Of a DNA stretch of 64,000 bases, positions 1 through 64,000 are shown in pieces (within the stretch, counting starts at the first letter, position 1; the number at the start of each line of letters is the position of its first letter). The stretch comes from Streptomyces sp. DI166 (GTDB lineage Bacteria; Actinomycetota; Actinomycetes; Streptomycetales; Streptomycetaceae): contig NZ_FLSP01000003.1 of assembly GCF_900091315.1 (NCBI RefSeq), forward strand, positions 62,001 to 126,000. The letters are read 5' to 3'. The notes beneath the pieces were generated by a model. The model was not told where the DNA came from and made no database searches. It was given only the letters and a program-made list of their open reading frames with translations. The position numbers and the translations under genes are program-made.

Positions 1-23
1 CGTCCACACGCCTGTGCGCGCCA

Positions 24-2096
24 TCACGCCTCCCCCTCGCCCTCGTCCGGGATGTGCGGTTCCCGCCCCGCGAGGGCGTCCTCCGGCCAGTCCCGCGACG
101 CCCGCCACAGCAGGGCGTTCCCGGCGGGCCGCAGATTGGACAGCTGCTCCAGCTCGAACCGCAGCCGCTGCCCCACCGTCCGGTCCGGCAGGGTCAGCGG
201 ATCGGTCAACTGCCATACGGCGTGCAGCAGTCGCCGCACCCGCAGATGCAGCGCCGCGTCCGCGCCCTCCGGCGGCTCGTGCCCGGCGTCGGTGCGGCCG
301 AGCGCCACCGCCGTACGCCGGTCCTCGCTACCGCAGTGGTCGCGGCCGTCGGCGTCGTGCGCGTGGAAGTAGGGCGCCGAGGCGACGAACCGCAGCGCCG
401 CCAGCCACTCGCGGGCCGGCAGCGTGGTGAAGGAGTCCCTCAGGTAGGCCACCGCCGAATCCGCTGAGCCCAGGGCGAGTTCGTGGTGCAGCCGGTAGCG
501 CACCTGCTCGTCCGCCGGGTCGGCGTAGTGGTCGACGAGCGTCTCGTGCGCCTTGCGCCACTGCCCGTGGTCGGTGTCCCGGTGATGCAGCCGGAGCAGC
601 AGCAGCGTCCGTACGAACGGGTCGCCGACGAACTGCCCCGGCACGGCGGGCAGTCCCTCCGTCGTCAGCCGCTCGCCCAACGCCCGTACGTCGGCGGGCC
701 CGAAGTGCTCCGGGAGCAGCGCGCGGGCCAGCGCGCACGCCGAGTCGTGGTCGTGGGCGGCGGCCAGCACCGTCAGCTCGTCCAGCCGGTCCGGCGGCAC
801 CAGCCGGTCCAGCAGTTCCAGGTAGGCGGGCCTGCCGTCGTGCTCGGGGTGCACGCGCAGATCCGCGGTGAGCAGCTCGCCGAGCGAGGACGCCTCGGTC
901 GGGTGCTGTGCGGCGGCCTCCGCGACCAGGGTGATGCCGAGCGGGTTCCCGCCGGTCAACCGGTGGGCGGCCTGCGGGAGTTGGGGCGGCACCGTAGGGT
1001 CCGCGCCGACGATGTGCAGGGTGTCGTCACCGCTCAGCGGCGGCAGCGACACCACCAGCGCCCGTGAGGACGCCGAGCCGGGTTCCGGGGTCCAGTCGCT
1101 GCTCCGGGCCAGCTCGGGCAGGGCCCGCCGGGTCGCGTTGCGCAGCGCCGGGCGCCCGTTGCCCCGTACGGCGGCGAAGAACACGACCTGGTCGCCGACG
1201 CCCTCCGTCCGGTCCCGCAGCACGGCCTCGATCAGGCCGGGGCCGGGCGCGGTGTGCGCGTTGTCCAGCAGCACCAGCGGCCGCCCCAGCCGCTTCATCC
1301 GGGGCAGTACGCCCGTGTAGGCGTCGGTGAGATCGGCGCGCAGCGCCCGCACCAGATGCCGCTCGGCGTGCTCCCGCGAGGTGCCGCCGGCCCGGAAGTG
1401 CCCGGAGAGCAGGATCAGCCCGCGCCGGGCGTTGTCACCGGCGTTGGGATAGTCCCGGTACCAGGCCGAGGCCCGCTGGTGGCGCCGTCCCGCGAACCCC
1501 TCGGACAGGGACTCCAGGGTCGCCTCCACCGCCGCCGACAGCAGTGGCCCGGTACCGGTCGCCGCCGCGACCACCTTCGCCGCGACCCGGCCCGCCCAGC
1601 GCCCGGCGAAGCCGCCGACCCAGGACCCGCTCTCGTTGAGCAGCAGGATCCGCTGCACCTCGCGCCGTATCCGCTCGGAGTCCGCGTCGCCCCAGCCCCC
1701 GGCCGCGACCGCCACCAGCCCCGACATCAGCCGCGGGAACTGGATCCGCCCCGCCCCGGTCACCTGCTCCGCGAGCTGCTCGGCGAGCACCAGCAGCGCC
1801 TGCGACACCGGTGACCACGCCTCGGCGGGCCGTCCGGTGGGCGGCGCCGCGAACTCGGGGTCCTCGCAGTCGATCAGCCCGACCGGGGTGTGCCCCTTGT
1901 ACGACTCCCGCAGTTCCGCGAGCACCGCCGTCTTGCCGAGTCCGCGCGCCCCGGACAGCACGACCAGCGGCGGTTCCCGGGGATGCTCGTACGGCGTGAC
2001 CCGGTGCTGGTGCGGGCGCAGGCCCACGAGCCGGGGGGCCAGCCCGGCCGGATCGGTCTCGAACAACGCCCCGCGCCCGTGCAATCGTCTGCCCAC
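24..2096 (-). CDS. AAA/STAND-like P-loop ATPase, function unknown
   Basis: The protein has about 690 residues. A Walker A motif (GARGLGKTA) lies near residue 50 and a Walker B-like LVLLDN is further along. The rest is an alpha-helical region rich in Leu and Arg, as in STAND/AAA ATPases that couple NTP binding to signalling. No signal peptide or membrane segment is evident. I chose the GTG at 2096 because a GGGGGAG ribosome site sits six bases upstream; an in-frame GTG at 2147 would add 17 residues but has no such site. The next gene on the same strand is 170 bases away, so it may be a single transcript. The substrate and partner are not recognisable. The ATPase assignment is firm; the role is open. 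Confidence 0.8.
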   Translation of the reverse strand: MGRRLHGRGALFETDPAGLAPRLVGLRPHQHRVTPYEHPREPPLVVLSGARGLGKTAVLAELRESYKGHTPVGLIDCEDPEFAAPPTGRPAEAWSPVSQALLVLAEQLAEQVTGAGRIQFPRLMSGLVAVAAGGWGDADSERIRREVQRILLLNESGSWVGGFAGRWAGRVAAKVVAAATGTGPLLSAAVEATLESLSEGFAGRRHQRASAWYRDYPNAGDNARRGLILLSGHFRAGGTSREHAERHLVRALRADLTDAYTGVLPRMKRLGRPLVLLDNAHTAPGPGLIEAVLRDRTEGVGDQVVFFAAVRGNGRPALRNATRRALPELARSSDWTPEPGSASSRALVVSLPPLSGDDTLHIVGADPTVPPQLPQAAHRLTGGNPLGITLVAEAAAQHPTEASSLGELLTADLRVHPEHDGRPAYLELLDRLVPPDRLDELTVLAAAHDHDSACALARALLPEHFGPADVRALGERLTTEGLPAVPGQFVGDPFVRTLLLLRLHHRDTDHGQWRKAHETLVDHYADPADEQVRYRLHHELALGSADSAVAYLRDSFTTLPAREWLAALRFVASAPYFHAHDADGRDHCGSEDRRTAVALGRTDAGHEPPEGADAALHLRVRRLLHAVWQLTDPLTLPDRTVGQRLRFELEQLSNLRPAGNALLWRASRDWPEDALAGREPHIPDEGEGEA

Positions 2097-2262
2097 CGCT
2101 TCTCCCCCCGAGGCGGTCGCTGTCGATCCAACCGTGGTGCTGCTCACGCGTGAGATCTACCAACACCAGAGTAAGTAGGGGGAGTTGATTCGGACTAGAT
2201 CGCACGGTGTCCGTTGGATTACGAATTTTGCGGGTTGTCAGCCGGTGTCGATCGAATCCCGC

Positions 2263-2712
2263 TTACGCACCGATGTCCTCATGCCACAGCTCGGGACGTT
2301 CCCGGATGAACTCCCGCATCATCGCGACGCAGTCGGCGTCGTCGAACAGCACGATCTCCACCCCGTGCTCGGCCAGCCAGTCGTGCCCGCCGTGGAAGGT
2401 GACGGCCTCCCCGATCACCACCCGCGAGATCCCGAACTGCCGCACCAGACCGGAGCAGTACCAGCAGGGCGAGAGCGTGGTCACCATCGTCGTGCCCCGG
2501 TACGACCGCTGACGCCCCGCCGCCCGGAACGCGGCCGTCTCCGCGTGCACGGACGGGTCGTCGTCCTGCACGCGCCGGTTGTGCCCCCGCCCGAGCAGTG
2601 TGCCGTCGGCGCCGAACAGTGCCGCCCCGATCGGGATACCGCCCTCGGCGAGCCCCGCGCGGGCCTCCGCCACGGCGACCGCCAGCCAACTCCGTGCCTG
2701 TGCCTGATCCAT
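2263..2712 (-). CDS. Cytosine deaminase, yeast FCY1 type
   Basis: This is a 149-aa zinc-dependent deaminase of the cytidine deaminase fold. The HAE motif (VHAETAAF) and the PCWYC motif supply the zinc ligands and the catalytic glutamate. The C-terminal end FIRERPELWHEDIGA closely resembles the C-terminus of the small fungal cytosine deaminase, as do EGGIPIGAALF and LGRGHNRR near the N-terminus. It is therefore expected to convert cytosine to uracil in pyrimidine salvage, and is unlike the large amidohydrolase CodA of enterics. The ATG at 2712 was chosen; a GTG three codons upstream is possible, and neither has a strong ribosome site. A general nucleoside or guanine deaminase is less likely given the end-to-end resemblance. 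Confidence 0.85.
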   Translation of the reverse strand: MDQAQARSWLAVAVAEARAGLAEGGIPIGAALFGADGTLLGRGHNRRVQDDDPSVHAETAAFRAAGRQRSYRGTTMVTTLSPCWYCSGLVRQFGISRVVIGEAVTFHGGHDWLAEHGVEIVLFDDADCVAMMREFIRERPELWHEDIGA

Positions 2713-2852
2713 ACGTCCCACTGTGCACGAGCGCCCCTGGCCCTGCGCGTAGTGCGCACGCCGTTCTGAGTACGCGTGCTCAGGCCGCGAGTGGCCCGCG
2801 CCGGAAGAGTGGGGGTCACCGGATCGACAGCACTCACAGGAGACAGCCGACC

Positions 2853-3176
2853 ATGACCAGGTCCCGCCGCGTCCAGACCCTCGCCGCCGCCCTCGCCGCC
2901 GCGGCGGCGCTGACCCTCACCGGATGCTCCGGGCTGGAGTTCCGGGAGAGCATCTGCTCCGACGGCTACTACCCCGTCCAGCCGGTGAACAGTGCCGGCG
3001 GCGACTGCCGCAAGGACGGGGAGGAGCCCGGCGAGGGCAATTTCCGGTACCCGGAGGGGAAGGTCCCCCAGTACGTCGACGACAAGTGGGACGTCTACTG
3101 GCGTAGCCACAGCATGGACGAGCACGGCAACATCATCGAGCTCGACGAGGAGGGCAACCCCGTCAAGAAGCCCTGA
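2853..3176 (+). CDS. Small lipoprotein of unknown function
   Basis: A 107-aa precursor starts MTRSRRVQ, followed by an Ala/Leu-rich signal helix and a lipobox LTGC, so Cys-23 or so should be lipidated and the mature chain anchored outside the membrane. The mature part is short (about 85 residues), acidic, and has two further cysteines that could form a disulphide; it is rich in Gly, Tyr and Asp. The ATG at 2853 has AGGAGA upstream at the right distance. The reading frame stays open further upstream, but the lipobox position fixes this start. I recognise no domain. Confidence 0.85.
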   Translation: MTRSRRVQTLAAALAAAAALTLTGCSGLEFRESICSDGYYPVQPVNSAGGDCRKDGEEPGEGNFRYPEGKVPQYVDDKWDVYWRSHSMDEHGNIIELDEEGNPVKKP

Positions 3177-3252
3177 CCAACCTCCGCACCCCGCCGGGGC
3201 GGGAAGCTGCCGCCCGAGCTCGAAGAACTGCGGTCCGGGACGGACTGAGCCG

Positions 3253-3558
3253 TCAGGACTCGTCCCGTTCGTCCTTCTTCTCGTCGTCCAGGGACTTCAG
3301 GAACTCCGGGTTGTCGTCCGGCGCCACCCAGCGCCGGTCGCGGTTGGAGCGCACTCCGGACCAGCCCTCGGCGGCCGGGCTGCGCTTCTTGCCCGCGATC
3401 AGCCAGGAGATGGAGCCGACCATCGGGAACAGCAGCACGAGGATCGCCCACAGCGGCTTCGGCATGTGCCGGACGTCCTCGTCCTGCGTGCTGATGCAGT
3501 CGATGAAGGCGTAGATGCTGAGCGCCAGCGGTACTAGGAACATCAGCACCCGGAGCAT
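3253..3558 (-). CDS. PLD nuclease N-terminal-like (PLDc_N) membrane protein
   Basis: A 101-aa protein with two hydrophobic helices (about residues 3-22 and 35-55) separated by a short polar loop, then the motif WLIAGKKRS and an acidic tail ([11 protein letters not shown]). This matches the PLDc_N family: small two-pass membrane proteins with an R/KP-W-I/L pattern in the second helix, common in Streptomyces. The ATG at 3558 is preceded by GGGAGG. The frame is open far upstream, but that stretch is the antisense of the UbiD gene. It faces the lipoprotein gene convergently. Function is unknown in the family. Confidence 0.8.
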
Positions 3559-3645
3559 GGGGGCCTCCCGCGAGATGGTCGTGGGGGATGCGATCGAAGC
3601 CCCCAGGTACAAGGCCAGGGTAGCCGCTCGGGGATACTTGACCGC

Positions 3646-5097
3646 ATGGCTTACGACGATCTTCGTTCCCTGCTCAGGGCACTGGAACGCGAAGGCGACC
3701 TCAAGCGCGTCAAAGCGGAGGTCGATCCGTATCTGGAGGTCGGGGAGATCGTCGACCGGGTGCAGAAGGCGGGTGGCCCGGCACTGCTCTTCGAGAACGT
3801 GAAGGGCTCCTCGATGCCCCTCGCGATGAATGTCTTCGGCACCGACCGGCGGCTGCTGAAGGCGCTCGGCCTGAAGTCGTACGCCGAGATCAGCGACAAG
3901 ATCGGCGGACTGCTCAGGCCCGAGCTGCCGCACGGCTTCGTGGGCGTCCGGGAGGCCTTCGGCAAGCTCGGCGCGATGGCCCACGTACCGCCGAGGAAGG
4001 TCAAGGACGCGCCGGTGCAGGAGGTGGTGCTGCACGGCGACGACGTCGACCTGGAGCAGCTCCCGGCCCTGTTCACCTGGCCCAAGGACGGCGGTTCCTT
4101 CTTCAACCTGGGGCTCACCCACACCAAGGACCCGGAGTCCGGCGTCCGCAACCTCGGTCTGTACCGGCTGCAGCGCCACGACAAGCGCACCATCGGCATG
4201 CACTGGCAGATCCACAAGGACAGCCGCAACCACTACCAGGTCGCCGCGCGGCGCGGTGAGCGGCTGCCGGTCGCCATCGCCTTCGGCTGCCCGCCCGCCG
4301 TCACCTACGCCTCCACCGCGCCGCTGCCCGGCGACATCGACGAGTACCTGTTCGCCGGGTTCCTGGCGGGCAAGCGGATCGAGATGGTCGACTGCAAGAC
4401 CGTGCCGCTCCAGGTCCCGGCGCAGGCCGAGGTCGTCATCGAGGGCTGGCTGGAGCCGGGCGAGATGCTCCCGGAGGGCCCCTTCGGCGACCACACCGGC
4501 TTCTACACCCCGCAGGAGCCGTTCCCGGCGCTGAAGATCGACTGTCTGACCATGCGGAAGAGGCCGCTGCTCCAGTCGATCGTGGTGGGCAGGCCGCCCA
4601 CGGAGGACGGGCCGCTGGGCCGCGCCACCGAGCGCTTCTTCCTTCCCCTGCTGAAGATCATCGTGCCGGACATCGTGGACTACCACCTGCCCGAGGCGGG
4701 CGGCTTCCACAACTGCGCGATCGTCTCGATCGACAAGAAGTACCCGAAGCACGCGCAGAAGGTGATGCACGCGATCTGGGGGGCCCACATGATGTCCCTG
4801 ACCAAGCTGATCGTGGTCGTCGACTCCGACTGCGACGTCCACGACCTGCACGAGGTCGCCTGGCGCGCGCTCGGCAACACCGACTACGCCCGCGACCTCT
4901 CGGTCGTCGAGGGCCCCGTCGACCATCTCGACCACGCCTCCTACCAGCAGTTCTGGGGCGGCAAGGCGGGCATCGACGCCACGAAGAAGTGGCCCGAGGA
5001 GGGCTACACCCGTGACGGAGGGTGGCCGGACATGGTGGAGTCGGACCCGCGGACCGCGGCGAAAGTGGACCGCCGCTGGAAGGAGTACGGCCTGTGA
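3646..5097 (+). CDS. mqnL: UbiD-like decarboxylase of the futalosine menaquinone pathway
   Basis: A 483-aa member of the UbiD family of prenylated-FMN-dependent (de)carboxylases, full length. The N-terminus [19 protein letters not shown] and the [11 protein letters not shown] segment around residues 280-290 are family signatures; that segment holds an active-site glutamate. In the futalosine route it would decarboxylate the prenylated 1,4-dihydroxy-6-naphthoate intermediate. The partner flavin prenyltransferase (UbiX type) and the UbiA-type prenyltransferase follow directly. The stop overlaps the GTG of the next gene (GTGA), so the two are translationally coupled. The symbol follows the naming used for futalosine late genes. 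Other UbiD substrates cannot be excluded from sequence alone, but the context decides. Confidence 0.9.
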
Positions 5098-5996
5098 GCT
5101 CGGCTTCCGCCGCCCTCCCGCAGCCGGGACGCACCAAGGCCTTCCTGCGCCTGGTGATGATCGAGCACTCGATCTTCGCGCTGCCCTTCGCCTACATCGC
5201 CGCCCTCACCGCGATGTACGAGTGGGACCGCAACATCCACTGGGGCCGGCTGCTGCTGGTGACGGTCTGCATGGTCGGCCTGCGCACCTTCGCCATGGCG
5301 GTCAACCGGATCATCGACCGCGAGATCGACGCGCGGAACCCCCGGACGGCGCATCGCGAACTGGTGACCGGCGCGGTCTCGGTGAAGCACGCCTGGACCG
5401 GCGCCCTGATCGCGCTCGTGGTCTTCCTCGGCTCGGCGGCCCTGCTGAACCCGCTGTGCCTGGCGCTCGCGCCGGTCGCGGTGGTGCCGATGGTGGTCTA
5501 TCCGTACGGCAAGCGGTTCACCAACTTCCCGCAGGCCATCCTGGGCCTGGCCCAGGCGATGGGCCCGGTCGGCGGCTGGCTGGCGATCACCGGTGAGTGG
5601 TCCTGGGACGCGGTGATCCTGGGGCTGGCGGTGGGCATCTGGATCGGCGGCTTCGATCTGATCTACGCCTGCCAGGACGTGGAGACGGACCGCGAGATCG
5701 GCGTGATGTCGGTCCCGGCCCGCTTCGGCATCCCCGCGGCGATCTGGTCGGCCCGGGTCTGCCACGTGATCGTGATGGCCCTGTTCGTCTGGTACGCCGT
5801 CGTCACCGACGCGGGCTTCTTCTTCTGGCTCGGACTGATGATCGTCGCCGGTGCTTTCGTATACGAACACAACATCGTGCGCCCCCACGACCTCTCCCGC
5901 CTGAACAGGGCGTTCTTCAGCGTCAACGGCTTCATCGGCATCGCGCTCTTCGTCTGTGCCCTGCTGGATCTGCTGGTACGGGGGCTGACCGTCTGA
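5094..5996 (+). CDS. mqnP: UbiA-family prenyltransferase of the futalosine menaquinone pathway
   Basis: A 300-aa polytopic membrane enzyme. The first Asp-rich motif NRIIDREID and the second DVETDREIG (DxxxD type) bind Mg-diphosphate and mark the UbiA superfamily. It should attach the polyprenyl tail to 1,4-dihydroxy-6-naphthoate at the membrane. About eight hydrophobic helices are visible. I start it at the GTG that overlaps the preceding stop (GTGA), with AAGGAG about ten bases upstream; the open frame further upstream runs inside the UbiD gene and is not part of it. It sits between the UbiD- and UbiX-like genes, which supports one late menaquinone block. Confidence 0.92.
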
Positions 5997-6048
5997 CCGT
6001 CGCGTCCACCGGTACGCTCAAGATGTGAACGCAGGAGAAACGCAGCGC

Positions 6049-6696
6049 GTGCCTTGGATCGTGGGGGTGTCCGGAGCTTCCGGGACGCCGTACGCGGCGG
6101 CGGTGCTGCGGGCGTTGCTGGCGGCCGGGGAGAGCGTCGATCTGGTGGTCAGCCGGGCCTCGCGGCTCACCCTGCTCGACGAGACCGGGATCGCCTTCCG
6201 GGACTCGCAGTGGGAGGGCGACCTGCGGGAATGGCTGTCCCGGGGCGCGGACGGCAAGCCGGACACCTTCGACGTGGACATCAGCGGGGTACGGCACTGG
6301 AGCGCCGGGGATCTCGCGGCCGGGCCGTCGTCCGGGTCGTACGCCACCAAGGGCATGCTGATCGTGCCCGCCTCCACCGCGGCCGTCGCCGGGGTCGCCC
6401 TCGGGCTGTCCAAGGACCTGCTGCAGCGGGCCGCGAGTGTGACCCTGAAAGAGGGACGCAAACTGGTCGTCGCCGTTCGGGAGACCCCCTTGAACGGTCA
6501 GACGCTGCGGCACCTCGTCACCCTCGACGATCTGGGCGCCACCGTCGTACCCGCCTCGCCCGCCTTCTACGCGGGCGCCACCCACATCCAGGACCTGGTG
6601 GACTTCGTCGCCGGACGCGTACTCGACGTGGCGGGCGTCGAGCACCGGCTCTACCGCCGCTGGAAGGGCGATCTCGGCGGCGCGCGCACGACCTGA
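6049..6696 (+). CDS. mqnM: UbiX-like flavin prenyltransferase
   Basis: A 215-aa protein starting MPWIVGVSGASGTPYA, the Rossmann-like FMN site typical of UbiX/Pad1, with the VPASTAAVAGVALGLSKDLL stretch in the middle and the ETPL motif (VRETPLNGQTLRH). It makes prenylated FMN, the cofactor that UbiD enzymes need, so it directly serves the UbiD-like gene at 3646. I prefer the GTG at 6049: AGGAGA lies ten bases upstream, UbiX proteins start this close to the GxSGASG motif, and a TACGCT -10-like hexamer at 6013-6018 would start RNA near 6025. An in-frame GTG at 6025 would add eight residues. Confidence 0.9.
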   Translation: MPWIVGVSGASGTPYAAAVLRALLAAGESVDLVVSRASRLTLLDETGIAFRDSQWEGDLREWLSRGADGKPDTFDVDISGVRHWSAGDLAAGPSSGSYATKGMLIVPASTAAVAGVALGLSKDLLQRAASVTLKEGRKLVVAVRETPLNGQTLRHLVTLDDLGATVVPASPAFYAGATHIQDLVDFVAGRVLDVAGVEHRLYRRWKGDLGGARTT

Positions 6697-6769
6697 GCAG
6701 CACGCAGCATCAGCGGTATCCAGTACTTCAGGAACTCAGCGACTTTTTCAGCGGAAGGCTTCGAATCGC

Positions 6770-7225
6770 ATGGACGCGGTGGACAGGCAGCTCATCCAGG
6801 CCCTGAGGGAGAACGGCCGGGCCTCCTACGCGGAGCTGGGGCGCCTCGTCGGCCTGTCGGGACCCAGTGTCACCGACCGCATCAACCGGTTGGAGGCGGC
6901 CGGTGTCATCACCGGTTACCGCGCCACCGTGGACGCGGCCTCGCTCGGGCTCGGGGTCACCGCCCTGATCGGTATCTCGCTCTCGGACGCGGCCGACCAC
7001 GAGGACGTGGCGCGGCGGATGAAGGACTTCAGCGAGATCGAGGACTGCTGGTTCATCGCCGGCGACGACTCCTTCATGCTCAAGGTGCGGGCCTCCGACG
7101 TGGACGGTCTGGAGCGGATCATCCGGCGGCTGAGCGGGACCAAGGGCGTCTCCCGGACCCGTACCACGATCGTGCTCTCCACCAAGTGGGAGAACCGGGT
7201 CGGGGCGCTGCCCGAGGAGGTCTAG
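6770..7225 (+). CDS. Lrp/AsnC-family transcriptional regulator
   Basis: A 151-aa regulator. An N-terminal winged helix-turn-helix (MDAVDRQLIQALRENGRASYAELGRLVGLSG..VTDRINRLE) is followed by an alpha-beta RAM ligand domain of the usual length. Members bind amino acids or small metabolites and act as dimers or octamers. The ATG has GGAAGG upstream. It lies between mqnM and mqnE in the same direction, so it may be co-transcribed with menaquinone genes or control them; that is inference from position only. No obvious operator was identified. Confidence 0.9.
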   Translation: MDAVDRQLIQALRENGRASYAELGRLVGLSGPSVTDRINRLEAAGVITGYRATVDAASLGLGVTALIGISLSDAADHEDVARRMKDFSEIEDCWFIAGDDSFMLKVRASDVDGLERIIRRLSGTKGVSRTRTTIVLSTKWENRVGALPEEV

Positions 7226-7263
7226 GGATACGGTTGGCGGTGCTGTCGGAGAAAGGTGTGGGC

Positions 7264-8427
7264 ATGGACGTCGGGCTCAAGCGCGAGCTGGAGCAGAAGG
7301 TCATGGCCGGTGAGCGGCTGACCCGTGAGGACGGCATCGCGCTGTACGAGTCGGACGATCTGGCATGGCTCGGCGGCCTGGCGCACGAGGTGCGCACGCG
7401 CAAGAACGGTGACGTCGTCCACTTCAACGTCAACCGGCACCTCAACATGACCAACGTGTGCACGGCGTCCTGTGCGTACTGCTCCTTCCAGCGCAAGCCG
7501 GGGGAGAAGGACGCGTACACGATGCGCATCGAGGAGGCGGTGAAGCTCGCCAAGGCGATGGAGTCGGAGAACCTGACCGAGCTGCACATCGTCAACGGGC
7601 TGCACCCGAACCTGCCGTGGCGCTACTACCCGCGGTCGCTGCGCGAGCTGAAGACGGCGCTGCCGAACGTGTCGCTGAAGGCGTTCACGGCGACGGAGAT
7701 CCACCACTTCGAGACGATCTCCGGTCTTTCCGCCTCCGAGATCCTCGACGAGCTGATCGACGCGGGTCTTGAGTCCCTGACGGGCGGCGGCGCGGAGATC
7801 TTCGACTGGGAGGTCCGCCAGCACATCGTGGACCACCGCACGCACTGGGAGGACTGGTCCCGGATCCACCGCCTGGCGCACGAGAAGGGCCTCAAGACGC
7901 CCTGCACGATGCTCTACGGCCACATCGAGGAGCCGCGCCACCGCGTCGACCACGTCCTGCGCCTGCGCGAGCTCCAGGACGAGACGAACGGCTTCCAGGT
8001 CTTCATCCCGCTGCGCTACCAGCACGACTTCGTGGACGTGAAGGACGGCAAGGTCCGCAACCGGCTCCAGGCGCGGACGAAGATGGCGACGGGGGCGGAG
8101 GCGCTGAAGACCTTCGCGGTCTCCCGGCTGCTCTTCGACAACGTCCAGCACGTCAAGGTCTTCTGGGTCATGCACGGCGTCCAGACCGCCCAGCTCGCCC
8201 TCCAGCACGGCGCCGACGACATGGACGGTTCGGTGGTCGAGTACAAGATCACCCACGACGCGGACAACTTCGGCACGCCGAACAAACTGACCCGCGAGGA
8301 CCTCCTGGACCTCATCCGCGACGCCGGCTTCCGCCCGGTGGAGCGCAACACGCGCTACGAAGTCATCCGCGAGTACGAGGGCCCGGACCCGACGCGCCGC
8401 GAGTCCCCGCAGCCGATGCGCGTCTGA
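7264..8427 (+). CDS. mqnE: Aminodeoxyfutalosine synthase (radical SAM)
   Basis: A 387-aa radical SAM enzyme. The CxxxCxxC cluster motif (CTASCAYC, about residues 66-73) binds the 4Fe-4S cluster that cleaves SAM; NVNRHLNMTNVC upstream and ELHIVNGLHP downstream are MqnE/CofH-type signatures. It joins 3-enolpyruvyl-benzoate with SAM to give aminodeoxyfutalosine, the step after MqnA, whose gene is at 25015 in this window. The ATG follows GGAGAAAGG; the open frame extends further upstream without support. MqnC or a CofH homologue is possible from the motif alone, but the mqn neighbours and N-terminal sequence favour MqnE. Confidence 0.92.
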   Translation: MDVGLKRELEQKVMAGERLTREDGIALYESDDLAWLGGLAHEVRTRKNGDVVHFNVNRHLNMTNVCTASCAYCSFQRKPGEKDAYTMRIEEAVKLAKAMESENLTELHIVNGLHPNLPWRYYPRSLRELKTALPNVSLKAFTATEIHHFETISGLSASEILDELIDAGLESLTGGGAEIFDWEVRQHIVDHRTHWEDWSRIHRLAHEKGLKTPCTMLYGHIEEPRHRVDHVLRLRELQDETNGFQVFIPLRYQHDFVDVKDGKVRNRLQARTKMATGAEALKTFAVSRLLFDNVQHVKVFWVMHGVQTAQLALQHGADDMDGSVVEYKITHDADNFGTPNKLTREDLLDLIRDAGFRPVERNTRYEVIREYEGPDPTRRESPQPMRV

Positions 8428-8430
8428 GGC

Positions 8431-8448
8431 CGGCGCGAGTCCGCGCCG
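8431..8448 (+). terminator. GC hairpin after mqnE
   Basis: A perfect 7-bp stem (CGGCGCG / CGCGCCG) with a 4-base loop starts three bases after the mqnE stop. There is no U-run, as is common in Streptomyces, so termination is plausible rather than shown. Confidence 0.5.
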
Positions 8449-8470
8449 CCCTCGTGGGTACCCGGCCCGT

Positions 8471-9109
8471 ATGCCTCCCGAGGACGTGTACGGCGCGGAA
8501 CCCTTCCTTCCGTCGCGCGGTGGTCTTCCCGCTCTTCGGCGTGCCGCCGCGGGCTGTCGTGGCTGTCCGCTGTACCGGGACGCCACCCAGACGGTCTTCG
8601 GGGCGGGAAGCGGCGACGCTCGCGTCATGTTCGTCGGGGAGCAGCCCGGGGACCAGGAGGACCGCCAGGGCAAACCCTTCGTCGGCCCCGCGGGAAGGTT
8701 GCTGGACCGCGCACTCGCGGACGCCGGTATCGACCCCTCCGACGCCTACGTCACCAATGCCGTCAAGCACTTCAAGTTCACCCGCGCCGAGCCGAGGAAG
8801 CGGCGTATCCACAAGGCGCCCAGCCTTCGGGAGATGACGGCGTGCGGCCCCTGGCTGGCTGCCGAGCTGGCCCTGGTCGAGCCGGAGTTGATCGTCCTGC
8901 TCGGCGCGACCGCGGGGAAGGCCCTGCTCGGATCGGGGTTCAAGGTCACGCAGGTGCGCGGGACCGTGCTGGAGGAGGAGATCCACGGGAGGCCGGAGCG
9001 TCTGCTGCCCACCGTCCACCCCTCTTCCGTGCTGCGGGCGGACGACCGGGACGCGGCGTATCAAGGGCTGGTCACCGATCTGGAAGTAGCGGCTCGCATC
9101 CTCAAGTAA
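8471..9109 (+). CDS. udgX: UdgX-type uracil-DNA glycosylase
   Basis: A 212-aa protein of the uracil-DNA glycosylase superfamily (family 4-like, Fe-S). It shows the CxxC pair CRGC at 29-32, motif A GEQPGD (56-61), FVGPAGRLLDRAL, and the HPSS motif near 182. The insertion KRRIH (110-114) after VKHFKFTRA is the hallmark of UdgX, in which the histidine forms a covalent bond with the abasic sugar after uracil removal. The whole sequence closely follows the mycobacterial enzyme. It therefore probably acts in repair or tolerance of uracil in DNA by forming a tight, suicidal complex. The start is the first in-frame ATG; no strong ribosome site is visible. Confidence 0.92.
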   Translation: MPPEDVYGAEPFLPSRGGLPALRRAAAGCRGCPLYRDATQTVFGAGSGDARVMFVGEQPGDQEDRQGKPFVGPAGRLLDRALADAGIDPSDAYVTNAVKHFKFTRAEPRKRRIHKAPSLREMTACGPWLAAELALVEPELIVLLGATAGKALLGSGFKVTQVRGTVLEEEIHGRPERLLPTVHPSSVLRADDRDAAYQGLVTDLEVAARILK

Positions 9110-9113
9110 TGTC

Positions 9114-9119
9114 TACTAT
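9114..9119 (+). promoter_or_regulatory. -10 element for a leaderless GNAT mRNA
   Basis: TACTAT lies with its last base seven positions before the GTG at 9126, which would place transcription start on the start codon itself. No ribosome site precedes the GTG. Confidence 0.55.
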
Positions 9120-9125
9120 GTCCGC

Positions 9126-9650
9126 GTGACCCTTACCTTCACTCTCGATCCCGTCGTGGACCCCGCCCTGCGTGACGGCATTCTCGATCTGTGGGCGGAC
9201 GTGTCCAATGCCGGAGGGTCCGTCGGGTTCGTGCCGCCCGTGACGCGGGAGGCGATACGGCCCGAGCTGGTCAAGCACTTCGCGGCGATGACCGAGGGGC
9301 GGACGCGGCTGTTGGTCGGACACGACGCGGACGGGCGCGTCGCCGCCACCGCCTTCTTCACCTTCAACACGCACCGGCTCATGACCCACTGGGTGTGGCT
9401 GTACACCGTGATGGTGCATCCCCGGCACCAGGGCAAGGGATACGGGCGGGATCTCCTCGCCGCCGCCGAGGACGCGGCCCGTGGCTTCGACGGGATCCGG
9501 GCGATACGGCTCACCTGCCGCGGCGGAGAGGGCCTGGAGCGGTTCTACGGGTCCTGCGGCTACAAGGAGGTCGGCCGGATCCCCGGCGCCATCCGCGTCG
9601 CCGACGACGACTTCCGGGACGACGTGATCCTGCTGCTGCCGCTGGACTGA
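9126..9650 (+). CDS. GNAT-family N-acetyltransferase
   Basis: A 174-aa single-domain GNAT. The acetyl-CoA pyrophosphate loop is seen in VMVHPRHQGKGYGRDLLAAAE (Q/R-x-x-G-x-G/A), preceded by the strand VWLYTV and followed by RLTCRGGEGLERFYGSCGYKEVG, the usual C-terminal fold. The acceptor substrate cannot be told from sequence. The GTG start directly follows a -10-like hexamer, so the message is probably leaderless. It lies 16 bases after udgX in the same direction but seems to have its own promoter. Confidence 0.85.
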   Translation: MTLTFTLDPVVDPALRDGILDLWADVSNAGGSVGFVPPVTREAIRPELVKHFAAMTEGRTRLLVGHDADGRVAATAFFTFNTHRLMTHWVWLYTVMVHPRHQGKGYGRDLLAAAEDAARGFDGIRAIRLTCRGGEGLERFYGSCGYKEVGRIPGAIRVADDDFRDDVILLLPLD

Positions 9651-9736
9651 GGCAGGCCCGGACCCGGCCCCAAGATCCACCCACCGGCATGCTTCACTGG
9701 ATGTCGTCCCTTTTGGATTCGGAAGACTGGATTGAG

Positions 9737-10036
9737 ATGCTCCGCTACACGCTGATGCGCCTCGGGATCTTCGTGGGCTGCCTCGTGGTCGTCTGGGGCC
9801 TCGTCTACTCCGGTCTCGCCCCGCGCGGTCTCGGCGACTCCAACGGCATGTGGATCATTCTGCTCGCCCTGCTGATCTCCGCCCCGATCAGCTTCGTCGC
9901 GCTGCGCAAGGAGCGGGACCGCGCCTCGGCCCAGATCGTCACGAAGGTCGACAGGATGAAGGCCAACCTGGAGGCCAACCGCAGCCAGGAGGACCTCGCC
10001 GACGACGCGGCCCGCGCCCAGGGGCAGACCTCCTGA
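9737..10036 (+). CDS. DUF4229 small membrane protein
   Basis: A 99-aa protein with two transmembrane helices (about residues 4-27 and 38-56) and a charged C-terminal tail that looks helical (ERDRASAQIVTKVDRMKANLEANRSQEDLADDAARA). This is the DUF4229 pattern, found across Streptomyces without known function. I start at the ATG giving MLRYTLMRLGIFVG; an in-frame ATG at 9689 would add 16 residues but has no ribosome site and lowers similarity to the family pattern. Confidence 0.75.
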   Translation: MLRYTLMRLGIFVGCLVVVWGLVYSGLAPRGLGDSNGMWIILLALLISAPISFVALRKERDRASAQIVTKVDRMKANLEANRSQEDLADDAARAQGQTS

Positions 10037-10050
10037 CCCGGTTCCCGCTC

Positions 10051-10056
10051 TAGTCT
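10051..10056 (+). promoter_or_regulatory. -10 element for a leaderless TetR mRNA
   Basis: TAGTCT is followed by seven bases and then the ATG at 10064, the spacing expected for a leaderless transcript. No purine-rich ribosome site lies between. Confidence 0.55.
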
Positions 10057-10063
10057 TGCCCCC

Positions 10064-10744
10064 ATGGGTGCAGTCAAGACGAAGCGGATGCCGCGCGCCG
10101 TCCGTGAACAGCAGATGCTGGACGCCGCCGTGCGGATCTTCGGGCGCCGCGGGTACATGGCCGCCTCGATGGACGAGATCGCCGAAGTCGCCGGTGTCTC
10201 CAAGCCGTTGGTCTATCTGTACCTGAACTCCAAGGAAGACCTCTTCACCGCCTGCATCCGCCGCGAGGCCCACGCGCTCACCGCCGCCGTACGGGCCGGC
10301 GTCGAGCCGCACGCGCCCGCCGACCGCCAACTCTGGGACGGTCTGCGGGCGTTCTTCACGCACACCGCGCAACACCCGGACGGCTGGGCCGTACTGCACC
10401 TCCAGGCCCGCACCCACGGGGACGTGTTCGCCGCCGAGGTGACCGCGATGCGCGAGGAGATCGTGGCCTTCGTCACCCAGCTGATCCTCGCCGCCGCCCG
10501 CGCCGCCCTCCCCCACCCTCGACTTCGCTCGTGCGGGGGGACCCCCATCGACCCCGACCTGCCGGAGACCGAGGTCGCCGGGCTCGCCGAGGCCCTCGTC
10601 GGCGCCGCCGAGTCGCTCGCCGACTGGGCCAACGCCACCCCCGGCGTCACCGCCCGCCAGGCCGCCGCCACCTTGATGAACTTCGCCTGGGCCGGACTCG
10701 GCAACCTGATGGACGGCCGCCCGTGGAGCCCGCCCGTCAGCTGA
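10064..10744 (+). CDS. TetR/AcrR-family regulator, probably of the adjacent lipid genes
   Basis: A 226-aa TetR-family repressor. The N-terminal helix-turn-helix (residues about 10-57: MLDAAVRIFGRRG, then MDEIAEVAGVSK, LVYLYLNSKEDLF) is canonical; the rest is an all-helical ligand and dimer domain. Around residue 150-162 the ligand domain carries an in-frame insert, LPHPRLRSCGGTPI, encoded by a palindromic repeat described separately. The neighbouring dehydratase and acyl-CoA ligase genes share a divergent promoter with two matching inverted repeats, so this protein is the natural candidate to bind them, with an acyl-CoA as likely ligand; that is inference. Its 3' end overlaps the convergent dehydratase gene by eight bases. 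Confidence 0.9.
   Translation: MGAVKTKRMPRAVREQQMLDAAVRIFGRRGYMAASMDEIAEVAGVSKPLVYLYLNSKEDLFTACIRREAHALTAAVRAGVEPHAPADRQLWDGLRAFFTHTAQHPDGWAVLHLQARTHGDVFAAEVTAMREEIVAFVTQLILAAARAALPHPRLRSCGGTPIDPDLPETEVAGLAEALVGAAESLADWANATPGVTARQAAATLMNFAWAGLGNLMDGRPWSPPVS
10508..10548. repeat. Palindromic REP-like element inside the TetR gene
   Basis: The block starts CTCCCCCACCC, contains a short CGACTTCGCTCG core and ends GGGGGGACCCCCAT. Its arms can pair as G/C runs. This layout matches the small dispersed palindromes that are frequent in Streptomyces intergenic DNA; here it is read through in frame as about 13 residues. Confidence 0.6.
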
Positions 10745-11579
10745 CCCTCCCGAGCACGTGCAGGCGTCCGGTCTCACCGCGCAGCTCGAACCGCCCCGGC
10801 TCCGAGCCGTACCGCACCACGCCCGGTAGCCCCACCGGCGCCCGGAACTCCGCCGTGACGTGCGCGACCGCGGGCGCCCCGTACGCGGCCAGGCAGCGGG
10901 CCACCGTCCACATGCCGTGGGCGATGGCGCGCGGGAAGCCGAACGGGCGGGCGGTGAGCGGGTGGAGGTGGATGGGGTTGCGGTCCCCGGACACGGCCGC
11001 GTACCGCCGCCCCACGTCCCCGCCCAGCCGCCACTCGGCGACGACGGGAAGGGGCACCCCGGGCACCCGTTCCTCGCGCACCGAGGTCCCGTCGCCGCCC
11101 TCCTGCGTCCGGTGCCGCGCCAGATAGGTACTGCGCGACTCCCACACCGCCTTCCCGCCCGAACCCCTCAGCTCGGTCACCAGCGTGGCCTGTGTGCCGC
11201 GCCGGTGCGGCGCCAACCCCTGGACGTACACGGCGATTTCGTACGAGTCGTGTACGGCGAGCCGTTCCCGCGCCGTGATCTCGATCGAGGTATGGACCAG
11301 CCCCAGCAGCGGCAGCGGAAAGTCCCGTCCGCTCATCAGCCGCATGGCCAGCGGGAAGCCCAGGACGTGCGGATAGGTGAGGGGGAGCGCGTCCTCGCCG
11401 GTCGCGACGCCGCAGACCCGTTCATAGGCCGCGAGGCGGGACAAGTCGACCCGCAGGCCGGGCAGGACGAGAGGTGTGCGCGGGAACTCCGCCTCGGGGC
11501 GCGGGCGCTTGAACGGAGAAAGCACCGCGCCACGGGCGAACGCCGGCGCGAGCGCGGGCGTATGAGTAAGGACGGTCAC
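10737..11579 (-). CDS. HtdX-like double hot-dog MaoC-type dehydratase
   Basis: A 280-aa protein made of two hot-dog domains. The N-terminal half has LPLTYPHVLGFPLAMRLMSG; the C-terminal half carries the hydratase motif DRNPIHLHPLTARPFGFPRA followed by AHGMW, with the catalytic Asp and His. Length and layout match HtdX-type (3R)-hydroxyacyl thioester dehydratases of actinobacteria, which act in fatty-acid elongation. I start at the GTG at 11579, five bases after GGAGG; the GTG at 11585 would overlap that site. It is transcribed away from the acyl-CoA ligase gene across a shared promoter region with two operators, and converges on the TetR gene. Confidence 0.85.
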   Translation of the reverse strand: MTVLTHTPALAPAFARGAVLSPFKRPRPEAEFPRTPLVLPGLRVDLSRLAAYERVCGVATGEDALPLTYPHVLGFPLAMRLMSGRDFPLPLLGLVHTSIEITARERLAVHDSYEIAVYVQGLAPHRRGTQATLVTELRGSGGKAVWESRSTYLARHRTQEGGDGTSVREERVPGVPLPVVAEWRLGGDVGRRYAAVSGDRNPIHLHPLTARPFGFPRAIAHGMWTVARCLAAYGAPAVAHVTAEFRAPVGLPGVVRYGSEPGRFELRGETGRLHVLGRVS

Positions 11580-11613
11580 ACACACCTCCGGGGCTTCTGA
11601 CTCCGGAGTAAGG

Positions 11614-11626
11614 TTACCGGAGGTAA
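11614..11626. promoter_or_regulatory. Inverted-repeat operator 1
   Basis: TTACCGGAGGTAA has perfect TTACC/GGTAA half-sites around three bases and sits about 30 bases upstream of the dehydratase start. It matches the second site at 11749 at 11 of 13 positions. Probable target of the TetR regulator at 10064. Confidence 0.6.
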
Positions 11627-11735
11627 TGCTTCGTGTGCTGCGCGAACATGAGCAACCCTCGGGTTACCCCCGAGGCTGCACAGCCCCACCCCCCAGCCCT
11701 CCCCGAACACGCACAGCCCCCACACGTCCGCCTCG

Positions 11736-11741
11736 TACGAT
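11736..11741 (+). promoter_or_regulatory. -10 element of the acyl-CoA ligase gene
   Basis: TACGAT fits the Streptomyces vegetative -10. The predicted start of RNA near 11748 falls on the edge of operator 2, an arrangement suited to repression. It implies a leader of about 65 bases. Confidence 0.45.
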
Positions 11742-11748
11742 CCCTGTC

Positions 11749-11761
11749 TAACCGGCGGTAA
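11749..11761. promoter_or_regulatory. Inverted-repeat operator 2
   Basis: TAACCGGCGGTAA repeats the motif of the site at 11614 (shared pattern TWACCGGMGGTAA). It lies between the putative -10 and the acyl-CoA ligase gene. Confidence 0.6.
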
Positions 11762-11814
11762 CCCCATGTCCGCGCCAGGGGAGCCGTCCGCGAACGCCGT
11801 GCCAGGAGCCGCCC

Positions 11815-13743
11815 GTGTCCACGCCACTGCCCTCTTTCGCCGCGTCCGCGGCCTTCGACGACGCTCCCGCGCCCACGCTCGTACAGCCCGAGACGCGGAA
11901 GCTGGACGGAGTCGTCCGCGAGGCGTACGTACCGCCCTTCGCCCCGCCCGTCACCCGCGGGTCGCTCGCCGACCTGCCGTTCGACAACGCTCTCGCGGTA
12001 CCGGACAAGGTGGTGCTCAGCCGCCGTACCCAGGAGGGGAGTTGGACGGACGTCACGGCGGCCGAATTCGCCGGGCAGGTGCAGGCCGTGGCGAAGGGAC
12101 TGATCGCCGAGGGGCTGATGCCGGGTGACCGGCTCGCCGTGATGGCCCGGACGACGTACGAGTGGACGCTGCTCGACTTCGCGGCCTGGGCCGCGGGCCT
12201 GGTGACCGTCCCCGTCTACCCGACCTCCTCCGTCTTCCAGACCCGCTGGATCCTCCAGGACTCCGGCGCGGTCGCCCTGGTCACCGAGTCGGTCGCCCAG
12301 GCCGCGGCCCTCGGCCCGGAACTGGAGCACATCCCCGACCTGCGGCACCTGTGGGTCATGGAGAAAGGGCACGTCGACCGGCTCGCGGAGGCGGGCGCGG
12401 CCGTGCCAGACCAGGAGGTGGAGGTCCGCCGGGGCATGCTCGGCCCGTCCATGCTCGCGACGCTGATCTACACCTCGGGCACGACCGGCCGCCCCAAGGG
12501 CTGCGCGCTGACCCACGGCAACTTCTTCGCCGAGGTCGACAACGCCATCGAACTCCTCTACCCCGTCTTCAAGTCGAGGTCCAAGGACGAGCCCTCGGTG
12601 CTGCTGTTCCTGCCGATGTCGCATGTCTTCGGCAGGATGGTGGCGGTGGCCTGCGTCCGCGCCCGTGTCCGCCTGGGCCACGCGCCGAGCCTCCAGGCGG
12701 AAGACCTCCTCTCGGACCTCTCCGCCTTCCGCCCGACCTGCCTGCTGGCCATCCCGTACATGCTGGAGAAGGTCTACAACTCCGCCCGCGCCAAGGCGGA
12801 GGAGGGCGGACGGGCCGCCCTCTTCGACCGCGCCGCCACCATCGCCGGCCGCTACGGCGAGGCCAAGGAGGCCAAGCAGCACGGCACCGGGTCCGGACCG
12901 GGCCGAGCCCTGAGCATGGCCCGCACCTTCTACGACCCCCTGGTCTACCGCCGCCTGCGCAACGCCCTCGGCGGCAGGGTCCGTTACCTGATCTGCGGTG
13001 GCTCCCCGCTGGGCCGCCGCCTGTCCGCGTTCTACGCGGGCGCGGGCATCGAGATCTACGAGGGCTACGGCCTGACGGAGACCACGGCGGCGGCGACGGT
13101 GACCCCACCCCTCAAACCCCGCCTGGGCACGGTGGGTTGGCCCCTGCCGGGCACGCGGGTCCGTATCGCAGCCGATGGCGAGATCCTGATCGCGGGCGAA
13201 CAGGTCCTGCACGGCTACTGGGACCCGGCGGCCGGAGGAGTGGTCCCGGCGACCACGGACGGCTGGCTGGCCACGGGCGACATAGGCGAGCTGGACGACG
13301 AGGGCTACCTGACCATCACCGGCCGCAAGAAGGAGCTGCTGATCACGGCGGGCGGCAAGAGCGTGGCCCCGGCCCCGCTGGAGAACTGGCTCCGCCAGCA
13401 CCCCCTGATCTCCCAGGTGATGCTGGTGGGCGACCGCCGCCCCTACGTTGCCGCCCTCATCACCCTCGACCTGGACGGCATCACCCACTGGCGCCGCATG
13501 AACGGCCGCCACCCCGTCCCAGCCGAACTCCTGGTCCAGGACGAGGAGTTGCACGCCATCCTGCAACGCGCGATCGACGAGGCCAACCGCCTGGTCTCCC
13601 GCCCGGAATCCATCCGCCGCTTCACAATCCTCCCCACGGACTTCACGGAGACGGCGGGCCACCTGACCCCCTCGATGAAACTCCGCCGGGAGACGATCAT
13701 GAAGGACTTCGCGTACGAGATCGAGGAGCTGTACGAGCGCTGA
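11815..13743 (+). CDS. Long-chain acyl-CoA ligase (AMP-binding)
   Basis: A 642-aa member of the ANL superfamily. The P-loop TLIYTSGTTGRPKGC, the A5-type YGLTETTAA, the TGDIGELDDEGYLTITGRKKELLIT segment and the conserved end of long-chain ligases are all present, so adenylation and thioesterification should both work. It would activate fatty acids to acyl-CoA at the membrane face. The GTG has AGGAG six bases upstream. It shares its promoter region with the HtdX-like dehydratase and so probably belongs to the same TetR regulon. It is close in length to the FadD15-like group. The chain-length preference is unknown. Confidence 0.93.
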   Translation: MSTPLPSFAASAAFDDAPAPTLVQPETRKLDGVVREAYVPPFAPPVTRGSLADLPFDNALAVPDKVVLSRRTQEGSWTDVTAAEFAGQVQAVAKGLIAEGLMPGDRLAVMARTTYEWTLLDFAAWAAGLVTVPVYPTSSVFQTRWILQDSGAVALVTESVAQAAALGPELEHIPDLRHLWVMEKGHVDRLAEAGAAVPDQEVEVRRGMLGPSMLATLIYTSGTTGRPKGCALTHGNFFAEVDNAIELLYPVFKSRSKDEPSVLLFLPMSHVFGRMVAVACVRARVRLGHAPSLQAEDLLSDLSAFRPTCLLAIPYMLEKVYNSARAKAEEGGRAALFDRAATIAGRYGEAKEAKQHGTGSGPGRALSMARTFYDPLVYRRLRNALGGRVRYLICGGSPLGRRLSAFYAGAGIEIYEGYGLTETTAAATVTPPLKPRLGTVGWPLPGTRVRIAADGEILIAGEQVLHGYWDPAAGGVVPATTDGWLATGDIGELDDEGYLTITGRKKELLITAGGKSVAPAPLENWLRQHPLISQVMLVGDRRPYVAALITLDLDGITHWRRMNGRHPVPAELLVQDEELHAILQRAIDEANRLVSRPESIRRFTILPTDFTETAGHLTPSMKLRRETIMKDFAYEIEELYER

Positions 13744-13763
13744 TCCTTGAGAGCAAGATCCCG

Positions 13764-14453
13764 TCAGCGAGATCCCTGCAAGGGGGGTGGAGTCGACGGG
13801 GGCGGTGGGACGAAACCACGCGAGGGCATGGGCTGTTCCATGGCCCGCAACTCCCGAAGCCTGCGTACACCACGGACGGCGGATCGGACTACGCAGGTTG
13901 TGAAGACGAGGTTCGCAGCCGCTGCCAGCCAGATCCACAGGGCGACATGGGGGGAGGTGTTGCTCGGCTGCACCTGGCCCTCGGGGTCCACGACGAGGCG
14001 GATGGACTCACCGACGTCAGCGCCGCGACAACCGCCGATCGGTCCTTCGGCGACATCCCCGTCGGGAAGGCGCACTTTGCACGACGATTCACTTCTCGTT
14101 TGGGACGTCTCGACGACCACCAGGTCGACGGGGCGCCCACGTTCGGCCAGGGCCCGGTCCTGCCTGATGAACATCCCGAACACAACAAGCGCGAAGGCGG
14201 CGAAAAGGAAGGGTGCCATCAGCCACAGCCGCTGGTCCGTGTTCACGGCGACAAACCACAGCAGTCCGAGCGTGAGCACGATGCCGGGCAAGACCAGCCA
14301 CAGACTGATCACCGCAGACATCATGGCTCCCACCAGGAAGGCGAATGCCCCGGACAGGACGTAGAGCCTGCGGGGAGGCATGCCCAGCTCCAGCCACGCC
14401 AACCAGGCAGGCGGGCGGGTGGTGTCGATGCCTCGTCGCCGTCTCACTTCCAT
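13764..14453 (-). CDS. DUF3592-like membrane protein, last gene of cassette A
   Basis: A 229-aa protein with two closely spaced transmembrane pairs: residues about 28-70 and 78-100 near the N-terminus and another at 172-195, with an extracytoplasmic domain between them (VDLVVVETSQTRSESSCKVRLPDGD..GESIRLVVDPEGQV). This strand pattern resembles DUF3592 and recurs in the protein at 35149, the last gene of cassette B (PVPGPEMRMTSDAYDVGE, VLTVIEDPEAE). The C-terminus is proline-rich. The ATG at 14453 overlaps the end of the preceding gene by ten bases. It closes the operon that begins at 18485. It converges on the acyl-CoA ligase with only 20 bases between. Confidence 0.75.
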   Translation of the reverse strand: MEVRRRRGIDTTRPPAWLAWLELGMPPRRLYVLSGAFAFLVGAMMSAVISLWLVLPGIVLTLGLLWFVAVNTDQRLWLMAPFLFAAFALVVFGMFIRQDRALAERGRPVDLVVVETSQTRSESSCKVRLPDGDVAEGPIGGCRGADVGESIRLVVDPEGQVQPSNTSPHVALWIWLAAAANLVFTTCVVRSAVRGVRRLRELRAMEQPMPSRGFVPPPPSTPPPLQGSR

Positions 14454-15166
14454 GGCTGAACCACCTCGTCCGAGTGTTCGTCGGCTGCTCCGTAGGGCTG
14501 GACTGTTGCCTTTCCGCAGATCACGGCTACCAGGCTGGCCATTGACACTACCTGTTCCGGATCCAGGCAGCTGCCGACCACCAGCAGCGCGGGACCACCA
14601 CTGGCGGGGCAGCTCAGGGCGGCAGCCATACCAATCCTTGCCGCGTACTGCGCAGGCGGCGCATCCGTGGTGGGAAGCGCGGGGAAGATGTCGACCTGGC
14701 CGTTGGACCGGATGCCAGGCTGGGAGACCAGGCCAAACCCTGGTCCCATGGCGGTTGGGAAGGATTCGAGGTAGACCTGCCTGTCCTCCAACTGCTCGCC
14801 GAAGTAACGCGCCAGAGCCTCGCCGGCGTTGATGTCCGAGGCGCATCGGGGAGCTTCGACCACTCCGGCACAGATGTGCCAGGTGACGGGGCCGTCCTCG
14901 GAGTCAGGCAGAGCGACCAGACCGTAGCTGATCATGCCGTCGTCGAGGAACAGCCTCCGGGCAGCCATGAGCGTTCGGATGATGGACGAGCGGACGTTCT
15001 CATCTTTATGGGCATATACCTGGTTGGCGAGGTCGGAGATTCGCTCATGTGCCGCCTCGTCGTTCTCTCCGTCTTCCAGCAGGTCGAACCAGTCTGTGGG
15101 CACCTGGAGGTGCACTTCTCCCTGCGGTTGACGCCGGGAAATTGTCCGCTCTGTGCTGATATTCAC
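14444..15166 (-). CDS. EspG-sized cytoplasmic protein of cassette A
   Basis: A 240-aa protein without signal peptide or membrane segment. Its N-terminus (LQVPTDWFDLLEDGEND, then a helical stretch) lines up with those of 34442 (FELPPGFLEFDLDEDPEAR) and 54149 (INVPESWWEFDVRPESRD), each likewise placed beside a large WXG-domain protein. I see no named domain. By size, solubility and constant position next to WXG-type substrates, a secretion chaperone comparable to mycobacterial EspG is a reasonable guess, but I see no sequence proof. The GTG start overlaps the stop of the preceding gene (GTGA), indicating coupled translation. Confidence 0.7.
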   Translation of the reverse strand: MNISTERTISRRQPQGEVHLQVPTDWFDLLEDGENDEAAHERISDLANQVYAHKDENVRSSIIRTLMAARRLFLDDGMISYGLVALPDSEDGPVTWHICAGVVEAPRCASDINAGEALARYFGEQLEDRQVYLESFPTAMGPGFGLVSQPGIRSNGQVDIFPALPTTDAPPAQYAARIGMAAALSCPASGGPALLVVGSCLDPEQVVSMASLVAVICGKATVQPYGAADEHSDEVVQPWK

Positions 15167-16443
15167 GACGCCTCCGCCCCTTCCGCCGCCTTCTTCAATG
15201 CCCAGGGGTTGAGCTCATCCGGCCAGTGGTCCTTCCCTGATCCCGAAGTCTGATCACCGGGGATCTGGTGCTTGATGGCTTCGTACGTGATCTTGGCCGC
15301 GCCCCCTGGCCCCTGCGCCACCGCGTTCGCGCCCCAGTTACCGGCGAACTGGATCGTCTTTCCCGCCAACTCGGCACCACCCACCAACCTGCCGGGCTGG
15401 GTCAGTACCGACTTGAAGAGCCCCGCAGCAGGTGCCCCCATGCGGGCAAGTGCCTTACCTGCGGCGAAAGCACCTCCGCCCAGGGCCAGTCCGGCAGCAT
15501 CGACCAGCACGGTCGGTGAGGTAAGTGCCTGCGCGAAGCTTCCGGTCTCTCCTACGGCCTGAAGATAGTGAGCTGCCAGTCCGATACCCGCCAGTGCCAG
15601 GCTCAGGGCGGCCAATCCCGGAAAGGCCAGGGACAGCAGGCCGGTGATCGCGCTGAGTGTGCCTGCGATGTTTCCGATGAAGGCGAAGAGCCAGGAGTAC
15701 TCCTTCAGAAGTTCCTTGAGCCCGTCGAGAAGCATGTCGCTGACCGCTTCGAGCGCCTTGAGAGCGGCCCCGATGCCGTCTGCCAATTTGTCCCAGAAGC
15801 CCGGCTCGTTCGGCGCGATGTCCATCGCGTGCTTGAGCCGGTCGGCGACGGCCTCGCCCTCTTCGACGTAACGTTTCCTCAGGCGCTCCGCCCGGCCGCG
15901 TATCTCCTCCAGGTCGGCGTTGGCCGAGTGCAGTGACTTCTCCTTGCCGCTGCGCTTCTCCTCCAGCCGTTCCCGCTTCGCCTTCTCCTCGTGGGACTGG
16001 TCCCGCAGTTGGTCCGCGAAGCCCGGCTTCGGCGGCATCCGGTCGAGTTCCCGCTGAAGACCGGCCGCCTTGTCCTTGGCGTCCTGGGCCTCGGACTCCA
16101 GCCGGTCGGCGATCGCCTGCTGGTCGGCCATGTAGCGTGCCCAGTCCTCCAAGGCCTGGGCCGCGTCCGAGAAGGAGTCCCGCGCGTCGTTGACCTTGGG
16201 CCGGAAGTCGTCGTGGAACTGCTCGCGGAACGCTTCGGCGGCCTTGCCCTTCCACTCTCCGCGTCCGGTGCCATTGAGGACGTCAGCGATGTCCCGGAGT
16301 GCCCGTGCTGTACGGCGGACGATCGCTGCCACATGCGTGGCGTCCTTCTTGTTGCCGGGGCACGGGCAAAAGCCGATCGCGGGGAAGCGGGCGTCGGCGG
16401 CCGGGTCCGGCAGGAGCCAGGTCGGCTGACCGTAGTCAGTCAC
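15163..16443 (-). CDS. Large WXG-domain protein, putative type VII substrate (cassette A)
   Basis: A 426-aa protein. Residues 1-130 carry the start FPAIGFCPCPGN, a long helix and the motif GEWKGKAAEAFREQF, the WXG turn of ESX-type helical hairpins; a coiled-coil-rich part (about 110-225) follows, with DIAPNEPGFWDKLADGI at its end. The C-terminal half holds a hydrophobic hairpin (about 265-330) and Ala/Gly-rich stretches. The same order is seen in 33117 with clear similarity, and the N-terminal part also heads the Rhs toxin at 54937. It ends without a recognisable toxin domain. The GTG overlaps the stop of the WXG100-like gene (GTGA). Substrate or structural partner of a type VII system is likely; pore formation is possible. 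Confidence 0.8.
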   Translation of the reverse strand: MTDYGQPTWLLPDPAADARFPAIGFCPCPGNKKDATHVAAIVRRTARALRDIADVLNGTGRGEWKGKAAEAFREQFHDDFRPKVNDARDSFSDAAQALEDWARYMADQQAIADRLESEAQDAKDKAAGLQRELDRMPPKPGFADQLRDQSHEEKAKRERLEEKRSGKEKSLHSANADLEEIRGRAERLRKRYVEEGEAVADRLKHAMDIAPNEPGFWDKLADGIGAALKALEAVSDMLLDGLKELLKEYSWLFAFIGNIAGTLSAITGLLSLAFPGLAALSLALAGIGLAAHYLQAVGETGSFAQALTSPTVLVDAAGLALGGGAFAAGKALARMGAPAAGLFKSVLTQPGRLVGGAELAGKTIQFAGNWGANAVAQGPGGAAKITYEAIKHQIPGDQTSGSGKDHWPDELNPWALKKAAEGAEAS

Positions 16444-16751
16444 TTCTTCCCGCCCTTCGGGGATCGCGCCTTCTCCAGCTCGCGGGCGAACTGCTCGTCC
16501 GTCTCTTCGAAGGTCTTCTTGATCTGTCCCAGAGCCTTCGCGGCGGACTTCGAGAACTTCGACATCTGTTTGATGCCGTAGGACCACTCGTCGCCGAAGT
16601 CATCCATCCGCTGGGCGAGTTTGTAGACACCCATTGATGCGCCGTCGACATCCTCCATTTCACGGCACGGCGCCGCCATCACTTCATGGATGTCCTCGAT
16701 GTCCTTCTGTGTCTTCACCAACATCTCGTAGTCGATGTACAGATCACTCAT
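16440..16751 (-). CDS. WXG100/ESAT-6-like small protein (cassette A)
   Basis: A 103-aa, all-helical protein: MSDLYIDYEMLVKTQ, a first long helix, then a turn near DEWSYG in place of a strict WXG, and a second helix ending in the basic tail ARSPKGGKK. Size and shape fit the ESX family exported by type VII secretion as dimers. The first gene of the WXG part of the operon, it is coupled to the next through GTGA. The start has a GGGGGAACG ribosome site, matched almost base for base ahead of the 38-aa gene at 32998. The partner protein for a heterodimer is not evident. Confidence 0.75.
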   Translation of the reverse strand: MSDLYIDYEMLVKTQKDIEDIHEVMAAPCREMEDVDGASMGVYKLAQRMDDFGDEWSYGIKQMSKFSKSAAKALGQIKKTFEETDEQFARELEKARSPKGGKK

Positions 16752-16770
16752 CGTTCCCCCGTTCTGTGCT

Positions 16771-25913: not shown

Positions 25914-27575
25914 ATGCAGCCGCTCGGAGTCGACGAACCCACCGTGGTGGGGCCGTACCGGCTGCTCGGCCGGCTCGGCTCCGGCGGTATGGGCCGGGTC
26001 TACCTGGGGCGCAGCGCCGGGGGCCGCACGGTCGCCGTCAAGATCGTGCACCCGCACTTCGCGCTGGACGAGGAGTTCCGGGCCCGCTTCCGCCGCGAGG
26101 TGGAGGCGGCGCGCCGGGTGGGCGGCGCCTGGACGGCGCCCGTGCTGGACGCGGACCCGGAGGCGTCGGTGCCGTGGGTGGCCACGGCGTACGCGGCCGG
26201 CCCGTCCCTGACCACGGCGGTCACCGACGCGGGCGCGCTGCCCGCGCACACCGTACGGGTCCTCGGCGCCGGTCTCGCCGAGGCGCTGTCGGCCGTGCAC
26301 GGGCTGGGCCTGGTGCACCGGGACGTGAAGCCCTCCAACGTCCTGCTCACCCTCGACGGACCGCTGCTGATCGACTTCGGCATCGCGCGGGCGACGGACG
26401 GCACAGCGTCCCTGACCTCCACCGGCGTCTCCATCGGCTCGCCCGGCTATATGTCCCCCGAGCAGATCCTCGGCAAGGGCGTCACCGGCGCGGCCGACGT
26501 CTTCTCCCTGGGCGCGGTCCTGGCGTACGCGGGGACCGGGGCGCAGCCCTTCCCCGGCGACTCCTCGGCGGCGCTGCTGTACAAGGTCGTGCACGAGGAG
26601 CCCGAGCTGGGCGCGCTGGACGGGGAGCTGCGGGAGGTCGTGGAGGCCTGCCTGAGCAAGACGCCCGCCGACCGGCCCACCCCCGCCGAGCTGGCCCGGC
26701 GGCTCGCCCCGAACGGCGCGGCGACCCTGGTGGCCACGGGATGGCTGCCGGGGCCGCTGGTGGAGCGGGTGAGCCGCAGCGCCGTGGAGGTGCTGAACCT
26801 GGAGGCGACGGGCGCGGACCAGGGGTCGGGGGTGGTGGGGTTCAGCAGTCCGTCGGTCGCGGCCACGGGCGGTACCGGGGTCGTGGGCCAGTTCGGGCCG
26901 CCGCCGGTCATGACTCCGCCGCCGGTCATGACTCCGCCGCCCGCCGTGACTCCGCCGCCCGCCGTGTCCGTGCCCGAGCAGGAGCGGCGCCGTACGCCGG
27001 GCAAGCTGTCGGTGTCGGTCGCGGCGGCCTCGACGCCGGGTGCCGGCGGCCGGGGGCGCCGGATGAGCTGCACGGTGGCGCTGGCGGTGGCCGGGGCGCT
27101 GGCCGCCGTCACGGTGGGGTCGGTGTTCGTGTTCGACCTGCTGCCCAAGGACGCCGACGACTCCGCGGCGGGCGCCGAGCCGTCGCACTCGGAGGCCCCG
27201 AGCGCCACGGACGCCCCCGCGGGCGGCCCCCTGTCGGCCTACCTGGGCACCTGGGAGGGCCAGGCCACGGCCCTCAACGGCAAACTCCCGATCGGCACCT
27301 TCCGCCTCACCGTCAAGGAAGCGGAGCAGGGCGGGAAACTCGGCACCCTGCGCCAGACGGACGCCATCGGCAACGTCTGCGACGACATCCTCACCCTGAA
27401 GTCGGTGACCGCCAAGAAGCTCGTGGCCAGCTCGACGGGCGCCCCCACCAACCACGGCGGCTGCAACCCGGCGACCACGACGGTCACCCTCACCCCGGTG
27501 GGCGACGACCTCGACTACGCCAACGACAGCCCGGAGTCGGGCAACCCGACGGCCCGGCTGTCGAAGGTGGAGTAG
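25914..27575 (+). CDS. Membrane Ser/Thr protein kinase (PASTA-less PknB type)
   Basis: A 553-aa kinase. The N-terminal domain has GRLGSGGMGRVYLG, Lys in VAVKIVHP near residue 41, HRDVKPSN near 134 and DFGIA near 153, so all catalytic residues are present. A Pro-rich linker with four repeats of PPPVMT or PPPAVT type (about 325-350) leads to one transmembrane helix (about 384-409) and an extracellular domain of some 130 residues with GTWEGQATALNG and two cysteines. The strong GGGGGAGGGG ribosome site fixes the start. It converges on the EccC-type gene, so the kinase may sense envelope signals for that system; this is inference. Confidence 0.93.
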   Translation: MQPLGVDEPTVVGPYRLLGRLGSGGMGRVYLGRSAGGRTVAVKIVHPHFALDEEFRARFRREVEAARRVGGAWTAPVLDADPEASVPWVATAYAAGPSLTTAVTDAGALPAHTVRVLGAGLAEALSAVHGLGLVHRDVKPSNVLLTLDGPLLIDFGIARATDGTASLTSTGVSIGSPGYMSPEQILGKGVTGAADVFSLGAVLAYAGTGAQPFPGDSSAALLYKVVHEEPELGALDGELREVVEACLSKTPADRPTPAELARRLAPNGAATLVATGWLPGPLVERVSRSAVEVLNLEATGADQGSGVVGFSSPSVAATGGTGVVGQFGPPPVMTPPPVMTPPPAVTPPPAVSVPEQERRRTPGKLSVSVAAASTPGAGGRGRRMSCTVALAVAGALAAVTVGSVFVFDLLPKDADDSAAGAEPSHSEAPSATDAPAGGPLSAYLGTWEGQATALNGKLPIGTFRLTVKEAEQGGKLGTLRQTDAIGNVCDDILTLKSVTAKKLVASSTGAPTNHGGCNPATTTVTLTPVGDDLDYANDSPESGNPTARLSKVE

Positions 27576-27587
27576 CAGACCGGGCCG

Positions 27588-27603
27588 GCCGGTCCGGACC
27601 GGC
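27588..27603. terminator. Palindrome between the kinase and EccC genes
   Basis: A perfect 16-base palindrome (GCCGGTCC/GGACCGGC) fills the gap between the two convergent stops and could terminate both. It has no loop of its own, and no T run is seen. Confidence 0.45.
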
Positions 27604-30600
27604 TCAGCCCGGCACCACAACCGTCCGCAGCTCCCCGTCGCCCAGGTGCAGCATGCCCTTGCCGGGGACGGCCTGGCCGCCCACCATGCTGCGGTTGAGG
27701 CGGACGCCGATGAGGTCGCCGCTGGAGGACTCCTGCGGCGAGAGGAGGATGCCGCGGCGGGCCTTCTTGGCGTCGACCTGCCAGCCGGAGAAGCCGCTGC
27801 ACACGTCCTCCTCGTCACCGGCGATGACGAGGGCCAGACCGCGCTCCGCGCCACGCGAGACGATCTTCTTCATCTGGCTCTCGGCGTCGCAGTCCTCCAG
27901 GATCTCGCCGTCGTCGACGAGCACGACGACCGGGTTCTCGACCGACGGCTCGGCGTCGTCGATCAGCTCCTCGAACTCGTCCTCGTCGATGTCGTCGCTG
28001 GTGAAGACCTTCAGTACGCCTTCCACGCCGTCGAGTTGGCGGACCGGCGACTGGCGCGGCGCGGCGACGACCAGGCGCACGCCCTGCTTCAGGAAGGACT
28101 GCGCGAAGTTCATCAGCACCGTCGAACGGCCCGACTTCGCCGGACCCGCGATCACGAACGACGGCACACCCTGCGCGAGGTCGGGGCCGAAGCCGACGAT
28201 CTCGTCGCCGCCGATACCGGCCAGCGCGTACAGCCTGGAGCGCGAGACCTCCGGGTCGCGCAGCTCCCACGCCTCGTCGAAGGAGATCCGGCTGGGCAGG
28301 CTGTCGACCCGGAACGGCCGCTTGGCGCGCGGGACTTCGGCGTCGCGCGCGGTGGCCGCCTCCCCGATCGCGGCCAGTGCAGCGGCCTGACCCTGACCGG
28401 TGGTGTCCTCGGCGAGCAGCGCGAACTGCGTCTCCGTACCGGCCTCGTTCTTGAAGCCACGGCCCGGCGGGATCTCCTCCGGCACCTTGCGCGCGGGGAT
28501 GCCGAGCATGGAGAAGTCGCTGCGGTCCGACAGTCGCAGACCGTACTTGTCCTCGGTGAGCGTGGCGATCCGGCCCACCAGCAGGGTCCGGTCACCGGTC
28601 AGCACCAGGTGGATGCCGAGGCTCGCGCCCTCCCGCATCATCGTCTGCAGCTCGTCCGTCAGCGCGCCGTGGTCCACCTCGCCGAGGGTGGGCACCCAGC
28701 CCTCCCACCGGTCCAGCAGGACCACGATGTGAGGCAGCCGCTCGTCCTCGGACACCGCGGCCCGCTGCTCGCCGATGTCCGCGAACCCCTTGTCGGAGAG
28801 CAGGTTCTGGCGGCGGTCCATCTCGCCCTTGAGCCGGTTGATCAGCCGCACCACCCGCTCGGTCTGGTTACGGCCGACGACCGCGCCGACGTGCGGCAGC
28901 CGGGTCAGCGCGTTCAGCGCGCCGTTGCCGCAGTCGATGCCGTACATGTGCACATCGGCGGTGGAGTGCGTACGGGCCAGCGAACCGGCGATCGTACGCA
29001 GCACCTGCGAGCGTCCGCTGCGCGGGGCGCCGCCGATCATGAGGTGGCCGAAGCTCTCGAAGTCGATCGTCACCGGGCGGCGGGACTGGAGCGCGGGCAG
29101 GTCCTCGATGCCGTAGGCCACGGGCGCCAACCTGCCCGGCGCCGGGCTGAATTCGGGCTCGGGGATCTCGTCGAGCAGCAACTGCTCGTCCAGCGCGGGC
29201 AGCCACGGGCTGTGCTGCGGCGGGATGCCGAGCGACCGGTTGGCGTCCCGGATGGTGTCCACCAGCACCTTGAGGTCGGTGATCTCCTCGTCCTCGCGCG
29301 ACTCGGCCTTCGGCTTGGTCAGCGCGGCCCGACCCAGGTCCTCCCAGGCCAGCGGCCCGACCCAGGGCTTGAGGACGGCGGGGTCCGCGGCGCCGGGCCG
29401 GCGGCCACCCACGCGGCCGGACTGGAACGGCACCAGCGAGGCGTGCCCGAGCCGTACGTACGCCCGGCCCGGTGTGCTCTTGGAGATGTGCCCGGCCTCG
29501 GGGGAGTCGATGACGTCCGACGACTCGCCGCCGTCGGTCACGCGCAGCGCGATCCGCAGGTTGGTGTTGGCGCGGATCTCCGGGGAGACCACACCCGAGG
29601 GCCGCTGCGTGGCGAGCAGCAGGTGGATGCCGAGGGAACGGCCTCGCTGGGCGATGTTGACCAGACCCGTCACGAAGTCCGGCAGATCGCGCACCATCGA
29701 GGCGAACTCGTCGATGACGATGAGGAGTCGAGGCACCGGCTGGTGGGACGGGTCGCGGCGCACCAGGTCCTGGTAGTCCTCGATGTCCTTGGCGTCGGCG
29801 GCGGCCAGGATGTGCTCGCGGCGGTGCAGCTCGGCGCCCAGCGACTCCAGCGCGCGCTCCACGAGGTGCGCGTCGAGGTCGGTCACCATGCCGACGGTGT
29901 GCGGGAGATGGACACAGTCCTTGAACGCCGCGCCACCCTTGTAGTCGACGAGCACGAAGGTCATGTTCTCCGGCGTGTTCGCCACGGCGAGCGCAGCGAC
30001 GATCGTCTGGAGCAGCTCCGACTTACCGGAACCGGTTGTACCGGCGATCAGACCGTGCGGGCCGTCCTTGCGGATGTCGATGCCGAAGGGACCGTCGTAG
30101 GACTCGCCGATGACGGCCAGCGTCGACTGCCCGCCCATCCGCCAGCGCGCCACGATGGCATCGCTGGTCGGCGGCTCCAGTTGCAGCACGTCCAGCAGCC
30201 GGCTGGAACTGGGCAGCGCCGAGTCCTCGGTCTCCCCGCTGATGTCGCGCAGGGAGGAGACGGACCGGGCGAGCCGCAGGCACCAGGACGGCGAGACGAA
30301 GTCGGGCCGCACGTCCTTGCGCCGCTCGGCACCGGCCTCCTCCACCCGCAGCCGCAGCTTGTCGGGCTCCTGGGTGTGGGACGGCTCGGGGGAGGTGTTC
30401 TGGTGCCAGGCCTGGAAGGAGGGGAACCCACCGGGGGCCTGCTCCTGCCGCTGTGCCTGCTGCTGGGGCCGCGGCGCCTCCTCGGCCTTCGGCTCGGCCA
30501 CGACGTACGCCTGGCACTCGCCCGGCAGGAACCGCTCCTCGGCGTCCAGGCAGATCGCGTACATGGAGACGGACGGGCCCTCGCGCAGCAGCCGTACGAC

Positions 30601-32268
30601 ACCCGGCAGGGAACGCAGACGGCGCGAGCCGTCCCAGACGACCACGATGTCGGGGTCGCTGAAGGTGGAACCCTGGCCGCGGTTCTGCTCGGCGGCCTTC
30701 TTGCGGGCGTCCAGGATCTGCGTCAGCTCACCGATCCGGGCGCCCACGGTCTCCGCGTCGGTGCCGATGAGCACGTTCACGTCCTGACCGCCGGACGGCC
30801 TGGCGTGCGGCAGCCACCGCACCCAGTCCCAACTGCCCTGCGCGGACTGCTCGCTGAGAACGTAGAACTGCACATCCATCGGACTGTGCAGCGCGGCGGT
30901 CTGCGCCACGGCCCAACGCCCCATGGCCCGCGCCGAGTCACCGGGCCCGGCCATGCCGATGACCCCGAGCCCGCGCAGGTTCAGGGCGACCGGGGCGTCC
31001 TCGATCTTCCAGGTGACCTCGCGCTTGTGGTCGTCCTGCTCGGGGTCGTCCAGGACGACCTCGGAGGGCAACTGCCCGGTGCCGACCCGCAGCAGCAGAT
31101 GGTCGCGGTCGGTGCGGCGCCGCTCCCAGAGCCGGGTACGGGGCCCGGTGCCCAGCGAGAGCACCGTCGCCGGGTCCGGAATGGCCTGCCGCCGGTCGTT
31201 CCGCTCGGCGACCAGGGCGTCCTGCGCGTCCTGCTCGATCCGGGCCTTCTGCTCCTCGTACTCCTTGACCTGCTTCGCGTGCGACTTACGGCCGTGCTTC
31301 TTGTCGTTGTAGTAGTTCGCGAACAGCAGGATCGGGCTGAGGCCCGCCATGATCAGGTAGTACCAGCGCTGGAAGATCAGCACGGCGACGACGGCACCGA
31401 CGAGCGGCGTCAGCGCCATCAGCCAGGGCAGCGGCCGGGCCTCGTACTCCCGCGGCTTGGACGGCAGCCGGAACCGCGTCTGCCGCTCGGGCGGCCGGAG
31501 CCGGGGCGGCCGGTTGTAGTCGAGGCCGGTGCCGTCCTCGGACCACTTGAGGGCGGCGTTCGGGGGCGCGTAGCGGGTGAGCTCGACGAGGGTGTTGCCG
31601 AGGGCGATCTGGGCGCCGAGGGGCCAGATGTCGGGGTCGGGGGGCGGGGTGTCGCTGTCGCTGCTCTCTTCCTGGCTTTCCTTCTTCCGCCGCTTTTTCT
31701 TCTTCTCTTCTTTCTTGTCCTCTTTGGGGTTGAGGATCTCCTCGATGGGGGTGCCGTCGAGGAAGGCGGCCTCGGTGTCCCCGTGGACCTTGAAGCGGCA
31801 GGTGCCGTCGGTGGAGACGGAGAGGGTCAGGGCGCGGGCGTCGACCTCGGGGTCGTCGATACGGATGTGGCTGGCGGGGCCGCTGCCTATGTCGTAGCGG
31901 CCGACGCCGAGCCGGTGCACGTAACCGGCGACGGGCCCGCCGACGATCCGCAGCTCCACGAGCCCGGTGGGCTCGCCGGGCAGGCACCCGGAGGGGTCCT
32001 GGAGGCTGACGACGGCGCCCTCGCGCAGGGGCGAGTTGGGGATGGTGGCGGACGGGTCGACGGCGTACCCGTCGACGTACAGGAGCGGGGCGTTTCCGCT
32101 GGGTAGCGGGTGCTGCTGCCCGATGGGGATGACCTGAGCGCCACTGTGACCGACCTGTTTGGCCAGTTCCTGGGCGATGTCGCCCATCGTGGACTCGGGA
32201 TCGGCGTCGAGTACGACGTCGGCGGTGCCGCCGCCGAACGGATCGACGACGGTCAGAGTCAGGCGCAC
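27604..32268 (-). CDS. FHA-domain FtsK/SpoIIIE-type ATPase (EccC/EssC-like, type VII secretion)
   Basis: A 1554-aa motor. Residues about 1-90 look like a ubiquitin-like (YukD-type) domain, 105-200 like an FHA domain, and a Lys/Glu-rich stretch follows (EDKKEEKKKKRRKK). Two transmembrane helices lie near 305-345. Then come three FtsK-like modules. The first has a canonical Walker A GTTGSGKSE (about 740) and Walker B VIDEF; the second (GGAPRSGRS, about 1081, with LLDRW) and third (GPAKSGRS, about 1379, with LVDDG) have Arg instead of the P-loop Lys and lack the catalytic Glu. N-terminal FHA domains recall EssC of Firmicutes rather than mycobacterial EccC. GTG with GGGGAGGA upstream sets the start. 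EccB, EccD, EccE and MycP are not in the window. Confidence 0.9.
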   Translation of the reverse strand: MRLTLTVVDPFGGGTADVVLDADPESTMGDIAQELAKQVGHSGAQVIPIGQQHPLPSGNAPLLYVDGYAVDPSATIPNSPLREGAVVSLQDPSGCLPGEPTGLVELRIVGGPVAGYVHRLGVGRYDIGSGPASHIRIDDPEVDARALTLSVSTDGTCRFKVHGDTEAAFLDGTPIEEILNPKEDKKEEKKKKRRKKESQEESSDSDTPPPDPDIWPLGAQIALGNTLVELTRYAPPNAALKWSEDGTGLDYNRPPRLRPPERQTRFRLPSKPREYEARPLPWLMALTPLVGAVVAVLIFQRWYYLIMAGLSPILLFANYYNDKKHGRKSHAKQVKEYEEQKARIEQDAQDALVAERNDRRQAIPDPATVLSLGTGPRTRLWERRRTDRDHLLLRVGTGQLPSEVVLDDPEQDDHKREVTWKIEDAPVALNLRGLGVIGMAGPGDSARAMGRWAVAQTAALHSPMDVQFYVLSEQSAQGSWDWVRWLPHARPSGGQDVNVLIGTDAETVGARIGELTQILDARKKAAEQNRGQGSTFSDPDIVVVWDGSRRLRSLPGVVRLLREGPSVSMYAICLDAEERFLPGECQAYVVAEPKAEEAPRPQQQAQRQEQAPGGFPSFQAWHQNTSPEPSHTQEPDKLRLRVEEAGAERRKDVRPDFVSPSWCLRLARSVSSLRDISGETEDSALPSSSRLLDVLQLEPPTSDAIVARWRMGGQSTLAVIGESYDGPFGIDIRKDGPHGLIAGTTGSGKSELLQTIVAALAVANTPENMTFVLVDYKGGAAFKDCVHLPHTVGMVTDLDAHLVERALESLGAELHRREHILAAADAKDIEDYQDLVRRDPSHQPVPRLLIVIDEFASMVRDLPDFVTGLVNIAQRGRSLGIHLLLATQRPSGVVSPEIRANTNLRIALRVTDGGESSDVIDSPEAGHISKSTPGRAYVRLGHASLVPFQSGRVGGRRPGAADPAVLKPWVGPLAWEDLGRAALTKPKAESREDEEITDLKVLVDTIRDANRSLGIPPQHSPWLPALDEQLLLDEIPEPEFSPAPGRLAPVAYGIEDLPALQSRRPVTIDFESFGHLMIGGAPRSGRSQVLRTIAGSLARTHSTADVHMYGIDCGNGALNALTRLPHVGAVVGRNQTERVVRLINRLKGEMDRRQNLLSDKGFADIGEQRAAVSEDERLPHIVVLLDRWEGWVPTLGEVDHGALTDELQTMMREGASLGIHLVLTGDRTLLVGRIATLTEDKYGLRLSDRSDFSMLGIPARKVPEEIPPGRGFKNEAGTETQFALLAEDTTGQGQAAALAAIGEAATARDAEVPRAKRPFRVDSLPSRISFDEAWELRDPEVSRSRLYALAGIGGDEIVGFGPDLAQGVPSFVIAGPAKSGRSTVLMNFAQSFLKQGVRLVVAAPRQSPVRQLDGVEGVLKVFTSDDIDEDEFEELIDDAEPSVENPVVVLVDDGEILEDCDAESQMKKIVSRGAERGLALVIAGDEEDVCSGFSGWQVDAKKARRGILLSPQESSSGDLIGVRLNRSMVGGQAVPGKGMLHLGDGELRTVVVPG

Positions 32269-32601
32269 GTCTGTAGTCCTCCCCGCTGCCCCCGTGACCG
32301 CTTCCGCAACGCGGGTCACAGTTCCAGGCGACGATATCTGCTGGGGCGGGAAGGGACACAGGGGGTCGGGTGCGGTGCTTCCCAAAGGCAACGCAGTGCA
32401 CACGAGGTTGTGACGGCTCTACGACGTGTTGTTCACAACGCCGGGATGTGACACCTCTGGCCTCCCCCGTAAGCTGCTGCCTCAAGAGCGGACGATCACA
32501 CCGGCAGTCACACGCGAGTTGACGCCGACCGGTGACTGTCGGACCGCAAACAGGGAGCCACGGGGGTTGGCCCTGCGGCGTTTTGAAGAGGGAGCGGCTT
32601 C
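32269..32601. other. Divergent regulatory region between the EccC gene and cassette B
   Basis: These 333 bases hold no gene. At 32428-32439 lies a near-palindrome GTTGT-TC-ACAAC that could be an operator shared by both directions. TTGACG at 32519 is a possible -35 for cassette B, but no convincing -10 follows at the right distance. Confidence 0.4.
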
Positions 32602-32904
32602 ATGGCCAAGGACCTTGACATCACATATCAGGACATGCGGGACGCGGCCAAGCATGTCGTGAAGGAGAAGGAAAGGCTCCAGGACAAGCTCGACGGCCTC
32701 CGCAAGTACATCGCCAACCTGGTCGAGTCGGGCTATGTGACCAAGAGCTCGTCCAAGGCCTTCGACGAGAACTTCGACGAGTTCGTCAAGGGCTCCAAGG
32801 ACACGCTGGACGGCCTCGACGGCATGGGTGACTACCTGACCATGGCCGCCGACAAGTTCGAGCAGATCGACGAGGAGCTGGCGAAGCAGGCTCGCAGCAA
32901 GTGA
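32602..32904 (+). CDS. WXG100/ESAT-6-like small protein (cassette B)
   Basis: A 100-aa, all-helical protein (MAKDLDITYQDMRDAAKH, first helix to about 43; turn near LVESGYVT; second helix FDENFDEFVKGSKDTLDGL). SGY stands where WXG would be. The end IDEELAKQARSK resembles the ends of the WXG-like proteins at 16440 and 53729. It should be a type VII substrate or scaffold subunit. It is the first gene of cassette B, divergent from the EccC-type ATPase. No ribosome site other than AGGGAGC at a good distance is needed. Confidence 0.78.
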   Translation: MAKDLDITYQDMRDAAKHVVKEKERLQDKLDGLRKYIANLVESGYVTKSSSKAFDENFDEFVKGSKDTLDGLDGMGDYLTMAADKFEQIDEELAKQARSK

Positions 32905-32997
32905 CCTGCGTCGTCTGACGGCTTTCCGACGGCACGGCGGCCCGATGTGGGCCGCCGCGCCGCTGTGAGCCACCTGCAATCCGCACACGGGGGCACG

Positions 32998-33114
32998 ATG
33001 AGTGACTTGTCCGCTGACTACGCGACGCTGAACAAGGAGTCCTTCGAGAAGCTGGACCACGAACTCGCCGAGGCGAGCCGTAGCAAGGACAAGGGCAAGG
33101 GGGGCGGCAAGTAG
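32998..33114 (+). CDS. 38-aa internally deleted WXG-like protein (cassette B)
   Basis: An ORF of 38 codons starting MSDLSADYATLNKESF and ending LAEASRSKDKGKGGGK. Both the ribosome site and the first codons match the cassette A gene at 16751 (acgggggMacg ahead of the ATG; MSDL..DY..L), and the C-terminus corresponds to that protein's ARELEKARSPKGGKK. The middle (about 65 residues, both core helices) is missing. It stops two bases before the large WXG-domain gene, in the place the full-length WXG-like gene has in cassette A. I take it as a relic or a retained micro-protein that keeps translational linkage. Confidence 0.65.
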   Translation: MSDLSADYATLNKESFEKLDHELAEASRSKDKGKGGGK

Positions 33115-33116
33115 TC

Positions 33117-34442
33117 ATGGCCGAGGCGAAACTGGCGGACTACCCGGCACTGGGATTCGTGCCGTGCCCGGGAGACCAGACGGTGGCGGAGGACGTGGCC
33201 GCGACCGTACGCAGGACGGCGAAGGCGCTCGTCGAGATCTGCCACGTCCTGCACGGGACCGGTGTCGGCGACTGGAAGGGCAAGGCGGCGGAGGTCTTCC
33301 GGGAGAAGTTCGACGACGAGTTCCGCCCGCGGATGGACGAGGCCCGGGACTCCTTCAACGCCGCCGCGACCGCCCTGGAGGACTGGGCGTCGTACATGGA
33401 GCGCAAGCAGCGCGACGCCGTGCGGCTGGAGGCCGAGGCGGCGGCGGTCGACGAGCAGCTGGACAAGGCGCGCGAGAAGTCGGAGAAGCTCAAGAAGGCC
33501 GAGGGCGCCAGGGACGGCGACGCCAAGGACGACGACCACGAGGACAAGGTCAAGGCAGCCGGCAAGTCGGTGAGTGCCAAGGAGGAGGAGCTGGAGGAGC
33601 TTCGCCGCCAGGGCCGCGGTATGGCCAGGGCCTACCGGCAGTACGGCAAGGAGATCGCCGAGCGGCTGCAGAAGGCGATGGACATCGCCCCGAACGAACC
33701 CGGCCTGTGGGACAAGCTGGGCGACGCCATAGCGGACCTCGGCAAGGCGATAGCCGACCTGCCGGGGAAGGTGGGCGAGGTGCTCTCCGACATCGGCGAA
33801 TGGATCAAGAGCCACGCCGACTGGATCACCGTGGCGGCGTCGGTCATCGGTGTGATCGCCATTTTCTGCCCGGTGCTCGCGCCGCTGGCGATCGGGCTGA
33901 GCGCGGTGGCGTTCCTCGCGCATGCCGCGTCCTACGGCATGAGCGGACTGTTTCCGCCCACGGGGGCCAACATCGGCAACTGGCTCACCCTCGGCGGTGA
34001 CGCCCTCGGCATGATCCCCGGTGTCGGCGCCGCTAAGGCAGGCGTCATGGCGGGACTGAAGGCGGGCCGGGGCGCGGGCGGCGTGGTCGCCGGGACCAAG
34101 GTCGGCATCAAGACGGGGTCGACGGTGGCGAAGAACGCCATGAAGGCCGCGGACCCGGTGGCCGCCGTCATCGACAAGCCGATCATGGCCGCCGCCGCCA
34201 AGCTGGGCGTCTCGCGCGGCGCCGCCCTGACGACCACGGAAGGCGTGCAGGCCGCGGCCCAGCTCGCCTGGACGGCGCCCACCGCGATCAACGCCTACGA
34301 GACGAGCACCGGCCGCTACGACGCCGCGACCTGGGGAACCGGCGTGGCCAACGTCGTCACCGGCGCGGGCGGCGGCAAGTTCGGCGGACTGGTGGCCGTG
34401 GGCAGCGCCATCGGCCTGGGTGCCTGGGAGCTGACGGACTGA
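33117..34442 (+). CDS. Large WXG-domain protein, putative type VII substrate (cassette B)
   Basis: A 441-aa paralogue of the protein at 15163: YPALGFVPCPGD, VRRTAKALVEICHVLHGTG, then GDWKGKAAEVFREKF with the WXG turn, a long coiled-coil with Lys/Glu/Asp-rich insert (about 115-185), KAMDIAPNEPGLWDKLGDAI, and a C-terminal half with a hydrophobic hairpin (about 240-285) and Gly/Ala-rich helices. No toxin domain or cleavage site is evident at the C-terminus. The start is two bases after the 38-aa ORF, and its stop is fused to the next start (TGATG). The family is homologous to the N-terminal part of the Rhs toxin at 54937. Function as type VII substrate or membrane-active effector is inferred. 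Confidence 0.82.
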   Translation: MAEAKLADYPALGFVPCPGDQTVAEDVAATVRRTAKALVEICHVLHGTGVGDWKGKAAEVFREKFDDEFRPRMDEARDSFNAAATALEDWASYMERKQRDAVRLEAEAAAVDEQLDKAREKSEKLKKAEGARDGDAKDDDHEDKVKAAGKSVSAKEEELEELRRQGRGMARAYRQYGKEIAERLQKAMDIAPNEPGLWDKLGDAIADLGKAIADLPGKVGEVLSDIGEWIKSHADWITVAASVIGVIAIFCPVLAPLAIGLSAVAFLAHAASYGMSGLFPPTGANIGNWLTLGGDALGMIPGVGAAKAGVMAGLKAGRGAGGVVAGTKVGIKTGSTVAKNAMKAADPVAAVIDKPIMAAAAKLGVSRGAALTTTEGVQAAAQLAWTAPTAINAYETSTGRYDAATWGTGVANVVTGAGGGKFGGLVAVGSAIGLGAWELTD

Positions 34443-35143
34443 TGACGACGATGACCGCGGCGACCGTCGCCCCCCGTGACGTACCGGATCTGTGGTTCGA
34501 ACTGCCGCCGGGTTTCCTGGAGTTCGACCTGGACGAGGACCCCGAGGCGCGCGTGCTTCGGATGACGGATGTGGCCGACGGGCTGTTCGCCGAGGCGACG
34601 GCGGAGCAGAAGCTCAGCATGGTGGTGTCGAGCGAGTACATCCTTCAGAGCATGATCGCGCGAGGCGTCGAGCATGTGTCGAGCTGTCTGCTGCGCATGC
34701 CCGACGACCGGCTCTCCCAGGGCACCTTCTTCGTGATGATCGAGCGCCCGGAGGCCGGACCGCAGAGCCAGGACCGCAAGGGCTCGGCCACGCGTACGGC
34801 CGCCCAGTGGCGCGAGCTGTACCCGGACGCGGAGGTCGGCTTGGTCATGCTGCCGTACGGCATCTCGGCCCTGTGCATCCGCGACGAGGAGCTGCTGATC
34901 CCCGGCGTGCTGTTCGGCCTGGACGACCCGGTGCCGGCCACCGTCCGGCAGGTGCAGTTCAATGTGCCGCTGAAGACTGGGCCGGGGTCCGCCCTGTTCG
35001 TCTTCATGACGCAGGACATCGATCACTGGACCGAGTACCTCGATCTGCTCAGCGGCATCATGAAGTCGGTCTCGGCGGAGGAGCCGGGCGGGGCAGGCAC
35101 GTCCGGGGGCGAGCAGCCGCAGGCCGGTCCAGGAACGGAGTGA
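34442..35143 (+). CDS. EspG-sized cytoplasmic protein of cassette B
   Basis: A 233-aa soluble protein. Opening LWFELPPGFLEFDLDEDPEARVLRM, it shares layout with 14444 and 54149: an acidic hydrophobic strand first, a helical part (AEQKLSMVVSSEYILQSMIARGVEH), then strands and a conserved late helix (YLDLLSGIMKSVS). No catalytic motif is visible. It always sits next to the large WXG-domain gene, so a dedicated chaperone or adaptor is the most likely role. The start is coupled to the preceding stop through TGATG. The last 20 residues are Gly/Glu-rich and probably disordered. Confidence 0.7.
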   Translation: MTTMTAATVAPRDVPDLWFELPPGFLEFDLDEDPEARVLRMTDVADGLFAEATAEQKLSMVVSSEYILQSMIARGVEHVSSCLLRMPDDRLSQGTFFVMIERPEAGPQSQDRKGSATRTAAQWRELYPDAEVGLVMLPYGISALCIRDEELLIPGVLFGLDDPVPATVRQVQFNVPLKTGPGSALFVFMTQDIDHWTEYLDLLSGIMKSVSAEEPGGAGTSGGEQPQAGPGTE

Positions 35144-35148
35144 CGAAC

Positions 35149-36021
35149 ATGAGCAGCGTGGCAGGAATGTCCGACGAGGCTCGCGGGCGCAGGGTCTGGC
35201 GCGTCGTGCTGTTGGCGGTCGGGACCGCCTGCTACGTGCTCGCCGTGATCGCCGGCATGTACGTCCTGACGGACGACGTCGGGCTGGCGGTCCAGATCCC
35301 GCTGTGGGTGCTGCACACGGTGGTGCTGCTCATCGTGGGGGTCCGTGTGTTCGGGGTGAGGGACTCCGGCTTGGGCGCGGCGCTCTTCGTCGTGGCCACG
35401 TCCGTGATGGCGGTCGGGGTCGCGGACATGGCCCGGAACGACCTCACCTTGCAGCAGCGGGGCGAGAAGGTGGTCGCCACGGTGGTGAGCGAGCGGTTGG
35501 AGGAGGCGCAGGGGCGCAAGTCCCGTGACACCTTCTACACGCTGGAGCACGAGGACGGGACGCCCGTCCCCGGCCCCGAGATGCGGATGACCTCGGACGC
35601 GTACGACGTCGGCGAGGTGCTCACGGTCATCGAAGACCCCGAGGCCGAACTGCCCCCGCAGACCCCGGGCCAGGCGGACGCGACGGGTGACGCACTCGGT
35701 TCCGCGGGTTTCGCGCTCGCCGCGGTCGTGGCGGTGGGGTGGATGGCGTGGCGAGGATCGGTCGGCACGCGGAAGAGGGACGAGACAGCCGCCAGTGACC
35801 GCGCGCAGCGGGAGCAGGAGGAGAAGCTGCGGGAGGCGCTGCGGACGTATCCCGCCGACCGGCGCGGCTACATCAAGGTTTCCCCGGGGGAGTTCCCGGC
35901 CCTCTCCCAAGGGCGGGCGGCCCGGATCGCCTGGGAGATGGGGCTGAAGGCGGAGGCGGTGGGCAACCGGGGGGCGTGGCGGTTCAAGGACACGGTGATT
36001 GAGGAAGTTCCTCATGAGTGA
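35149..36021 (+). CDS. DUF3592-like membrane protein of cassette B
   Basis: A 290-aa protein with three to four membrane helices (about 18-40, 45-65, 70-88 and 180-200). The loop between the third and fourth holds an extracytoplasmic beta domain (VVATVVSERLEEAQGRKSRDTFYTLEHEDGTPVPG) similar to that of 13764, and the cytoplasmic tail is helical and charged. It follows the EspG-sized gene, exactly as in cassette A. The ATG at 35149 is the one closest after that gene; an in-frame GTG is possible but not better. The 3' end overlaps the opposed gene at 35984 by 38 bases. Confidence 0.75.
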   Translation: MSSVAGMSDEARGRRVWRVVLLAVGTACYVLAVIAGMYVLTDDVGLAVQIPLWVLHTVVLLIVGVRVFGVRDSGLGAALFVVATSVMAVGVADMARNDLTLQQRGEKVVATVVSERLEEAQGRKSRDTFYTLEHEDGTPVPGPEMRMTSDAYDVGEVLTVIEDPEAELPPQTPGQADATGDALGSAGFALAAVVAVGWMAWRGSVGTRKRDETAASDRAQREQEEKLREALRTYPADRRGYIKVSPGEFPALSQGRAARIAWEMGLKAEAVGNRGAWRFKDTVIEEVPHE

Positions 36022-36625
36022 GGGGCGTGGCCGCTGGCTTGGTCTGCTGTGTGTGCCGCGTGCGGTGCCTGTGGTGGAGGGTCGCGGCTGCTAGGAACAC
36101 GGTGACGGTGAGGAGGGTGGAAAGCAGACCGAGGGCCCAGAGCCAGGGGTAGTGGGCGGAGACCCAACTGGGCTCCGTGTCCTCGCCCTTGCCCAACTTG
36201 CCGCTGTCCAGGGCGTTGAGGACGAGAACCACGTACGGCACGAGCGCGGCTACGGAGACGGCGAGGGTGAGCGTCAGGGCAGCGGTGCGGACAGGACGCC
36301 GCCGCAAGGACTTCTTGCCCAGTCCGTATGCGCAGGCCCCGAAGACCACGAGGAGACTCGGTCCGAGGAAGCCCAGGAAACCTGCGAACCCGTAGGCGCC
36401 CCCCGGCCAGGACCCGGCTGCCCACTGCCAGGTGTCGTCTCCCCAGAAGCGGTCGAGAAGGAAGAGCCCGATGAGGGCACTCATGGCCGTGAACGCCGCG
36501 AGACACCCGAAGGCGGCGTCCCTCTTGCTCCGCGTCCTGCCCTGCTGGGGCCTCTTGGGCTGCCGTTCGTACCGCAGCGCGGGGGCGGCCGCCCTACGCC
36601 GACGCGGCTTGGCGGACCCGCCCAC
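35984..36625 (-). CDS. Membrane protein with basic N-terminus, unknown
   Basis: A 213-aa protein. The first 35 residues are rich in Arg and Pro (KPRRRRAAAPALRYERQPKRPQQGRT) and cytoplasmic; three to four membrane helices follow (near 40-58, 75-100, 113-138 and 160-180), with a loop containing FWGDDTWQWAAGSWPG. The GTG start has GAGGAGGAG ahead and lies 21 bases after the secreted-protein gene at 36647, so it is the third gene of that operon. In cassettes A and B a WXG-like gene or membrane gene occupies this place. No family recognised. Confidence 0.65.
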   Translation of the reverse strand: MGGSAKPRRRRAAAPALRYERQPKRPQQGRTRSKRDAAFGCLAAFTAMSALIGLFLLDRFWGDDTWQWAAGSWPGGAYGFAGFLGFLGPSLLVVFGACAYGLGKKSLRRRPVRTAALTLTLAVSVAALVPYVVLVLNALDSGKLGKGEDTEPSWVSAHYPWLWALGLLSTLLTVTVFLAAATLHHRHRTRHTQQTKPAATPLTHEELPQSPCP

Positions 36626-36646
36626 GCGCTGCTCCTCCTCGCTGTG

Positions 36647-37732
36647 TCACCGGTTGATGGCTTGGATTTCCTGGACGGTGACGGCCTGGTCGTTGCCGAA
36701 GGTGCCGTCGGGGAGGTCACCGCCGGCGCCGCCGGTGCCGGTCCAGGTGATTTCCCAGGTGATGGTGGCCTGGAGTTTGTAGGTGCCGTCGCCGGAGGAG
36801 CGGAGGTATTTGAGGCCGCAGGGCGGAGTTTTGTCGGCTTTGCCTTTGGCGTAGGGCTCGCCGATGGAGCCGTCGTCGTTGATGAGGCATTCGCCGGATG
36901 CGGGGTAGGTCTCGGCGTCCGGGGTGCCGGGTTCGAGCTTGAGGGCGACGGGTTTGGCGGTGGTGGTGGCCTGGATGTTGAAGCCGGGGACGTCGAGGGC
37001 CGCGGTGGCCTGGACCTCGTCGAAGACGGCCTTGTCGAGCCAGGCCCAGGTCGGCAGGTTCACCTTGGTGACGTTCTCGGGGGCGAGGGTGACCTTGGTG
37101 TCGGGCAGTTGCATGTGCTGGTAGGCGAGGGCCGCGAGTATCTCGGGGGTGATGGCTTCCTCGTACTGGGGCGGCGGGGCCTCGCCGTTGTCGACCCAGA
37201 AGGGGAGGTCGTTGCAGGAGCTGCGCTTGAGTACGTCCGGCTCGTTGGGGTTCTCGACGGCGGCCCAGAACATGCCTTCGCCGTCCTTGTCGACGTTGTA
37301 GTCCTTGTAGCCGGGGGTGTCGGTCCAGCCGTACTCGTCCTCGTAGTGCCGCTGGAGCTCGCCGAGCGCGGCGCCGGCGTGGCCGCCCATGCCCGGGGCG
37401 TTCATCTGGCGCTCGATGTCCTTGGACATCTTCTCCTTGAACTCCTTGGCACCGAGGAAGGGGGCGTACCAGCAGGGCGGAGGCGTCCAGTTGGCGTCGG
37501 CGGACTTCACGTTGCCGGTGCCGCCGTTCTTGGCGACGGAGCCGGAGTAGGTGATTCGGGCGGTGGCGTAGATGCCGTTGCCGTCACTGCCGCCCGACTG
37601 CTCGGGGTCGGAGCCGTTGATATCGCCTGGCTGCTCTCCAGCGTAAGCCGGCTCTGCAAGGGCGAGGACGCCCACTGCCAGCGTCAGGGCAGCCACGCCG
37701 GTGCTCAGAGCCGTTCGTCGCGACCTCTTCAC
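36647..37732 (-). CDS. Secreted Cys-rich protein, second copy
   Basis: A 361-aa precursor with a signal peptide (MKRSRRTALSTGVAALTLAVGVLALAEPAYA). The mature chain is almost identical to the copy at 39095 and clearly related to 16771 (CWYAP, LPTWAWLDKA, TTTAKPVALKLEPGT, GECLINDDGSIGEPY, end QEIQAINR). Its signal peptide, however, is unlike that of the 39095 copy. Four conserved cysteines suggest two disulphides. The GTG overlaps the stop of the lipoprotein gene (GTGA), as in the other copies. Extracellular protein of unknown role. Confidence 0.8.
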   Translation of the reverse strand: MKRSRRTALSTGVAALTLAVGVLALAEPAYAGEQPGDINGSDPEQSGGSDGNGIYATARITYSGSVAKNGGTGNVKSADANWTPPPCWYAPFLGAKEFKEKMSKDIERQMNAPGMGGHAGAALGELQRHYEDEYGWTDTPGYKDYNVDKDGEGMFWAAVENPNEPDVLKRSSCNDLPFWVDNGEAPPPQYEEAITPEILAALAYQHMQLPDTKVTLAPENVTKVNLPTWAWLDKAVFDEVQATAALDVPGFNIQATTTAKPVALKLEPGTPDAETYPASGECLINDDGSIGEPYAKGKADKTPPCGLKYLRSSGDGTYKLQATITWEITWTGTGGAGGDLPDGTFGNDQAVTVQEIQAINR

Positions 37733-38400
37733 TGACACTTGGTCGCCTTCGCCTCGATGTACACGTTGGACGCCTGCCACAGGTCGTCTCCGGTAGGGAG
37801 CTTGACCATGATGATCTTGAAGTGGTTGAAGTCCGTGATGCTGGGTTCGGTCTTCAGGACCTTTCCGGACTTGACCTCTTTGGAGTAGAACTTGGTCGAG
37901 TCCACACAGAACGCTACCTCCACCGAGTTCCCGTTCGACGCGGAGCGAGTGGTGGCTTGGTAGTGGCGCCGGGTCCCGGTTGCCGTCCAGTCGCCTTCAA
38001 GCCTGTCCTCGATCTGCGTCTTCCCGTACCGCAGCCCATTGCCGGTGGAGTAGGCGGCCAATGCGGCGTCTTGCGTGGTGCGCTTGTCCACGCCTCGGTA
38101 GATCGCCCGGATGAAGTTCGCCGCGTCCTCCATCGCCGCCGCCTCGTTCGCCTTCTTCGGCTTGTCCCAGTCGAAGACGAGGTTCATGTCCTTGGGCAGG
38201 GACACGTCCACGCCGTCCGGCTTGTCCTCGTCCGGCGCACCCGAGGCCTCCTTCGACGGCTCAGGCTTGGAGGACTGCTGGTCGGCACCGGCGATCTTGT
38301 CGTTGCCGCTGGCGTCGTCGTCCCCGCTGCCGCAGGCAGTCAGCAGGAGTGCCGCTGTCGCGGCGAGTGCGGCGGCGGTGGGCAAAGTGCGGCGCTTCAC
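37729..38400 (-). CDS. Lipoprotein, second copy of pair
   Basis: A 223-aa precursor with a lipobox LTAC after MKRRTLPTAAALAATAALL. The acidic linker through DEDKPDGVDVSLPKD is essentially the same as in 40171, while the C-terminal 130 residues differ clearly from it (e.g. AAYSTGNGLRYGKTQIEDRLEGD here). Two cysteines near positions 170 and 222. It overlaps the secreted-protein gene through GTGA. The 80 bases before its GTG are nearly identical to those before 40842, so the promoter was duplicated with the gene. Confidence 0.78.
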   Translation of the reverse strand: MKRRTLPTAAALAATAALLLTACGSGDDDASGNDKIAGADQQSSKPEPSKEASGAPDEDKPDGVDVSLPKDMNLVFDWDKPKKANEAAAMEDAANFIRAIYRGVDKRTTQDAALAAYSTGNGLRYGKTQIEDRLEGDWTATGTRRHYQATTRSASNGNSVEVAFCVDSTKFYSKEVKSGKVLKTEPSITDFNHFKIIMVKLPTGDDLWQASNVYIEAKATKCQ

Positions 38401-38729
38401 AGTGAACTCCCCGTGAGACTTGAGGTCAGTCAAGAGCACAAACGGTATCGGTGGGGTTCCCGGTTCGCCAGCGCGAACTTCGGCCGCAATCAGGTCAATG
38501 CGGGTGTATGGGGAGGCGGAGAACCGTGCTCTGCGTCTCGATCGTGCTGCAGCGGGAGGCGGGCGGGGCGATGCCGCCGAACTGCCGATTCTCGGGTTGT
38601 GTTGCGGATTCGCCTTCGCCATTGAGGCGCCACCAGGGTCGAGTTGATGCACGGAGGGGGGCGCCGTGTGGTCTTCGTCTCCTCGCCCACCCGTGGACGC
38701 CGACCAGCGGGCGGCGGACGGAGCTCGTA
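38401..38729. other. Gene-free stretch upstream of the second lipoprotein
   Basis: About 330 bases without a supportable gene. The first 80 bases upstream of the lipoprotein start (38401-38480) are near-identical to 40843-40922 and thus form the shared promoter region. The remainder shows no repeat or hairpin that I could identify. Confidence 0.5.
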
Positions 38730-39051
38730 CTACAGCCGAAGATCTTGAGGGTCGCAGATCGGTGGGATCGGTTGGTGGGTGGCCCAGGCTCGTAGGTGTT
38801 GCGGCAGGGGGTCGCCGCGGCGCCGGTAGTGGCTGACTGCGGTTGCGGTGACCGGCAACCTCGCTGTGCCATTTGTCGGCGTTCTTGCCTCCCAGCCTTC
38901 GTGGAGTCCCTGCCACCTTTCCCGACGTCCGTTGCCGCCCTCTTCGGGGCGTCGACCAGATCGGGGCGTTCCTCTTCGAGCTGCTCCTTCAGTTTCACCA
39001 GCCGCTCGCGCTCGGGATTGACCACCTTTGCTTGTCGCCGTCGTTTGCCAT
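38730..39051 (-). pseudogene. Frameshifted WXG-like gene relic
   Basis: A strong GAGGAGGG ribosome site at 39061-39054 is followed by ATG (39051) and MANDGDKQ, then the frame runs into a stop after some 18 codons. One base off, VNPERERLVKLKEQLEEERPDLVD and ATDVGKGGRDSTKA continue as a helical protein, and after a second shift the sequence GGKNADKWHSEVAGHRNR resembles WXG-type proteins of Streptomyces (a W followed by a long helix). At least two indels have broken it. It sits 44 bases after the secreted-protein gene at 39095, the place of the WXG-like gene in cassette A. Confidence 0.55.
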
Positions 39052-39094
39052 CTACCCTCCTCTGTTACCGGGGGGCTCATGCTTCGCGGTGTGA

Positions 39095-40174
39095 TCACCG
39101 GTTGATGGCTTGGATTTCCTGGACGGTGACGGCCTGGTCGTTGCCGAAGGTGCCGTCGGGGAGGTCGCCGCCGGCGCCGCCGGTGCCGGTCCACTCGATC
39201 TCCCAGGTGATGGTGGCCTGGAGTTTGTAGGTGCCGTCGCCGGAGGAGCGGAGGTACTTCAGTCCGCAGGGCGGGGTCTTGTCGGCCTTGCCTTTGGCGT
39301 AGGGCTCACCGATGGAACCGTCGTCGTTGATGAGGCACTCACCGGACGCGGGGTAGGTCTCGGCGTCCGGGGTGCCGGGTTCCAGCTTGAGGGCGACGGG
39401 TTTGGCGGTGGTGGTGGCCTGGATGTTGAAGCCGGGGACGTCGAGGGCGGCGGTCGCCTGGACCTCGTCGAACACGGCCTTGTCGAGCCAGGCCCAGGTC
39501 GGCAGGTTCACCTTGGTGACGTTCTCGGGGGCGAGGGTGACCTTGGTGTCGGGCAGTTGCATGTGCTGGTAGGCGAGGGCCGCGAGTATCTCGGGGGTGA
39601 TGGCTTCCTCGTACTGGGGCGGCGGGGCCTCGCCGTTGTCGACCCAGAAGGGGAGGTCGTTGCAGGAGCTGCGCTTGAGTATGTCCGGCTCGTTGGGGTT
39701 CTCGACGGCGGCCCAGAACATGCCTTCGCCGTCCTTGTCGACGTTGTAGTCCTTGTAGCCGGGGGTGTCGGTCCAGCCGTACTCGTCCTCGTAGTGCCGC
39801 TGAAGCTCGCTGAGCGCGGCGCCGGCGTGGCCGCCCATGCCCGGGGCGTTCATCTGGCGCTCGATGTCCTTGGACATCCTCTCCTTGAACTCCTTGGCAC
39901 CGAGAAAGGGGGCGTACCAGCAGGGCGGAGGCGTCCAGTTGACGTCGGCGGACTTCACGTTGCCGGTGCCGCCGCTCTTGGCGACGGAGCCGGAGTAGGT
40001 GATTCGGGCGGTGGCGTAGATGCCGTTGCCGTCACTGCCACCCGACTGCTCGGTTTCGGAGCCCTGGCCGCTGCCTACCCCCGTTGCCGCGTACGAGGGC
40101 CTGGTGAGGACAAGGGTACTGAGAGCCAATGTCAGTGCTGCGGTGGCGAGGAGCGGGCGACGTGCTTCTTTCAC
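39095..40174 (-). CDS. Secreted Cys-rich protein, third copy
   Basis: A 359-aa precursor, signal peptide MKEARRPLLATAALTLALSTL then PSYAA. From the GGSDGNGIYATARITYSGSVAK motif to the end it is nearly the same as the copy at 36647, with a few changes (e.g. VNWTPPP for ANWTPPP, ERMSKD for EKMSKD). The mature part is therefore under strong constraint or was recently converted. GTG overlaps the lipoprotein stop (GTGA). The WXG-like relic follows 44 bases downstream. Role unknown. Confidence 0.8.
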   Translation of the reverse strand: MKEARRPLLATAALTLALSTLVLTRPSYAATGVGSGQGSETEQSGGSDGNGIYATARITYSGSVAKSGGTGNVKSADVNWTPPPCWYAPFLGAKEFKERMSKDIERQMNAPGMGGHAGAALSELQRHYEDEYGWTDTPGYKDYNVDKDGEGMFWAAVENPNEPDILKRSSCNDLPFWVDNGEAPPPQYEEAITPEILAALAYQHMQLPDTKVTLAPENVTKVNLPTWAWLDKAVFDEVQATAALDVPGFNIQATTTAKPVALKLEPGTPDAETYPASGECLINDDGSIGEPYAKGKADKTPPCGLKYLRSSGDGTYKLQATITWEIEWTGTGGAGGDLPDGTFGNDQAVTVQEIQAINR

Positions 40175-40842
40175 TGGCACTTGGCCGCCTCCGTCTCGAC
40201 GTACACCTTGGATGCCTGCCACAGCTCTTCACCCGTGGGGACCTTGATCATGATGATCTTGAAGTAGTCGAAGTCCTTGATACTGGGGTCGGTCTTGAGT
40301 ACCTTCCCGGTCTCGGTCTCCTTGCCGTAGAACTTGGTCGAGTCCGCGCAGAACGCCACCTCTACCGAAGACCCATTCGAGGCGGACCGTGTGGTGGCGT
40401 CGTAGTGTCGTCGGGTGCCGGTGACGGTCCAGCCCCCTTCGACGTAGGCGCCGATCTGCGTATCGGCGTACTTCCTTCCACCATCAGTGGCATACGTTGT
40501 GACCGCCGCGTCCTCGCTCGTGCGCTTGTCGACGCCCCGGAAGATGGCCCGGAAGAAGTTCGCCGCATCCTCCATCGCCGCCGCCTCGTTCTTGTCCTTC
40601 GGCTTGTCCCAGTCGAAGACCAGGTTCACGTCCTTTGGCAGCGACACGTCCACGCCGTCCGGCTTGTCCTCGTCCGGCGCACCCGAGGCCTCCTTCGACG
40701 GCTCAGGCTTGGAGGACTGCTGGTCGGCACCGGCGATCTTGTCGTTGCCGCTGGCGTCGTCGTCCCCGCTGCCGCAGGCAGTCAGCAGGAGTGCCGCTGT
40801 CGCGGCGAGTGCGGCGGCGGTGGGCAAAGTGCGGCGCTTCAC
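40171..40842 (-). CDS. Lipoprotein, third copy of pair
   Basis: A 223-aa precursor with the same start, lipobox (LLTAC), and acidic linker as 37729. The C-terminal domain has FFRAIFRGVDKRTSEDAAVTTYATDGG and VKVYVETEAAKCQ-type ends close to 41102 but differs from 37729. Two conserved cysteines are kept. Expression is presumably driven from the duplicated 80-base upstream segment (40843-40922). GTGA overlap with the secreted-protein gene. Confidence 0.78.
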   Translation of the reverse strand: MKRRTLPTAAALAATAALLLTACGSGDDDASGNDKIAGADQQSSKPEPSKEASGAPDEDKPDGVDVSLPKDVNLVFDWDKPKDKNEAAAMEDAANFFRAIFRGVDKRTSEDAAVTTYATDGGRKYADTQIGAYVEGGWTVTGTRRHYDATTRSASNGSSVEVAFCADSTKFYGKETETGKVLKTDPSIKDFDYFKIIMIKVPTGEELWQASKVYVETEAAKCQ

Positions 40843-41101
40843 AGTGAACTCCCCGTGAGACTTGAGGTCAGTCAAGAGCACAAACGGTATCGGTGGGGTT
40901 CCCGGTTCGCCACCGCGAACTAGCCCGATAAGTGGGGCAATTGTGGATGTTCGAAGCGGATGTGCTGGAGCTCGCATGGCTGGAATGCGGGCAATGGGGT
41001 GGTTTTACGATGCTCCGGCAGGCATCAGGTAGACGGATCAGATTTGCCCCGCTCGCCCGAGCCACTGCGCAAACGATGGCCTGGGGCGGGGTGCCGTGCC
41101 T

Positions 41102-41767
41102 TCACTTGCACTGGGCGGCCTTGGTCTCGACGAACACCTTGGATGCCTGCCACAGGCTCTCATCCGTGGGGACCTTGACCATGATGATTCTGTAGTGGTC
41201 GAAGTCCTCGATGCTGGGCTCGGTCTTGAGCACTTTCCCGGTCTTGACCTCTTTGCCGTAGAACTTGCCGGAGTCTACACAGAAAGCCACCTCCACAGAG
41301 GTCCCGTTCGGGGCGGACCGGGTTGTGGCCTCGTAATGGCGCCGGGTGCCGGTGGCGGTCCATCCGCCCTTGACTCTGTCGTCGATCTGCGTCTTCGCGT
41401 AGGTCAGGCCGCCACCTGTGGAGTAGGCGGTCACGGCCGCGACGTTGGAGGTGCGCTTGTCGACGCCGTGGTAGATGGCGCGGACGTAGTTCGCCGCGTC
41501 CTCCATGGCCGCCGCCTCGTTGGCGTCCTTGGGCTTGTCCCAGTCGAAGACGAGGTTCATGTCTTGGGGGAGCGAGAGGTCGACCCCGTCCGGCTTCTCT
41601 CCGGCCGGTGAGCTGGAGGCTGTCTTCGATGGCTCCGGCTTGGAGGACTGCTGGCTGGTGCCCGCGGCCTTGTCGTTGCCGTCGTCGTCTCCACTGCCGC
41701 AGGCTGTCAGCAGGAGTGCAGCTGTCGCGGCGAGTGCGACGACGGTGGGCAAGGTGCGGCGCTTCAC
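41102..41767 (-). CDS. Stand-alone lipoprotein of the same family
   Basis: A 221-aa precursor (MKRRTLPTVVALAATAALLLTAC lipobox). It has the linker PDGVDLSLPQDMNLVFDWDKPKD and the domain motifs GVDKRTSNVAAVTAYSTGGGLTYAKTQI, ATTRSAPNGTSVEVAFCVDSGKFY, ending AAQCK. No secreted-protein gene follows it: downstream are about 180 bases and then the lipoprotein pair's upstream region. It is the fourth of five related lipoproteins. The GTG start carries the same upstream CAGTGGACTCC-type sequence seen ahead of its paralogues. Confidence 0.78.
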   Translation of the reverse strand: MKRRTLPTVVALAATAALLLTACGSGDDDGNDKAAGTSQQSSKPEPSKTASSSPAGEKPDGVDLSLPQDMNLVFDWDKPKDANEAAAMEDAANYVRAIYHGVDKRTSNVAAVTAYSTGGGLTYAKTQIDDRVKGGWTATGTRRHYEATTRSAPNGTSVEVAFCVDSGKFYGKEVKTGKVLKTEPSIEDFDHYRIIMVKVPTDESLWQASKVFVETKAAQCK

Positions 41768-41803
41768 AGTGGACTCCCTGTGGGACTTGAGGATGGAATT
41801 GGG

Positions 41804-42436
41804 TCAGTAGGCGCACGTCCGGTCGCCCCGCTTCGACTGGACCTCGGTGGTTTGCCAGACGCCCTTGGAACTCCTCCGCAACTGAACGCTGTACGCGACG
41901 TACGGGCTCTCGTCGGACGGGGACCTGTCCACCTTTCCTGTCTTGCGGTCCTTGTTGTACGCCTTGCTCTCGTCGGCGCAGTAGGTGACGGCGGCCGTGT
42001 TCTTGTCGGCGACCTTCACGTTCGGGGCGAAATAGCGGGTGACGCCCGTCCAGGTGAGGCCTTCATCCAGCCATGCCTGGATCCACTGCTGAGCGCTCAG
42101 CAAAGCCTGGCCTTGGCGGTAGTACGCGACCGTCGATGAGTTGGCGTCTCCCTGGAGGATGGCGTCGTCCACCGCGTTCACCGTCTGCGCCACGTCCGCG
42201 AGCACAGCATCCTCGGTCGCGTTGCCGGTCTTCCACCGCTCGAACATGTTCTCCACGTCCTTGGGGAACGTGATCTCCGGTCGATCGACGGGAGCGGAGA
42301 CGTCCGTCCTCGGTGACGGCGAAGTGCTCGCGATGTTGTCCTTGCCGCCGGCTTTGTCGTCCCCGCTGCCGCATCCCGTCAGCAGGAGTGCTGCTGTCGC
42401 GGCGAGTGCGGTGGTGGGCAAGGTGCGGCGCTTCAC
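41804..42436 (-). CDS. Diverged lipoprotein of the same family
   Basis: A 210-aa precursor (MKRRTLPTTALAATAALLLTGC). The body begins PEITFPKDVENMFERWKTG and contains VAYYRQGQALLSAQQWIQAWLDEG and TAAVTYCADESKAYNKDRKTGKV, ending GDRTCAY; this resembles the cassette A lipoprotein at 17838 more than its neighbours. Two cysteines are conserved. It directly precedes 41102 on the same strand with 36 bases between, so the two are probably co-transcribed. The GTG/ATG start is supported by the conserved MKRRTLPT beginning. Confidence 0.75.
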   Translation of the reverse strand: MKRRTLPTTALAATAALLLTGCGSGDDKAGGKDNIASTSPSPRTDVSAPVDRPEITFPKDVENMFERWKTGNATEDAVLADVAQTVNAVDDAILQGDANSSTVAYYRQGQALLSAQQWIQAWLDEGLTWTGVTRYFAPNVKVADKNTAAVTYCADESKAYNKDRKTGKVDRSPSDESPYVAYSVQLRRSSKGVWQTTEVQSKRGDRTCAY

Positions 42437-42482
42437 GTGGGCTCCCCGTGTGATGTGAGATTGGTCAAGGGCGCAGTCGGCG

Positions 42483-43724
42483 TCACGCCGACGTCTCCCG
42501 GTCCTTGTCCCGCCCCAAGTCCCCCCGCGCCACCCGGCTCGCCATCCCGTCCCCCGGCAGGGAGCCGTAGCCTGTGGCTGCCCAGATGCTTTGGCCCTCG
42601 TAGTACGGGATCAGGTGGCCGTTCTCCGTGAGTTCCGTCAGGGAGTCCGGGGTGCGGTGAGTGGCGAGGGTTGTGGTGCAGGTGGGGCAGGTGGCGACCG
42701 TGACGCTTTCGCGGTGGCCCAAGCGGCGCCACGTCGTGCGGGTGGTGGCCTGGCCGTGGAGGGGGTTGAAGTAGCAGAGGGGGAGGGAGGGGTGGGGCGT
42801 CAGGGCGGCTCGGCCCTCCGCTGCCAGGGCCAGGGCTCCTGCCAGGTCCGTCAGGTCCCTCGCCTCGTCCAGGACCTTGCCCGCCGCCGCGTACGCGTCC
42901 AGCGCGCGGGACAGGTCCGGGGCCGTCGCCGCGTCCGCCGTACGGACCGCCTCGCCGAGCGCCACGACCTCCGCCTCCGCCTTGCGCCGTACCTCCGCCT
43001 CCTCGGCGGCGCGGGCCGCGCCAAGGGCGGGGGTCATCGCGCTTGTCCTACGGCGATGGCGGCGGCGGTAGGCGACGAGGGCCACTGTTGTCAGGGCTGC
43101 CAGCGCCAGCCCCATGAACGCCGCCATCACCGGCCATGCGCTTCCTTCCGGCTTCTTCGTCGGCGTCGGCTGTTCCGGGACGCCCTCGCCCAAGTCCTCC
43201 GTCGCCTCCTCGTACACCTCCGTCCCGTTTCCCTCCGCCACCAGTTGCACCGCCTTCGACGTCAGGTCCGCCAGGCCCGCGTCCCGCATCTCGTCCAGGA
43301 AGCCGGTCGCGGCGACCGCGTCGCGGGTCTGGTGGGTGTCGGCCGGCCACTCGTAGCCGTTGAGGGAGTCCGTGAAGACGCCGTCCGTGGTGATGAGGAT
43401 CAGCTCGCGCTGAGGGAGGCGGTCGTGGAGGACGGAGGCGAGGGTGTCGGCCTCGCCGTTGAACGGGTCGCCCTTGGTCAGGGGGGTCAACACCACCTTG
43501 ATCGGCAGGCCGGTCTTCTTGATCTGTTGCGTCAACTCCCGTTGGCGGGAGGGTGGTACGGCTTCTGTGTATGCCTTGTCCACGTACACCGGTGTGTCGC
43601 GCAACGCCTTCGCGATGCGTTCGCCCGCGCTCGGGGCGTCGGCCGCCTGCGATCCCGTCGCGGGGAACACGGTCAGGAGCGCGGTCAGTGCCGCTGCCGT
43701 CAGTACCGCTCGGTTACGCGACAT
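42483..43724 (-). CDS. Membrane protein with one TPM-like extracellular domain and a Cys-rich tail
   Basis: A 413-aa precursor with a signal peptide (MSRNRAVLTAAALTALLTVFPATGSQA). Residues 28-185 form a domain starting ALRDTPVYVDK, with LPIKVVLTP and ASVLHDRLPQRELILITTDGVF, the strand order of TPM-like domains. One membrane helix lies near 205-228; the cytoplasmic part has a long helix and then CYFNPLHGQATTRTTWRR, followed by CPTC. The latter Cys-NPLHG...CxxC pattern suggests a zinc ribbon and recurs in the next protein. The start overlaps the end of the preceding gene by 11 bases, so both are one operon. Function unknown. Confidence 0.75.
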   Translation of the reverse strand: MSRNRAVLTAAALTALLTVFPATGSQAADAPSAGERIAKALRDTPVYVDKAYTEAVPPSRQRELTQQIKKTGLPIKVVLTPLTKGDPFNGEADTLASVLHDRLPQRELILITTDGVFTDSLNGYEWPADTHQTRDAVAATGFLDEMRDAGLADLTSKAVQLVAEGNGTEVYEEATEDLGEGVPEQPTPTKKPEGSAWPVMAAFMGLALAALTTVALVAYRRRHRRRTSAMTPALGAARAAEEAEVRRKAEAEVVALGEAVRTADAATAPDLSRALDAYAAAGKVLDEARDLTDLAGALALAAEGRAALTPHPSLPLCYFNPLHGQATTRTTWRRLGHRESVTVATCPTCTTTLATHRTPDSLTELTENGHLIPYYEGQSIWAATGYGSLPGDGMASRVARGDLGRDKDRETSA

Positions 43725-45750
43725 GTGCCATCTCCCTCACCTTCTCGATCAGGCGGCGGATGCCGTCGGGGACGGCGTCCAGGGGCTCGGCTTCCAAGTA
43801 GCGGACGGGAGGGTCGGGGAGGGCCAGTACGTGGGTGGGCATGGTGGACGCCTCTGACGTGGCCTTTTCCCTGCAGGCGCCGCAGATGTGGACGTGGCGG
43901 CGTGCCTTGCGCTCGGCGGACAGGCGTACCTGGTGGCGGGTGACGGCCGGGCCGTGCAGGGGGTTCACCGCGCAGCAGCGGTTGTAGCCCTTGCGGTCGA
44001 GGGCGGCGCGGCCCGCGCGGGAGAGGACGATGACCGCGACCAGGGCGGCGGAGTCGGTGTCCGGGTGGTCGATACGGGCCGGGTCGCCCTCCAGCAACAG
44101 CAGCGCCGCGTCCAGGCAGTCGCCGGGGCGGGGGTCGGAGGACGGGGGCGCCGACTCGAAGTCGGCTTTCAGCGCGCGGAGTTCGGTACGGGCCGTGCGG
44201 CGGAGGTACGACGCCGTCGGCTTCGTCGGTGACGAGGCGGGCAGCGCGGAGGTGAGCAACGGCGCCTTGCCGCGGCGCCGAAGCAGCACGATGGCGATCG
44301 CGGCGAGGGCCTCCAACAGGCCGTACGCCAGACCGGCGACGAGCAGGCCCAGGAACAGCCCGCCCTGGAAGTCGTCGCCGAAGAGCGGCGGGAGGTCGTC
44401 CTCGGTGACGGGGTTGGTGACCGGGTACGGGTCGCCGGGGTTGTCGGGTGCGTCCGTGCGGGGGGCCTCGTCGAGGTGGGTCATCAGGGCGTCGAGGCGT
44501 TCGCCGAGGAGGTGGTCCTCGGCGTCGCGGGACTTGTCGTCGCCGTAGGTGATGAACTCCGGGAGGTCGAGGAGCAGGTCCAGACTGTCCAGCCGCAGGC
44601 CGTGGTTGAAGGCGTCGATGCCGCCGTAGAGCGGGTCGGCGACGATGTACACCCCGTCCTGGCCGACCTTGTCGTGCAGCGCGTACGCGAAGTTCTCCTC
44701 GTCGCCCTCCGACTCGTCCTCGGAGATCTGCGGGACGACGGCGACGAAGACGGGGCCGCCGCCCTCGGAGCGCTCGAACTTCTCGATACGGCTGTGCAGG
44801 CGGGCGAGTTGGGCGCCGTCCAGGATGCGAGGGCTCTCGGGGTCGGTGTACACCGGGTCCTCGGCGAGCCCTTCGGCGACCCGGTCGAGGCGGGCGTTGA
44901 GCTCCATCGCGCGGGGGCGGGGGGCGGCGCTGGACCTGGTCTGGTCGAAGGCGGCGTTGGCGGTGAGGAGTACGGCTGCGCAGGCGAGGAGGGCGGTGGC
45001 GGTGGGCACCATCCAGCGGCGGGGCCGCCCCGCCCTTCCACCCTTCTTCTTACCCTTCTTCGCCTTCTTGGGCGTACCGCCCTTCAGCTTCCGCCGCCAG
45101 CGCCGTACGGCGGGGAAGAGCAGCAGGATGACGGCGGGTACGGCCGTGGCCAGGACGCCGGTGAGGATCGACTGGTTCTCGCGGTCGGACGGGCCGACGT
45201 ACATCTCGTCCGGCTCATCGTCGGCGCCCTTGTCCCGCGCGGCATCCGCCCGCTGCGCCGCCTTCTCCGGCCCCTGGGCGATGACTTCGGCGAAGAGCTC
45301 GAACTCGTCCAAGGGGTGTGCGTCGTAGGGGAGTTCGTAGAGACAGATCGTGAGGGCGTCGTCTGCGGGGGCGCGTACGCCGAACGCCTCGGCGTACGAC
45401 ACCGACGAGTCGTCGACGATCACGAACAGCCCGTCCTTGCCGAGCCGGTCGTGCACCGCGCCGAGCAGGCCGTCGTCGTTCACGGCGCCGCTGGGCAGGA
45501 CTATGACGTACGTCGGCACCCCGGTCCGCTTCGCCACCTCGGCGAAGTCGGGCGTCATCGACTTCGGCACCTCGCGCGGGAGCTGGTCCGACACGTACAC
45601 CGGGTTCTCGCGCAGCCGGTCGGCGAGGTAGGCGGCCTGTGTGTCGGCGGCCCGCGCCGGAGTCGCGGCGGCAAATGTGGCGAACAGGGCCGCCAGGACG
45701 CCGAGTACGAAGAACGCCCGTACCCGCACCAAAAGTTTCCCCGCGCCCAC
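43714..45750 (-). CDS. Membrane protein with two TPM-like extracellular domains and a Cys-rich tail
   Basis: A 678-aa protein. After a signal/anchor helix (residues 8-35), the first domain (about 38-165) starts RLRENPVYVSDQLPR; a membrane helix follows near 190-205 with a basic patch (KKAKKGKKKGGRAGRPRR), a second helix pair, and a second domain (about 265-405) that starts GLAEDPVYTDPESPR. Another membrane pair lies near 455-485. The tail has RCCAVNPLHGPAVTRHQ and CGACREK, the same zinc-like pattern as in 42483. The GTG at 45750 has GGGGGAGG upstream. It looks like a duplicated version of the neighbour. Confidence 0.75.
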   Translation of the reverse strand: MGAGKLLVRVRAFFVLGVLAALFATFAAATPARAADTQAAYLADRLRENPVYVSDQLPREVPKSMTPDFAEVAKRTGVPTYVIVLPSGAVNDDGLLGAVHDRLGKDGLFVIVDDSSVSYAEAFGVRAPADDALTICLYELPYDAHPLDEFELFAEVIAQGPEKAAQRADAARDKGADDEPDEMYVGPSDRENQSILTGVLATAVPAVILLLFPAVRRWRRKLKGGTPKKAKKGKKKGGRAGRPRRWMVPTATALLACAAVLLTANAAFDQTRSSAAPRPRAMELNARLDRVAEGLAEDPVYTDPESPRILDGAQLARLHSRIEKFERSEGGGPVFVAVVPQISEDESEGDEENFAYALHDKVGQDGVYIVADPLYGGIDAFNHGLRLDSLDLLLDLPEFITYGDDKSRDAEDHLLGERLDALMTHLDEAPRTDAPDNPGDPYPVTNPVTEDDLPPLFGDDFQGGLFLGLLVAGLAYGLLEALAAIAIVLLRRRGKAPLLTSALPASSPTKPTASYLRRTARTELRALKADFESAPPSSDPRPGDCLDAALLLLEGDPARIDHPDTDSAALVAVIVLSRAGRAALDRKGYNRCCAVNPLHGPAVTRHQVRLSAERKARRHVHICGACREKATSEASTMPTHVLALPDPPVRYLEAEPLDAVPDGIRRLIEKVREMAHVA

Positions 45751-45843
45751 TGTCGCCTCCCCCGTACCAGGCCCGCAGTTCAACGAGGCACTCTACTCAG
45801 GCCTTCACTGCTGCGAAACGCAGGCCGGGGGAGGCGGGGTGCT

Positions 45844-46746
45844 TCAGGCTTCGGGGCCGGCTTCGGTTTCGGGATCCGTCTCCGTGAACAGGTCGTCGGC
45901 TGAGCGCACCGTCAGGGCCCGGGTGAGCCAGCCGCGGAGTTCGTCCAGGTCTGTGGAGGAGGTGATGCGCTCGCGCGCCGCCTCGGTGACCTCGACGCCC
46001 CGCGTATCGAGGATCAGCAGAATGTCCTCGATCCGCCCCTTGGCCAGTCCTTCGTCTCGCAGGCGCTGTGAGGTCTCTGAGCGGAAGAAGGAGAGGTCCA
46101 CGGACATCAATTGCCTCCATGTCTCGGCGGCCGTGGCAGTGCCGAGGCCGAGTTCGGTGAGCTCGGCGAAGATCCTCGCGGTCTCCTCGTCGATGGTTTT
46201 CAGGGCGACGGCCAGGGCCTTCAGTATGGCAGGGGCGTTTGGATTCTTGGCGTGCGTAATGGCGCTCAGAGTCGCGAGGGGGATATCCCTTGCGGCGGTG
46301 GACGGGTCCGTGATGACGGGCACGTTGTGCGGACCCAGGACCAGCGCGCGCAGGGTGAGTGTCGGCCACTGCGGAGGGCCGACCGTGAAGGGCTTCGAGG
46401 CCCACGCCGCCGTATTCATGTCCTGGCACATGACGAGGAGAACGGGAGGGATGCCGTACTTCTCTTGCAGATGTGCGACGTAATAGGCCCAGCTGGTGGG
46501 CTTTCGGGAGTTCTTCTTGCTCTGTGCTTCGACGATGAGGAGATGGCTGTCGCCCGACGCCGTGTCGATCCTCAGGAGGGTGTCCACCCGGCGTTCCGTG
46601 GGCTGGATCTCCGTCAGGTCGGTCGGTAGCAAGGAAACAGCCACCGGATCCGGGAACGGTAGGTCGAGGGTCCGGAACGTCCGGGCGAAGACGCCTGGAT
46701 CCTCCTGGAAAATGTGGTGCATCGCCTCATGGGATGAGCTGACCAT
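45844..46746 (-). CDS. Rpn-like PD-(D/E)XK nuclease-fold protein
   Basis: A 300-aa protein of a Streptomyces family starting MVSSSHEAMHHIFQEDPGVF. ERRVDTLLRI and HLLIVEAQSKK supply the Asp and the E-x-Q-x-K of a PD-(D/E)XK nuclease active site, and WAYYVAHLQEKYG and PPVLLVMCQD continue the core; it matches the Rpn/YhgA-like transposase-nuclease family. A C-terminal helix LRDEGLAKGRIEDILLILDTRG is typical. Often found near mobile DNA, but no element borders are seen here. The ATG at 46746 is chosen by the conserved beginning; a ribosome site is lacking. Confidence 0.82.
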   Translation of the reverse strand: MVSSSHEAMHHIFQEDPGVFARTFRTLDLPFPDPVAVSLLPTDLTEIQPTERRVDTLLRIDTASGDSHLLIVEAQSKKNSRKPTSWAYYVAHLQEKYGIPPVLLVMCQDMNTAAWASKPFTVGPPQWPTLTLRALVLGPHNVPVITDPSTAARDIPLATLSAITHAKNPNAPAILKALAVALKTIDEETARIFAELTELGLGTATAAETWRQLMSVDLSFFRSETSQRLRDEGLAKGRIEDILLILDTRGVEVTEAARERITSSTDLDELRGWLTRALTVRSADDLFTETDPETEAGPEA

Positions 46747-47184
46747 GCGTCGAAGTGTGGTCCCGGTCCCCTGAACGGGTCCGGCATATGCCTCCGGTTC
46801 ATCCGATCGGGCGAGCCGAGCCCCCGGCTCTCCTCGTGTGCGAAACGTGCAGGGCTCATGGGCACCCCGTGAGGGACGTGCCCCCACCCCCGTAGCTCTT
46901 CGCGCCCGCACAGCAGCACCCTGTTCGTGCGTGCCGCGACAACTGGGTGACCTGCGCTTCCAGTTGCGGATGAGTAACAGAACTGTCCCCGCTCCGCACG
47001 GGGCCGGACGTGCCTTGAGGGGCTTATGGGCGGCTGATACGGTGCGATGGCTTGACACTCACCCCAGCCGATGGGTACCGCGCAGGACGCGAGAACGGCC
47101 CAGGTGGGCGGGTGAAGTGTCCGGAATTGCAGAGTATTTGACAGTCTTGGCAGACAATTTCTTGGGTGTACGGGGAGCGGTTGC
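46747..47184. other. Gene-free region ahead of the Tad operon
   Basis: This 438-base stretch lies between the divergent nuclease-fold gene and the first Tad gene. Its last 50 bases are AT-richer than the surroundings, with TTGACA at 47139-47144, a perfect -35 hexamer, but no clear -10 at 17-18 bases. I see no gene, tRNA or repeat in it. Confidence 0.45.
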
Positions 47185-47928
47185 GTGAAGATCCAGGAGC
47201 GTACGGGGGCGGGCGCGGGACGTTCCGCGGCTCCGGCTCAGCCTTCGGTCGGTGACCGGCTTCCCACTCCTCCTCGCGAGCGCAAACCCGCCCTTGCCGC
47301 CCTCGCCGTCCTGCTCATCCTGGTCGGCGCCCTCGGCGCCACCATGCTCGTGCTGCAGGCCGGCGACCGTGTCGAGGTCGTCAAGGTGACCAAGGAGATA
47401 CAGGCGGGCCAGTCGGTGACCGACGGCAACGTCACCTCCGTACTCGTCGCCGACGACGACAGCATCAACTACGTCCGCTGGGGCCAGCTCAAGACCCTCA
47501 AGACCCTCAAGGCCAAGTCCACCATCTACGCCGGCACCGTCGTCATCGGCGACATGTTCACCGACGAGGTCCGCGTCAGCGAGGGCAAGGCCACCGTCGG
47601 TCTCTCCCTCAAGGCGGGGCAGTACCCGACCGGTCTGAAGTCCGGTGACACCGTCGCCGCCTACCGTGTCGGCGCCAACGCCGGACGCAACAACTCCGAC
47701 GAGGAGAACGGCGGTGCCGCCGGGGCCGGTGGCAGCAACAGCCTCATCGTCGACCAGGCCACCGTCGCCTCCGTGCCCCAGGGCAAGGACGAGGGCGACC
47801 TCGTCGGCAGCTCCAACCTCGCCCTCACGCTGACCGTGGACGCCGACCAGGCCGCCGCGCTCGCCCAGGCCGCCTCCAACGGCGCAGTGGCGCTCGTCCT
47901 GGTCCCGGGCAACAACGGCAGTAATTAA
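47185..47928 (+). CDS. CpaB/RcpC-type pilus assembly protein (SAF domain)
   Basis: A 247-aa protein. One membrane helix near residues 35-57 follows a short cytoplasmic part, then the SAF domain (EVVKVTKEIQAGQSVTDGNV, near 63-125) and a CpaB-like second domain. CpaB is an outer-wall component of Tad pilus machines, and in Gram-positives sits across the membrane. GTG start with GGGGAG ahead. It is first in an operon with the ParA-like, CpaF, TadB and TadC genes. Short Gly/Asn-rich end (NNGSN) is typical. Confidence 0.85.
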   Translation: MKIQERTGAGAGRSAAPAQPSVGDRLPTPPRERKPALAALAVLLILVGALGATMLVLQAGDRVEVVKVTKEIQAGQSVTDGNVTSVLVADDDSINYVRWGQLKTLKTLKAKSTIYAGTVVIGDMFTDEVRVSEGKATVGLSLKAGQYPTGLKSGDTVAAYRVGANAGRNNSDEENGGAAGAGGSNSLIVDQATVASVPQGKDEGDLVGSSNLALTLTVDADQAAALAQAASNGAVALVLVPGNNGSN

Positions 47929-47947
47929 GAAGAGGCGGCACATCCCC

Positions 47948-48781
47948 ATGGCGCTCATCGCTCTCGCCGCCGACAAGGGTTCCCCCGGCGTCACCACCGC
48001 GGCCGTCGCCCTCTCGGCGGTCTGGCCGCGCCGCGTCCTGCTCGCCGAGACCGACCCGGCGGGCGGCGACCTGGTGTACCGCAGCGCCGCCGCGCACGGC
48101 GGACCGCTCAACCCCAACACCGGCATGCTGTCCATAGCCGCCACCGCGCGTCGCGGCCTCGTACCCGACCAACTCTGGGACCACGTACAGCCGTTGAGCG
48201 GTGGTCTGGAGGTCCTCGTCGGGCTCGGTATCGCCGAGCAGGCCGCCGGTCTCGCCGGGCTCTGGCCCACCCTCGGCCGGGCCTTCGCCTCCCTCGCCGA
48301 CTCACCCAACGCGCCCGCCGACGTCATCGCCGACTGCGGACGGATCAGCGGGGACACTCCGGCCGTGGAACTCTTCCCGCACGCCGCGCTCGTCCTGCTG
48401 ATCAGCCGTACCGAGCCGGAGGCCATCGCCCGCGTCCGGGACCGTGCCGCCGCCCTCGCCACCAAGCTGCACGGCGGCCCGCGCGGCGCCGCCAGCCTCG
48501 CCACCCCGCTGATCGGGGTCGTCCTGGTCGCCGACCCGGGCGAGGCGTCCAAGATCTCCGGCCAGGTCAACGACATGCTCGTGCACGCCCAGACCGGCGC
48601 CCGCGTCATCGGCACCATCGCCGACGACCCCACCGGCGCCGACCAGCTGGCGGGCCGCAAGCGCGGACGCCTGGACAAGTCGCTGCTGATCCGCTCGGCG
48701 CGCAAGGTCGCCGCCGACATCTACCAGCAGTACGGCGCCGCCTGGGCGCACCAGGCCCAGATGAACGGGCAGCCGCGATGA
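47948..48781 (+). CDS. CpaE/TadZ-like ParA-family ATPase
   Basis: A 277-aa MinD/ParA-fold protein. A deviant P-loop (KGSPGVTTAAVAL) follows ALIALAAD; DPAGGDLV, and DVIADCGRIS are the remaining ATPase motifs. It carries no receiver domain, unlike Caulobacter CpaE. It probably localises the Tad machine. ATG start with GAGGCGG ribosome-like sequence; stop overlaps the CpaF start (ATGA). Confidence 0.85.
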   Translation: MALIALAADKGSPGVTTAAVALSAVWPRRVLLAETDPAGGDLVYRSAAAHGGPLNPNTGMLSIAATARRGLVPDQLWDHVQPLSGGLEVLVGLGIAEQAAGLAGLWPTLGRAFASLADSPNAPADVIADCGRISGDTPAVELFPHAALVLLISRTEPEAIARVRDRAAALATKLHGGPRGAASLATPLIGVVLVADPGEASKISGQVNDMLVHAQTGARVIGTIADDPTGADQLAGRKRGRLDKSLLIRSARKVAADIYQQYGAAWAHQAQMNGQPR

Positions 48782-50085
48782 GCGCTGTCGACCACCAGCT
48801 GGTCAAGCGGTTCCGGCAGGAGGCCGGTGACCGGATCGCCGAGCAGCGCCGCCTGGACCAGGTCAGCGGGGTCACTCCGATGTCCAGCGAGGACGAGCGG
48901 CAGTACGCCCGCGCCGTCATCGCGCAGATACTGGAGGAGTACGCCCGTACGGAGATCAACGCCGGGCGTACTCCCCTGGACGCGGAGACCGAGGAGCAGT
49001 ACGCGGCCGCCGTGCACGCCGCGCTCTTCGGCGTCGGCCGGCTCCAGCCGCTGCTGGACAACCCCGAGGTCGAGAACATCGACATCAACGGGTGCGACCA
49101 GGTCTTCGTCGGCTACAGCGACGGGCGGGAGGTACGGGGCGATCCCGTCGCCGACTCCGACGAGGAGCTCATCGAGCTGATCCAGGTGCTCGGCGCCTAC
49201 TCCGGGCTTTCGTCGCGGCCCTTCGACTCCGCCAATCCGCAGCTCGACCTGCGGCTGCCCGACGGTTCGCGACTGTCGGCCGTCATGGACGTCGCCCGGC
49301 GCCCCGCGCTCTCCATCCGCCGCGCCCGGATGGGCAAGGTCTTCATCTCCGACCTCGTCGGCAACGGCACGCTGACCCCCGAGGTCGGCCACTTCCTCGC
49401 CTGCGCGGTCCGGGCCCGTAAGAACATCATGATCGCGGGGGCCACCAACGCCGGTAAGACCACGCTGCTGCGCGCCCTGGCCAACGAGATCCCCGCGCAC
49501 GAGCGGCTCATCACCGTCGAGCGCGCCCTGGAGCTGGGGCTCGACACCTTCCCCGAACTCCACCCGAACGTCGTGGCGTTCGAGGAGCGGCTGCCCAACT
49601 CCGAGGGCCAGGGCGCCATCAGCATGGCCGAGCTGGTGCGGCGTTCACTGCGTATGAACCCCTCCCGCGTCATCGTCGGTGAGGTGCTCGGCGACGAGAT
49701 CGTGACCATGCTCAACGCGATGTCGCAGGGCAACGACGGCTCGCTGTCCACGATCCACGCCAACAGCTCCAGCGAGGTCTTCAACCGTATTTCGACCTAC
49801 GCGCTCCAGGCCACCGAACGGCTGCCCATCGAGGCCAGCCAGATGCTGATCGCGGGCGCGGTGAACTTCGTCGTCTTCATCCAGCGGCGCAACAACTTCC
49901 AGAACGGCGGGCGGCTCCAGCGCATGGTCACCTCCATCCGCGAGGTCAACGGCGTCGACGGGCGCGTACTGTCCAGCGAGATCTTCGCCGAGACACCCGA
50001 CGGACGCGTCGTGCCGCACGCGCCGATCGGCTGCCTGGACGACCTGATCGCGCACGGCTACCGGCCCGCCGGAACCTGGGGGTGA
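48778..50085 (+). CDS. tadA: CpaF/TadA secretion ATPase
   Basis: A 435-aa ATPase of the type II/IV secretion superfamily. The P-loop GATNAGKTT (about 220), the Walker B region NPSRVIVGEVLGDE and a conserved His box (DGSLSTIHANSS) are intact. It drives polymerisation and retraction of Flp pili. Starts in an ATGA overlap with the ParA-like gene, ends five bases ahead of TadB. The N-terminal 100 residues are helical, as in the CpaF subfamily. Confidence 0.95.
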   Translation: MSAVDHQLVKRFRQEAGDRIAEQRRLDQVSGVTPMSSEDERQYARAVIAQILEEYARTEINAGRTPLDAETEEQYAAAVHAALFGVGRLQPLLDNPEVENIDINGCDQVFVGYSDGREVRGDPVADSDEELIELIQVLGAYSGLSSRPFDSANPQLDLRLPDGSRLSAVMDVARRPALSIRRARMGKVFISDLVGNGTLTPEVGHFLACAVRARKNIMIAGATNAGKTTLLRALANEIPAHERLITVERALELGLDTFPELHPNVVAFEERLPNSEGQGAISMAELVRRSLRMNPSRVIVGEVLGDEIVTMLNAMSQGNDGSLSTIHANSSSEVFNRISTYALQATERLPIEASQMLIAGAVNFVVFIQRRNNFQNGGRLQRMVTSIREVNGVDGRVLSSEIFAETPDGRVVPHAPIGCLDDLIAHGYRPAGTWG

Positions 50086-50089
50086 GCAC

Positions 50090-51064
50090 ATGACCGGACT
50101 CGGCTCCATGGGCGGCCTGTTCTCCACGACCGTCCTGTACGCCCTCGCCTGCGGCGTCGCCGTCGGCGGCGGCCTGGCGCTGTTCGTCGTCGCCGTACGC
50201 GGACTGCCCGCCAAGCCCGAGCACGAGAAGCAGAAGGCGACCGAGCGCGCCAACGAACTGATCCGGTTCGCCGGTCAGCGCGGTTCGCTCGCCGCCGTGG
50301 TGGGACTGGCCGTGCTGCTGCTCACCCGGTGGGCGGTGCTCGGTATCGCGGCCGGCATTCTCGTCTTCTTCTGGGACCGGCTCTTCGGCGGGGCCGCCGA
50401 GGAGCGGGCCGCCATGAAGCGGGTCGAGGCGCTGGCCTCCTGGACGGAGTCGCTGCGCGACACCATCGCCGGCGCCGTCGGCCTGGAGCAGGCCATCCCC
50501 GCCTCCGCGCGGGCCGCCGCCCCGGTGCTGCGACCCCACCTGGACGCCCTGGTGGACCGGCTGCGGGCGCGCACCCCGCTGCCCGAGGCGCTGCAACAGC
50601 TCGCCGACGAGATCGACGACGCCTCCGCCGACATCATCGTCGCCGCCCTGATGCTCAACGCCCGTCTGCGCGGCCCCGGTCTGCGCCAGGTGCTCGGCGC
50701 GCTCGCCAAGTCGGCCCGCGAGGAGGTCGACATGCGCCAGCGCGTGATGGCCCAACGCGCCTCCACCCGGCGCTCGGTGCAGATCGTCGTCGCGGTCTCC
50801 GTCGCCTTCGTGCTCGGACTGTCCATCTTCAACCGGGAGTTCGTCGAACCGTACGGCGACCCGGTCGGCCAGCTCGTTCTTGCATGCGTGTGCGGCCTGT
50901 TCGCGCTCGGCTTCCTGTGGCTGCGCAAGCTGTCCACCATCGAGACGCCCGAACGCTTCCTGGTCCGCGACGAGTCGTCGGTCCAGTTCGTCCGGCCGCG
51001 CACCCCCGCGGCGGGCGAGCCGCAGCAGTCGCCGTTCCAGCCGGAGGAAGGGGCACGCCGATGA
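50090..51064 (+). CDS. tadB: TadB pilus platform protein
   Basis: A 324-aa membrane protein of the GspF/TadB family. Helices lie near 10-32, 62-95, 225-245 and 258-280; the T2SSF domain in between has VEALASWTESLRDTIAGAVGLEQAIP and RLRGPGLRQVLGALAKSAREEVDMRQR. It forms the inner-membrane platform with TadC. The C-terminus is Pro/Arg-rich. Its TGA overlaps the ATG of a 27-codon frame that precedes TadC. Confidence 0.93.
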   Translation: MTGLGSMGGLFSTTVLYALACGVAVGGGLALFVVAVRGLPAKPEHEKQKATERANELIRFAGQRGSLAAVVGLAVLLLTRWAVLGIAAGILVFFWDRLFGGAAEERAAMKRVEALASWTESLRDTIAGAVGLEQAIPASARAAAPVLRPHLDALVDRLRARTPLPEALQQLADEIDDASADIIVAALMLNARLRGPGLRQVLGALAKSAREEVDMRQRVMAQRASTRRSVQIVVAVSVAFVLGLSIFNREFVEPYGDPVGQLVLACVCGLFALGFLWLRKLSTIETPERFLVRDESSVQFVRPRTPAAGEPQQSPFQPEEGARR

Positions 51065-51144
51065 GTGACGTGACGTTCCGGCCGGAGGGCCCGCCGATGA
51101 GTGACGTGACGTTCCAGACGGAGGAGGGGCACGCCGATGAGTGA
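51061..51144 (+). repeat. Threefold repeat of the TadC start; 27-codon frame linking TadB and TadC
   Basis: ATGAGTGACGTGAC occurs at 51061, 51097 and 51137, the last being the start of TadC; each copy is preceded by a GCCG or CCGCCG and Gly/Glu codons. The first ATG overlaps the TadB stop, and its frame (MSDVTFRPEGPP, MSDVTFQTEEGHADE) ends at 51144, overlapping the TadC start. It looks like a tandem duplication that keeps translational relay. Confidence 0.7.
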
Positions 51145-52063
51145 CGTGACTCTGCCGATCGCCGTCGGCGCCGTCTTCGGCCTCGGCGTCTACGCCCTGG
51201 TCCGGGCCCTGATGCCGACCAAGCGCAGCGCGGTCTCGCAGGTCGCCCGGATCGACGCGATGCGCGCCCGGGGCGCCGCCTACGAGTCGGCGCGCACCAC
51301 GCAGGAGAACACCGGCCGGTTCGCCTCCACCCGTGCCGAAGTCGGGCGCCGGGTCGCCGAGTTGTACCTCCAGCAGGGCTGGGAGCAGCGTTCGCTGCGG
51401 GCCGACCTGGCGGTGCTGGAGCGCAGCTGGGAGAAGTTCCTGGCGACGAAGGTGCTGCTCGGTGTCACCGGACTGTTCTTCGGGCCGTTCCTGTTCGCCG
51501 TGGTGTGGACGCTCGGCTTCGGCAGCAGCCCGATCATCCCGGTCTGGCTGGCCCTGCTCTTCGCGGTCCTGTTCTTCTTCCTCCCCGATGTGGAGGTACG
51601 CCGGGACGCCGCCGAGAAGCGGCGCGACCTGCGCCGGGTGATCGGTGCCTACCTGGACCTGGTGTCGATGAGCCTGGCCGGCGGACGCGGTCTGCCGGAG
51701 GCCCTGATGGCGGCGGCGGACGTCTCGGACGGCTGGGCCAACCAGCGCATCCGCAACGCCCTCGCCGACGCCCGTATCACCGGTATCAGCCAGTGGCAGG
51801 CGCTGGGCTCGCTCGGTGAGGAGCTGGGGGTGGAGGAGCTGAAGGACCTGTCCGCCTCGCTCGCCCTGGTCGCCGACGACGGCGCCAAGGTCCGCGAGTC
51901 CCTGGCCTCCCGCGCCGAGACCATGCGCCACCGCGAACTCGCCGAGATCGAGGGCAGCGCGGGCGAGAAGTCCCAGTCGATGCTCGTCGCGCAGCTGCTG
52001 CTGTGCGCCGGGTTCCTGGTGTTCCTGATCTATCCGGCCGCCATGCGCGTGTTCCAGGTCTGA
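51137..52063 (+). CDS. tadC: TadC pilus platform protein
   Basis: A 308-aa GspF-like membrane protein, the partner of TadB. Membrane helices near 5-22, 110-150 and 285-305; the central domain has VIGAYLDLVSMSLAGGRGLPEAL, ELGVEELKDLSASLALVADDGAKVRESL and RHRELAEIEGSAGEKSQSM, typical of TadC. Its start lies in a repeated segment; the ATG at 51137 is the third copy. GAGGAGGGG upstream is a good ribosome site. Confidence 0.92.
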   Translation: MSDVTLPIAVGAVFGLGVYALVRALMPTKRSAVSQVARIDAMRARGAAYESARTTQENTGRFASTRAEVGRRVAELYLQQGWEQRSLRADLAVLERSWEKFLATKVLLGVTGLFFGPFLFAVVWTLGFGSSPIIPVWLALLFAVLFFFLPDVEVRRDAAEKRRDLRRVIGAYLDLVSMSLAGGRGLPEALMAAADVSDGWANQRIRNALADARITGISQWQALGSLGEELGVEELKDLSASLALVADDGAKVRESLASRAETMRHRELAEIEGSAGEKSQSMLVAQLLLCAGFLVFLIYPAAMRVFQV

Positions 52064-52095
52064 CGCCGACCTACCCTTCGAAAGGACAACTGACC

Positions 52096-52347
52096 ATGAC
52101 CGAACGGAACTTCCGCACCGGGATCCCGGCGGTGGACTTCCTCGTCACCTTCCTCCAGGGCCGCGTCCAGCGCGCCCGCTCGGGCGAGCTCGACCGCGGT
52201 GCCTCGGCCGTGGAGTGGGTCATCATCTCCGCCGTCGTGGTGGCCATCGTCGGCGTGGTCGCCGCGATCATCAACCGCGCGCTGGAGTCCGGCGCGGAGA
52301 ACGTGGAGGACTGCATCGAGGGCGCCACCGCGTCCGGCACCTGCTGA
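52096..52347 (+). CDS. flp: Flp-type pilin
   Basis: An 83-aa prepilin. A basic leader is followed by the type IVb cleavage region DRGASAVEWVIISAVVVAIVG, with Gly before and Glu five residues after the cut, then the single hydrophobic helix and a short tail with two cysteines. It should be the major Tad pilus subunit. Only one pilin gene is present, between the platform and minor pilin genes. The ATG follows AAAGGA by about ten bases. Confidence 0.92.
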   Translation: MTERNFRTGIPAVDFLVTFLQGRVQRARSGELDRGASAVEWVIISAVVVAIVGVVAAIINRALESGAENVEDCIEGATASGTC

Positions 52348-52379
52348 GTCCGGGGTCTGGTACGGGGGTGCGGGGACGT

Positions 52380-52826
52380 ATGCGCAGATGGGCGCGGAGC
52401 CGATGGCGGGCGGTCCGGGACGGGGCCGGCGCCCGCGGTGACTCCGGCATGACCGCGATCGAGTTCGTGCTGCTCACCCCCGTGCTGTTCTTCATGATCT
52501 TCGCAACGGTGCAGTTCGCGCTGTACTTCTTCGCCGACCACGTCGCCCAGGCCGCCGCCCAGGCCGGGGCGCGCAAGGCCCGCGCCACGGCGGACGCCCA
52601 GCCGGGCGCCTGGCGCGGCGAGGCCCGTACGGTCGTCGACAGCTACATCGAGCAGCTCGGCCCGTCCCTGGTGCTCTCGCCCAACGTGACCATGCTCCAG
52701 CCGGAGCCGAACACGGTGGGCGTGGAGGTCACGGCCCGGGTGCCGTCGGTGTTCCCCGGCCTGAACCTCACGGTGCACGCGCAGTCGGCGGGGCCGGTGG
52801 AGCGGTTCGTGCCGGAGGAGGGGTGA
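52380..52826 (+). CDS. tadE: TadE-like minor pilin 1
   Basis: A 148-aa protein with a basic leader, GDSGMTAIEFVLLTPVLFFMIFATVQFALYFF as a type IVb pilin-like N-terminal helix (the E is at the processing position), and a beta-rich extracellular part of about 90 residues. TadE-type pseudopilins prime the Tad pilus. Start at ATG 52380; an in-frame GTG at 52368 is possible. Overlaps the next gene by a shared A (TGATG). Confidence 0.88.
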   Translation: MRRWARSRWRAVRDGAGARGDSGMTAIEFVLLTPVLFFMIFATVQFALYFFADHVAQAAAQAGARKARATADAQPGAWRGEARTVVDSYIEQLGPSLVLSPNVTMLQPEPNTVGVEVTARVPSVFPGLNLTVHAQSAGPVERFVPEEG

Positions 52827-53245
52827 TGGAGGACGCCGTGCGTACGGCCGACGACCGGGGTCTGTCCACCGTGGAAGTGGTCATCCTGGCCCCGGTGATG
52901 ATGCTGTTCATCCTGGTACTGGTGGCCTTCGGCCAGCTCGTCGACGGACGCGGTGCCCTGGACGGCGCCGCCCGGGACGCGGCCCGCGCGGGCTCCATCC
53001 AGAAGGACCACGCCACGGCGATGACCGAGGCCCGCAAGGCGGCGGCCGCGAGCCTGGAGGGCGTGTGCGCGGGGCCGGTCACCGTGACGCAGACCAGCAC
53101 GGGCTTCGACCCGGAGGTGGACCCCATGTTCAGCGTGCAGGTCAGCTGCCGGGTACGCGGTCTGGCCACGCTGGGCCTGGACATCGACCCGACGATGGAC
53201 GCCACCTTCAGCTCCCCGCTGGACCCGTTCCGGAGGTCGGCGTGA
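52826..53245 (+). CDS. TadE-like minor pilin 2
   Basis: A 139-aa pseudopilin: DRGLSTVEVVILAPVMMLFILVLVAFGQ is the processed helix, followed by helix and strands with AARDAARAGSIQ and two cysteines. It is the second minor pilin. ATG in the stop overlap of the previous gene; GGAGGAGG is nine bases ahead. Its own stop overlaps the GTG of the TadG gene. Confidence 0.88.
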   Translation: MEDAVRTADDRGLSTVEVVILAPVMMLFILVLVAFGQLVDGRGALDGAARDAARAGSIQKDHATAMTEARKAAAASLEGVCAGPVTVTQTSTGFDPEVDPMFSVQVSCRVRGLATLGLDIDPTMDATFSSPLDPFRRSA

Positions 53246-53691
53246 GGGTCTGGCTCAAGGGCCTGCGGGCCCGTATGGACGACCGGGGCTCCGGCGCCGG
53301 CGCAGTGATCATCTTCGCGCTGGTCTTCCTCTCCCTGTCGGCCTTCGTGATCGACGGCGGCCTGTCCATCTCCAAGCGCGAACGCGCCGCCGACATCGCG
53401 GAGCAGGCGGCCCGCTACGCCGCCCAGGACATCGACAAGGAAGCCCTCTACGACAACGAGGGCGGCCCCGCGCCGATCAACTTCCAGAACTGCGACGCGC
53501 GGGTCAAGGAGTTCGCGGCCGAGATGGACATGAACGGCCCGGACATCGCGGCGACGCACTGCGTGACGGCGGACGTGAACCAGGTGCAGGTGGAGGTCCA
53601 GCTGACGTACTCGCCGGTGTTCACGGGGATGTTCTTCGGCGGGGACGTGGTGGTGAAGGGCCAGGCGGTGGCGGAGAACGAGGTGGGGTGA
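53242..53691 (+). CDS. tadG: TadG-like pilus protein
   Basis: A 149-aa protein starting MRVWLKGLRARMDDRGSGAGAVIIFALVFLSLSAFVIDGGLSISKRERAADIAEQAARYAA, the Tad helix followed by the coiled stretch. It is short compared with TadG of Gram-negatives, which carry a von Willebrand domain; that domain is missing here. GTG overlaps the preceding stop (GTGA). Last gene of the operon, 37 bases before the stop of the convergent WXG-like gene. A prepilin peptidase is not encoded in the operon. Confidence 0.85.
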   Translation: MRVWLKGLRARMDDRGSGAGAVIIFALVFLSLSAFVIDGGLSISKRERAADIAEQAARYAAQDIDKEALYDNEGGPAPINFQNCDARVKEFAAEMDMNGPDIAATHCVTADVNQVQVEVQLTYSPVFTGMFFGGDVVVKGQAVAENEVG

Positions 53692-53728
53692 GCCGTGGGG
53701 TGAGCCTTGGCGGCTCCCCTCATGACTG

Positions 53729-54076
53729 TCACGCCTTGTTGCCCCCGCCCCCCTTCTTCCCCCGCTTGTCCTCGGTCTTCATGGCGTCGTTGACCTGCTT
53801 GGCCAGTTCGTCGTCGAGCTTCTTGAACTCGCGGACCACGGCGTCGGACATGCTCGCGAGGGCGTCGAGCTGCTGGCCGATGTCCTCGCGGCCGTCCTCC
53901 CAGTTGGACTCGAAGTCGGAGAGGGCGCCGTTGACGGTGCCGTCGCCGATGTCGTCCTCGTAGGACTCGAACATCTTCTTGGTGTGGTTCATCCGCGTCT
54001 TGATGGACCGCAGGCGCCGCCCGTAGTCCTCCAGCTCGGTCAGCGGCAGTGAGAGATCGCTCTTGCCCTTGCCCAT
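53729..54076 (-). CDS. WXG100/ESAT-6-like protein (cassette C)
   Basis: A 115-aa all-helical protein: MGKGKSDLSLPLTELEDYGRRL, a first helix, the turn SNWEDGREDIG with W-x-x-G, second helix DALASMSDAVVREFKKLDDELAKQVNDAMK, and a Lys/Gly-rich tail KRGKKGGGGNKA like those of 16440 and 32998. Fits a type VII substrate. Encoded opposite to the EspG-sized gene with 72 bases between their starts, so a shared promoter region is likely. GGGGGA precedes the ATG. Confidence 0.75.
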   Translation of the reverse strand: MGKGKSDLSLPLTELEDYGRRLRSIKTRMNHTKKMFESYEDDIGDGTVNGALSDFESNWEDGREDIGQQLDALASMSDAVVREFKKLDDELAKQVNDAMKTEDKRGKKGGGGNKA

Positions 54077-54148
54077 GTGTCCGTCCCCCGACTGTTGCTC
54101 GTAGGCTGATCGGCACGGTACCTCGGACGAAGGGGCAAGGTCGACGTC

Positions 54149-54796
54149 ATGGCCCGCTACATGGAGGCGCTCACCATTGAGCGCGGCGGCTTCCGGATCA
54201 ACGTTCCGGAGTCGTGGTGGGAGTTCGACGTACGCCCCGAGTCCCGGGACGACTCGATCCGCCGGATGGTGAACGAACGCGTGCAGGCGCACCCGGAGCT
54301 GGCCAAGTACCGCGACGCGTACCTGGACTTCCTGCGCAAGGCGGCGGCGGACGCGTGGAAGTCGGGCGCGCTGTACTGCGGTTGCATGGCGGAGAGCTTC
54401 GGCGGTGACACCCCGATCACGGGCTCGGTGACGGTGTCGCTGGTCTCGGGCCGATCGTCCTCCGGGGAGCCGCTGTCGACGGACCCCGTGGTGATGGCCG
54501 GCCAACTCGCCGTGAAGGAGGCGAAGAAGGAGGGCGACTCCTGGCGGAAGGTGACCACGGTCGACATTCCGGGCGTGGGGCCGGCGGCGCGGACGTACGG
54601 CATCGAGGACATCACGATCCCGGACGACGCGCTGAAGCGGACGGTCCGGGCGGTGCTGATGCAGACGTTCATCCCGGTGCCGGGCCAGGCGGGCAAGGTG
54701 GCGCTGGTGGCCGGAAGCAGCCAGGTGCTGGACCTGGCGGACTCCTTCTTCGACATCTTCGACGCGATCACATCGACGTTCCGCTTCACGGGGTAG
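54149..54796 (+). CDS. EspG-sized cytoplasmic protein (cassette C)
   Basis: A 215-aa soluble protein. The beginning FRINVPESWWEFDVRPESRDDS matches those of 14444 and 34442, and the pattern of an acidic strand, helix (ELAKYRDAYLDFLRKAAADAWK), strands, and the closing helix (VLDLADSFFDIFDAITSTFRF) is kept. It is next to the Rhs gene, 140 bases ahead. Probably a chaperone or adaptor of its N-terminal domain. The last codons are repeated in the DNA just after the stop. Confidence 0.7.
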   Translation: MARYMEALTIERGGFRINVPESWWEFDVRPESRDDSIRRMVNERVQAHPELAKYRDAYLDFLRKAAADAWKSGALYCGCMAESFGGDTPITGSVTVSLVSGRSSSGEPLSTDPVVMAGQLAVKEAKKEGDSWRKVTTVDIPGVGPAARTYGIEDITIPDDALKRTVRAVLMQTFIPVPGQAGKVALVAGSSQVLDLADSFFDIFDAITSTFRFTG

Positions 54797-54887
54797 GACG
54801 TTCCGCTTCACGGAGTAACGGAGCGATGGCGTAGCGGAGTACAGGGAGCCGATTTCCCGAACCGCCGTTCGTACGCTGGTAAGTTCG

Positions 54888-54920
54888 CGTGTGCATACGC
54901 TGTTGTTGTTGATGCACACG
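54888..54920. repeat. Inverted repeat ahead of the Rhs gene
   Basis: The 9-base arms CGTGTGCAT (54888) and ATGCACACG (54912) are exact inverted repeats with a 15-base spacer containing GTTGTTGTTG. It ends 16 bases ahead of the Rhs start, so it could be an operator or an mRNA hairpin affecting translation. Confidence 0.5.
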
Positions 54921-54936
54921 TGACGGGGGTTGCGGT

Positions 54937-57900
54937 ATGGCGGGGCATCGGCCTACGGACTGGCATGTGCTGGATCTGGACAAGGACCCGGTGCCGGGTG
55001 ACCCGCAACAGGTGCGCCAACTGGCCAAGAAACTCCACGACTTCGCCGACGACGTCTCCGACGCGCTGCGCATCGTCAAGGGGATGGCGGGGGAGTCGAC
55101 GCTCGCGGAGTGGGCTGGCAAGTCGGCGGACGTGTTCAAGGAGGACTTCGCCGACGTCCCCAAGAACCTGAAGAAGCTCAAGAAGTCCTACGAGATGTGC
55201 GGAGACGCGCTGGCGGACTACTGGCCGAAGCTGGAGCGCGCGCAGGCGCTGGCGGACCGCGCGCTGGCCCGGGGCCGGGAGGCGCAGGCGGATCTGTCGG
55301 CGGCCAAGTCCCGTCTGGCGAAGGCGGATTCGTGGGTGGGGCGGGCCACGAAGGAGGCCGACAAGTACAAGGACGACCCCACGGGCAGCAAGTCCACCGA
55401 CAAGCCGGACGAGGCGAAGGTCCGCGCGGCCACCCGTGACGTCCAGCACGCCGAGACCGCCCAGTCCAACGCCCGCGGCGACGTATCCGACGCCAAGGAC
55501 GCCCTCGACGCGGCGAAGAAGATGGCCGAGGACGCCCGCAAGATGCGCCAGGAGGCCGCGCGCACGGCGAAGTCGAAGATCGACGAGGCGTCGGACGCGG
55601 GCATCCAGAACCGGTCGTGGTGGGAGGAGGTGGGCGACTGGTTCGTGGACAACTGGGACACGATCGTCGCGGTCTGCAAGGTCGTCGTGGCCGTGGTCGG
55701 CGTGATCGCCATGATCATCGGTGGACCGATCCTTGTCGCGATTGTCGTGGTTGCCGGGCTAATCGTCCTCGCCGACACCCTCTATAAATATTCCAAAGGC
55801 CAAGCCGGTCTCATGGACGTCGCCTTCGCCGCGATGGATTGCATACCCGGTATGAAGGGCCTGACCACCCTCGGCAAGCTCGCGGCGGGTGCGAAGGTGC
55901 TCGGCAAGGGTGGCCTGAAGGCCATGGGCAAGGGGCTGGGCAAGGGGCTGCGTCGAGAGGCTGACGACGCCGCCAAGCACAGCAAGCCTGCCAAGGGCCG
56001 CTGCAAGAACGGCGACCCCATCGACATGATCTCCGGCGATATGCTGATGGAGGAGTCGGACGTCGATCTGCCGGGCCTGCTGCCCCTTGTCCTGCGTCGC
56101 ACCCACCTCTCCTCCTACCCGTACGGCCGCTTCTTCGGACCGTCCTGGGCCTCCACCCTGGACGAGCGCTTGGAACTGGACGAGGAGGGCGCCGCTTTCG
56201 CCGCCGAGGACGGCACGATCCTCTTCTATCCAGTGCCCAAGCCGGGCACCTCCGTCCTCCCCTTGGAGGGCCCACGCCTGGAGCTCGACTGGGATGGGGA
56301 CGCGGGTGCCCCCATCAGGATCACCGACCCTCTCACCGGCCTCACCCGCCACTTCGCCCCCCGTCGGAAGCCGGCGGCCGCAGACGAGGCGTTCACCCTC
56401 CCCCTCGCCGCGATCACCGACCGGAACGGCCTGCGCATCGACTTCGACCGTGACGACGTCGGCACCCCGATCGCTGTGCGTGACTCGGCGGGGCGCTTCG
56501 TGCACGTCGACACCGACCAGGGCCGTGTCGTCCGCCTTCGGCTCCGCAACACGGACGATGGCCCCGACGGCACGGTCCTGCGCCGTTTCGGTTACGACTC
56601 CCATGGCAACCTCAACGAGATCTGCGATTCGAGCGGGCAGCCCTGGAGCCTGACGTACGACGCCCGCGGCCGCATCACGTCCTGGACCGACCGCAACGGA
56701 TACTCGTACCGCTTCACCTACGACGCCCTGGACCGCTGCATCGCGGGCGAGGGCGACGACGGCAGCCTCTCCTGCACGGTCGAGTACGCCGACGTGAACC
56801 TCGAAACGCGCTACACGGACGCACTCGGGCATACGACGGTGTACCGATACAACACTCTGTTCCAGCTCGTCGCCAAGACCGATCCGCTCGGTCACACGAC
56901 CTCTTTCGAGTGGGACCGCTACAACCGGCTGCTCGCGCGCACGGACGCGCTGGGGCGGACAACGCGCTATGAGTACGACGAGCAGGGGGCACCGACCGCC
57001 GTCGTACGGCCCGACGGTGCCCGGGAGCAGGCGCGGAACAACGCGTACGGACAACCCGTGTCGGTGACTCAGGCCGATGGCCACGTTTGGCGGATGGAGT
57101 ACGACGCTCGGGGGAACCTGGTCACGGAGACCGATCCGACGGGTGGCCGGATCACCTACTCCTACAACGAGATCGGCGCGCTCACGGCGGTCACGGACGC
57201 AGCCGGGCGTACGGCGCGACTGGAGCCCGACGGCGCCGGCCTGCCGGTGGCGGCTACCGACGCCGAGGGCAGGACCACCCGGTACCGGCGCGACGCCTTC
57301 GGCAGAGTCATCGCGCACACGGACCCGAATGGCCTGGTCACACGACTCGGCTGGACGCCGGAGGGCAGGCCGAGCTGGCGCACTCTGCCGGACGGGACCA
57401 GGCAGCGGCGCGTCTACGACGGGGAAGGGAACCTCGTCGAGCACATCGACGGGCGCGGACGCACGGTGCGATTCGAGTACGGAGCCTTCGACCAACTCGT
57501 GGCCCGCACCGACCCTGACGGGTCGCGGCTGGAGTTCGGGTACGACGGCCAGCTCCGACTCATCTCCGTCACCAACCAGCGGGGCGAGACATGGCGCTAC
57601 TTCTACGACGCCGCCGACCGCCTCATTCGCGAACAGGACTTCACGGGCCGCATAGAAAGTTACAGGTTCGACGCCGTGGGACGTCTCGTCGGCCGGACCA
57701 ACGGCGCGGGTGAGTCCATTGAGTACGTCCGTGACGCCCTGGACAATGTCACTGAGTGCCGCACTCCAGAAGGAGTGACGAGCTACGCCTACGACGTCGC
57801 TGGTCACCTGCGCCGGGTAAGCAGTGCAGACGTCGAGTTGGTTTACGAGCGGGACGGCCGGGGGCGCGTACTTGCGGAGACCTGCAATGGACGTACCGTG

Positions 57901-59538
57901 CGCTCCACTTACGACGCGCTCGGCAGGCGTACGCGTCGCGTGACCTCCTCCAACGCCGAGAGCGTCTGGGAGTACGACGGCTGTGACAGGCCGGTGCTCC
58001 TGCGGACGGCGGGACGCACGGTGGCCTTCGCCTACGACGGTTCAGGGCGGGAGGTCGAGCGCCGCATCGGCGCTGTTGTCCTGAACCAGAGCTGGGACGA
58101 GGTCGGCAGGCTGCGGTCGCAGACCGTCGCAGCAGGGTCCTCGGGCGTGGACGCTCCCACGGGACTCGTGACGCGACACATTCAGCACCGTGCGTACCAC
58201 TACGAGCAGGACGGCACCGTCGCGGCGATCAGCGACCTGCTCAACGGCCACCGCTCCGTGGACAGCGACAGTACGGGACGAGTGACCGGCGTTCGCGCTG
58301 AGACCTGGACAGAGCGGTACACCTACGACACCGCCGGCAATATCACGGACGGGCAGTGGGGTCCCGGCCCCGCTGCTGAACCCCAGGCGGCCTCCGCCAG
58401 CGCCGTCGGCCGCATCAGCTATGAACACGACGCCCAGGGGCGCGTGGTGGTCAAGCGGATGAAGCGCCTTTCCCGCAAGCCCGATGTGTGGCGCTACAGC
58501 TGGGACAGTCAGGACCGGCTCGTCGGTGTCACAACCCCCGACGGCACTCGATGGACGTACCAGTACGACCCGTTCGGCCGCCGCATCGCCAAGCAGCGTC
58601 TGGCGCCCGACGGCGTCACCGTGGCGGAAGAGGTGACGTTCGTCTGGGACGGGTTTGTGCTGGCTGAGCAGATATCGCGGACTGGCGACTCGGCCCCCAG
58701 GTGCACGGTATGGGACTGGGAAGCGGACCGCTTCAGCCCGGTCACCCAGATTGAGAGGGTTCCTGCCCGGGACAGACCGCAAGAGTGGATCGACAAGGCG
58801 TTCTACTCCATCGTGACCGACCTGGTGGGAACTCCTACCGAGATGGTCGCCGAGGACGGTGAACTTGCCTGGCGGGCTCGAACGACCGTCTGGGGTACGT
58901 CACTTGATGAGTCAGGAGCGGCCGACGAGCGCTGCCCACTGCGATTCCCGGGCCAGTATCACGACCCTGAGACCTCGCTCAACTACAACTATCAACGGCA
59001 CTACGACCCGGAAACCGGCCAGTACGCGTCTTTGGACCCCCTCGGTCTTTCGCCGGGACCGAACCCCCGCGTATACGTGGCGAATCCGTTCACCGCAGTC
59101 GACCCGTTCGGACTCGCGCCGTCGTGTGATCAGGAAGCCAGTGACGCCGCGAGATGGCGCGCGGATCTGGAACAGTCCCGACCCGGGGCGAGCAAGCAGA
59201 CGAGACCGACGGTGGCCAGTGGACTTACCGTGCCAGGACATGGGACGTTCACCGGTGCGAGCATCAAGGGCGGCGGCAACCACAATCTGCACCCCGATGT
59301 GCAGGCCGCGTACGACCGGGTTCCGCAGCACCTCCGCGCGGGGGGCAACCAGCACGGGCGTTGCGCAGAGCCGGAAGCGCTGTCGAGGGCCATGAACGCG
59401 GGAGTCGATCCGCGAGGCGGTGTCAGCGCAGCCGTGGAGGTGCGCGCAACCGGCAATCCACGACACGGCACGCCGAAAGCGCCGTGCTCCTCATGCCAGC
59501 ATGTGCTTGATCAATTCGGAATCAGGGCGGTGACGTAA
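54937..59538 (+). CDS. Rhs polymorphic toxin with type VII N-terminus and YwqJ-like deaminase tip
   Basis: A 1533-aa protein. Residues 1-235 form the WXG-type domain (QQVRQLAKKLHDFADDVSDALR, EWAGKSADVFKEDF) seen in 15163 and 33117, with a coiled-coil. A hydrophobic hairpin is at 248-281. CKNGDPIDMISGDMLM near 357 begins the Rhs DUF6531 region, and YD repeats run to about 1340 (over twenty YD or RD motifs). The Rhs end YDPETGQYASLDPLGL then DPFGLAP (about 1388) closes the cage. The last 140 residues hold GRCAEPEAL (near 1475) and APCSSC (near 1516), the zinc-binding CAE and PCxxC motifs of YwqJ-type nucleic acid deaminases. An adjacent SUKH-3 immunity gene fits that toxin class. Start: ATG after GGGGTTGCGGT. 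Confidence 0.9.
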   Translation: MAGHRPTDWHVLDLDKDPVPGDPQQVRQLAKKLHDFADDVSDALRIVKGMAGESTLAEWAGKSADVFKEDFADVPKNLKKLKKSYEMCGDALADYWPKLERAQALADRALARGREAQADLSAAKSRLAKADSWVGRATKEADKYKDDPTGSKSTDKPDEAKVRAATRDVQHAETAQSNARGDVSDAKDALDAAKKMAEDARKMRQEAARTAKSKIDEASDAGIQNRSWWEEVGDWFVDNWDTIVAVCKVVVAVVGVIAMIIGGPILVAIVVVAGLIVLADTLYKYSKGQAGLMDVAFAAMDCIPGMKGLTTLGKLAAGAKVLGKGGLKAMGKGLGKGLRREADDAAKHSKPAKGRCKNGDPIDMISGDMLMEESDVDLPGLLPLVLRRTHLSSYPYGRFFGPSWASTLDERLELDEEGAAFAAEDGTILFYPVPKPGTSVLPLEGPRLELDWDGDAGAPIRITDPLTGLTRHFAPRRKPAAADEAFTLPLAAITDRNGLRIDFDRDDVGTPIAVRDSAGRFVHVDTDQGRVVRLRLRNTDDGPDGTVLRRFGYDSHGNLNEICDSSGQPWSLTYDARGRITSWTDRNGYSYRFTYDALDRCIAGEGDDGSLSCTVEYADVNLETRYTDALGHTTVYRYNTLFQLVAKTDPLGHTTSFEWDRYNRLLARTDALGRTTRYEYDEQGAPTAVVRPDGAREQARNNAYGQPVSVTQADGHVWRMEYDARGNLVTETDPTGGRITYSYNEIGALTAVTDAAGRTARLEPDGAGLPVAATDAEGRTTRYRRDAFGRVIAHTDPNGLVTRLGWTPEGRPSWRTLPDGTRQRRVYDGEGNLVEHIDGRGRTVRFEYGAFDQLVARTDPDGSRLEFGYDGQLRLISVTNQRGETWRYFYDAADRLIREQDFTGRIESYRFDAVGRLVGRTNGAGESIEYVRDALDNVTECRTPEGVTSYAYDVAGHLRRVSSADVELVYERDGRGRVLAETCNGRTVRSTYDALGRRTRRVTSSNAESVWEYDGCDRPVLLRTAGRTVAFAYDGSGREVERRIGAVVLNQSWDEVGRLRSQTVAAGSSGVDAPTGLVTRHIQHRAYHYEQDGTVAAISDLLNGHRSVDSDSTGRVTGVRAETWTERYTYDTAGNITDGQWGPGPAAEPQAASASAVGRISYEHDAQGRVVVKRMKRLSRKPDVWRYSWDSQDRLVGVTTPDGTRWTYQYDPFGRRIAKQRLAPDGVTVAEEVTFVWDGFVLAEQISRTGDSAPRCTVWDWEADRFSPVTQIERVPARDRPQEWIDKAFYSIVTDLVGTPTEMVAEDGELAWRARTTVWGTSLDESGAADERCPLRFPGQYHDPETSLNYNYQRHYDPETGQYASLDPLGLSPGPNPRVYVANPFTAVDPFGLAPSCDQEASDAARWRADLEQSRPGASKQTRPTVASGLTVPGHGTFTGASIKGGGNHNLHPDVQAAYDRVPQHLRAGGNQHGRCAEPEALSRAMNAGVDPRGGVSAAVEVRATGNPRHGTPKAPCSSCQHVLDQFGIRAVT

Positions 59539-59540
59539 CG

Positions 59541-59984
59541 ATGGCTCAGACGCACGAGCAGCGATGGTCCGCGGAGACGGATCGGGTGCTGCGCGAGGCC
59601 GGTTGGTACCCGGGCCGAGAGGTGTCCACGGCAGGCTGGGAGGCCACGCTCCGCGAGCACGGCGGTTTCGAGATGCATGAGGCGGCCCGCGCCTTCCTCG
59701 CCGAGTTCGGTGGGCTGGCGAGCGCGGAACGGGGGCCTGGGAAGACGATGGCTCGGATGGGGTTCACCCTCGACCCGACCGTCGCCGAGTGGGACGACGA
59801 GATCTTCGACGTACTGAGTGAGGAAGCCGGAGTCGATCTGTACCCGATCGGGGAGGCCGATCGCCGCAATCTGTACCTGGGTATGGCTCCCAACGGCGCT
59901 GTGTACGTCGGGATGGACAGCGTCTCGTGGCTGGCGGACGCGGGGGACGAGGCGCTGGAGAAGCTGGTTGAGGGAATCCGGTAG
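59541..59984 (+). CDS. SUKH-3 family immunity protein (cognate copy)
   Basis: A 147-aa protein. RWSAETDRVLREAGWYPGREVS, FLAEFGGLASAERGPGKTMARMGFTLDP and LYPIGEADRRNLYLGMAPNGAVYVGMDSV are the SUKH-3 pattern (SMI1/KNR4 superfamily). It starts two bases after the Rhs stop, so it is produced with the toxin and should neutralise the YwqJ-type deaminase. A second close copy is found at 62191. No signal peptide: it acts in the cytoplasm. Confidence 0.9.
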   Translation: MAQTHEQRWSAETDRVLREAGWYPGREVSTAGWEATLREHGGFEMHEAARAFLAEFGGLASAERGPGKTMARMGFTLDPTVAEWDDEIFDVLSEEAGVDLYPIGEADRRNLYLGMAPNGAVYVGMDSVSWLADAGDEALEKLVEGIR

Positions 59985-59988
59985 CTCC

Positions 59989-60372
59989 TTGAAAGACGCG
60001 TGTGTGGCGGACCTTGTTGCTGCTCACCGGGACGAGGTGGATGAAGTCCTTGAGCCGGTCCGTCGAGTGGGCGACTTCTCCGACGACACGATGTCCGTCT
60101 TCGAGCGCCAGGGCGGGTGGAACACCAGCCGCGAGGTGACGCCCGAGTACTTGATGGTGCACTCGGGCTGCATCGAGAACTACCCACCCGACACCGATGA
60201 CCCCATCGTGCTGCGGCGCATGGTGCGCATGGGTGGCGACCAGCAACTGACCGCTCTCATGGACGCGTTGACGGCAACCGCCACCGTGCGCGGCCCAGGC
60301 CTGAAGGAGTCGCCGACGCTGATCGTCCGTGCCGTGCGGGGTGCGGGCGCGCTGCTGGGTGGCGATGTGTGA
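59989..60372 (+). pseudogene. Truncated copy 1 of an immunity-array family
   Basis: A stretch coding for about 127 residues: VADLVAAHRDEVDEVLEPVRRVGDFSDDTMSVFERQGGW through LRRMVRMGGDQQLTALMDAL and ends GAGALLGGDV. The DNA then reads gatgtgtgagcaggcgg where the homologue at 61555 has gacggtgagcaggcgg; the extra base brings the stop at 60370 into frame, and the FRMWRVAHVPGVLRP part is lost. The 5' start is also uncertain (TTG 59989 or GTG 60004), and the N-terminal 30 residues present in the copies at 60415 and 61094 are missing. It may be inactive. Confidence 0.65.
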
Positions 60373-60414
60373 GCAGGCGGCAGCACATGATGGGGCCAGT
60401 TCTAGTCAGAAGGT

Positions 60415-61092
60415 ATGAGGCTCTACGGTATGCCTGAGCAGGTCTCTCCCATGTCGGAAACGATGCACGCGCGCGCGGTCTTCGGGCCGCTCGGCGGGGT
60501 GGTGGAAGTGGGGGCAGTGAATTCCACCGGCACCTGGCGGCTCGCGGATGTCTCCGTGGGCGACTATCTGGTCCGCCGGCGGACGGACGTCGAGCTCCTG
60601 ATGGAAGGCATCCGGTCCGTCTGCGGATTCAGCGACGACGCGATGCGGATCGTCGACGAGTTGGGGCGGTTCCGGGACCACGAAGTGCCCGCGGCGTTCC
60701 TGCTGCTGTGGTCCGGGGGGATCACGGGCGTGCCGCAACCCCTGGAGCGGCTTGAGGAACCACCGATGGTGCGGCGCATGTGCCGTATGGCGGCTGATCT
60801 ACAGCTCACCCTCTTTTTGCAGGCGCTGATCACCGCCGCGGTCGCCGCGGGAACGGATCCAAGGCAAGGGGCGCCCAAGGTCGCCGAAGTTCTTGGCATC
60901 GCCTCAGAACTGGCCGATGCCACGGGCCGCAGTGCCCCGGCGGACGTCTTCCGGATGTGGCGGGTCGCCCATCTGCCGGGCATCCTCCGACCTGAGTCGG
61001 ATGCCCCGGAAAGCGGCAAGGCAGGCTTCCGGGATTACGACGGGTTGCTGGAGACGCTCCTCGAAGGAGGGGGTGGATCGGACGGTTGTTGA
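60415..61092 (+). CDS. Intact copy 2 of the immunity-array family, unknown
   Basis: A 225-aa soluble protein. HARAVFGPLGGVVEVGAVNSTGTWRLADVSVGDYLVRRRTDVELLMEGIRSVCGFSDDAMRIV, then PEPPMVRRMCRM, and the C-terminal DVFRMWRVAHLPGILRPESDAP are shared with the two broken copies on either side. It is the only complete one. No membrane segment or catalytic motif is seen. Position behind a toxin and SUKH-3 gene suggests an immunity protein for another toxin or a gene carried with the array; the family is not recognised. A better ribosome site (GAGG) serves the ATG at 60430. Confidence 0.65.
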   Translation: MRLYGMPEQVSPMSETMHARAVFGPLGGVVEVGAVNSTGTWRLADVSVGDYLVRRRTDVELLMEGIRSVCGFSDDAMRIVDELGRFRDHEVPAAFLLLWSGGITGVPQPLERLEEPPMVRRMCRMAADLQLTLFLQALITAAVAAGTDPRQGAPKVAEVLGIASELADATGRSAPADVFRMWRVAHLPGILRPESDAPESGKAGFRDYDGLLETLLEGGGGSDGC

Positions 61093-61093
61093 C

Positions 61094-61725
61094 TTGAGGG
61101 GAGTACATAAGCCGGTCTCTGTTAAGGGGCTCGCGTACGACATCTTCGGGTCGCTGTGGGGCGTCCTGGAACTGGCCGCGCTGACCGCATCCGGGTCCTT
61201 GAGAGGTGTGTCGCTGGAGGGCTTCGTGGCCGCCCGTCGGGCCGAGGTGGACGGCATCCTCGAATCGGTCCGCGCCGTGGGGGACTTCTCCGCCGACACG
61301 ATGTCCGTCTTCGAGCGGCAGGGCGGGTGGCACGAGGGCCGCGAGGTGATGCCCGAGTACCTGATGATGTACTCGGGCTGTATCGAGAGCTATCCGCCGG
61401 ACACCGGTGATCCTGCTGTGCTGCGGCGCATGGTGCGGATGGGCGGGACCTGCAATTGACGTCCCTCATGGACGCGTTGGTGGGTACGGCCACGGTGCGC
61501 GGCCCCGGCTTGGGGAAGGCGCCGACCTTGATCGTGGACGCTGTGCGGGGCGGGGGTGTGCTGCTGGGCCGCGACGGTGAGCAGGCGGTCCGGGATGCCT
61601 TTCGGATGTGGCGGGTCGCCCATGTGCCGGGCGTCCTGCGGCCGGACTCCCCGACACCGCCGCAAGGCAAGGAGATGCTCCGGGCCTACGCCCACGCACT
61701 GGAGAGTTTGGTGCTTGATGGCTGA
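61094..61725 (+). pseudogene. Frameshifted copy 3 of the immunity-array family
   Basis: The first part (LAYDIFGSLWGVLELAALTASGSLRGVS, ESVRAVGDFSADTMSVFERQGGW, AVLRRMVRMGG) and the second part (SLMDALVGTATVRGPGLGKAPT, FRMWRVAHVPGVLRPDSPTPP) are in different frames. The shift is at about 61443-61450, where adding one base restores GGDLQLTSL as in copy 1 (GGDQQLTAL). The stretch otherwise spans the full length of the family. A start codon is not obvious (TTG at 61094). Recently inactivated, or a sequencing error. Confidence 0.7.

Positions 61726-64000: not shown

What the first reader, a model, noticed from the sequence alone, without database searches (positions are those of the whole stretch)
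27604..32268. EssC-like FHA-bearing EccC motor whose second and third ATPase modules look dead
Only the first FtsK module has a Walker A lysine and a Walker B Asp-Glu. The second (GGAPRSGRS, LLDRW) and third (GPAKSGRS, LVDDG) have Arg for Lys and no catalytic Glu. The N-terminus carries a ubiquitin-like and an FHA domain as in Firmicutes EssC. In mycobacterial-type EccC all three modules usually keep P-loop residues. The motor has no EccB, EccD, EccE or MycP genes near it.
Basis: seen in the sequence. Interest (0 to 1): 0.7.

Follow-up and report, generated by a model that had tools for sequence, protein, structure and literature searches.

The report
Streptomyces stand-alone type VII secretion motor
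This gene encodes the engine of a type VII protein-export machine; its last two ATPase units lack the catalytic residue, as in all known relatives, but the machine itself looks like a widespread, self-contained version in Streptomyces and its kin that none of the papers we could search describes.

Summary
The motifs are real: gene on the minus strand, 27604-32268 or -32403. Module 1 is canonical (GSGKS / DE). Modules 2 and 3 read SGRS with no catalytic Glu. The "dead modules" reading is not special: D2 and D3 lack Glu in every EccC/EssC examined here and are degenerate in the literature, and an Arg P-loop occurs in S. aureus EssC D2. Nor do these modules look decayed: both Arg are fixed (80/80 and 78/79 in 80 named actinobacterial relatives plus this protein), and the P-loop and Walker B Asp are among the few invariant D2/D3 positions. 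Best reading: one engine (D1) plus two conserved modules that bind but do not hydrolyse nucleotide. The more interesting result is the system. The N-terminus is a fused ubiquitin-like domain and one FHA domain whose phosphothreonine residues are lost. The motor forms a clade apart from EccC and EssC. It is linked to WXG100, a small helical partner, T7SS-signal substrates (including an RHS-deaminase toxin with SUKH-3 immunity in this window) and a ~200-aa protein family. It occurs in genomes with no detectable ESX-type EccC, EccB or EccD. It is probably an undescribed T7SS variant near T7SSd.

The parts
27604..32403 (-). Ubl-FHA-EccC motor, 1599 aa from the first GTG; conserved start at 32268 (1554 aa)
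   Evidence: TIGR03928/TIGR03924/TIGR03925 partial matches below cut-off
32008..32268 (-). ubiquitin-like (YukD-type) N-terminal domain, approximate bounds
   Evidence: profile A3 matches ubiquitin folds in PDB at profile positions 18-78; PF08817 in 5 of 48 members
31558..31962 (-). single FHA domain with phosphothreonine-contact residues not conserved, approximate bounds
   Evidence: profile A3 vs FHA structures; PF16697 in 42 of 48 and PF00498 in 2 of 48 members; residue counts
31306..31440 (-). transmembrane region (probably two segments)
   Evidence: hydrophobic stretch in translation; same place in relatives
29374..30156 (-). FtsK module 1 (D1), Walker A GTTGSGKS, Walker B IVIDEF: the only module with a full catalytic set
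28399..29136 (-). FtsK module 2 (D2), Walker A GAPRSGRS (29008-29031), Walker B LLDRW (28705-28719)
27610..28221 (-). FtsK module 3 (D3), Walker A GPAKSGRS (28123-28146), Walker B LVDDG (27907-27921)
32602..32904 (+). WXG100 protein (EsxA/TsxA-like), divergent partner of the motor
   Evidence: PF06013 1e-16; TIGR03930; found near the motor in 65 of 80 named loci
33117..34442 (+). candidate substrate 1 with T7SS_signal domain (441 aa)
   Evidence: PF21725; family near the motor in 63 of 80 named loci
34442..35143 (+). member of the ~200-230 aa c3/c8/c17 family, coupled to substrate 1; candidate chaperone or adaptor
   Evidence: profile comparisons; position after the substrate gene in many loci; no Pfam or PDB match
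25914..27575 (+). Ser/Thr protein kinase convergent with the motor; possible but unproven partner
   Evidence: PF00069; kinase family beside the motor in 39 of 80 named loci
15163..16587 (-). candidate substrate 2 (T7SS_signal/WXG100 N-terminus)
   Evidence: PF21725, PF06013
16440..16751 (-). small helical partner (c6, Lap-like) of substrate 2
   Evidence: profile match to c6; c6 profile related to WXG100 profile
14444..15166 (-). ~240 aa gene after substrate 2; by position and N-terminal pattern a possible member of the c3-type family, not detected by the family profiles
   Evidence: N-terminal pattern; no Pfam match; not among the window hits
54149..54796 (+). c3-family protein upstream of the RHS toxin
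   Evidence: c3 profile, 223 bits
54937..59538 (+). candidate substrate 3: T7SS_signal/WXG100 N-terminus, RHS repeats, YwqJ-like deaminase C-terminus
   Evidence: WXG100 hit
59586..59984 (+). SUKH-3 immunity protein, presumably for the RHS-deaminase
   Evidence: PF14433 4e-27

Best explanation
The gene encodes the motor of a self-contained type VII secretion system. D1 is the only ATP-hydrolysing module. D2 and D3 keep an intact P-loop with Arg in place of Lys, and the Walker B Asp, so they most likely bind nucleotide and act as regulatory or substrate-docking modules rather than engines. The N-terminus carries a fused ubiquitin-like domain (perhaps doing in cis what EsaB/YukD or the EccD ubiquitin-like domain does in other T7SSs) and one FHA domain that has lost its phosphothreonine contacts and therefore probably serves as a docking platform. 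Substrates are the WXG100 protein and T7SS-signal proteins encoded beside the motor, including polymorphic RHS toxins, delivered with small helical partners and a ~200 aa accessory protein. No EccB/EccD-type channel is encoded with it. Shown by sequence: domain order, motifs, conservation, linkage, and presence in genomes without detectable ESX core genes. Inferred: hexamer, nucleotide binding without hydrolysis, secretion of these substrates, role of the Ubl and FHA domains.
For: D1 K and E are 81/81; D2 Arg 80/80 and D3 Arg 78/79 of rows with a residue, in 80 named relatives plus the window. In 41 class-wide sequences only 17 of 236 D2 columns and 12 of 204 D3 columns are invariant, and these include G1125, R1128, G1130, R1131, D1231, G1420, R1426, S1427 and D1497, so the pocket is under strong constraint. 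Missing Glu is shared by all canonical EccC and EssC-type proteins aligned. Literature: D1 active, D2/D3 degenerate and proposed regulatory (PMC11154593); ATP found intact in GtEssC D2, and Walker motifs of SaEssC D2 (with Arg) needed for assembly and secretion (PMC9436818). Linkage: WXG100 in 65, T7SS-signal substrate in 63, small partner in 57 and c3 family in 56 of 80 named loci; compact co-directional operon on Curtobacterium plasmid pTCL; WXG100 next to the motor on Streptomyces plasmids. All three WXG100 hits of the whole genome lie in this window. Autonomy: genomes G010, G011, G024 carry this motor with no canonical EccC, no EccD, no EccB and no YukD hit; G027 likewise for EccC, EccD and YukD. 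No EccB or EccD in any of 120 motor loci. Tree: clade apart from EccC and EssC, support 100/98.
Against: No experiment shows secretion or ATPase activity. No membrane partner conserved across all loci was found, so either the motor alone forms the pore or an unlinked partner exists. Absence of ESX genes rests on profile searches of draft or 93-99% complete genomes. EccE and MycP were not searched genome-wide. The c3 family has no known fold.
Confidence: 0.7

Rival explanations
1. D2 and D3 are simply decaying, functionless ATPase copies.
For: No catalytic Glu and no Lys in either module.
Against: Both Arg, the P-loop glycines and the Walker B Asp are invariant or nearly so in 41 and 81 sequences, the former as low as 36% identical to the window protein, while most D2/D3 columns vary. 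Decay would hit the pocket first. SaEssC D2 with Arg is required for secretion (PMC9436818).
Confidence: 0.08
2. The motor is not autonomous: it plugs into the canonical EccC-EccD cluster elsewhere in the genome (contig C65) and shares its membrane channel.
For: This genome does carry a canonical EccC next to an EccD, a MinD-like protein and a DUF6177 protein.
Against: G010, G011, G024 and G027 carry the FHA motor with no canonical EccC or EccD detected. The genome has no EccB. The motor's cassette also travels on plasmids without ESX core genes beside it.
Confidence: 0.08
3. It is a member of the published T7SSd subtype (Olsenella, Bifidobacterium) rather than a further variant.
For: Actinomycetota, FHA-bearing ATPase, WXG100 protein, RHS toxins, and a Ser/Thr kinase near the motor in 39 of 80 loci; T7SSd has no separate ubiquitin-like protein (PMC11217815), nor do these genomes as far as detected.
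Against: T7SSd FHA domains keep the phosphothreonine consensus; here it is lost. No TsdI-like large protein recurred among the neighbour clusters. The kinase is convergent and missing from many loci. No TsdC sequence was available by name to place on the tree.
Confidence: 0.15
4. It is a DNA translocase or conjugation protein of the FtsK superfamily, not a secretion motor.
For: FtsK domain; relatives on plasmids are annotated only as 'FtsK/SpoIIIE domain-containing protein'.
Against: Three-module EccC/EssC architecture with TIGR03928, TIGR03924 and TIGR03925 matches and recurrent WXG100 linkage.
Confidence: 0.03

Closest known systems
T7SSd / TsdC (Olsenella, Bifidobacterium; PMC11217815)
   Same: Actinomycetota; FHA-bearing three-module ATPase; WXG100 protein; RHS toxins; kinase often near; no separate ubiquitin-like protein.
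   Different: Here the ubiquitin-like domain is fused to the ATPase, FHA phosphothreonine residues are lost, no TsdI-like protein recurs, and a c3-type ~200 aa protein and small helical partner recur with the substrates. Whether TsdC also has a hidden fused Ubl was not testable here.
T7SSb EssC (S. aureus, B. subtilis, Limosilactobacillus)
   Same: FHA at the N-terminus, two TM segments, three FtsK modules, D1 canonical, D2 without Glu (Arg P-loop in S. aureus D2).
   Different: EssC has two FHA domains and a separate YukD/EsaB; its D3 P-loop is lost altogether (Limosilactobacillus EssC); it needs EssA, EssB, EsaA. YukC/EssB is not found in this genome. Separate clade.
T7SSa/ESX EccC (T. curvata 4NH0, M. 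tuberculosis EccC5, streptomycete EccC)
   Same: Three modules with D1 DE and D2/D3 lacking Glu; best PDB match is 4NH0.
   Different: Canonical EccC keeps Lys in D2 and D3 (all aligned here), has no Ubl-FHA N-terminus, and works with EccB, EccD, EccE, MycP. Separate clade.
Mobile T7SS with YueA-like ATPase in which only the middle module is active (footnote in PMC3482391)
   Same: WXG proteins with a three-module ATPase of which one module is active.
   Different: There the middle module, here the first, is the active one.

Membership tests
type VII secretion system (broad) | EccC/EssC-type ATPase with TM segments and three FtsK modules | tested here: met
type VII secretion system (broad) | genetically linked WXG100 protein | tested here: met
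   (PF06013), 65 of 80 loci
type VII secretion system (broad) | motor-dependent export of WXG100 substrate | not testable with these tools
   needs a deletion and secretome
T7SSa / ESX | EccB | tested here: not met
   none in genome, search rings in 35 of 41 genomes; none in 120 motor loci
T7SSa / ESX | EccD beside the motor | tested here: not met
   only at C65; none in 120 motor loci; absent from G010, G011, G024, G027
T7SSa / ESX | EccE and MycP | not tested
   not searched genome-wide; none appeared among the neighbours scanned
T7SSa / ESX | motor falls in EccC clade | tested here: not met
T7SSb | EssB/YukC | tested here: not met
   none in genome; control rings in B. subtilis
T7SSb | two N-terminal FHA domains, separate EsaB/YukD | tested here: not met
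   one Ubl plus one FHA; the only YukD hit in the genome lies at the EccD gene of C65
T7SSd | FHA-bearing ATPase plus WXG100 in Actinomycetota | tested here: met
T7SSd | conserved phosphothreonine-binding residues in the FHA | tested here: not met
   Arg and Ser/His positions vary widely; alignment-based, no structure
T7SSd | Ser/Thr kinase TsdD at the locus | tested here: inconclusive
   kinase convergent in window and in 39 of 80 loci, absent from many
T7SSd | TsdI (large, signal peptide, Ig-like) and TsdH | tested here: inconclusive
   no recurrent neighbour cluster of that kind; TsdH too short and featureless to search
T7SSd | groups with TsdC in a tree | not testable with these tools

The most novel reading that the evidence does not exclude
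A further T7SS subtype, beyond the published T7SSa-j: a class-wide actinobacterial system whose motor carries its own ubiquitin-like domain, needs no EccB/EccD-type partner, uses a single hydrolysing module with two Arg-P-loop regulatory modules, and delivers RHS and other polymorphic toxins with a dedicated ~200 aa accessory protein.
Probability: 0.55. Interest if true: 0.65.

Novelty: new variant of a known kind. Interest (0 to 1): 0.5.

Why it matters
If confirmed, this would be one of the simplest T7SSs known: motor, WXG100 protein and substrates, in Streptomyces genomes that lack detectable ESX core genes. It would let one ask directly what the minimal type VII channel is and what D2/D3 do when hydrolysis there is ruled out by sequence. 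It would also give the RHS toxins encoded in Streptomyces a candidate export route.

Tried and rejected
Plus-strand reading of the coordinates: no EccC there. Idea that the c3/c8 family has the PsbP/Mog1/LpqN fold and works like T6SS Eag chaperones: profile comparison with LpqN gave no support (the LpqN set held only 3 usable sequences), no PDB or Pfam match; E. coli DcrB was fetched but not compared. EccB searches (TIGR03919, PF05108) on the own genome alone were uninformative until run on relatives as a positive control. The first EccB blast used the wrong reading frame and was repeated. Curtobacterium 310 aa gene next to the motor as an EccE: no Pfam match.

Full report
What is there. The gene runs on the minus strand, window 27604-32403 (1599 aa from the first GTG; the conserved start lies at 32268). 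The closest named relatives are streptomycetes (Streptomyces cupreus, 96% identical over D1-D2). Profile and PDB matches identify an EccC/EssC-type motor: TIGR03928, TIGR03924 and TIGR03925 match below their cut-offs, and the best solved relative is T. curvata EccC 4NH0.

Are modules 2 and 3 dead? The missing Glu is ordinary. In one alignment of 75 motors, the canonical EccC of this genome, 11 canonical EccCs of relatives and three Bacillota EssC-type proteins also lack it in D2 and D3. Published work on TcEccC, Mtb EccC and EssC says the same and assigns hydrolysis to D1 (PMC11154593; PMC6954902). Arg in the P-loop is also known: S. aureus EssC D2 has Gly1019-Arg1020 and is needed for assembly and secretion (PMC9436818), and Mtb EccC5 D3 reads GRRECGRT. 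What is characteristic is that both modules carry Arg throughout this family: 40 of 40 class-wide relatives, then 80/80 (D2) and 78/79 (D3) among 80 named relatives plus the window. Only 17 of 236 D2 columns and 12 of 204 D3 columns are invariant in 41 sequences, and P-loop and Walker B residues are among them. A module that had lost its role would not keep its pocket while the rest drifts. So 'catalytically inactive but maintained' fits, 'dead' does not.

N-terminus. A profile of residues 46-335 from 48 sequences matches ubiquitin folds at positions 18-78 and FHA domains at 94-189; PF08817 (YukD) hits 5 members, PF00498 (FHA) 2 and PF16697 (an FHA-like family) 42. By alignment with GarA, the Arg, Ser and His positions that contact or support phosphothreonine binding are replaced in this protein and variable in the family. 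This resembles T7SSb EssC, whose FHA domains also lost the site, and contrasts with T7SSd and T7SSe, where it is conserved (PMC11217815). The fused ubiquitin-like domain may stand in for the separate YukD/EsaB or the EccD domain; that is inference.

Surroundings. A WXG100 gene lies divergently at 32602-32904, followed by a T7SS_signal protein (33117-34442) and a 233-aa protein. All three WXG100 matches in the whole genome fall in this window: the gene at 32602, a second substrate at 15163-16587, and a 1533-aa protein at 54937-59538 with T7SS_signal, RHS repeats and a YwqJ-like deaminase, followed by SUKH-3 immunity genes. Across 80 named loci the WXG100 gene is found in 65, the substrate family in 63, a small WXG100-related partner (c6) in 57, and a ~200 aa family (c3) in 56, with relatives c8, c9 and c17 in 25, 27 and 14; a kinase gene is near in 39. 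Several of the misses have short flanks. c3, c8 and c17 are one family by profile comparison, with c9 weaker. On Curtobacterium plasmid pTCL these genes form one co-directional run ending in the motor; Streptomyces plasmids carry WXG100 plus motor.

Independence from ESX. EccB is not found in this genome although the same search rings in 35 of 41 genomes. A canonical EccC with EccD sits on another contig (C65). Genomes G010, G011 and G024 carry the FHA motor but no canonical EccC, EccD, EccB or YukD; G027 the same except that EccB was not searched. No EccB or EccD sequence turned up in 120 motor loci. YukC/EssB is not found in this genome either. A maximum-likelihood tree over D1-D2 separates these motors (60 rows, support 100/98) from EccC and EssC, with the Arg-Arg type mostly in one 41-row subclade (97/99); the label needs five changes on the tree, so it is not of perfectly single origin.

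Relation to known systems. Garrett et al. 2024 define T7SSc-j; T7SSd is the only new one in Actinomycetota (Olsenella, Bifidobacterium), and the main text does not mention Streptomyces. One T7SSd feature tested here is not met (conserved phosphothreonine site), two are inconclusive (kinase, TsdI/TsdH), and placement against TsdC could not be tested. Searches of the open library found no description of this Streptomyces system; subscription papers are not held, so prior description cannot be excluded.

Mechanism, with status. Shown by sequence: domain order, motifs, conservation, linkage, independence from detectable ESX genes. Inferred: hexameric motor driven by D1; D2/D3 bind nucleotide and gate or dock substrates; FHA and Ubl act as docking domains; export of WXG100 and toxin substrates, with the c3 protein as chaperone or adaptor.

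Noticed in passing
54937-63473: RHS protein with T7SS_signal/WXG100 N-terminus and YwqJ-like deaminase C-terminus, followed by a string of immunity-like genes (two SUKH-3, one barstar).
   Followed up: partly
L015 (contig C65), 7022-15205: Canonical EccC with EccD, a MinD-like ATPase and a DUF6177 protein, in a genome with no detectable EccB and no WXG100 outside the window: a second, incomplete-looking ESX-type cluster.
   Followed up: partly
34442-35143, 54149-54796 (and possibly 14444-15166): Fast-diverging ~200-240 aa family with no Pfam or PDB match that accompanies T7SS-signal substrates across Actinomycetes; candidate chaperone or adaptor.
   Followed up: partly
36647-42436: Tandemly repeated genes for a lipoprotein-like and a secreted ~375 aa protein, near-identical copies; related genes recur beside several FHA-motor loci (clusters c10, c11).
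   Followed up: no
47948-53691: Probable Tad-type pilus gene cluster (T2SSE ATPase at 48778-50085).
   Followed up: no
L246 7574-8506: 310 aa protein with an N-terminal hydrophobic segment directly upstream of the motor on Curtobacterium pTCL; no Pfam match; possible membrane partner.
   Followed up: partly
G027 (L022): The genome search flags one in-frame TGA within the matched stretch of the motor gene in this relative.
   Followed up: no

What the first reader, a model, noticed from the sequence alone, without database searches (positions are those of the whole stretch)
32998..33114. A 38-aa protein that fuses the two ends of a WXG-like protein
The ribosome site and first codons match cassette A (acgggggMacg, MSDL..DY) and the basic tail matches its C-terminus, but the two helices in between are absent. 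The ORF holds the exact operon place of the full-length gene. Either it is a relic kept for translational relay or the ends have a function of their own (a secretion tag plus tail).
Basis: seen in the sequence. Interest (0 to 1): 0.7.

Follow-up and report, generated by a model that had tools for sequence, protein, structure and literature searches.

The report
Deletion remnant of a secretion partner
In one Streptomyces genome a small helper gene for a secreted effector has lost its middle 65 codons but stayed in frame; relatives keep the full gene, so this is most likely an ordinary, recent deletion rather than a new kind of mini-protein.

Summary
The 38-codon ORF (32998-33114, +) is real, and its ends are homologous to the ends of a ~100-aa helical-hairpin partner encoded directly upstream of T7SS_signal effectors: a profile of 26 full-length partners, made without it, matches it in two pieces, 1-13 and 78-98. 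It is not a conserved mini-gene. Of 88 effector-upstream slots, 74 hold a full-length partner, 13 none, and only the window a short one. Against relatives exactly 65 codons (195 bp, in frame) are missing; the same locus in two other genomes has the full gene. The deletion removed the WxxG hairpin but kept the ribosome site, first 12 codons, the FxxxD export-arm motif and the stop two bases before the effector start. Best reading: a lineage-specific in-frame deletion that probably abolishes the export partner while keeping translational coupling. Extra amino-acid change on the effector's branch (37 N/45 S against 12 N/38 S in the sister; p 0.016, outgroup-sensitive) fits relaxed constraint.

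The parts
32998..33114 (+). 38-codon ORF: in-frame deletion allele of the ~101-aa partner gene
32987..32997 (+). kept ribosome-site segment ACGGGGGCACG, similar in cassette A and in several full-length homologues
32998..33033 (+). kept 5' end, codons 1-12 (MSDLSADYATLN), start of helix 1 of the full-length protein
33033..33034 (+). deletion junction; 195 bp (65 codons, RVRHN...LLKV in L007) missing relative to 11 of 11 close full-length homologues measured; 1-bp microhomology (C)
33034..33111 (+). kept 3' end: end of helix 2 with FEKLD (FxxxD) motif and basic Lys/Gly tail
33112..33119 (+). TAG-TC-ATG stop/start arrangement, probably coupling to the effector gene
33117..34442 (+). effector, 441 aa, T7SS_signal domain (PF21725), intact reading frame
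34442..35143 (+). 233-aa gene that also lies after the effector in the close relatives compared; possible immunity protein (inferred from position only)
32602..32904 (+). WXG100 protein, 100 aa, of the T7SS locus
27604..32277 (-). FtsK/EccC-type ATPase of the T7SS locus
16443..16751 (-). cassette A: full-length 103-aa partner, distant paralogue in the same window

Best explanation
The ORF is a recent, lineage-specific, in-frame 195-bp deletion allele of a small helical-hairpin partner gene that sits in front of a T7SS_signal effector. Shown: the gene is full-length at the same locus in two other genomes; the deletion takes out 65 codons (most of both helices and the WxxG turn) and keeps the start, the FxxxD-bearing end and the stop 2 nt before the effector start. 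Inferred: the full-length protein works like a Lap1/EsxB/PE-type targeting partner, pairing with the effector's N-terminal helical domain and offering its FxxxD arm to the ATPase. A 38-aa single helix can hardly pair, so the effector has probably lost its dedicated export partner. The short ORF would then persist because translating it still carries ribosomes to the effector start, and because the deletion is young. The effector's raised amino-acid change on this branch fits relaxed constraint after the partner was lost.
For: Full-length partner in 74 of 88 slots, none in 13, short in 1. 12 close cassettes in 11 genomes all have a roughly 94-105 aa partner, and 11 of 11 compared have exactly 65 codons where the window has none. 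G159 and Streptomyces sp. D2-8 share the whole locus (ATPase, WXG100, partner, effector, 233-aa gene) with full-length partner. 38-aa query: only the home genome matches over 1-38, in 392 genus genomes and 394 family genomes (overlapping set); the 11 loci of the other matched genomes all hold a full-length form. [FY]xxx[DE] in 26 of 26 aligned partners and 72 of 74. AlphaFold2: hairpin for the full-length protein (H4-33, H42-95), single helix for the 38-mer. Coupling: 9 of 12 close relatives share the 2-nt stop-start gap, 2 of 12 overlap as GTGA, 1 of 12 is broken; an out-of-frame deletion would have stopped 33 nt short or 884 nt inside the effector. Effector branch: window 37 N/45 S, sister 12 N/38 S, Fisher p 0.016; ATPase control 16/74 against 23/98, p 0.86.
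Against: The effector frame is still intact, so constraint is not gone. The N/S excess is sensitive to outgroup: leave-one-out p is 0.017-0.047, but single outgroups give p from 0.007 to 1.0 (3 of 8 below 0.05), and requiring all outgroups to agree leaves too few sites. With four genes tested, p 0.016 is marginal after correction. No conspecific strain was available, so 'recent' and 'fixed' are not separated. An assembly error cannot be excluded without reads. Loss of effector binding is inferred, not modelled.
Confidence: 0.82

Rival explanations
1. A functional mini-protein: the two kept ends form one helix carrying the FxxxD export arm, which still docks on the effector or on the ATPase and works without the hairpin.
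For: The FxxxD motif and basic tail are kept; AlphaFold2 gives one continuous helix (mean pLDDT 73); frame and ribosome site are intact.
Against: Found in one genome only. A helix-1 position that is Val, Leu or Met in the close relatives became Thr. In the characterised systems the motif works as part of a folded hairpin in a complex (PMC9600955, passages read).
Confidence: 0.06
2. The deletion is tolerated because another partner acts in trans, e.g. the full-length cassette A partner at 16443-16751 or the WXG100 protein at 32602-32904, and the effector is adapting to it.
For: Cassette A partner is intact and 53% identical to the G159 partner; the raised amino-acid change on the window branch is largest in effector residues 1-195 (28 N/16 S against 9 N/14 S).
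Against: The N-terminal domain changes faster in the sister too, and the regional contrast alone is not significant (p 0.07). Partners are cognate in the systems described (PMC9600955, PMC10653861; passages read).
Confidence: 0.2
3. Assembly or sequencing artefact in a 242-contig draft.
For: Only one assembly of this species was seen; reads were not available.
Against: The junction lies inside a 184,841-base contig, has only 1 bp of microhomology so gives no repeat for an assembler to collapse, and the kept ends carry their own substitutions and a 2-codon insertion relative to L007.
Confidence: 0.04

Closest known systems
Lap1 / DUF3130 (LXG-associated partner proteins of T7SSb)
   Same: Small helical-hairpin protein that accompanies an effector; FxxxD motif near the end of helix 2 (PMC9600955, passages read).
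   Different: No DUF3130/TIGR04197 match for two full-length members tested; Actinomycete; the window copy lacks the hairpin.
WXG100 proteins (PF06013) such as EsxA/EsxB
   Same: About 100 aa, helical hairpin, tryptophan-glycine turn, C-terminal [FY]xxx[DE].
   Different: Turn is WxxG, not WxG; below the Pfam cut-off (3 of 26 members match even at E 0.1). The 38-mer has no turn.
EsxB/EsxC/EsxD partners of EsaD (Staphylococcus aureus)
   Same: Small hairpins that bind the helical N-terminal region of a toxin and raise its export, one with YxxxE (PMC10653861, passages read).
   Different: Three partners and a chaperone there; one dedicated partner seen here.
In-frame deletion remnants in operons
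   Same: Internal loss with frame and downstream coupling kept.
   Different: Nothing beyond that kind (general knowledge, no call).

Membership tests
T7SS_signal effector partner family (A1, defined here) | N- and C-terminal sequence of the family | tested here: met
   Two profile pieces, 1-13 and 78-98, E 1e-5
T7SS_signal effector partner family (A1, defined here) | Helical hairpin with WxxG turn (W56, G59 invariant in 26) | tested here: not met
   Absent from the 38-mer; the deleted segment contains it
T7SS_signal effector partner family (A1, defined here) | Position directly before a T7SS_signal effector | tested here: met
WXG100 (PF06013) | Pfam match above the curated cut-off | tested here: not met
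   38-mer: no Pfam family; full-length homologues: best E 0.0029 in 3 of 26, cassette A 15.0 bits against a cut-off of 27.3
Lap1 / DUF3130 | Match to the NCBIfam/Pfam model | tested here: not met
   No such match at E 0.1 for the 38-mer, L007 and cassette A partners in NCBIfam, nor among the 25 of 36 Pfam families shown for the 26 members
Lap1 / DUF3130 | FxxxD motif near the C-terminus | tested here: met
   FEKLD at residues 16-20 of the 38-mer; [FY]xxx[DE] in 26 of 26 and 72 of 74
Lap1 / DUF3130 | Binds its cognate effector and is needed for export | not testable with these tools
   needs pull-down and secretion assay
Structural neighbours in the PDB (WXG100, Lap) | Same fold as a solved WXG100 or Lap protein | tested here: inconclusive
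   Foldseek: 0 matches at E 0.001; VIA-align rows shown are generic helical hairpins, Z up to 9.5

The most novel reading that the evidence does not exclude
A natural minimal export tag: the kept 38 residues form a single helix that presents the FxxxD arm to the T7SS ATPase without the hairpin, and the effector has changed its N-terminal domain to use it or to use another partner.
Probability: 0.05. Interest if true: 0.6.

Novelty: new member of a known kind. Interest (0 to 1): 0.17.

Why it matters
As a 38-aa gene it matters little: it is one strain's deletion allele. It is a small natural experiment, though. A dedicated T7SS partner has lost its hairpin while effector, follower gene and coupling remain, so comparing this strain with a G159-type strain could show whether the partner is needed for export and how fast an effector decays without it. 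The side result, a partner family with no Pfam or NCBIfam name that precedes T7SS_signal effectors across Streptomyces and nearly always keeps [FY]xxx[DE] (72 of 74), is the more useful lead.

Tried and rejected
Fold comparison of the full-length partner gave only generic helical hairpins; no WXG100 or Lap chain was among the rows shown, which says nothing either way. Profile search of PDB sequences gave no relevant match (best E 0.021, a designed binder). Counting silent and amino-acid changes in the kept codons as a test of selection on the 38-mer was given up: only about 3 window-specific base changes in 25 codons, and no second short allele. The DNA motif search alone does not clearly beat chance at 3 mismatches. 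A first ATPase control count (10 S, 93 N) was wrong because of an unaligned indel and was replaced by the codon-aligned count. Effector matches and loci not counted among the 88 slots: L029, L044 and the G081 match (effector matched only in part) and G022:C172 (too little upstream sequence); duplicates L039 (same contig as L008) and L045 (same as L009) were dropped, and L047 overlaps L010. One of the 88 is the window ORF itself and one is cassette A. The rows L011, L040 and L043 were dropped from the effector branch count (L011 distant, the other two broken).

Full report
What is there. The ORF at 32998-33114 (+) encodes 38 residues, follows a G-rich ribosome site and ends two bases before the ATG of a 441-aa protein. 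That protein carries the Putative T7SS secretion signal domain PF21725 (39.0 bits, cut-off 27) and is followed by a 233-aa gene without a Pfam family. Upstream lie a WXG100 protein (PF06013, 61.5 bits) and, divergently, a 1557-aa FtsK-type ATPase.

Is the resemblance real? Yes. The ribosome-site string shared with cassette A occurs without mismatch exactly twice in the window. A profile built from 26 full-length partners, none of them the window ORF, matches it in two separated pieces, profile positions 1-13 and 78-98, E = 1e-5. Over 25 kept codons 71 of 75 bases equal those of L009.

What it derives from. I searched 295 genus genomes with the effector (57 had a match) and one collection of named genomes (10 loci). 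In 12 distinct close cassettes from 11 genomes the slot before the effector holds a protein of roughly 94-105 aa. In the 11 of these that were codon-compared, exactly 65 codons stand where the window has a junction. The two nearest contexts, G159 (effector 88% identical) and Streptomyces sp. D2-8, share ATPase, WXG100 protein, partner, effector and 233-aa gene, with full-length partner. The window therefore carries a 195-bp in-frame deletion at 33033/33034, with 1 bp of microhomology.

Is the short form seen elsewhere? I examined 88 effector-upstream slots: 74 full-length, 13 with no partner-like ORF, 1 short (the window). With the 38-mer as query, only the home genome matched over residues 1-38 in 392 genus genomes (7 matched at all) and in 394 family genomes (9 matched at all; the two sets overlap). 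The 11 loci from the other matched genomes all encode full-length proteins of this or a related hairpin family.

What was lost and kept. AlphaFold2 gives the full-length protein as a hairpin, helices 4-33 and 42-95, mean pLDDT 78.7. W56 and G59 are invariant in 26 sequences, and [FY]xxx[DE] lies near the end of helix 2 in 26 of 26 and in 72 of 74. The deletion removes residues 13-77. The 38-mer is predicted as one helix, residues 4-33, mean pLDDT 73.4.

How it probably works. In T7SSb, Lap1 partners bind the LXG effector and carry an FxxxD motif that is needed for export but not for complex formation, likened by the authors to the YxxxD/E arm of mycobacterial substrates (PMC9600955, abstract and passages). 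In Staphylococcus aureus small hairpins bind the helical N-terminus of EsaD and raise its export (PMC10653861, passages). By analogy the full-length partner here would pair with the effector and offer FxxxD. The 38-mer keeps the motif but not the pairing surface; loss of function is inferred. The effector itself has a WKG in its N-terminal domain (seen), so the two halves of such a bipartite signal may sit on two proteins.

Why the frame may persist. In 9 of 12 close cassettes the stop and the effector start are spaced by two bases as in the window, in 2 of 12 they overlap as GTGA, and in L040 the boundary is broken. Had the deletion shifted the frame, translation would end 33 nt before the effector start or 884 nt inside it. 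Coupling itself is inferred from this arrangement. An in-frame outcome has about a one-in-three chance, so the frame alone proves nothing.

Consequences for the effector. In an effector tree the window's end branch is 0.11 and its sister's (G159) 0.03, the pair supported 93/99. Polarised codon counts give 37 amino-acid and 45 silent changes on the window branch against 12 and 38 on the sister's (Fisher p 0.016). The ATPase shows no difference (16/74 against 23/98, p 0.86), nor does the 233-aa gene (27/30 against 11/13, p 1.0) or the WXG100 gene (1/5 against 2/1, p 0.23). Against this: single outgroups give p from 0.007 to 1.0, with 3 of 8 below 0.05. The excess spreads over the protein, 28/16 against 9/14 in residues 1-195 (p 0.07) and 9/29 against 3/24 in the rest (p 0.33). 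I read it as suggestive of relaxed constraint, not as proof. Decay of such cassettes is not rare: of 12 close cassettes, L040 has a broken boundary and an in-frame stop and L043 a frameshifted effector.

Verdict. This is most likely an ordinary in-frame deletion of a T7SS effector partner in one lineage. Literature searches run were (listings seen); passages were read from PMC9600955, PMC10653861, PMC3482391 and PMC11217815. No claim of absence from print is made.

Noticed in passing
27604-32277 (-): The 1557-aa FtsK-type ATPase has a weak FHA-like match near its N-terminus (PF16697, E 4e-6, below cut-off). FHA domains occur on T7SSb/d ATPases and are absent from T7SSa EccC (PMC11217815, passages), so this Streptomyces T7SS may not be the usual actinobacterial type.
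   Followed up: no
L040 (Streptomyces sp. CB02414), about 4001-4040 and codon 163 of the effector match: Independent decay of the same kind of cassette: a deletion joins the end of the partner gene to the effector start region, and the effector has an in-frame stop.
   Followed up: partly
L043 (Streptomyces sp. D2-8), effector about 4001-5306: Effector is frameshifted near position 4212 although its partner is full-length.
   Followed up: partly
A1 family; e.g. window 16443-16751 (-): Partner family of ~100 aa before T7SS_signal effectors has no Pfam or NCBIfam match above cut-off in those tested, an invariant WxxG in 26 and an almost invariant [FY]xxx[DE].
   Followed up: partly
L137 (G081:C14:19000-26500): WXG100 gene of the same locus and, about 5 kb away, only the last 69 residues of the effector (72% identical): a further cassette remnant.
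   Followed up: no
34442-35143: The 233-aa gene has a longer branch in the window lineage than in G159 (57 against 24 changes) with an equal N/S ratio, unlike its neighbours; recombination is possible.
   Followed up: no
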